Virus record (IMG/VR): IMGVR_UViG_3300042691_008696
Coordinates: 1-25,001 of that record
Origin: a virus
DNA length: 25,001 nt
Direction: 5' to 3' (one strand)
Within the stretch, counting starts at the first letter, position 1, and every line of letters starts with the position of its first letter. Positions 1-25,001 of the stretch are shown one piece after another. The translations under genes were made by a program, and so were the position numbers. The notes under the pieces are model-generated. The model saw nothing but the letters and a program-made list of their open reading frames with translations. It searched no databases and had not been told where the DNA came from.

Positions 1-112
1 GCAGGATAAACACAGCGAGCCGCTGCGATTGCTCGTAACGGCTCTCCCGGTGCTGTGGTTGTGGCCTGCAGGATGCCAAGGCCGTGAATATGACGGTCCC
101 AGTGCTTTCAGG
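1..112 (-). other. Left window edge, no start codon resolved
   Basis: After the stop of the large distal protein, 112 bases remain on the minus strand. Two reading frames stay open to the edge, but none has a convincing start with a ribosome site. No terminator is seen directly after the stop. The frame continuous with the large protein ends at the edge in hydrophobic residues (LAVFIL). The next gene probably starts just outside or uses a non-ATG start. Confidence 0.3.
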
Positions 113-3100
113 TCACGGCAATTCGCCGTATATTGTCACGTCGTCTGTCGGCAATCCCGTGTCTTCGTCAATCGTCAGTGGCCTCCACCAGCCGCTAATC
201 GCCAGTAATTGTGATCCGTTGTCAAGAACAGTCGACGGCGTCACTGTTGCTGTCAATGCCGCCACACCTGCATTGCGTTGCCACTGCACCACACCATCGT
301 TAAAGTTTTCTTTGGCGATTGTCAGAAACCGTTCTGTGTTCGCGTTGCGGACTTCGATGCATAATGTCAGCCCGAACGGCACAAGGTTGTCTACTGTGGT
401 GTCCGTCGTATTGCCATTTCTGGCCATACAAATCAGCACAGTTCCGCCACGGTAAAACCACGACAACTCTTGATCGTCGATTGCGCCCGCATTGAACACA
501 ACCTTGATTGCCTGTGTTGCATCGGACGTGTTGCCCCACATGTCAAACAAGGCAGTGTTTGCATCGGTATCGTCAGCAGTTGTGGGCAGCCAATCGCTGC
601 TGTACCCAGTGCTCCAATTCCCCGAAACCACCGACCCCAGAACAAACCTCCATTCCATCGTATCACCGCGATAACGGGTGCGGTTACCCAGAAAGATCAC
701 GGTTCGTGCGTTGTAAGCATGTGCCGCAAAGTTCGCATCACCGGAAGCTTTGAAGGTTGTTTCTCCACCGTACCTTGAATCAATCACTGTAGCGGTCAAT
801 GCTGGCGTTGATCCATACAATTGCCCATTGGACCACACGTAATCTGCGTCTGATTTGACTGGTGGTCTGCCGAGCAGGATCAGACGATCTGGATTTAGTT
901 GATTTGGTGTCGCTGGCATTTCCCACAGTTCATTGGTCAGCAGCGACGCAGAATCTTGCAACCCGTAAAAGACATGCTTGTCATTGTCCGCAATGTACGC
1001 CTTGTCAATTGTGGAGTGTGCTGTGTCGCCTGTGCCGTTAATGTATTGATCTGTCGGCTCACCGCCTGGCAGTCCACTTCCATCAGTTTCATCCAAAACG
1101 AAATAGTTGTACTTGTTGACACTGGACGAAAAGTTTCGCCGCGAATGCGCCCCAATGATCACACCGTTTCGAGCATGCGACACCATGTTACCGCCTGACA
1201 TAGTACCGCCGATTGCAGCAGTTGTTATTTTGCTGTTCCATATTAGATTGGTATAGACGGTCCAGCCGTCTGCGTCTGTGGTCGGCGCGTACCGTCGCAG
1301 CGTATACCAATTCACGCTGCTGATGATTTGATCGATCGTCTGCAATGCGTCTGTGCCGGACGATGTCCAGTAGGGTGGACGTGATGCGTTTTCCCAGTAT
1401 CCGGTTACCTGGTAATTATCGATGTCGACGATTGCTGCCGCTTGATCTGAGCTGGTGGAAAAATTCACGCCATGCACTGAATGAAATTGATCTGTTGCCG
1501 CAGCCCATGTAATTTCAATGTCAACGTTCTTAACAAACAACGGCCCACCAGTGACCGTCACTGACACGACTCCATCGAGTGCAGTCAATGCGGTGTCAAT
1601 TGTCGCGGCATCGTCTTCATGTGTCAGCGTCGCACTACTTGCGAACCTGCGAAACACAATTTGCAACGGTGAGCCAGTGTTGTCATTCCAGCCCGGACAA
1701 ATGCGATATTTTTTTACCGTAGCTCGTTTCCACAAATCAAACGTTTGCAGTTGTGGTACGACCGAATCCACAACCACACCACCATTGCTGCAACGATTGT
1801 CGGTGGAATAAATCATTCGCGCCGGTGGCGAAAGCGGAAGCCCTCGCCTGACCCATGCATTGGAATTGGTGCGGTCCCACAGCACCTCAAACAATTCGCA
1901 ATCCGTCGCACCTGCGGTTTCCGTGCCATCGCTCGCGACGATAACACTGTCTACTGCGTACTGTTTGTAATTGCTCGTCGGTGTCGTGCCGCTCGGATAT
2001 GTAAACGGGCTGTTCGTTGCCAGTGCGGACACCAGCACCGCCTCCACTTCGATCGACGTTCCCGCATTTGGCACGTCCGCTTTTAGTGCCACTGCTGGTG
2101 ACGATGTGGAAAGCGTCCAAGGCGATGTCGCTTCAATGTCTACCCGGTGCCACGCGTAGCTTGTCGTGAGCGTTGGTGCAGTCGCTGCGGTGTACCATGT
2201 GCCGTTGCTGCGGAATTTCACAGCACTGATGCCGGCTGCAGTCGTCGGCATTTCCACGTCAAAATAAATCGTGTCGATGTCCACAACGCCGTCCACAGTC
2301 GCCAGCGGCATCGTCAGTTCAACTGCGTAATCTGCCGTCGATGCGTTGGTGAATGTCTCAGTAAATTCTGCGTAACACCAGCCCCACGAACCACCGGCAG
2401 GCAACCCAGTCAGCGTGCGACTGTAAAACGTTCCGTTCGACCGCAGCCGAATTCCGCTAATTGTGCCGTCCGTGTTGCTGTCGAATCTGCAGTATATCCA
2501 GACCGTGATTTTGACGGGTGCCGCCGTTGTCGTGGCGGTATCCATCTCCCACGTGTTTACGATCGTGTCCGGTGCCAACACCGTAGAAAACGTTGTGAAC
2601 GTGCCGTTACCAGCAGTCGGCTGCGTTACCACTTCTGCGACTGTTGAATCTACCGGCCTGAGCTGAAAGTTTGTCGTGAGCGTTTTCTTCGCCAGCATCC
2701 AGATTGACACTGCTTTGATGACGTTGGTGCCTGCGGTGTAACTGCCGGACACGGTCCATTGCTGTTCATCGTTGTGGTCAGTTGGCCCGACTGCTTGGCA
2801 AATTGCGCCGTCCCCTGTGCCAGACGGTGGACTGATAGCGTCGTCAATATTTGCTGCGGTGTTCGTAGTCCAAACCGTGTTCACGGTTGCACTGGGTCTC
2901 AAAGTGAGTACACCGAGCCCGCCATCTGTGGCAAAGGTCGCTGTGTCTGAATTCGTCCAGCCGAACGTTTCGCGTTGTCGCAGAATCCTGACGGTATTGT
3001 TTGGCGAGCACATGACCGCCAGTGCTTTTTTTTCCCATGCCCACACGCCGGATGATGCTGTGAATGCTTTCACATTCACGTAGTCGAATTCCCGGCAACT

Positions 3101-3121
3101 ACAGCAGACACGGAACGCCAT
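113..3121 (-). CDS. Large distal tail / adhesin-like protein
   Basis: The ATG at 3121 has GAGGT seven bases upstream and is preferred to an ATG-like start at 3166, which overlaps the previous gene; it gives 1,002 residues. An N-terminal Cys cluster (FRVCCSCREFDYV) may be a metal or disulfide site. The protein is otherwise beta-rich with many Thr, Ser, Asp and Gly. Residues about 205-293 (TVWIYCRFDSNTDGTIS, TLTGLPAGGSWGW, VDIDTIYFDVE) are a domain shared with the fibre protein at 19877-21043, and a weaker copy follows directly (SNGTWYTAATAP). The last 300 residues (DEQELSWFYRGG-type strands, ISGWWRPLTIDEDTGLP) look like a lectin-like receptor-binding sandwich. Host recognition is inferred; no enzyme motif is evident. 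Confidence 0.85.
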   Translation of the reverse strand: MAFRVCCSCREFDYVNVKAFTASSGVWAWEKKALAVMCSPNNTVRILRQRETFGWTNSDTATFATDGGLGVLTLRPSATVNTVWTTNTAANIDDAISPPSGTGDGAICQAVGPTDHNDEQQWTVSGSYTAGTNVIKAVSIWMLAKKTLTTNFQLRPVDSTVAEVVTQPTAGNGTFTTFSTVLAPDTIVNTWEMDTATTTAAPVKITVWIYCRFDSNTDGTISGIRLRSNGTFYSRTLTGLPAGGSWGWCYAEFTETFTNASTADYAVELTMPLATVDGVVDIDTIYFDVEMPTTAAGISAVKFRSNGTWYTAATAPTLTTSYAWHRVDIEATSPWTLSTSSPAVALKADVPNAGTSIEVEAVLVSALATNSPFTYPSGTTPTSNYKQYAVDSVIVASDGTETAGATDCELFEVLWDRTNSNAWVRRGLPLSPPARMIYSTDNRCSNGGVVVDSVVPQLQTFDLWKRATVKKYRICPGWNDNTGSPLQIVFRRFASSATLTHEDDAATIDTALTALDGVVSVTVTGGPLFVKNVDIEITWAAATDQFHSVHGVNFSTSSDQAAAIVDIDNYQVTGYWENASRPPYWTSSGTDALQTIDQIISSVNWYTLRRYAPTTDADGWTVYTNLIWNSKITTAAIGGTMSGGNMVSHARNGVIIGAHSRRNFSSSVNKYNYFVLDETDGSGLPGGEPTDQYINGTGDTAHSTIDKAYIADNDKHVFYGLQDSASLLTNELWEMPATPNQLNPDRLILLGRPPVKSDADYVWSNGQLYGSTPALTATVIDSRYGGETTFKASGDANFAAHAYNARTVIFLGNRTRYRGDTMEWRFVLGSVVSGNWSTGYSSDWLPTTADDTDANTALFDMWGNTSDATQAIKVVFNAGAIDDQELSWFYRGGTVLICMARNGNTTDTTVDNLVPFGLTLCIEVRNANTERFLTIAKENFNDGVVQWQRNAGVAALTATVTPSTVLDNGSQLLAISGWWRPLTIDEDTGLPTDDVTIYGELP

Positions 3122-3126
3122 ATCGT

Positions 3127-3486
3127 TTACCTCGATGCCATCGGCCCGCAGTCGCCCATAAACCACCAGTGACCGTCGATTTTTACGGCGAAGCCGAACG
3201 TGTCTATTTCATACTCGTCGGTTTCGCTATGGTTCCACACCGTCATTTGCTCAGTGCCCTCAGTGTATTCCTCGTCGTCATTTGACCATGTGCAGCGAGT
3301 GGCTAGGCAGCTAGTGGCACCGGTTAAAGCGTGAGTGGCTACACCTAAAGCTGCGTCCAGAATCACGGCACGTGGCGGTGCGTTGCGGGGGCTGTTTTCT
3401 TTGTACGCATTTTCCTGCGTATTGATCCCGAGCAGCAGTGCCTCTGCGTCTTCTTTCGCGAATCCGTAGGTGCTTTCGTCGGCCAT
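3127..3486 (-). CDS. Small tail-tip protein of unknown function
   Basis: The 119-residue product starts MADESTYGFAKEDAEALLLG, a helical opening, followed by a short linker (SPRNAPPRAVILDAALG), a Cys pair (SCLATRC) and an acidic strand-rich end with KIDGHWWFMGDC. It lies one base after the stop of the 282-residue gene and five bases before the start of the large adhesin-like protein, so it is translated with them. The function is unknown; an assembly or attachment role for the large distal protein is a guess from position. Confidence 0.65.
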   Translation of the reverse strand: MADESTYGFAKEDAEALLLGINTQENAYKENSPRNAPPRAVILDAALGVATHALTGATSCLATRCTWSNDDEEYTEGTEQMTVWNHSETDEYEIDTFGFAVKIDGHWWFMGDCGPMASR

Positions 3487-3487
3487 G

Positions 3488-4336
3488 TCAGATCCTCAGA
3501 AAACTGGCAAAGGCAACTTCTGGATACATGGCAAACTCTAGAACACTTGGCTTTGTGCCAACGGCGACCTTTCCACCAGAGCCGTTCAATCCTCCAAGAA
3601 TTACGTTTCCATCCGCGTCTTCATACGCTTTCTGCTTCGTGCCATCTTTGTAGACAGTGCCGACGTCTAGTCGCTTGTGTTTCCAGTTACGCTTGTCGTA
3701 TCGCAACGAATACCGTGTAAGTCTGCGTTTGCGACCGTAGTAAAAACCCACTACTGAGGACATCACAGTGCATAACAATGTTCTAGCGGCTCGGCCTTTA
3801 AATGGAACACTGTTTATTACCTCATTACGATCAATGACGGTTTCATCGCTGACTGATGCCGCCTCAAACTGAAAAAACTCCCAAATTGGTATGAAGCGTG
3901 CCCGAACCAAACCGTTTTCAAACGGCTGTCCGGCGCTATTAGCTATTGCATCGTCGTTGTAATCTTTCGTCACAATTTCCTGCAGTCGCTCGAATTTGGT
4001 TTCGTAAATAGGAACCCATTCCTGCGGATCCTGTGACTCACTTTCCTTCTGCTGTGACTCATCTACCTCGCTGGAAAACGTAGCTGTGACGTCCCAGTAT
4101 TTCGGCTGGTCCTCGCGTCTTACCGCCGTCACCGCTTTGCACACCGCATTACCGAACGATGAGACCGACACATTCGCAACAGGCAGGCCTGGCGTGGCGA
4201 GAACCGTTAGGCGGCTTTCGTTTGCGGAATCGGCCTTGACGAGAAAATGAAACGTCTCGTCGAGAATTGGAATCCCGCCTGACGATCGAATTGCTGACTG
4301 TCCCTGGCGTTGTTCGCCGAGAAGCACCGAGGCCAT
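3488..4336 (-). CDS. Distal tail protein candidate, unknown family
   Basis: The 282-residue product lies at the first distal-tail position after the tape measure, apart from the small beta protein. A strand-rich N-terminus (GIPILDETFHFLVKAD, then VSVSSFGNAVCKAV) precedes a central segment EWVPIYETKFERLQEIV, DRNEVINSVPFKGRAA and MSSVVGFYYGRKRRL. Further strands (YSLRYDKRNWKHKRLDVGTV) lead to a C-terminus with GGLNGSGGKVAVG. No catalytic motif is seen. By gene order it could be the distal tail or hub protein that connects tube and fibres, but I do not recognise the family. Confidence 0.65.
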   Translation of the reverse strand: MASVLLGEQRQGQSAIRSSGGIPILDETFHFLVKADSANESRLTVLATPGLPVANVSVSSFGNAVCKAVTAVRREDQPKYWDVTATFSSEVDESQQKESESQDPQEWVPIYETKFERLQEIVTKDYNDDAIANSAGQPFENGLVRARFIPIWEFFQFEAASVSDETVIDRNEVINSVPFKGRAARTLLCTVMSSVVGFYYGRKRRLTRYSLRYDKRNWKHKRLDVGTVYKDGTKQKAYEDADGNVILGGLNGSGGKVAVGTKPSVLEFAMYPEVAFASFLRI

Positions 4337-4740
4337 CAGGGCACCTGAATTTCTGTTGCTTTAATACTGAGGTCAAGTTGCGTTGTGCTTGATGCCGTTC
4401 CCAGTCGAGTGACGTAGGAACCAGTAGCACGGTCGACGTTTGGCATGATGCCGCCGGCTGTTGGTGACACTAAATACGTTTCGCCTACCACCATCGTTGT
4501 ACCAACAAAAACGATCGGACCACCGGTAGCCATGATTCCATATCCGTCGGCAACTCCCGGAGTCATCGCGATACCTTCAGCCGCAGCAAGTGCAAGCGAT
4601 GCATTCGCGTCCGCCGCCACGAACTTACTCGAGCTTTGAGCAAGCGGCTGTCCGACCGATACAGTTCCGCCGTATTGCACAAGGCGAAACTGCGTGTTTG
4701 CTGTGGGTCTGACTGCTGTGATGCCGCTGAGATCCGCCAT
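4336..4740 (-). CDS. Small beta-rich virion protein of unknown function
   Basis: This 134-residue product is Gly/Ala/Thr-rich with very few charges. It has a repeated beta layout: FRLVQYGGTVSVGQPL, then ADANASLALAAAEGIAM, IVFVGTTMVVGETYLV and SPTAGGIMPNVDRATG. It resembles small phage proteins that decorate virions or cap fibres (GETYLVSPTAGGI and LGTASSTTQLDLSIKA segments). Its place after the tape measure points to the tail tip, though related proteins are found near capsid genes in other phages. It overlaps the tape measure by TAATG and the next gene by TGATG. Confidence 0.7.
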   Translation of the reverse strand: MADLSGITAVRPTANTQFRLVQYGGTVSVGQPLAQSSSKFVAADANASLALAAAEGIAMTPGVADGYGIMATGGPIVFVGTTMVVGETYLVSPTAGGIMPNVDRATGSYVTRLGTASSTTQLDLSIKATEIQVP

Positions 4741-6650
4741 TATCTAATCCTTTTGAATCCGTTTTCTTTTGTTGCGGTCACGAGCTGCGTGAGAATCGTT
4801 GTTTGATCTTGTGCAACTTTCACGGCTCGCTGTTGTTCTTTGTAAAGCTGTTCCGCTTTTTTGGCAATTTCCGTTTCGCCCGGTGTTGGCTGGTCCGGCA
4901 CTGCAGCTACACCGATCTGGCTGTTGACTCTGTCAGCTGCAAATTTAGCGGCCTCTGCAGATCCGATTTCCATTCCTGCGCCCGGGCCTGCGGCGACGTC
5001 GGCACGTCGTTGCTGTTGTTTTTGTTCCTGCTGCGTGAAGTAATCCATGGCCGCCTTGCGTGCGTTCTCCAGATCACGCTGGAACTGTTCTTCCGCTTGC
5101 TTTTCCGCTCGCTCGCGTTCTTTCTTTTCGTTCTCGATCGCTTTCAGCCGTGCTTTTTCCTGATCCTCGATTCGCTTCTTCTCGTCTTTGGCCGCCTGCT
5201 CCTGCTGTTTCTTCTGTTCCTCCAGAGTCTTTCGCTGCGCTGCTGCCGCTTCCTGTGCGGCCTTTTGTTCTGCAGCCGCTACCTGCTTTGCTGCGGCCTG
5301 TCGTTTCTGTAGGTCTTTATCGAGGGCACGTGCTTTGGCGTCTTCGGCATCTCGTTCGCGTTGTTCAATTCGGTCGAGCAGTTTGTCAATTTGCGTAATG
5401 TCATTCACGCCCGTCGTGGCAGTGTTGAACACATCTCTGACAAACGCCACCATTAACGACAGCCCATCGACGACTCGTTGAATAACACTCACGATGTCAT
5501 CCAGCACTGGCTTCACTAAATCAAATGCCTCAAACAGCATCAGTCCGAGTGGCGCTAATGCTTGTCCTGCCGCAGCCAGTTTTTGCTCCATGTCGCTGAG
5601 TGCGATGTTCATTTTACCGCTTAGAGTTTCCGACAGCCTTTCCGTCATTCCGTAAAACATGCCACCTTCTGATGTGGCGTTTTCAAATGCTGTGCGGACT
5701 TCATCTGCTGAAATGCCTCCGGCCTCCATGCGGGCCTTCAGTTCCAGCAGTGTTTCTCCGGTGTCTTTGCTGATTTGCTGCAGCGGATTGAAGCCGGCAT
5801 TGACCATCTGCAGCAGGTCCTGCCCCATCAAACGCCCGGCAGCCGTAGTCTGCGAAAACGCGAGCGATAGCATTTTGAATCGCTCGTTGTTACCGCCGGT
5901 GACGTCGGACAACATCTGCAGATTCTTCTGCACGTCCTGAGCTGCGACGCCGAAACTCATCATGGTCTTTGTGGCTTCGGCTGCGTTTGAAAACGTCACC
6001 GGAGACTCTGCCGCAAACTGGCGAATCTGTTCGAACAACTGCCGGCCTTCTTCTGCACTGCCGGTGAGGACTTCAAAGGCTATGGTTGCGTCTTCGACCT
6101 GCGTTGCCAGTTGCAGGGATTTGGCTACGGTCTGGAAACCAATGTACGCCGCTGCCATGCCTTTGATGGATGATATCGCTGACGAAGATGACGACTGCGA
6201 TTGTTTCAGCGTTTCGTTTGATCGCTGCACAGCTCTGCGAAACGTTTCCTGATCGATGGCACCCGATTTCAGCAGAGCACTGTATTCCCGCACACGGCGA
6301 TTGTGAGCGTCTAATGCTTTTTCAACAGACTGAGTGACCGACCGGCCTCTATCCATCATCGCCTGATGTTCTTTTTCTGCTTTTAACGCACCATCTACGG
6401 AGTATTTCCCCTGCTCATGTTTTTTGGCAAGATGCTCAACGGCGTTCGCGTATTGCGCAGACTGCTTTCCCGCCTCACTAAATGCACGATTGAGCAGATC
6501 CAGTTCCTGCTTGTATTTCTCGGCCGGTGGCACTGACTGCCGCATGATCGCAGCCACCTTCGTGACCTCGCCTTTAGCGAGATTCGCACCCTCGCTAAAG
6601 TTCGATACGTCCATTCCAAGCCGGACGTTTAATGCGGTAATCGTTGTCAT
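4740..6650 (-). CDS. Tape measure protein
   Basis: The 636-residue product has the shape of phage tail length determinants. The N-terminus is a helical region (residues 40-155) with many charged coils. A conserved tape-measure domain lies at about 180-300: TQVEDATIAFEVLTG, SPVTFSNAAEATKTM, then GRLMGQDLLQMVNAGFNPL. A hydrophobic stretch at about 360-410 follows. A long Lys/Glu/Ala/Gln coiled coil runs at 425-560, and the tail is polar. At about 1.5 Angstrom per residue this would set a tail near 95 nm. It starts at the ATGA overlap with the chaperone extension and ends in a TAATG overlap. No lysozyme or peptidase domain was seen. Confidence 0.92.
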   Translation of the reverse strand: MTTITALNVRLGMDVSNFSEGANLAKGEVTKVAAIMRQSVPPAEKYKQELDLLNRAFSEAGKQSAQYANAVEHLAKKHEQGKYSVDGALKAEKEHQAMMDRGRSVTQSVEKALDAHNRRVREYSALLKSGAIDQETFRRAVQRSNETLKQSQSSSSSAISSIKGMAAAYIGFQTVAKSLQLATQVEDATIAFEVLTGSAEEGRQLFEQIRQFAAESPVTFSNAAEATKTMMSFGVAAQDVQKNLQMLSDVTGGNNERFKMLSLAFSQTTAAGRLMGQDLLQMVNAGFNPLQQISKDTGETLLELKARMEAGGISADEVRTAFENATSEGGMFYGMTERLSETLSGKMNIALSDMEQKLAAAGQALAPLGLMLFEAFDLVKPVLDDIVSVIQRVVDGLSLMVAFVRDVFNTATTGVNDITQIDKLLDRIEQRERDAEDAKARALDKDLQKRQAAAKQVAAAEQKAAQEAAAAQRKTLEEQKKQQEQAAKDEKKRIEDQEKARLKAIENEKKERERAEKQAEEQFQRDLENARKAAMDYFTQQEQKQQQRRADVAAGPGAGMEIGSAEAAKFAADRVNSQIGVAAVPDQPTPGETEIAKKAEQLYKEQQRAVKVAQDQTTILTQLVTATKENGFKRIR

Positions 6651-7009
6651 GTGAACCCGAATGCTCTCTTTAAGATATCAGACTGTGCTTTCGGATGCGT
6701 TATGCCACGAGTTTTTCGTTTCGTCCGTTTCTGCCATCGGAGGGAATCCGACGGCAGAAAATCTACCACGCTCATCGTGTCCATTTTGACGCCTCGCGTA
6801 GCTGCCAGAATCGCACTGTTCGCGTGCACTGTCGCTGCGATCGACGCTACCTGTTCCCAGTGCGACCCGAACGGCTCACATTGGTAATACGCCCACCATA
6901 CTTCAAACACTCGTTCTGGGATTGAGTCCAACCACGCTTCCGGATCGTCTATTCCAAGCTCGAGACAGACTCGGCAAGCGAACCGGAGACGGTGGTTACG
7001 ACGGACTCC
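6647..7009 (-). CDS. Tail assembly chaperone, -1 frameshift extension (gpT-like)
   Basis: This frame has no good start codon of its own; a TTG at 6931 would cut off the conserved beginning. Read from the G5 run at 7012-7008 in the -1 frame, it gives an arginine-rich link, then VCLELGIDDPEAWLDSIPER and FEVWWAYYQCEPFG, the typical pattern of the T domain, then an Ala-rich helix and a basic C-terminus (KRTKRKTRG). The fused protein would have about 233 residues. It ends with ATGA overlapping the tape measure start. The fusion is inferred from frame and motif continuity; the site is a P-site GGG that can re-pair exactly after slipping, not a full classical heptamer. Confidence 0.75.
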   Translation of the reverse strand, partial: GVRRNHRLRFACRVCLELGIDDPEAWLDSIPERVFEVWWAYYQCEPFGSHWEQVASIAATVHANSAILAATRGVKMDTMSVVDFLPSDSLRWQKRTKRKTRGITHPKAQSDILKRAFGFT

Positions 7010-7347
7010 CCCAGCATCTCGGGAGCCTCACTGACTCGCGTGAACTGCTGGCACTCTTCCGACAGTTTTTGGTAGAACCTCAAATCGATCGACCCCAGCG
7101 CCTTGAGTTCAGTATCCTTGAATAGCCGCTCGCCCTCGTCGTCAATCCACATACGAGCGACAAGCAACATGATCGCGTCGTTTAAATTCGTCGCGTTCCA
7201 TTTGCCGTCCTTGTCCACCAGTGACATCTGATATTGAGAAAACTCCAGCGGTGTTGGACGTTGAATCCGAACCGCGTTGCCGTTGATCTCAAGATCTTTT
7301 GTCGCTCGCTTTGTGAGCTTGCCTAACGTCGCTCGCGTTAGTGTCAT
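6949..7347 (-). CDS. Tail assembly chaperone, upstream frame (gpG-like)
   Basis: This is the first part of a frameshifted chaperone pair. The 132-residue product has the typical sequence of a tail assembly chaperone before the tape measure: DLEINGNAVRIQRPTPLEF, then NLNDAIMLLVARMWID and LGSIDLRFYQKLSEECQQ. The start overlaps the small upstream gene by ATGA. Near the end, codons 112-114 read CTG GGG GAG, a run of five G (7012-7008), after which the -1 frame stays open into the next gene. In lambda and many other siphophages the two frames give gpG and the fused gpGT, which bind the tape measure and recruit tube protein. Confidence 0.85.
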   Translation of the reverse strand: MTLTRATLGKLTKRATKDLEINGNAVRIQRPTPLEFSQYQMSLVDKDGKWNATNLNDAIMLLVARMWIDDEGERLFKDTELKALGSIDLRFYQKLSEECQQFTRVSEAPEMLGESVVTTVSGSLAESVSSLE

Positions 7348-7613
7348 ACGTCGTCATCCTCTTGTGGTTGCAGGTCAATATCGACGGGCATCACAACGCC
7401 GCCAATGGTCAGTGCTGCCGTTTTGTTGACGGCCTCGATCAGTTCAGCTTTCGTGTTGTCGTCAAAGGTAACGATACACTGCAGCCAGGAATTGGGTTCC
7501 TTTGGCAAATACCCAACCTGAATGTCATCGCAAAACACGATCCATTGACCGTGATCTACTGGCGTTCCGTTGGGTGATTCGCCCACGTGATCAATAAGCT
7601 TGATATCCATCAT
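7344..7613 (-). CDS. Small tail-region protein of unknown function
   Basis: The 89-residue acidic product starts MMDIKLIDHVGESPNG. Its middle has a strand HGQWIVFCDDIQVGYLP, then WLQCIVTFDDNTKAEL and a short helix, ending in an acidic DIDLQPQEDDDV tail. Two adjacent ATG codons at 7613 and 7610 are possible. It lies between the tail tube and the chaperone genes and overlaps both by ATGA, so it is translated with them. No family is recognised; a tail assembly role is inferred from position. Confidence 0.75.
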   Translation of the reverse strand: MMDIKLIDHVGESPNGTPVDHGQWIVFCDDIQVGYLPKEPNSWLQCIVTFDDNTKAELIEAVNKTAALTIGGVVMPVDIDLQPQEDDDV

Positions 7614-8062
7614 GATTCCCGAGTTTGCGCGAGTGATTCGCCAGTCATTTTGAGGGTGAATTCCGAGTCCATCGTTTCATTGTTGGCCATCTGAGGAAAC
7701 GCCACACGGCTGAAGAATGCTTTGCCGGTGATTGTGCCGCGAGTCACTCCGCTGGTTGCGGTGCTAGCCTGCGGCAGTGTGACCGTCACCGTTGCAACGG
7801 TGCCGTCGATTGGCGGAACTCCCAATGCAGCACTGAACCGCACTACTCCGCTGATTTCGTTCGGCACAGCCAAGTCATGCGGGTCCACTCGCATGAAGCC
7901 GGTGTCCGACAGCAGCGTTACGTCTCTTTCTCCGAGAGTCCATTCGCCCGGATTGATCGATACGATGTTTCCAGCCCATGCCGTAGTGATGCCCGTAGTC
8001 TGTGCACCGCCCAATGTGATCGTTGCAGTGTTTCCAGTTTTAAAACGTGTTCCAGTGGCCAT
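7610..8062 (-). CDS. Major tail (tube) protein
   Basis: The 150-residue product starts MATGTRFKTGNTATITLGG, is beta-rich with many Thr, Val and Gly, and carries TGFMRVDPHDLAVPNEISG, matching phage tail tube subunits. A strand-rich second half (VATVTVTLPQ, then MDSEFTLKMTGE) fits the tube domain. It would polymerise into the hollow tail through which DNA is delivered. The order terminator, tube, chaperones, tape measure supports the call. The stop overlaps the start of the next small gene. Confidence 0.82.
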   Translation of the reverse strand: MATGTRFKTGNTATITLGGAQTTGITTAWAGNIVSINPGEWTLGERDVTLLSDTGFMRVDPHDLAVPNEISGVVRFSAALGVPPIDGTVATVTVTLPQASTATSGVTRGTITGKAFFSRVAFPQMANNETMDSEFTLKMTGESLAQTRES

Positions 8063-8064
8063 GT

Positions 8065-8493
8065 TCAGATTGTCTCCTGATATGCGATCATGTAATCAAA
8101 AACGGTCAGGTATCGATGTTCCTGTGATCCATCCGTCGGCCGTTCATCCAGTGTCTGAATGCCTCCGGAAATCATCACAGCTTCAATAAACACACCACCC
8201 ATTGCTCCGGTATACCCCTGCAGATCACTTGTTCTCACGGCCTCTGCGATCAGATTCGCACCCGCTCTGGTGGATGCGAATGCAGTGAACTCAATTCTAC
8301 TTCTGGCGATTCCTGCCAGTCCGTTGATTAAATGATCGTGAATGGTGCTGATGACTGTGTACGTCAACGCTCCGCCCGTTCGTATTGTGTAGCCCTGTGG
8401 CAGCACATCAGGATAAATGCGGCTTGACACCAACGCAGCCACGCCTGTGTTGGCTGCCAGATATCCACGTACTGCGCTGCCGATATCCGCCAT
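8065..8493 (-). CDS. Tail terminator-like protein (DUF3168 type)
   Basis: This 142-residue protein has the DUF3168 pattern. It starts with a helix IGSAVRGYLAANTGVAAL, then RIYPDVLPQG with a strand, and YTVISTIHDHLINGLAGIAR. SRIEFTAFASTRAGANLIAEA is the typical RxQ/E-strand and helix. A C-terminal RYLTVFDYMIAYQ strand closes the fold. Such proteins cap the tail tube and join it to the connector. It lies between the gp10-like gene and the tail tube gene, the usual site, and its stop comes two bases before the tail tube start. Confidence 0.85.
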   Translation of the reverse strand: MADIGSAVRGYLAANTGVAALVSSRIYPDVLPQGYTIRTGGALTYTVISTIHDHLINGLAGIARSRIEFTAFASTRAGANLIAEAVRTSDLQGYTGAMGGVFIEAVMISGGIQTLDERPTDGSQEHRYLTVFDYMIAYQETI

Positions 8494-9035
8494 CAGTTAG
8501 CCGCCTGTTTTGCGGCCGCATCAATTCCCGCTTTCAAACTTGCTTTTACTGCTGATGCTGCCGCAGATTTCGTTTCGTCTGCCGTTCGTTTTACGAACTG
8601 ATTCACCTTTCGCACTGTCCCAGCATCGCGACCCCATAACACCTTGCGGTTGTGATCTCGCGAAAACAGATTTCCGTGCCCGCCTCCGTCACTGTAGGAT
8701 GGTCCAACCAATCCTAGACGGCCAACGATTTGCCCGAATTTGCGTTGTGGACGCACGACGGAACGAATCGTGGTTTTCAGTTTTTTTGCACCACTCCATT
8801 TCTGTTTTGTTTTTGCTGACTGCTGTCGTCTGCCGTCCTGACTTTCTGGCGTGTTGGCAATCATTGCCGACTCAACCGGACGGCTGCCGGCCTCAATCGC
8901 TTTTGTCAGAACCGTTGTTTGCACTTCGTACACCAACTTCTGCAGCGCCTGCACTAACTCATCACCGTTAATCAATTCCATGCCGACCGACACGCCATGC
9001 CGTCGGCCGACAGTTTGTTTTCGAGGTCTGGCCAT
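8493..9035 (-). CDS. HK97 gp10-like tail completion protein
   Basis: The 180-residue product has a basic N-terminus and an ELVQALQKLVYEVQTTVL helix followed by AIEAGSRPVESAMIANTP, the hallmark of the HK97 gp10-like family. A Lys-rich segment (KTKQKWSGAKKLKTTIRS) and the loop VGPSYSDGGGHGNLF follow, and the last 50 residues form an Ala/Lys-rich helix (TRKVNQF-type to KQAAN). It acts at the head-tail interface or in tail completion. The gene starts at the TAATG overlap; an internal ATG 18 codons later (MELINGDEL) is also possible and is where homologues often start. Downstream overlap is TGATG. Confidence 0.8.
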   Translation of the reverse strand: MARPRKQTVGRRHGVSVGMELINGDELVQALQKLVYEVQTTVLTKAIEAGSRPVESAMIANTPESQDGRRQQSAKTKQKWSGAKKLKTTIRSVVRPQRKFGQIVGRLGLVGPSYSDGGGHGNLFSRDHNRKVLWGRDAGTVRKVNQFVKRTADETKSAAASAVKASLKAGIDAAAKQAAN

Positions 9036-9382
9036 TACAGCACCACCGATTTGCAGTAGAGTTCTCGATACCGATCCATTCCCTGCACTGGCTTCACGTA
9101 GACGATGTAGAATCGCTGCCCCTCGAAGTCGATTGCCATTTCTGGCGTGTAGCCGCTCCTGTACCGCACGGTGAAAATAGCACTGATACCAGCCTCCACC
9201 TGTCTACCTCTGGCTCCTTCTCCGCCCGTCGTCGGTTCCATCTTTGCCGGTTCATCGGCTAACCATCGATTGACCGTTACCACAGGCTGGCCAGCAGCGT
9301 CCTGAGTCGTAGTTTCCACGCTGACGGTGATGCGATGCCGCATTGTCCCGAGCCGGAATTTTCGTTCAGGGCGAAACGTCAT
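9035..9382 (-). CDS. Head closure / head-tail joining protein
   Basis: The 115-residue product has the layout of phage head-tail joining proteins (SPP1 gp16 or HK97 gp7 type). An N-terminal LGTMRHRITV strand is followed by TQDAAGQPVVTV, a Trp-Leu-Ala-Asp segment (NRWLADEPAKM), a strand FTVRYRSGY and the C-terminal YIVYVKPVQGMDRYRELYC. It would close the connector channel and offer the tail docking surface. The ATG overlaps the connector stop by ATGA and the next ATG overlaps its TAA, matching the canonical order connector, closure, gp10-like, terminator. Confidence 0.85.
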   Translation of the reverse strand: MTFRPERKFRLGTMRHRITVSVETTTQDAAGQPVVTVNRWLADEPAKMEPTTGGEGARGRQVEAGISAIFTVRYRSGYTPEMAIDFEGQRFYIVYVKPVQGMDRYRELYCKSVVL

Positions 9383-10011
9383 GGATAGCTGGCCCTCATT
9401 TTTTTGGCGACCAAAGCCTCATACGCTTTTCGTTCTCCGGGTGAGGCAATCATGTCTCTGTCCTCAAACCGATTTGCTAGGCTGAGCTTAATGGCCATGC
9501 GATCCAATTCCGGACACGCGGCCGACGTAGTCCCATAACCTGCCGTGTACGTTATTCGCACGGCCTCACTACGATCCTGCAGAATAGGCTTTACAAATGT
9601 GTCGAGAAATCGCAGCTCATCGCCATCCAAATAATACTCAGACGAGGAAATAGTCTGTTCCGTACCTGCGGCATCCATGTATTTTACCGACGATATCGCA
9701 ATCACCGGCCGCACAGTCAACGTGATAACCTCCAGCAGTTTTGGTAGCCGATGCTCGAGCGTTCGTGTAATCAGTGCGATCGACGTGTCGCGTTCCCATT
9801 CCTCACGTGCGGCTGCGATGATTGCCACAAGTTCAGTGTCGTGACTATCGTCGCTTGCTCCGATGCTGAGCTGTGCCTTCGCTTCTGCGATCGTTACTGG
9901 TTCGCTGGTCGGTGGTGTCACTACTCTGACCGTGTGGCGAATCTCCTGATCCTTGATTCGCGTCGTTCGGCTCTGGTAGTAATCTTGCCACGTTGTTGCG
10001 CTGCAGAACAT
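9379..10011 (-). CDS. Head-tail connector (gp6-like adaptor)
   Basis: The ATG at 10011 is preceded by GGAGG eight bases upstream, giving 210 residues; a GTG at 10020 overlaps that site and is less likely. After about 27 atypical residues the conserved core starts: VRVVTPPTSEPVTIAEAKAQ, the usual opening of gp6-like connectors. It continues DTELVAIIAAAREEWE, a strand-rich middle ending YYLDGDELRFLD and a late GYGTTSAACPELDRMAIKL. Connector rings sit below the portal and receive the tail. The unusual N-terminus lies in the region overlapped by the small upstream ORF. The stop overlaps the next gene by ATGA. Confidence 0.85.
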   Translation of the reverse strand: MFCSATTWQDYYQSRTTRIKDQEIRHTVRVVTPPTSEPVTIAEAKAQLSIGASDDSHDTELVAIIAAAREEWERDTSIALITRTLEHRLPKLLEVITLTVRPVIAISSVKYMDAAGTEQTISSSEYYLDGDELRFLDTFVKPILQDRSEAVRITYTAGYGTTSAACPELDRMAIKLSLANRFEDRDMIASPGERKAYEALVAKKMRASYP

Positions 10012-10096
10012 CAAACACACCTCCGCCGATCACATCCAACTGGAACCGTGAACCCATACGATAGCCGCGCCAGTCCTGCATCAACTCGACTTGCAT
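9845..10096 (-). CDS. Small ORF overlapping the connector gene in another frame
   Basis: The ATG at 10096 starts a frame with a sensible first half (MQVELMQDWRGYRMGSRFQ, then VFDVLQRNNVARLLPE). This resembles short phage proteins of 40-50 residues found between capsid and connector genes, of the type that starts with a Lys/Trp-rich DWRGY segment. The second half (about 40 residues, polar and basic, ending RSKRR) comes from the other reading frame of the connector gene and looks like overprinted sequence. The frame overlaps the glycosyltransferase by 16 bases and the connector by 167. Either the ancestral stop was lost or the frame is translated as a longer product. Function unknown. Confidence 0.55.
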   Translation of the reverse strand: MQVELMQDWRGYRMGSRFQLDVIGGGVFDVLQRNNVARLLPEPNDANQGSGDSPHGQSSDTTDQRTSNDRRSEGTAQHRSKRR

Positions 10097-10743
10097 GATT
10101 CAATCCATTCGTTCGGGTATGCGTGCACAGCTTCGTATGAGGTAGGGTCCACCATAACAACCATTTCCTCTAAGTGCCCGATTCGCGTTTGCGGATCAAG
10201 ATAAACGGTGTTGCCGGCTTTTTCCCATTGCTTCCAAAACCAGATATCGTCATCGATTCGCAGATCGCCCCATTCGCCGTGTTCGTCTGGCTGTGACCAG
10301 AACCACGGCTTTGGAACGTCCTTCAGTTTTCGCAAATCGATTACCGTCAGGCCGAAATGTGCGGTTGAGACCTGCAACGGCTCGCCAGTCACCTCGACCG
10401 ATGATTTCCCTTTGATGCTGGCCAGCATCGTCTTATTGCCGCGTCGGATCTGCATTGATGCTAGCGCGTCAATGTGCGGGTTTGCCTCAAGCGTTCCCAG
10501 AAGCCGCATGATGTCAGAATCTGTAAATAGAGAATCTCCATCACAAATTACGGCGATATCAACTTCGCGTTCTACGGCCTGCTGCAACATCCGCTGCATG
10601 CACTGGCCGTAAAACACACCTTGCGAATCCTGCAGAGGGATCTTTGCGGATACGAATGCCGCATCAATGTGGTCTCGACAGAGCCCGTTGATGTATCGCG
10701 GCGATGTCATCATCCCGCACACTTTGATAGATTTTAAGGTCAC
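10081..10743 (-). CDS. Glycosyltransferase-like protein (GT-A fold)
   Basis: The 220-residue product has a nucleotide-sugar-type layout. A strand leads to AVICDGDSLFT (D68 and D70, the metal-binding DxD). HIDALASMQIRR follows, then an acceptor-side segment FGLTVIDLRKL (130-140), an acidic DLRIDDDIWF (160-169) and a late histidine in TRIGHL (H190). These features fit small inverting GT2-like transferases. The GTG start has GGAG seven bases upstream. The gene lies between head genes, 29 bases after the capsid-associated protein gene and overlapping the next small ORF by 16 bases. It may glycosylate a virion protein or a host surface sugar; the substrate is not visible. Confidence 0.8.
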   Translation of the reverse strand: MTLKSIKVCGMMTSPRYINGLCRDHIDAAFVSAKIPLQDSQGVFYGQCMQRMLQQAVEREVDIAVICDGDSLFTDSDIMRLLGTLEANPHIDALASMQIRRGNKTMLASIKGKSSVEVTGEPLQVSTAHFGLTVIDLRKLKDVPKPWFWSQPDEHGEWGDLRIDDDIWFWKQWEKAGNTVYLDPQTRIGHLEEMVVMVDPTSYEAVHAYPNEWIESCKSS

Positions 10744-10772
10744 TCGTTTGCTCCGGGTGTTGTAGGAATGTG

Positions 10773-11216
10773 TCAGCCAATCGCGACGAAGTCAGCCTGT
10801 CCTGTGGTGCCGGATGGGTTCGTGTCCATCACAAGATCAGCAACCGCACTAAGTGCGACAACGCTGTTGGTAGTGTGCGTTCCAGGCGTCGCAAACAAGC
10901 GGATATAACGCTTTCGCGTACCGTCCTGATTCACATGAAATTTCGCGACACGTCCGGCTGTGGTCGACAGTGTGACTGACAGCTGCATCGTGGTTGTCGA
11001 AATGTCCGTGAAGTCAGTTGTGGTTGTGGTGTCCGATTCCTGAATTTTGACCACAACCGGAGCGGCGTTTGTGTTTGCTGCTGCTGAAGTGGTGAGAATG
11101 ATCGTCGCGTAATCCGCGTTACGCATATCAACAATGGAGCCAGCAACCGTGGCAGTTGCGGCTGCCGTCTGCGATGACAGTGCAATCACTGCCTGAGTCA
11201 TTTGATTCGGTTTCAT
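10773..11216 (-). CDS. Small virion protein, probable capsid-associated or decoration protein
   Basis: The 147-residue product is Thr/Ala/Val-rich and looks like a single beta-sandwich. It contains YATIILTTSAAANTNAAPVV, then KIQESDTTTTTDFTDI, and RKRYIRLFATPG. Many phages carry such a protein directly after the capsid gene, where it can decorate the head; I recognise the pattern but cannot name a family. The ATG has AAGGT six bases upstream. A 105-base gap with a hairpin separates it from the capsid gene, so it is probably expressed from capsid read-through at lower level. Confidence 0.7.
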   Translation of the reverse strand: MKPNQMTQAVIALSSQTAAATATVAGSIVDMRNADYATIILTTSAAANTNAAPVVVKIQESDTTTTTDFTDISTTTMQLSVTLSTTAGRVAKFHVNQDGTRKRYIRLFATPGTHTTNSVVALSAVADLVMDTNPSGTTGQADFVAIG

Positions 11217-11249
11217 GTTTTTACCTTATGAAAATGATTTCGTTTTGTT

Positions 11250-11287
11250 GTCAGAAAGACCGGAACGCCAGCGAACCAGCGTTCCGG
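11250..11287 (-). terminator. Hairpin after the capsid gene, possible weak terminator
   Basis: CCGGAACGC (minus, 11287-11279) pairs perfectly with GCGTTCCGG (11268-11260) around a ten-base loop; TCTTTCTG follows. The T tract is broken, so termination would be partial, allowing some read-through to the next genes. A smaller CCGGGT/ACCCGG stem lies just upstream. Typical of dose control after a capsid gene. Confidence 0.55.
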
Positions 11288-11321
11288 CCGGGTCCACCCG
11301 GAGCGACGAGTGGGTCAGTTA

Positions 11322-12671
11322 TCAGCCCATCTGGATCATCAGCAGCGGACCTGCAGCCGAAGCTGTTCCGCGTTCATGCACGTTGATGTCGAAACGCTCT
11401 GTGACTCGCAACGCCAAAGCGTCCTGAGCAAAGTAGAGCGATTCGTCAGCTCGCAGCGTCACACCGCGACGTGTTCCCATGGTGGCAGCCATTGCCAGAT
11501 CACCGAAGTAGGCAATCTTGGTTCCGGACGATGCCGTCGACGGCAGTGTCTGAATGAACCGCACTGGATAGCCGAGGAACTGCAGCACAGGGCCGCTTCC
11601 CAGATCCTGCACGGTGTTTCCACCGGCAGCCATCTGCAGGCGTCCCATAGACGCATGGTAGACGGCTTTGTGGACGTACCATGCTGGCTGAATGCCTGGG
11701 AATTCTGGCAGCTTGCCGACCGCTTCTTGGAACGTGCCAATCAGCAAATTGGACAGGGCCGTAACGCCGGTTGCCGTGACGATTGACCCTGCAGCCAGGG
11801 CATTCGCCACACCCGTAATGCCGCCAAACGTGCTGGTAGCATCACCGAGAAAACCGCACTGGTCTTCACGGACTGCCAGAGCGTAGGCAAACTCCCGAGC
11901 GTAGTAATCCGCGACTGAAATGATTGAATCTTCATTCAGTTCGCTGGAATACTGCGTTAGAGCAGCCAGTTTCTTGGCTTCCAGTCGCACCTGATCCAGT
12001 GCGGTGACAGATGTCGTGATCGTGTCATTCTGTCCCACGAAATACGTGGTGAATCCAGACACGCGACGAGGAACAAGCGACACGTCCGAAGTCATTGGCC
12101 AGTTCATGGCGTAACGACGGAACATGCCGAATTCTTCTTTCAGGTCGATCAGAGCGTTTTCCAACACTTCCGGGACGAGGTAGCCGCCCTTGCTGTTGTC
12201 GTCGCTGCTGTGCTGCATAGATACGCCATGATCCTGCAGCCACATTTTCGACTTCTGATCACCACCGATGGCGGCCATCAAAAATCGGCCGGTCAGATAG
12301 GCGTTTGCCTCTGCGTCTGGCCCTTTGAAGTGCTTGACAGTGCCGTGACGCTTCGCAGTCGCGGGGACTTTGACGCGGGGCGGGTCTGCCGTAGCAATTG
12401 CCGTGCTGTCGGTTTGGCTGCCGACTTCGAATGAGCCGATCGAGCGAACTCGAGCGGCTAAATTCTGCGACATTCGTGCCGCTCGCTTTTCGTCTGCATA
12501 CAGTTTCTGCAGAACGCCAGGCTTGTCGTCGGTGCCCTGAATGCGATCGACTTCGGCAGTTTCTTCTGCCGTCAGATCGCGGTTCTCGTCTTTTGCCAGA
12601 GCAACAATCGCGTCGACTTTGCCAAGCTCTTCGTCGATCTGCTCACGAATTACTTTGAGATTCCAAATCAT
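11322..12671 (-). CDS. Major capsid protein, HK97 fold
   Basis: The 449-residue product starts at the ATG at 12671 (AAGGA nine bases upstream; a GTG at 12677 is too close to that site). The first 100 residues are helical and charged (LKVIREQIDEELGKVDAI), matching the scaffold-like delta domain removed by the prohead protease. The shell domain starts around residue 155 with GGYLVPEVLENALIDLKEEFG, and contains FRRYAMNWPMTS, a typical N-arm and P-domain order, and an A-domain segment (AWYVHKAVYHASMGRLQ). It ends DINVHERGTA. The gene has its own promoter and structured leader, in keeping with the high dose needed. A hairpin follows the stop. Confidence 0.95.
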   Translation of the reverse strand: MIWNLKVIREQIDEELGKVDAIVALAKDENRDLTAEETAEVDRIQGTDDKPGVLQKLYADEKRAARMSQNLAARVRSIGSFEVGSQTDSTAIATADPPRVKVPATAKRHGTVKHFKGPDAEANAYLTGRFLMAAIGGDQKSKMWLQDHGVSMQHSSDDNSKGGYLVPEVLENALIDLKEEFGMFRRYAMNWPMTSDVSLVPRRVSGFTTYFVGQNDTITTSVTALDQVRLEAKKLAALTQYSSELNEDSIISVADYYAREFAYALAVREDQCGFLGDATSTFGGITGVANALAAGSIVTATGVTALSNLLIGTFQEAVGKLPEFPGIQPAWYVHKAVYHASMGRLQMAAGGNTVQDLGSGPVLQFLGYPVRFIQTLPSTASSGTKIAYFGDLAMAATMGTRRGVTLRADESLYFAQDALALRVTERFDINVHERGTASAAGPLLMIQMG

Positions 12672-12680
12672 TTTCACGGT

Positions 12681-12707
12681 TCCTTGAGTCGTTGTTATGC
12701 CGACTCA
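12681..12707 (-). promoter_or_regulatory. Hairpin abutting the capsid ribosome binding site
   Basis: TGAGTCG (12707-12701) pairs perfectly with CGACTCA (12691-12685), with a nine-base loop. The Shine-Dalgarno AAGGA (12685-12681) starts at the foot of the stem, nine bases before the ATG at 12671. Such a stem may stabilise the messenger or act as a translational operator. The pairing is seen; the role is inferred. Confidence 0.55.
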
Positions 12708-12714
12708 GGCCATG

Positions 12715-12770
12715 AAAAAAGCGGCGCAAAAAGTCGGCGAAATGGTTTCGCTTTGACTTTTCCGGCCGCT
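12715..12770 (-). terminator. Nested hairpin with T tract in the capsid leader (terminator or attenuator)
   Basis: On the minus strand three arms nest: AGCGGC with GCCGCT (12770-12765 and 12725-12720), AAAAGTC with GACTTTT (12761-12755 and 12735-12729), and GCGAAA with TTTCGC (12751-12746 and 12742-12737) around a three-base tip. Six T residues follow (12720-12715). This is a strong intrinsic terminator shape between the capsid promoter and the capsid gene. It could end a short RNA of about 105 bases or attenuate capsid transcription. Confidence 0.75.
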
Positions 12771-12827
12771 AACGAGTTGCTCAGAAAATTCGTGTTCGGT
12801 GCAGGATGTCTCCCCCGCGTGATTGTG

Positions 12828-12857
12828 ATTCTAGGCTAATACCGTCGGTTATGTCAA
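12828..12857 (-). promoter_or_regulatory. Strong sigma-70-like promoter before the capsid gene
   Basis: The minus strand reads TTGACA (12857-12852), a perfect -35, then an 18-base spacer, then TAGAAT (12833-12828), five of six for the -10. It starts just after the stop of the small zinc-ribbon gene and would begin transcription near 12821, about 150 bases before the capsid start. It is the best promoter match I found in the window. Confidence 0.75.
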
Positions 12858-12871
12858 TAGGTTTTTGCGAC

Positions 12872-13063
12872 TTAGCACTTACCGCCGCATTGAGGACAAA
12901 TACCTGGGTTACGGCCACCGGCACAAATCAGCCAGACGATCAGCCATAACCCGCCGGTGAGCAAGCTTAGCAATAAATGCAGTACATGGTTTGCTGTCCG
13001 CACATCCGCGACAACTCGCTTGTTGCATTGATTACAATTACGAGCTTCTTTAATCATCGCCAT
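12872..13063 (-). CDS. Small zinc-ribbon membrane protein
   Basis: The 63-residue product starts at the ATG at 13063, with GGGAGA seven bases upstream. Two Cys pairs, CNQC near the start and CPQC close to the end, flank a hydrophobic hairpin-like segment (HVLHLLLSLLTGGLWLIVWLICAGG). This is a compact design common in small phage and bacterial membrane proteins in which the N- and C-terminal CxxC pairs form one zinc ribbon on one side of the membrane. The gene is isolated between two terminators and a promoter that serves the capsid gene, so it looks like an insertion (moron-like) in the head operon. A role in superinfection exclusion or membrane targeting is speculation. Confidence 0.78.
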   Translation of the reverse strand: MAMIKEARNCNQCNKRVVADVRTANHVLHLLLSLLTGGLWLIVWLICAGGRNPGICPQCGGKC

Positions 13064-13075
13064 AACGAGTCTCCC

Positions 13076-13118
13076 AATAAAAAACCCGCTCACGAGTGGT
13101 CAGTCTCGTGGCGGGTTT
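13076..13118 (-). terminator. Intrinsic terminator after the protease gene
   Basis: On the minus strand AAACCCGC and CACGAG (13118-13105) pair with CTCGTG and GCGGGTTT (13096-13082), giving 14 base pairs with one bulged A and an eight-base loop. T residues continue to 13079, followed by ATT. The end of the T tract abuts the GGGAGA ribosome site of the next gene, so expression of that gene needs read-through or another structure. Confidence 0.82.
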
Positions 13119-13138
13119 CCCAACACGGCCGGAACCGC

Positions 13139-13167
13139 ATTATTTATTGTTTACCATTTCTGACCAA
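13139..13167 (-). promoter_or_regulatory. Weak candidate sigma-70 promoter
   Basis: Minus-strand TTGGTC (13167-13162) and AATAAT (13144-13139) are 17 bases apart. The -10 matches the consensus at five of six positions and the -35 at three. It lies just before the terminator hairpin at 13118-13076. A short inverted repeat (CCATTT/AAATGG) overlaps the -35. Low confidence. Confidence 0.25.
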
Positions 13168-13213
13168 ATGGCTGTGTTGCAATCGTAAGGTTGGCGAGCC
13201 AGGTGATCAAGCG

Positions 13214-13882
13214 TTATCGGCCGAACATCGCTTTTAGTTGCTGAAGTCGTATTTCGCGTGATGCAATCATTGCGGGAGTCCTGCTGCCTGCGTGCGGTTC
13301 ATGCGTTTGAGCCTTATCAGGCTTTCCACCATACATCGCTTTGGCGAACGCTGGCGCGTCTACGACGATATCACCGACCTCCGTCGCAAATCCGGCAGCG
13401 ACTGCTTCCGAAGCGGTGTACCATGTTTCCGCGTCGAGGATTTCTTTAACTGCGTTGCGGGTTTTCTTTGTTCGTTCAGTGTAGGCGTCCAGAATGGAAT
13501 CGCGATATTTATCCAGCACGTCGGCCGTTTTGCGAAGCTCCTCTGCAGATCCCATAGCCATCGTCCATGGATTGTGCACCATCATCATGGCGTTTTTTGC
13601 CATGACGACACGATCACCAGCCATGGCAATGTAACTGGCGATGGAGTAGGCCGACGAATCAACTACGACGTCCAAACCACCCTGATGGCGTTTCGCTGCG
13701 TTGTAAATCAAACGACCTTCATCAACGCTGCCACCCGGCGATCCTATTCTTAGCGTAACTCTGCGGCCGCTCATTTTAGCCAGATCCGGAAGCACTGTTG
13801 CCGCATCAATCATCCCCCACAGAGATGATCCGATAGCGTCATAAAGAAAGATTTCGCCTGTTTCGTGATCAGCCTGGTACAT
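13214..13882 (-). CDS. ClpP-like prohead protease (S14 family)
   Basis: From the ATG at 13882 (AAAAGG nine bases upstream) the product has 222 residues; earlier TTG and ATG starts at 13918 and 13912 lack ribosome sites and overlap the methyltransferase more. It shows the ClpP fold signature: RIGSPGGSVDEG, then the nucleophile region SSAYSIASYIAMAGD (S80), and the histidine in MMMVHNPW (H103). An acid from the later DAETW segment may complete the triad. Phage ClpP-like enzymes mature the prohead by removing the capsid scaffold segment. Its position upstream of the capsid gene fits. The basic C-terminal 45 residues (HEPHAGSRTP and after) look flexible. An intrinsic terminator follows about 95 bases downstream. 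Confidence 0.92.
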   Translation of the reverse strand: MYQADHETGEIFLYDAIGSSLWGMIDAATVLPDLAKMSGRRVTLRIGSPGGSVDEGRLIYNAAKRHQGGLDVVVDSSAYSIASYIAMAGDRVVMAKNAMMMVHNPWTMAMGSAEELRKTADVLDKYRDSILDAYTERTKKTRNAVKEILDAETWYTASEAVAAGFATEVGDIVVDAPAFAKAMYGGKPDKAQTHEPHAGSRTPAMIASREIRLQQLKAMFGR

Positions 13883-14504
13883 AGTTCGCGACCTTTTCGA
13901 CAAGAGAGTCATGGACAAAAATAGAATTGACTCGTGTCGTCCCGAGTCGCGTGTAACTGTGCTCGGCTGCGATTGCTTTCAGCGTCGCAGCGTTATCCTG
14001 AATTGTGAACCCATCACTTAACTGTTCACCCAATAACCAGCTAGGAACCTTTTGCACGATCTCAGCATTTTCCGGATGACATCGGTCAAAATGCTCGACC
14101 ATCACAATGTGCGGTGTGCATCTTGCGAGAACCTCGTCCAAAATCATTGAATCGATACTGTCGACGTCAATTACAACCAGCAGCGGAAACGGTGCGAACT
14201 CTTTTGCATTGTTTGGCACGAATTCGCCGCGATGTGTCGCTTGTGGGTATCTGACCATCAGCATCCCAAGCGATTTCGGATCCACCTCAAACAACAGGCA
14301 CTCATTGCCGCTTTTGTAAAACGGGTCGATTGTCAGCGGTAGCGTGTCGCCGTTTCCTGCTCCAATTTCCACACATTGACCATCTATCACGCCGATGGCT
14401 GCGGTTATTGCCAGCAAAATACACTGCTCGCCAAATTGCCAGCCACCGGCTTCCTTGCGAAGCCAGTCGAATTCCGGCCTATCCGCTACGAAACCCTGAT
14501 TCAT
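13869..14504 (-). CDS. SAM-dependent methyltransferase, FkbM-like
   Basis: This 211-residue protein has class I methyltransferase landmarks. Motif I is CVEIGAGNGDT (residues 44-54), an acidic end of strand two is LLFEVDPKS (E73, D75), and the strand-four motif is VVIDVDSIDS (D113, D115), followed by a helix and PHIVMVEHF. The IDVDSID pattern recalls FkbM-type O-methyltransferases (IDVEG). No DNA-recognition domain or NPPY/DPPY motif is seen, so DNA methylation is unlikely. It would act on a small molecule, sugar or protein. Its ATG overlaps the portal stop, and its end overlaps the protease gene by 14 bases, so it is embedded in the head operon between portal and protease. The substrate is unknown. 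Confidence 0.78.
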   Translation of the reverse strand: MNQGFVADRPEFDWLRKEAGGWQFGEQCILLAITAAIGVIDGQCVEIGAGNGDTLPLTIDPFYKSGNECLLFEVDPKSLGMLMVRYPQATHRGEFVPNNAKEFAPFPLLVVIDVDSIDSMILDEVLARCTPHIVMVEHFDRCHPENAEIVQKVPSWLLGEQLSDGFTIQDNAATLKAIAAEHSYTRLGTTRVNSIFVHDSLVEKVANYVPG

Positions 14505-16096
14505 ACTGTCGCTCCAAGTATGTTGTCAGCCAATTCCTCGACACGTTCGCCCCATGCCGCCGTAAGTTCCCCCACAGCGTCCGGCAATGCTTTTACGGCT
14601 GTGCGTCCCATCATCTCAATGAGTGCGTCCTGCGATTGTCTGCAGTGCTCAGCGGCCGCATAAGGTGTGCCTCCCAGCTGTTCACACACATCAGATAAGG
14701 TGTCCTGCCATTTTGCGTAGAATCGCTCGACAGCGGCCACAGGTGATTTCGTTTTCATCGCAGCCGCTACTCGCTGCTGTTCAATTGCGAGCAGTGGGCG
14801 AAGTCGGGAAACAATCGCCATTCGCTGGCGTGCGTCCGGCTCGGAATCATCGTCCGGTTCTGGATTGTCTGGCACATCTTCCGGCTCATCGACTGGTTCC
14901 GTCACTGTGATGGCTGGATTTTTGTATTCGTCCCCGCCCTCATACGGATTCATTTCCAGTTTTTCCCGTGCCTCGTTAGGACTCATGACAGTGGCCGCAA
15001 TCAGTTTCGTCAGGTACTCCGCCTGTTTCAGCGGATCCATTCTCATGAGTGCGTTGGTATTAAATTTGAAATAGTGTGTTTCACTGGTTAACTGACGTTC
15101 TGTCAGCAGAGACCGATTGCAGGCCGCTTCGATGTGCACCAGCCAGCGGTTCAGGCAGTTCGTTAGGTAGGCGAGATGCTTTTCAGCAAGGCTGTTGTAA
15201 GAAACGCTGGAATCATCGCCGAGAATTTCCTCAAGACAAAACCACATCGCCGCTTCTTGCCGCTGGAACAGCCGCTGCTCAATCCATTGCGAGTCTTTGC
15301 CTGACATCGACACCATATTCGCCTTAATGCCTTCGCGTAGCATCGCCGTTTTGCCTGTGTTTTCTGCTCCGTCATGAGCCTCGCGAAACATCGACAGGAA
15401 CTTTTTGGCTTCCTCCTCGTTGCGGAACATTCCGCCAGGGGCTTCTAGAATCAGCGATCCGCTAAAGCCTTTTTTGGCGAGGTTTCTTACCTGATCTTCA
15501 GCAGACAATCCCGCGTCGAGACTGTTACTCATGACTGCAGAAGCATTTAGCCCCGCCAGTCCATTGAAACTGAGACCGTGCACGAAAAACACGTCCTCAT
15601 CTGGAAACCACACGGTCTGGCTGTCTTCCGTCACGCCTAGTAATTTCGCTAGCGGCTCATGCTTGCATAATACCGTGCCGTGGTATCGCTTACCCTCGTA
15701 CCATTCACTGCCTGATCGGTCTGGCAATAGTGGATACAAGCCGACTGGCCGAGATCCCTCCCGCACAATCAAGCATCTCCAGTTACCGTACAGCAGCAGG
15801 CTCGGCGCACCAAACATCTTCCATTCAGGAGCAGTCTGGTACTCGTTCGGGCGAGTGTGAACCAGTTTATGACCGGGATGAGAACGCTCGACTGTGCTGC
15901 CACGCTCGAGCCGTCGATGGCAGTTTATAGGCAACTGCGAAAAGTGCCCGGCAATCTTGTTGACTGCGTACCATACTGGCGCATATTCAATTGCTCTTCG
16001 TGGCGTGACCTTAGAGTCGCCAAATTCCGGCGAAACGCCAAAAAAAGCACTCAAACCTGAGCCAATTCGTGTGATAAACCGTCTAAACAGGTCCAT
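14501..16096 (-). CDS. Portal protein, HK97 type
   Basis: The 531-residue product begins MDLFRRFITRIGSGLS and has the typical portal layout: an early segment YAPVWYAVNKIAGHFSQLP, a central QVRNLAKKGFSGSLIL region, a helical clip and stem region, and the conserved QEAAMWFCLEEILGDD with NSLAEKHLAYLTNCL (around residues 290-325). It forms the dodecameric ring at the capsid vertex through which DNA passes. I start it at the ATG at 16096; a TTG at 16111 overlapping the terminase stop would add five residues, and neither has a strong ribosome site. The C-terminal 120 residues include an acidic Pro/Asp-rich stretch (EPEDVPDNPEPDDD) and a helical tail. The stop overlaps the methyltransferase start by ATGA. 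Confidence 0.93.
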   Translation of the reverse strand: MDLFRRFITRIGSGLSAFFGVSPEFGDSKVTPRRAIEYAPVWYAVNKIAGHFSQLPINCHRRLERGSTVERSHPGHKLVHTRPNEYQTAPEWKMFGAPSLLLYGNWRCLIVREGSRPVGLYPLLPDRSGSEWYEGKRYHGTVLCKHEPLAKLLGVTEDSQTVWFPDEDVFFVHGLSFNGLAGLNASAVMSNSLDAGLSAEDQVRNLAKKGFSGSLILEAPGGMFRNEEEAKKFLSMFREAHDGAENTGKTAMLREGIKANMVSMSGKDSQWIEQRLFQRQEAAMWFCLEEILGDDSSVSYNSLAEKHLAYLTNCLNRWLVHIEAACNRSLLTERQLTSETHYFKFNTNALMRMDPLKQAEYLTKLIAATVMSPNEAREKLEMNPYEGGDEYKNPAITVTEPVDEPEDVPDNPEPDDDSEPDARQRMAIVSRLRPLLAIEQQRVAAAMKTKSPVAAVERFYAKWQDTLSDVCEQLGGTPYAAAEHCRQSQDALIEMMGRTAVKALPDAVGELTAAWGERVEELADNILGATV

Positions 16097-16107
16097 ATTA
16101 TGGGCTT

Positions 16108-17814
16108 TCAAACGATGAATAGAGAACCTGTGGGACGTGATGGAGCTAACATCGCTAAGCGAATCCCCATCAACAAGGCTACCGCAGCGTCTATTTTCTC
16201 GCTCGAATTCCGCTTGTCGGGCATCATTTTACCTTGTGCATTGCTGGTTGTCATCATGTTAAGTGCACACCAGCGTAATATGTTGTCGGTCTTGTCGGGA
16301 GTGAACCTGTTTTCGCGAATGGCAGCCGATAGTTCTTGCATCGGCTCATGAAATTGGAAGCAGTTTTGAGGCATTTTTATGACCTCCAAACCTGCCTGTG
16401 ATAGCTCATCACCTAACTGAGCTGCGTTGTATGGGTCATATGCTACGGCACGAATTCCAATTTCGTCGGCGAGTTGCAAAAACACATCCCTGAGCGATGC
16501 GACCACGTATCGAACAACCGTCAATTCACCGGTTGCGATCCATCCAGCCCATGGCTGTTTTTTTAGGTCTCGACTCGTTTCGTCGACGATAAATGATTTA
16601 GTGAACCCTTCATATCGCCAGATGGTTTTGCCTTCGTCGTCTTCGTCTACAGGAAACCTAGCTACCACACCAAAACTCGCGAGGTCATCACGGCCGCCAA
16701 GGTCGATTCCTGCGGTAATTGCGTCCGCGTCACGCCATGAGGACAGACTGTCAGCCATATCATCCCAATCGGCCGGCAGAATAAATCGTTCGTAGGCGGA
16801 GACCTTGCGATTGCAGTGGTATCGCGTGAAGCGATTAAGTTCTACCGGTGAGGTTTTCGCTTTTGCTGCTGCTTCTCGAAGCGACTCTAAACCGATCGAC
16901 ACGTCAATATTTGGATTTGCTTTCGGCCACAGCGATTCGTCCAGTGCGTCGTCGTTTTCATCCAGTTCAAATATATATGAAAAATACGACTCGTCGACAA
17001 AATCACCACGCACCACACCCGTTGCGTAATTGTAATCCTCCTGCCAAAGCTGACTGGTATCGTCTCCTGCAGTAGTGAAATCACCTATTAACGGCTGAGA
17101 CCGGTTGCCCGACCCAGTCATCATTGTGTCATAAAATTTACGATGATGTTCACGCCATGCGTGCTTTTCATCCATCAGCACCATGTGAGGATTTAAACCG
17201 TCGAAAGGTTTGTCGCTTCCAATGCAGTGAATGTATCCCTTATTGTGACTGAACGTGATCTGCTTATTGATCGGAGTCGACAGGGCTTTTACGTGTTCGG
17301 ATTGTCCTCGCATCCGTTCGATTTCCGCATACATCACCTTCTGCACCTGTTCTCGTTTTGTGGCACACAACACCACTTCGGCAACATCTTCCGGACGTCC
17401 AGTAAACGGGTTCACGTCCGACATCGCGCCGAGTATTGCGATTCCCGAGCCGAGCGTAGATTTTCCGTTCTTGCGTGCCATCGTCCAAAAAAAACGACGG
17501 AACCTGCGGGTTCTGTCAGCGCATCGTTTCCACCCGAAAATATTCCAAATCCCGAACAATTGCCAGGGCTCAAGGACGAAGGGCATTCCAGAACACTTGC
17601 CGATGGAGTGCTTCAGAATTTGCGGGAAAAAATCACAGCATGCGGTAGCGGCATCGAGCGAAAAATAGTACGGAAACTCACTGCTGTTTTGCCGTTCAAG
17701 GTCGTCGAGGTATCGCTGAATTGCAGCACGATGCGACACACAAGACGCAATGCGACCGCTCAACACGTCCTTGACGTATTTGTCAACTGCCTTGTGTGCC
17801 TCATGCTTTTTCAT
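16108..17814 (-). CDS. Terminase large subunit (packaging ATPase and nuclease)
   Basis: The 568-residue protein shows both domains of the motor. In the ATPase domain the Walker A-like segment is ARKNGKST (113-120) and Walker B is VLMDEKHAW (D215, E216). In the C-terminal RNase H-like nuclease the metal-binding acids fit GIDLGGRDD (D371), AVAYDPYNA (D460) and KIDAAVALL (D542). The length matches HK97-type terminases. It pumps DNA into the prohead using ATP and cuts the concatemer. The ATG overlaps the small subunit stop by ATGA. The gene lies between the small subunit and portal, the standard order. Confidence 0.96.
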   Translation of the reverse strand: MKKHEAHKAVDKYVKDVLSGRIASCVSHRAAIQRYLDDLERQNSSEFPYYFSLDAATACCDFFPQILKHSIGKCSGMPFVLEPWQLFGIWNIFGWKRCADRTRRFRRFFWTMARKNGKSTLGSGIAILGAMSDVNPFTGRPEDVAEVVLCATKREQVQKVMYAEIERMRGQSEHVKALSTPINKQITFSHNKGYIHCIGSDKPFDGLNPHMVLMDEKHAWREHHRKFYDTMMTGSGNRSQPLIGDFTTAGDDTSQLWQEDYNYATGVVRGDFVDESYFSYIFELDENDDALDESLWPKANPNIDVSIGLESLREAAAKAKTSPVELNRFTRYHCNRKVSAYERFILPADWDDMADSLSSWRDADAITAGIDLGGRDDLASFGVVARFPVDEDDEGKTIWRYEGFTKSFIVDETSRDLKKQPWAGWIATGELTVVRYVVASLRDVFLQLADEIGIRAVAYDPYNAAQLGDELSQAGLEVIKMPQNCFQFHEPMQELSAAIRENRFTPDKTDNILRWCALNMMTTSNAQGKMMPDKRNSSEKIDAAVALLMGIRLAMLAPSRPTGSLFIV

Positions 17815-18305
17815 CCGCGTCCCATTCGTGCCATAATCTTGGCAAACGGATCCTCTTTTTCGTCATCCAGTTTCAGACTAGTCAGTTTCTGCCGGCTGGC
17901 TGGAGTCAAACCCAGCTCTGGCAGAAGTTTATTCATCTGCTCGCGAAACTTATTCATTTCTCCAACGTAGGCGTTTTTTGCAATGAACGTGTTGCCGGCT
18001 TTGTCGACTCCTTCAATTGCTAGTCCAGTGTTTGCCACCTGCTCGCGTGCCTCCATCCATTTTGCATAAGCGGTGCAATACGCTATCAGGATTTCTCGCG
18101 TGTCCGATGACAACACACCATTCAGTTTCAGGTCAGCACTCAACTCAGCCCACTTCTGCGATTCACGATCGTCAAACCACTCCGGCATCTGTGGAGATTT
18201 CCCATCCGCAACCGGAGCGGCCTTGTTCTTGCGTTTCGGATTCTTGCGAAACGCGCCCGTCGCTTCTTTGAGTTCAGCCGCTAACGGCTTTCTGCCCCTT
18301 ACCAT
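17811..18305 (-). CDS. Terminase small subunit, P27-like
   Basis: The gene encodes 164 residues from the ATG at 18305, which has GGGGG about nine bases upstream; a TTG at 18359 would add 18 residues. The sequence starts MVRGRKPLAAELKEATG. A basic segment follows (FRKNPKRKNK), then MPEWFDDRESQKWAELSADL, the pattern of P27-type small terminases, and a helical middle (AYCTAYAKWMEAREQV). The product would bind the packaging site and load the large subunit. The next gene overlaps it by ATGA and encodes the large subunit. About 76 bases lie between it and the HNH gene, with a small hairpin (ACAC/GTGT) but no convincing promoter. Confidence 0.88.
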   Translation of the reverse strand: MVRGRKPLAAELKEATGAFRKNPKRKNKAAPVADGKSPQMPEWFDDRESQKWAELSADLKLNGVLSSDTREILIAYCTAYAKWMEAREQVANTGLAIEGVDKAGNTFIAKNAYVGEMNKFREQMNKLLPELGLTPASRQKLTSLKLDDEKEDPFAKIMARMGRG

Positions 18306-18381
18306 TGTTAAGAACCCCCAATTTTGTGGACACATGCGTGTGCATAAACAGGCTATCAAGGACGACCGATCTCCAACATTA

Positions 18382-18717
18382 TCACCGCCCCCCTCCCCGT
18401 TGCCTCGCTAGCTCAATTGATCTATGACATGTCACACACAATGCCATCAGGTTGCTCCATTGCAACCTAAGCCATGGTGCTTCTGTGATGGGCACTATGT
18501 GGTGCACTTCCTCGGCAGCAATAGCTTTATCATTCTTCGCACACTCTGTGCACAATGGATTGTCTTTAATGAAACGTTCTCGCAATTGCTGCCAATCCCA
18601 GCCATAGCCCGCCTGTGTTGTACCTTGCTTAGATCGTTTCCTACCACGTCCGCACTGTTTGCATTCTTTGTCTCGCAGTGCAAGCACGGAACCACATGCA
18701 CACAGCCTGAGCGTCAT
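18382..18717 (-). CDS. HNH endonuclease (terminase-associated type)
   Basis: The chosen ATG at 18717 overlaps the stop of the fibre gene (ATGA); an upstream start at 18750 would overlap it by 37 bases. The 111-residue product has an N-terminal zinc-ribbon-like cluster (CACG then CKQCG, residues 6-22). The HNH core has C56-x-x-C59, V-H72-H73-I-V-P-I, N89 in WSNLMALC, and C94-x-x-C97-H98. These are the expected residues of a metal-dependent bba-metal nuclease. In HK97-like phages a small HNH protein next to the terminase genes assists DNA cleavage during packaging; its place directly before the small terminase supports the same role. A free-standing homing endonuclease is an alternative but less likely given the tight operon position. 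Confidence 0.9.
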   Translation of the reverse strand: MTLRLCACGSVLALRDKECKQCGRGRKRSKQGTTQAGYGWDWQQLRERFIKDNPLCTECAKNDKAIAAEEVHHIVPITEAPWLRLQWSNLMALCVTCHRSIELARQRGGGR

Positions 18718-19877
18718 GTGTCTGCCTTCGGTGCTGCTACCACACTGCACACACCCTGCAGATACATGGTCAGCGGTGCTGCTGCATCACGTAGAGCAAA
18801 CCGCAGTGTTCTTTCTGATGCCGTCACCGCTGATGGATAGGCGAATGTGACCACGTTGCTACCTGTTCCACCAACAGATATGTTCGAATTATTCACCGTT
18901 GCAACGTCTGTCCCTGCCATTGTTTCGAAGATTATTTGCAACGTCTTGCCGCTGAGATTAACAGCTGTTGTTCCGTCTGACTGGTATACAGTAATTGCCT
19001 GACTGATCGTTTCACCGACCACTGGCAGCAGCGTAACGCCGGCACTCCTGTTTGCCACGATGCCTGTTGCGGGAAGTACCGTCACCGTTGTGTTACCACC
19101 GCCTTCAATCCCGTCAATCTGATCACTCAGCGACTTGAGCGTATCGTTATCAGCACCTCGCATCGTTGTGATGGATGCCGCTGTGGCCAGTGTCGACAGC
19201 GTCACATCAATGCGGCCTGCGATGGTTGCAGTCCAAACGGCTGTGCTTAATGCAGTTGCTGCGAGTGCTGCGTTGTCGGTTCCACGCATGTCTGTATTCG
19301 TTGTGCACGTATCCACCAGCGTGACACGTGGCAGCGTTGCACCGGCTGCAAAGGTTGCTGTGTCGATTGCGTTGTCAGCGATTGCGTTTGCCGTGATCGC
19401 ATTATTCGCGATCGACGCAACCTTGACCTCTGGAATACCTGCCGCTGCGGTGATGTTTGTTCCGCCGAACTGCGTCACGTTTACCCCGCTGGCCAGTGCA
19501 GCCGAATCAGTCCCTCTCATGTATTCCGACTGAATCCCAAACGATCCACGAGGCACAGAGCGACCGTCGATTGATTTGGAATCGACCGTTTTTGCAGTGT
19601 TGAATTTGACCTGATAACGTGCTCCGGTAGTCCAAAATCCTGCATCTCCTGTGTCATTGCTGGTATCGATAATCAGCAGATGGCATCCCGTTTCAGAATT
19701 AAATGGGCTGGTGACCGTTAGCCCGTTTGTCGTGGCTTTCGCCGTCGCGGAACCGTTCTTGTAGATCGCAAAGTCACTAGTCGTGAACGCAGACGACGGC
19801 GCGACCGGAGCACCGGTGCTGGCAAACGTTTCAAAGTAAATTTCAATTGTCGCGTCTTCCGCAAGATTGCGAAACAT
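18714..19877 (-). CDS. Fibre or baseplate-like structural protein with repeated MRGTD segments
   Basis: The ATG at 19877 overlaps the previous stop (TGATG); a TTG three bases earlier is less likely. The N-terminal 115 residues resemble a beta domain seen at the start of many phage fibre proteins (IEIYFETFASTGAPV, then FAIYKNGS and HLLIIDTSNDTGDAGFW). The middle contains three copies of an MRGTDxAAL-type motif starting at about residues 120, 197 and 239, separated by low-complexity helical stretches (IANNAITANAIADNAIDTA) that suggest a trimeric shaft. The last 90 residues (ITVYQSDGTTAVNLSGKTL, then RTLRFALRD) resemble the N-terminal BppU-type baseplate domain. The protein is probably part of the tail tip or a fibre. 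It ends overlapping the HNH gene (ATGA). Confidence 0.72.
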   Translation of the reverse strand: MFRNLAEDATIEIYFETFASTGAPVAPSSAFTTSDFAIYKNGSATAKATTNGLTVTSPFNSETGCHLLIIDTSNDTGDAGFWTTGARYQVKFNTAKTVDSKSIDGRSVPRGSFGIQSEYMRGTDSAALASGVNVTQFGGTNITAAAGIPEVKVASIANNAITANAIADNAIDTATFAAGATLPRVTLVDTCTTNTDMRGTDNAALAATALSTAVWTATIAGRIDVTLSTLATAASITTMRGADNDTLKSLSDQIDGIEGGGNTTVTVLPATGIVANRSAGVTLLPVVGETISQAITVYQSDGTTAVNLSGKTLQIIFETMAGTDVATVNNSNISVGGTGSNVVTFAYPSAVTASERTLRFALRDAAAPLTMYLQGVCSVVAAPKADT

Positions 19878-21043
19878 CAAAGCACCAGCCCCGCGAAAAG
19901 AGGATCACTTACACCACTGCCACCGCTCGCTGCAGTCCCGTGTACTGCTACTGACACCAATCGCCCGGACGTATTGGCGGAGTATCGCCACGGGAAGCTA
20001 TACACCTCATATCCTTCCGTAGCGTTTACCGTTGCCGCCTGCGAATAGGCGGCTACCGTGTTTCCTGAGTCTGAACTATTCCCGAGTGCCACAGTCCATG
20101 CAATTGGACCATTGCTTAGCTCAGTAGGCTCAGCAACCGCACCCTGCCCAGAAAACATCGTGATAGCAATTGTGCCCGCAGTTTCAGTTGCGACTGTTGC
20201 TGGTGGAAAATACGGCATCGTAGAGGTTACCGTCGTGCTTGCATAAACTACCTCGGACCAGCCAGAAATCCTATAGGCGATACAAGTGCTTGATTCACTG
20301 ATTGATGTCGTCACCGATACCGTTGTTCCCTCACTGCCTGATGCTGTTTTTGAAAACAGAATACTCTGGTCAGTCGCGGTGATTGTGCTGACTGCGATTG
20401 ACCAACCCGATGGCGTTGTGATGGTCCCCGTGGTTCCGTCTTTGTTGAACCACAACAGCAGTAAATCACCTGAAGCGATTCCAGCAGGCAGGTTAACTGT
20501 GTGCGTTGTTTGATTCGCTGAAAAGTAGGTTACCGCAACGCCCTCGATCACAGGTGCCCCGCTCAGTGTCGGCATCGCATCGTAGGTGATCTCCAGATAC
20601 GCAACGTCTACGTAGACTTCACCGTCGATTGTTGCCCCGCTGTAAGTCAATTCAAACGCTGGTGCCGAACTGCTGAGCCCGCCATATTCGCCCGTCACTG
20701 TGCATGATGCCCAACCCCATGCACCTGAAGATGGTTTGCCTGTTAGCGTTCCAGATCGCCATACGCCGTTGAGCCGGATTCTGACCGCACTAATGTCGCC
20801 GTCAGAATTGCTATCAAACTTAAGATATACCCACAGTTTTGCGCTGGTGATTAACCCGGTTGCTGTCGGTGACGCACAACCATACTGCTGAGCGGCAGAC
20901 GTGTCACCCGAGTAATATGCGTAGTCACTCGTGCCGCCAGCCGTCGGCTGCGTTGTAGCGTCATCAATCAGCGTGTATGGGTTGCTTCCACCCCAGCCGG
21001 AATTGAGTGTCGCGTTTGGACGTAGTGGTGAAGTCGTCGGCAC
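19877..21043 (-). CDS. Fibre-like minor structural protein (shares a domain with the gene at 113-3121)
   Basis: The 388-residue product is rich in Ser, Thr, Gly and Val with few charged residues, typical of beta-structured phage fibres and adhesins. Residues about 5-155 form a domain that recurs in the large distal protein: LRPNATLNSGW, then KLWVYLKFDSNSDGDIS, TLTG.P..G.WGW and IDGEVYVDVAYLEI. The rest (about 160-375) looks like a second beta-sandwich domain with alternating strands. The GTG start follows the upstream TAA by three bases and has GGGGAG upstream at about eight bases. It overlaps the next fibre gene by TGATG. A role in host recognition or as a head or tail decoration is inferred from composition and context; the receptor is unknown. 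Confidence 0.75.
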   Translation of the reverse strand: MPTTSPLRPNATLNSGWGGSNPYTLIDDATTQPTAGGTSDYAYYSGDTSAAQQYGCASPTATGLITSAKLWVYLKFDSNSDGDISAVRIRLNGVWRSGTLTGKPSSGAWGWASCTVTGEYGGLSSSAPAFELTYSGATIDGEVYVDVAYLEITYDAMPTLSGAPVIEGVAVTYFSANQTTHTVNLPAGIASGDLLLLWFNKDGTTGTITTPSGWSIAVSTITATDQSILFSKTASGSEGTTVSVTTSISESSTCIAYRISGWSEVVYASTTVTSTMPYFPPATVATETAGTIAITMFSGQGAVAEPTELSNGPIAWTVALGNSSDSGNTVAAYSQAATVNATEGYEVYSFPWRYSANTSGRLVSVAVHGTAASGGSGVSDPLFAGLVL

Positions 21044-21046
21044 TCG

Positions 21047-21646
21047 TTACGCTCCCCACGCTGTTTCTGCGGCTGCTGCGATTGTTATTGGCGTCGATTC
21101 TGCCAATCTCGATTCCGCTTCGGCTGCCTCACGGGCTGCGTTGCATTTCACGATCACGGCTGCGACTGCGGCTTCTTTTTCGGCTGCTGTTTTCTGTGCT
21201 GCGTATTCTGCTTCTGTCAGCGTCGCGAACAGCCACCCTCCACCCAAATCAGCGACCGCGTCGAAGTCTGCGAGTGTCGGCATTGTCTGCTGCCCACCAA
21301 ACGCAATACGCATTGCCCAAAAAGGAGCAGCATGAGCCGGTGATGTGGTGTCAAATGTGACGTTTCGAGGGTTCGTGATGTGTGATAGCCATCGATCCAG
21401 TGCGGCAACTGACTCAGTCTGATTGGCTGCGACCAGTGCCGCCTTCATCGCCAGCACGGTCCCCGTCCATTTCTCATCGGTCTGGTTGCTGACGAGTTTT
21501 GTGAGCATTCCGCGAAAGTTGAGCAGGAACAACAGTTCTGACAACTGAATCGGACGAGCCGTCAAACCGCAAGCCGTTAACTGAGCGACGATTTCTGCGT
21601 CGGTCCCCGTCAGCCCGAGCTGTTGTGCTTTTTCGTATGCGTTCAT
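21047..21646 (-). CDS. Conserved-looking phage protein of unknown function, Ala-rich C-terminus
   Basis: I start this gene at the ATG at 21646 because GAGGGGG lies about six bases upstream; the longer frame to 21751 would run into the PAS gene and lacks such a site. The 199-residue product starts MNAYEKAQQLGLTGTDAEIV. It has a helical N-terminal half, a middle section (residues about 95-150) rich in aromatic and small residues, and a C-terminal Ala/Glu helix (about 150-195) likely to be a coiled coil. No catalytic motif or membrane segment is seen. The gene sits directly before the fibre-like genes (spacer of three bases), so a tail or fibre-assembly role is plausible but unproven. Confidence 0.65.
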   Translation of the reverse strand: MNAYEKAQQLGLTGTDAEIVAQLTACGLTARPIQLSELLFLLNFRGMLTKLVSNQTDEKWTGTVLAMKAALVAANQTESVAALDRWLSHITNPRNVTFDTTSPAHAAPFWAMRIAFGGQQTMPTLADFDAVADLGGGWLFATLTEAEYAAQKTAAEKEAAVAAVIVKCNAAREAAEAESRLAESTPITIAAAAETAWGA

Positions 21647-21732
21647 TTCGACCCCCTCGTCTTCCTCGACCCCGAAACTCAGATACCAGATCGTTTTGAT
21701 CACGTTGCACAACAAACGGAAAGAGGACTTGA

Positions 21733-22437
21733 TCAATCTACTGCCACCCACCGAGGTTGGCTTAGGTCTAACCCGTGCAACCGTGCTTCCTGCACTGCCG
21801 GTGGTTTACTCAACTGCACCTCAATCAGTCCAATTTTCTCTGCGATGTCCAGAATGTTGTTCACCCCGAATATCGACATAATTACGACCAGGACCGCAAA
21901 CGCGATTTTTGGGTGCTTCATACTGACTCTGATCGTCGCATTGATCCAGTTTTCCTCCTCGGTGCGTGTGGTCAATGTGCTGATATGCTGATTCATCTGT
22001 GACAATTGTTCCTGTATTTTTTCACACCGCTGCATTGCCTCGCCGAAGGCACTGGCGGTCCCGTTTTTTAATGGATTCCAATTACACACAGCGAACTCGA
22101 AATTTCCGATAGCTGGCTTACGCTGCACAAACAATTGGCCCCATTCGGGCTTCCCGCCTTTTGGGACATATTGCTTAGTGATTAAGTATTCCCGGATTCT
22201 ACCCGCCTTAAGTTCACCAGCCGCGTCTATGTCGGCCTGCAGATCCGCTCCCTCTGCACTTAGCTTTTGCCAGCCCCCTTTTTTTAGCTCACTGATTGAG
22301 GAATACCCGGTCCATTGCAGAAATGCTGCGTTGGCCCAGTAGATTTCACCATCAACACCGGAGATTAAATAACACGACGGCATCTCCTGCAAAATCTCAA
22401 CCAGAACACTCACAGGTTGTTCATCAATATTCCACAT
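21733..22437 (-). CDS. PAS-domain protein with a single transmembrane segment
   Basis: Residues about 10-120 form a PAS sensor domain. The sequence reads LISGVDGEIYWANAAFLQWTG, the typical D-G-x-I-x-x-x-N-x-x-F-x-x-x-x-G-Y pattern, followed by a linker helix and a strand-rich second half (PEWGQLFVQRKP). A predicted coiled coil (about 130-160) leads to a strong membrane segment at about 176-192 (KIAFAVLVVIMSIFG) and a 40-residue tail. No kinase, cyclase or DNA-binding domain follows, so the PAS unit would signal through the membrane segment or by oligomerisation. The gene is separated from both neighbours by untranslated spacers (130 and 86 bases), unlike the tightly packed operon around it. 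A membrane-bound sensor affecting lysis timing or superinfection is inference. The PAS call rests on motif recognition. Confidence 0.75.
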   Translation of the reverse strand: MWNIDEQPVSVLVEILQEMPSCYLISGVDGEIYWANAAFLQWTGYSSISELKKGGWQKLSAEGADLQADIDAAGELKAGRIREYLITKQYVPKGGKPEWGQLFVQRKPAIGNFEFAVCNWNPLKNGTASAFGEAMQRCEKIQEQLSQMNQHISTLTTRTEEENWINATIRVSMKHPKIAFAVLVVIMSIFGVNNILDIAEKIGLIEVQLSKPPAVQEARLHGLDLSQPRWVAVD

Positions 22438-22567
22438 ATTCTTTGTCCGGTCTCCAATTGTCTTCGCGATTCAGTTACCGGAACGTTCCTTGCCTGCGGT
22501 ATTGTCTTGCCGGACTCCGCAGGCTTTTTTTATTTCCACCGTACCCTAGAAGCGGATCACCTCCCCT
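22438..22567 (-). promoter_or_regulatory. Structured 130-base leader before the PAS gene
   Basis: This is the longest gap in the right third of the window. Read on the minus strand it starts with GGAGGTGATCC (22564-22554), an exact complement of the bacterial 16S 3' end GGATCACCTCC. A possible 22-codon ORF follows (GTG at 22539, TGA at 22471). Next comes a hairpin with stem arms at 22517-22524 and 22492-22499, then a 10-base palindrome GGAACGTTCC. GGAG (about 14 bases upstream) is the only Shine-Dalgarno-like element near the PAS start. The role is unknown; a leader controlling the PAS gene is inferred. Confidence 0.4.
22492..22531 (+). terminator. Intrinsic-terminator-like hairpin oriented to the plus strand
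   Basis: On the plus strand GCCTGCGG (22492-22499) pairs perfectly with CCGCAGGC (22517-22524). GTC and GAC inside the loop can extend the pairing. Seven T residues follow at 22525-22531. The T tract follows the stem only on the plus strand, opposite to all genes here, so it would stop antisense transcription. On the minus strand the hairpin has an A tract in front and no T tract after it. Confidence 0.5.
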
Positions 22568-22870
22568 CTATGGTTCCTGAGTTTGCTCCCAAAGCCAGCG
22601 AGCGATTTCAAGAGCTAACGTTTTCCATATCAATGACAGAATCAGCCAACCGATCGGCAGAGCCATTCGCACTGCCTCATCGCGAGTTTTCGGAGGGTTA
22701 TCCGACAACATCGCACGAAAAAACCGGTCTGCAACATCGTTGACGAGCCTGCGTTTTCGTTCCCGATTCCTTCTATCACGCTCACCCATTGCCATCGCGT
22801 GACAGCCAAAATGGCGTTCGGCGTCCTCGGTGATTTGCCGGATTTCTCTGTGCAGGAATGCTGCTGTCAT
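22568..22870 (-). CDS. Small protein with C-terminal hydrophobic segment (holin-like candidate)
   Basis: This 100-residue protein has a very basic, polar N-terminal two thirds (RDRRNRERKRR at 31-41) and a hydrophobic segment at about residues 69-89 (ALPIGWLILSLIWKTLALEI), followed by a short Trp-rich tail. The ATG overlaps the stop of the lipoprotein gene (TAATG) and is preceded by GAGGT at a good distance. Position after a peptidase and lipoprotein, size and a single membrane-prone helix fit a holin, antiholin or other lysis accessory, but no sequence family is recognised. The hydrophobic helix contains Lys and Glu, so it could be amphipathic and membrane-associated rather than spanning. Confidence 0.65.
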   Translation of the reverse strand: MTAAFLHREIRQITEDAERHFGCHAMAMGERDRRNRERKRRLVNDVADRFFRAMLSDNPPKTRDEAVRMALPIGWLILSLIWKTLALEIARWLWEQTQEP

Positions 22871-23844
22871 TATTGAAACCTCACAGTCAGGTCCGGCGCA
22901 CCTGAAAGCAGCAGCGTCACCGATTTAGCCGCCGAGTCGTACTGAATGCCTCGTAAGGCTGCAGTCCATTTCGCACGCCATTTCGTCAGCGTGATTTTGG
23001 CCGGTGGTGTCAGCGTGATTGTTTTCGCCGTGTCACTGATGGTGCGAGTCGATGCGGACCACTCGAAAGCAATACCGGCTGTCGCGTTTACGTATCGGCC
23101 CGTTTCGAATATTTCGAATACCGCCGCCGTCGCGACGTCCGGTGCATCGATGTCGATATTCAGCAGTGCCCCAAATGGCTGCTGTGCTGCTTCATCACTT
23201 AAATGAGCGGTCAGAGCAGCGGCAACGGTGTCAACCGTCACCGCTCCCCCGATCACTTCACACGTCACACACGTGCTTTCATCACGAAACGTTCTGAGCG
23301 TGTTAAACCATGTCAGCAACGTCTCATTCGATTTCGCCCCGGGATAGCTTGCCGACTTGTCGTATGGAATCCATCGCGGCACACCGCCCATGCTTGCAGC
23401 CGTTTCAGCGTTCACTTTCTCGATCGCGTACAAATCGGAAGGAATCTTTTCCTGCGAAAGAATTCTTTCTTGCGTGATACACCCACCGCACACGAACGAG
23501 CCGTCCGACGTGTAGAGCGTTGCCACCGGCCCGGACTGCACAGGACGGCTAAAGGTGATCGACGGCTCAGGAACCGGCTCAATAAAATCAGAACCAGCGG
23601 GATCTGGAAGCCCGGAGGCAGGTTGCGGTGTGTCCTCCGGCTCAGGTTCAACCGCTGGTTCTGATTCAGAGGGTTCGTTGAATTTTGTTCGGATGGCCTG
23701 CAGTGCAATTGTATTTGGCATAATAGGCTCATCGTCGACAAATACCGATGCGGCGCGAAGTTGTTGCTTTGCTTCTTCAATGCTGGCTTGCTGCGTTGCA
23801 TCGACGCAGCCAGTCAGCAGGATGATTGCAATGAGATACCGCAT
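22870..23844 (-). CDS. Lipoprotein with thioredoxin-like CxxC segment
   Basis: The N-terminus is a lipoprotein signal: a short hydrophobic run ending in LLTGC, with C13 the predicted lipidated residue. A Glu/Pro-rich linker spans about residues 57-95. Residues 106-185 look like a thioredoxin or glutaredoxin fold: a beta strand (VATLYTSDG), then C119-G-G-C122, and a Val-Pro at 155-156 (GGVPRWIPYD) where such folds carry the cis-proline. A second CxxC lies at C192-C195. The C-terminal 120 residues, rich in Ala and Thr, match nothing I recognise. The ATG lies one base after the peptidase stop and the TAA overlaps the next start. Likely location is a membrane facing the periplasm. Function is inferred only: a disulfide-active envelope protein, a cofactor of the neighbouring cysteine peptidase, or an outer spanin-like protein. 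The lipobox is clear; the thioredoxin assignment is moderate. Confidence 0.75.
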   Translation of the reverse strand: MRYLIAIILLTGCVDATQQASIEEAKQQLRAASVFVDDEPIMPNTIALQAIRTKFNEPSESEPAVEPEPEDTPQPASGLPDPAGSDFIEPVPEPSITFSRPVQSGPVATLYTSDGSFVCGGCITQERILSQEKIPSDLYAIEKVNAETAASMGGVPRWIPYDKSASYPGAKSNETLLTWFNTLRTFRDESTCVTCEVIGGAVTVDTVAAALTAHLSDEAAQQPFGALLNIDIDAPDVATAAVFEIFETGRYVNATAGIAFEWSASTRTISDTAKTITLTPPAKITLTKWRAKWTAALRGIQYDSAAKSVTLLLSGAPDLTVRFQ

Positions 23845-23845
23845 A

Positions 23846-24673
23846 TCAGATCCTCAGAGACTTCTTCAGATCCGCCAGAGTGAACTCACGTGGTTTGACG
23901 TTCGGCATGTCAGAAACACCGACAAACACAGCCCAGCGACTGCTGAGCATTTGGCTGATTGCAGTTGGAGACCACTCAGCCCAGCCTGTATTGCCCCAGC
24001 CTTTGCCCCAACTGTTCATCATCCAGCAATACGGTCTGCCCTGTGAGTCTTTGCGTTCTGAAAGCGAATACAGGCTGATGGCATGCCCGCCACCTTGAGC
24101 CCCGCTGTAATTGTTGACCACCGCAGCATCTACGCTAGAATTCCACGTGATGCCCAGATGAACCGCACCTTGCCCGGATCCCAAAAATGTTCGAATGCCG
24201 TCGTAGCTTGTGAGCTTGTAGGATTTGCCGATTTTGTAGGTTGCTGCGTCTTTTCGCAGTTCTTCAATCGGTCGTGGCCGCGTCGGTTCGTATCGTCCGG
24301 AATACGGCCACAGCTCCTCACGGCAGATACCGAATTCCGTAGCCAGTCGGATACCGCCCTCGATTGTGCTTCCACGGTCTCCGCTGATCTGGTCAAGTCG
24401 CTGCGTCTCGTAGTAACCGTAAGCACGGCTTAGTTGCAGGTCTTCATCACGTGTTGCGATGACGTAGCACCATTCGCATGATGAGCTTATTGAATGCCCT
24501 TGACAGCTTCCGACTGAGCCCTGATTTTCGACGCGGAGAACTGACCGAGGATCTACGCTGACTTCGTTGTAAGTGCCACGCATCGCAAGCACTGGATCTT
24601 CAGCAGGCAATGCTGCGAGGACGTCAAAGCGTTCCAGATCAATACGCCAGCCGCCTGTATGGTATTCGTTCAC
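23846..24673 (-). CDS. Papain-family (C1A-like) cysteine peptidase
   Basis: The 275-residue product carries the ordered catalytic signature of papain-like peptidases. The oxyanion Gln and nucleophile Cys lie in ENQGSVGSCQGH (Q51, C57), the catalytic His in GGGHAISLY (H197), and the Asn in MMNSWGKGWGNTGW (N220, the classical NSWG.GWG motif). The usual Trp after the catalytic Cys (CWAF) is replaced by Gln. No signal peptide or long inhibitory propeptide is visible; only about 45 residues precede the catalytic segment. The GTG start overlaps the stop of the upstream membrane-anchored gene, and the lipoprotein gene begins one base after its stop, so the three form a tight unit. Family knowledge supports peptide-bond hydrolysis. 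Action on host envelope or surface protein during lysis, or as a virion protease, is inference from position. Confidence 0.88.
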   Translation of the reverse strand: MNEYHTGGWRIDLERFDVLAALPAEDPVLAMRGTYNEVSVDPRSVLRVENQGSVGSCQGHSISSSCEWCYVIATRDEDLQLSRAYGYYETQRLDQISGDRGSTIEGGIRLATEFGICREELWPYSGRYEPTRPRPIEELRKDAATYKIGKSYKLTSYDGIRTFLGSGQGAVHLGITWNSSVDAAVVNNYSGAQGGGHAISLYSLSERKDSQGRPYCWMMNSWGKGWGNTGWAEWSPTAISQMLSSRWAVFVGVSDMPNVKPREFTLADLKKSLRI

Positions 24674-25001
24674 GGCTTCACCTCCAGTTTCGCAGCCAAT
24701 TCGCCCTCTGTGTTCGTTGCGATGGCTTCAGCGACTGCGTCCGTATAGCCTCCAAAGTCGTCAGCACGGTTACGGAAACGCTGCTTGTTGAACCATTCAC
24801 TGGCGAGCCGCCTGCCATCGTCTGTCGCACCGTCAAACGGCTGCTGTGCAAGTTCGCGCAGAACTGCAACCTGAGTCTTTCGGTCAGCGTCGTAGGCATC
24901 CTGCAAAACGTCGCTGACAACTGGCTCCGGAGGTTCTGGGTCTGGTGTCGGTGCCGCGTCTCGGTTAAAAAACCAGACGCCAGCAACTACCAGGATAAAC
25001 A
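24670..25001 (-). CDS. Membrane-anchored small protein, runs to the right window edge
   Basis: The frame is open to the window edge. It begins with a hydrophobic stretch reading FILVVAGVWFF, then a short Pro/Glu-rich linker (PTPDPEPPEP), then about 75 soluble residues of charged, probably helical sequence. The two bases at the window edge read TG on the minus strand directly before the TTT codon, so an NTG start codon one base outside the window would give a protein of about 110 residues with an N-terminal signal anchor. The gene ends with TGA overlapping the GTG start of the peptidase gene (GTGA), which implies translational coupling. A TTG within the frame at 24906 would give only the soluble part and is less likely because it discards the membrane segment. 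Its position before a peptidase and a lipoprotein fits an inner-membrane lysis component (an i-spanin or anchored accessory), but no family is recognised. Confidence 0.7.
   Translation of the reverse strand, partial: FILVVAGVWFFNRDAAPTPDPEPPEPVVSDVLQDAYDADRKTQVAVLRELAQQPFDGATDDGRRLASEWFNKQRFRNRADDFGGYTDAVAEAIATNTEGELAAKLEVKP

Follow-up and report, generated by a model that had tools for sequence, protein, structure and literature searches.

A conserved leader before the major capsid gene of uncultured phages resembles an RNA switch with mutually exclusive pairings

The major capsid gene of an uncultured phage lineage is preceded by a leader that looks like an undescribed RNA switch. Comparing related leaders shows, at the level of strand complementarity, that there are three pairings, that each is specific to its own leader and that they stand at a constant site ahead of the capsid gene. 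Sequence gives good support to a conserved leader that acts in cis on this gene and has putative pairings that exclude one another. We consider it probable (roughly 60%) that the region is a leader RNA controlling the capsid gene in cis, with two exclusive folds and a factor-triggered switch at a conserved motif; RNA switching, termination and the identity of the trigger are what we infer. Most work on the amount and timing of capsid synthesis in phages has dealt with promoters and antitermination proteins. In this case an entire uncultured lineage appears to carry a conserved RNA device on its capsid gene, with three linked pairings kept as the sequences change. Should the leader prove to switch, it would join the few cases in which a major virion gene is controlled at the RNA level, and it offers a defined part for reporter testing and a route to its candidate factor.

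Promoter, leader and capsid gene in the window

The stretch of DNA analysed (the window) is a virus record of 25,001 bases with its virion genes on the minus strand. The leader element sits on that strand between a 73-aa open frame and the capsid gene (Table 1), whose start is more likely the ATG at 12671 than the GTG at 12677. The 73-aa frame (12872-13093, minus), located between the protease gene and the promoter, has CxxC pairs and a hydrophobic stretch and gives weak PHROG matches to families without a function; near-identical sequence is present upstream in two relatives (L003 and L022) and not in the others.

Table 1. Features of the capsid leader and its surroundings in the window
Feature	Position	Strand	Details
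Sigma-70-type promoter TTGACA-18-TAGAAT	12828-12857	minus	TTGACA 12857-12852, TAGAAT 12833-12828
Small 5' hairpin GCGGGGGAGACATCCTGC	12801-12818	minus	At the predicted RNA 5' end; RNA fold
Motif GCAACTCGTTAGCGGC	12765-12780	minus	16-nt consensus GCAACTNRTYAGCGGC; last six bases are the 5' arm of P1
Strand 1, 5' side of the terminator-like hairpin	12743-12770	minus	1:2 complementarity, fold
Strand 2 (X) GCCGACTT	12731-12738	minus	Partner strand 1, alternatively strand 3
3' arm GCCGCT of closing stem P1 (AGCGGC/GCCGCT)	12720-12725	minus
U-run (T6) of the terminator-like hairpin	12715-12720	minus	Strong here
Strand 3 (X') TGAGTCGGC	12699-12707	minus	Partner strand 2, alternatively strand 4
Strand 4, CGACTCA with the capsid SD AAGGA	12681-12691	minus
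HK97-type major capsid gene	11322-12677	minus	Pfam PF05065 (1.9e-30), PHROG 10, TIGR01554
Virion genes: HNH nuclease, terminase small and large subunits, portal, ClpP-type head protease, 73-aa frame, HK97-type capsid, connectors, tape measure		minus

The near-consensus promoter proposed in the original prediction is present: it matches the consensus at 11 of 12 positions with an 18-nt spacer, is the top promoter-like site in positions 1-20000 of the window, and predicts transcription starting near 12821 on the minus strand. Promoter-like sites in the window are not in excess of chance (4 found, 3.9 expected). Despite this, we regard the promoter as conserved, because, among 43 distinct regions upstream of related leaders, 42 have TTGAC 40-105 nt ahead of the motif; this set was defined by motif plus stem, with no promoter required. 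The lone exception (L199) has a tRNA-Thr gene (anticodon TGT, 3135-3215, minus) in the promoter's place, which ends about 26 nt before the leader motif, near the RNA start predicted in its relatives. This placement suggests that what counts is an RNA having that 5' end. The small hairpin at the predicted 5' end is 100% paired in 17 relatives, with one compensatory change from G-C to A-U, and its sequence differs in other clades.

Downstream of the promoter, the proposed 'three-arm nested hairpin' with six T residues holds as to the hairpin and the T6, but the arms are not separate: they are three stacked helices (~6, 7-8 and 6 bp) of one long hairpin (12770-12720), split by internal loops. Its G+C-rich stem AGCGGC/GCCGCT followed by T6 is what the sequence of an intrinsic (rho-independent) terminator would be expected to contain. 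The perfect 7-bp hairpin predicted to touch the capsid Shine-Dalgarno (SD) with its foot was confirmed as TGAGTCG (12707-12701) with CGACTCA (12691-12685) on the minus strand; the last A of the latter, at 12685, is also the first base of the SD AAGGA (12685-12681). A further complementarity had been missed: strand X, GCCGACTT (12738-12731), can pair with X', GAGTCGGC (12706-12699), and X' doubles as the 5' arm of the SD hairpin.

Leader-specific pairings in related phages

Hundreds of uncultured relatives exist, many with the same leader. Searches of viral contigs yielded 80 loci of 276 confirmed relatives for the capsid and 80 of 144 for the protease, and at least 563 and at least 571 relatives were confirmed by alignment searches. 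The conserved element lies upstream of the capsid gene even where the capsids are just 43-48% identical, and within the clade of the window identity is 89-98% in the leader but falls to 76-84% in capsid DNA and 51-56% in the DNA upstream.

The motif keeps a fixed position relative to strand 1, of which it includes the first bases. Its sole full match in the window is the leader copy; no convincing second copy or complementary trans-acting RNA was found there, the window holding one site with three mismatches beyond the element (2 motif matches in all, 0.27 expected). A pattern combining motif and closing stem matched 64 viral contigs and lay directly before the capsid gene in all 61 that had at least 400 nt downstream, while a pattern of promoter plus motif gave 119 stretches, seven of which (L229, L257, L271, L279, L305, L308, L310) had no capsid gene downstream and were set aside as chance. 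Because the search itself required the motif, some of its invariance is built in. Across 84,980 genomes of bacteria and archaea, the motif and stem pattern had one match, by chance: it lies in Saccharopolyspora (L224) and was rejected as a host clue, being a gene-end terminator. Neither the nearest cultured capsids (only ~25-30% identical) nor plasmids (weak matches) indicated a host. One relative (L226) carries a second motif copy, GCAACTCATTAGCGGC, ~39 nt ahead of the functional copy, as though by duplication, and two others (L052 and L059) have the same layout upstream of the capsid gene with a shared stretch, CTAGAGTTCGGTTGTCATCGACTCGACGG, in place of the GCAACT motif.

With few exceptions, X before the P1 3' arm is complementary to X' after the U-run across 96 distinct leaders, and X' is in turn complementary to the ribosome site (strand 4). 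To separate pairing from base composition, each strand was scored by duplex energy against its own partner and against those of other leaders, with each 75% similarity cluster represented by a single leader (22 in all) and 20,000 permutations. Own-leader pairing exceeded swapped pairing for 1:2 (z 12.0), 2:3 (z 11.0) and 3:4 (z 10.6), with 0 of 20,000 permutations reaching the observed value in each case; the control pairings 1:3 (z 1.1), 2:4 (z -2.9) and motif:3 (z 0.3) were not leader-specific in the same 22 leaders. An ungapped-stem version had the same outcome for 2:3 and 3:4. The result was repeated in leaders that lack the motif, in 25 and then in 37 clusters; in the latter, with windows at fixed positions, 1:2, 2:3 and 3:4 each gave 0 of 20,000 and the controls were negative, although some start codons in this set were assigned automatically and may be wrong (for example in L343 and L386), which adds noise.

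The swap test is free of alignment and therefore suits comparison between clades, where the register of 2:3 shifts. The sequences of strands 2 and 3 differ by clade yet stay complementary: GCCGACTT/GAGTCGGC, GTGGCAGTC/GACTGCCAC, TCGCCGGGT/ACCCGGCGA and CGTGAGCCA/TGGCTCACG. In 17 close relatives 2:3 is 100% paired and nearly invariant, and because the two strands hardly vary within the clade of the window, covariation of 2:3 rests on the differences between clades. Individual leaders with weak 2:3 pairing do occur (L056, L178 and L161). As judged from sequence, the pairings would be mutually exclusive, with one involving the ribosome site or terminator, as in attenuators.

Single leaders carry a weaker signal, because the stems are short. 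The three-strand score of the window alone gave p = 0.025 against shuffles, and p was at or below 0.05 in 16 of 22 leaders with the motif and 11 of 25 without it. The strong evidence for the pairings is comparative rather than drawn from the single window.

The U-run is less constant than the pairings. The window and most leaders have a strong one, but it is weak in one clade (L225-type), weak or lacking in L228, and missing both from a motif-less clade (L324-type) and from L302, where the U-rich tract is replaced by another hairpin, GCTATC/GATAGC, ~57-80 nt after the motif start, and the pairings around it are retained. The clades without a U-run likewise retain the other pairings. Since the U-run is weak or missing in some clades, the terminator is probably an addition or a lost part rather than the shared core of the leader family, which would instead be control of the ribosome site. 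The proposal that capsid expression is attenuated is therefore supported in form, by a conserved leader directly before the capsid gene with alternative pairings that include the SD, but antitermination late in infection is too narrow a reading, as termination is not universal in the family and the predicted ribosome-site control is.

These observations also bear on whether the promoter and terminator make a separate RNA of ~107 nt (about 105 nt in the original prediction) that acts elsewhere in regulation or packaging. An RNA of just this kind would result from the promoter, 5' hairpin and U-run, and the tRNA-Thr gene of L199 ends close to where the RNA start is predicted in its relatives. 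However, strands 3 and 4 lie after the U-run and are tied to the hairpin arm, several clades have no U-run, and the element was not found away from the capsid gene in any of the 61 contigs with motif and stem. We consider a separate trans-acting RNA very unlikely.

Predicted folds and a proposed switch

The RNA from 12830 to 12660 is predicted to fold with -61.1 kcal/mol (z -5.1), and none of 200 shuffled sequences folded equally well; in this fold the 3' part of the U-run region pairs across the SD with GTGAAAA at the capsid start. For most leaders examined, the fold predicted with no factor bound combines 1:2 with 3:4 and leaves the SD mostly paired. Enforcing 2:3 raises SD accessibility in most leaders (from 0.20 to 0.44 in the window); in L035 it is unchanged, being already 0.6. 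By nearest-neighbour energies, before any pseudoknot term, the closed fold is favoured by about 6-16 kcal/mol (median ~9), a gap whose true size is smaller, as the duplex value includes an initiation penalty. With the closed fold favoured, 2:3 might rarely form unless helped by a factor or kinetic trapping.

The leader is best read as an attenuator that would act on transcription and translation alike, on the pattern of erm and trp leaders but lacking a leader peptide. The dedicated promoter would produce an RNA starting near 12821. By default strands 1 and 2 would form the terminator-like hairpin, so that, where a U-run is present, most transcripts would stop near 12715; in RNA that reads through, strand 3 would pair with strand 4 and so mask the SD and the start codon of the capsid gene. 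The alternative fold would join strand 2 to strand 3, a pairing that rules out 3:4 and most of 1:2. As strand 2 is common to 1:2 and 2:3, and strand 3 to 2:3 and 3:4, a single event that keeps strand 1 off strand 2 during transcription could at once make the terminator weaker and expose the ribosome site. The trigger may be a phage or host factor, protein or other, that binds the motif GCAACTNRTYAGCGG; such a factor is preferred because strand 1 begins within the motif and the leader shows no sign of a leader peptide. The output could be activation or feedback repression. More tentatively, at somewhat less than even odds, the leaders may form a widespread, undescribed class of phage leader RNA that joins termination and ribosome-site hiding through a shared strand, with a factor at GCAACTNRTYAGCGG timing or metering capsid synthesis.

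Feedback by the capsid or another virion protein, which would bind the leader and fix the closed fold once abundant, is a form of the same explanation with repression instead of activation as its output. The element always lies directly before the capsid gene and co-occurs with this HK97-type capsid family, and autoregulation of a phage gene by way of a leader pseudoknot has a precedent in T4 gene 32 (PMC3014915). On the other hand, we found no RNA-binding feature in the capsid family, the motif is the same across capsids that are just ~40-50% identical, and relatives without the motif have similar capsids. Autogenous feedback appears unlikely, if far from negligible.

The strand order a, X, a', X' is that of an H-type pseudoknot, which makes coexistence of P1 and 2:3 a candidate structure, with energies calculated before pseudoknot terms. 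A static pseudoknot of this kind, with the U-rich tract as its third loop, would hold the ribosome site permanently open and protect the 5' end of an abundant mRNA with no switching. Both of its pairings are kept in clades lacking the U-run, and 2:3 is nearly invariant and fully paired in the clade of the window. But a permanently open site needs no conserved 3:4, and 3:4 equals 2:3 in leader specificity (z 10.6) and in several leaders reaches across the start codon; the part of 1:2 beyond P1, which excludes 2:3, is conserved as well. This makes a purely static structure unlikely.

A folding timer with no ligand is a further option, and one we regard as rather improbable. Here 2:3 would form on the nascent RNA, so that young mRNA is translated, and later refolding to 1:2 and 3:4 would shut it off. 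That strand 3 is made before strand 4, and that the closed fold is more stable, would suit a timer. Strand 1 and the P1 stem, however, are made ahead of strand 3 and would be expected to take up strand 2 before it can, and the conserved unpaired motif is left unexplained.

Relation to known systems and neighbouring genes

In erm-type (ermC) translational attenuators, four strands form 1:2 and 3:4 to hide the ribosome site and 2:3 to open it. The capsid leader shares this four-strand logic; it differs in that its 1:2 hairpin often ends in a U-run and that its putative target is the capsid gene of a phage. Of 22 leaders, 19, that of the window among them, have no start codon or open reading frame with an SD near strand 1, which argues against an erm-type leader peptide. 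Attenuators of the trp or riboswitch type have a terminator-like hairpin close after the promoter and a mutually exclusive alternative pairing, as the capsid leader does, but the latter has neither leader peptide nor known aptamer, and the alternative partner of its terminator arm lies downstream of the U-run. Pairing of 2:3 could therefore not itself prevent termination and would couple to opening of the ribosome site.

At lambda pR'-tR', which gives the 6S RNA and is subject to Q antitermination, a constitutive-looking promoter is followed by a terminator ahead of the virion genes. The capsid leader has the same order of promoter and terminator, whereas its block stands directly before the capsid gene and has strands in common with the ribosome site. 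Neither a gene nor a site resembling those of Q was identified. The T4 gene 32 leader pseudoknot, perhaps the sole viral example in translational autoregulation according to a 2010 review (PMC3014915), is similarly a phage mRNA leader with a possible H-type pseudoknot upstream of the ribosome site; as described there, it has no terminator and no competing SD hairpin, and its sequence and gene are unrelated.

Among cultured HK97-type phages, those with the nearest capsids (Halomonas QHHSV-1, Marinobacter AS1, Klebsiella Kpn74, Erysipelothrix phi1605, Synechococcus Ssp-JY37 and Burkholderia BgVeeders33) have the same portal-protease-capsid order as the window, but their protease-capsid gaps of 8-77 nt leave no room for a promoter and leader of ~150 nt. 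Rfam gave no match at gathering score in the window or in 20 relatives (133,637 bases); sub-threshold matches (CRISPR-DR20, snoRNAs) were judged to be chance. The phi29 packaging RNA (pRNA) was rejected as a candidate, with no Rfam match and the element tied to the capsid ribosome site. No capsid leader RNA of this kind was found in the open-licence literature, which is not proof of novelty.

Elsewhere on the minus strand of the window, positions 23846-24673, upstream of the packaging genes, encode a protein resembling papain-family cysteine proteases (Pfam PF00112, 3.4e-9), and the stretch at 21733-22437 has a weak, below-cutoff match to a PAS domain (PF13426, 9.5e-5).
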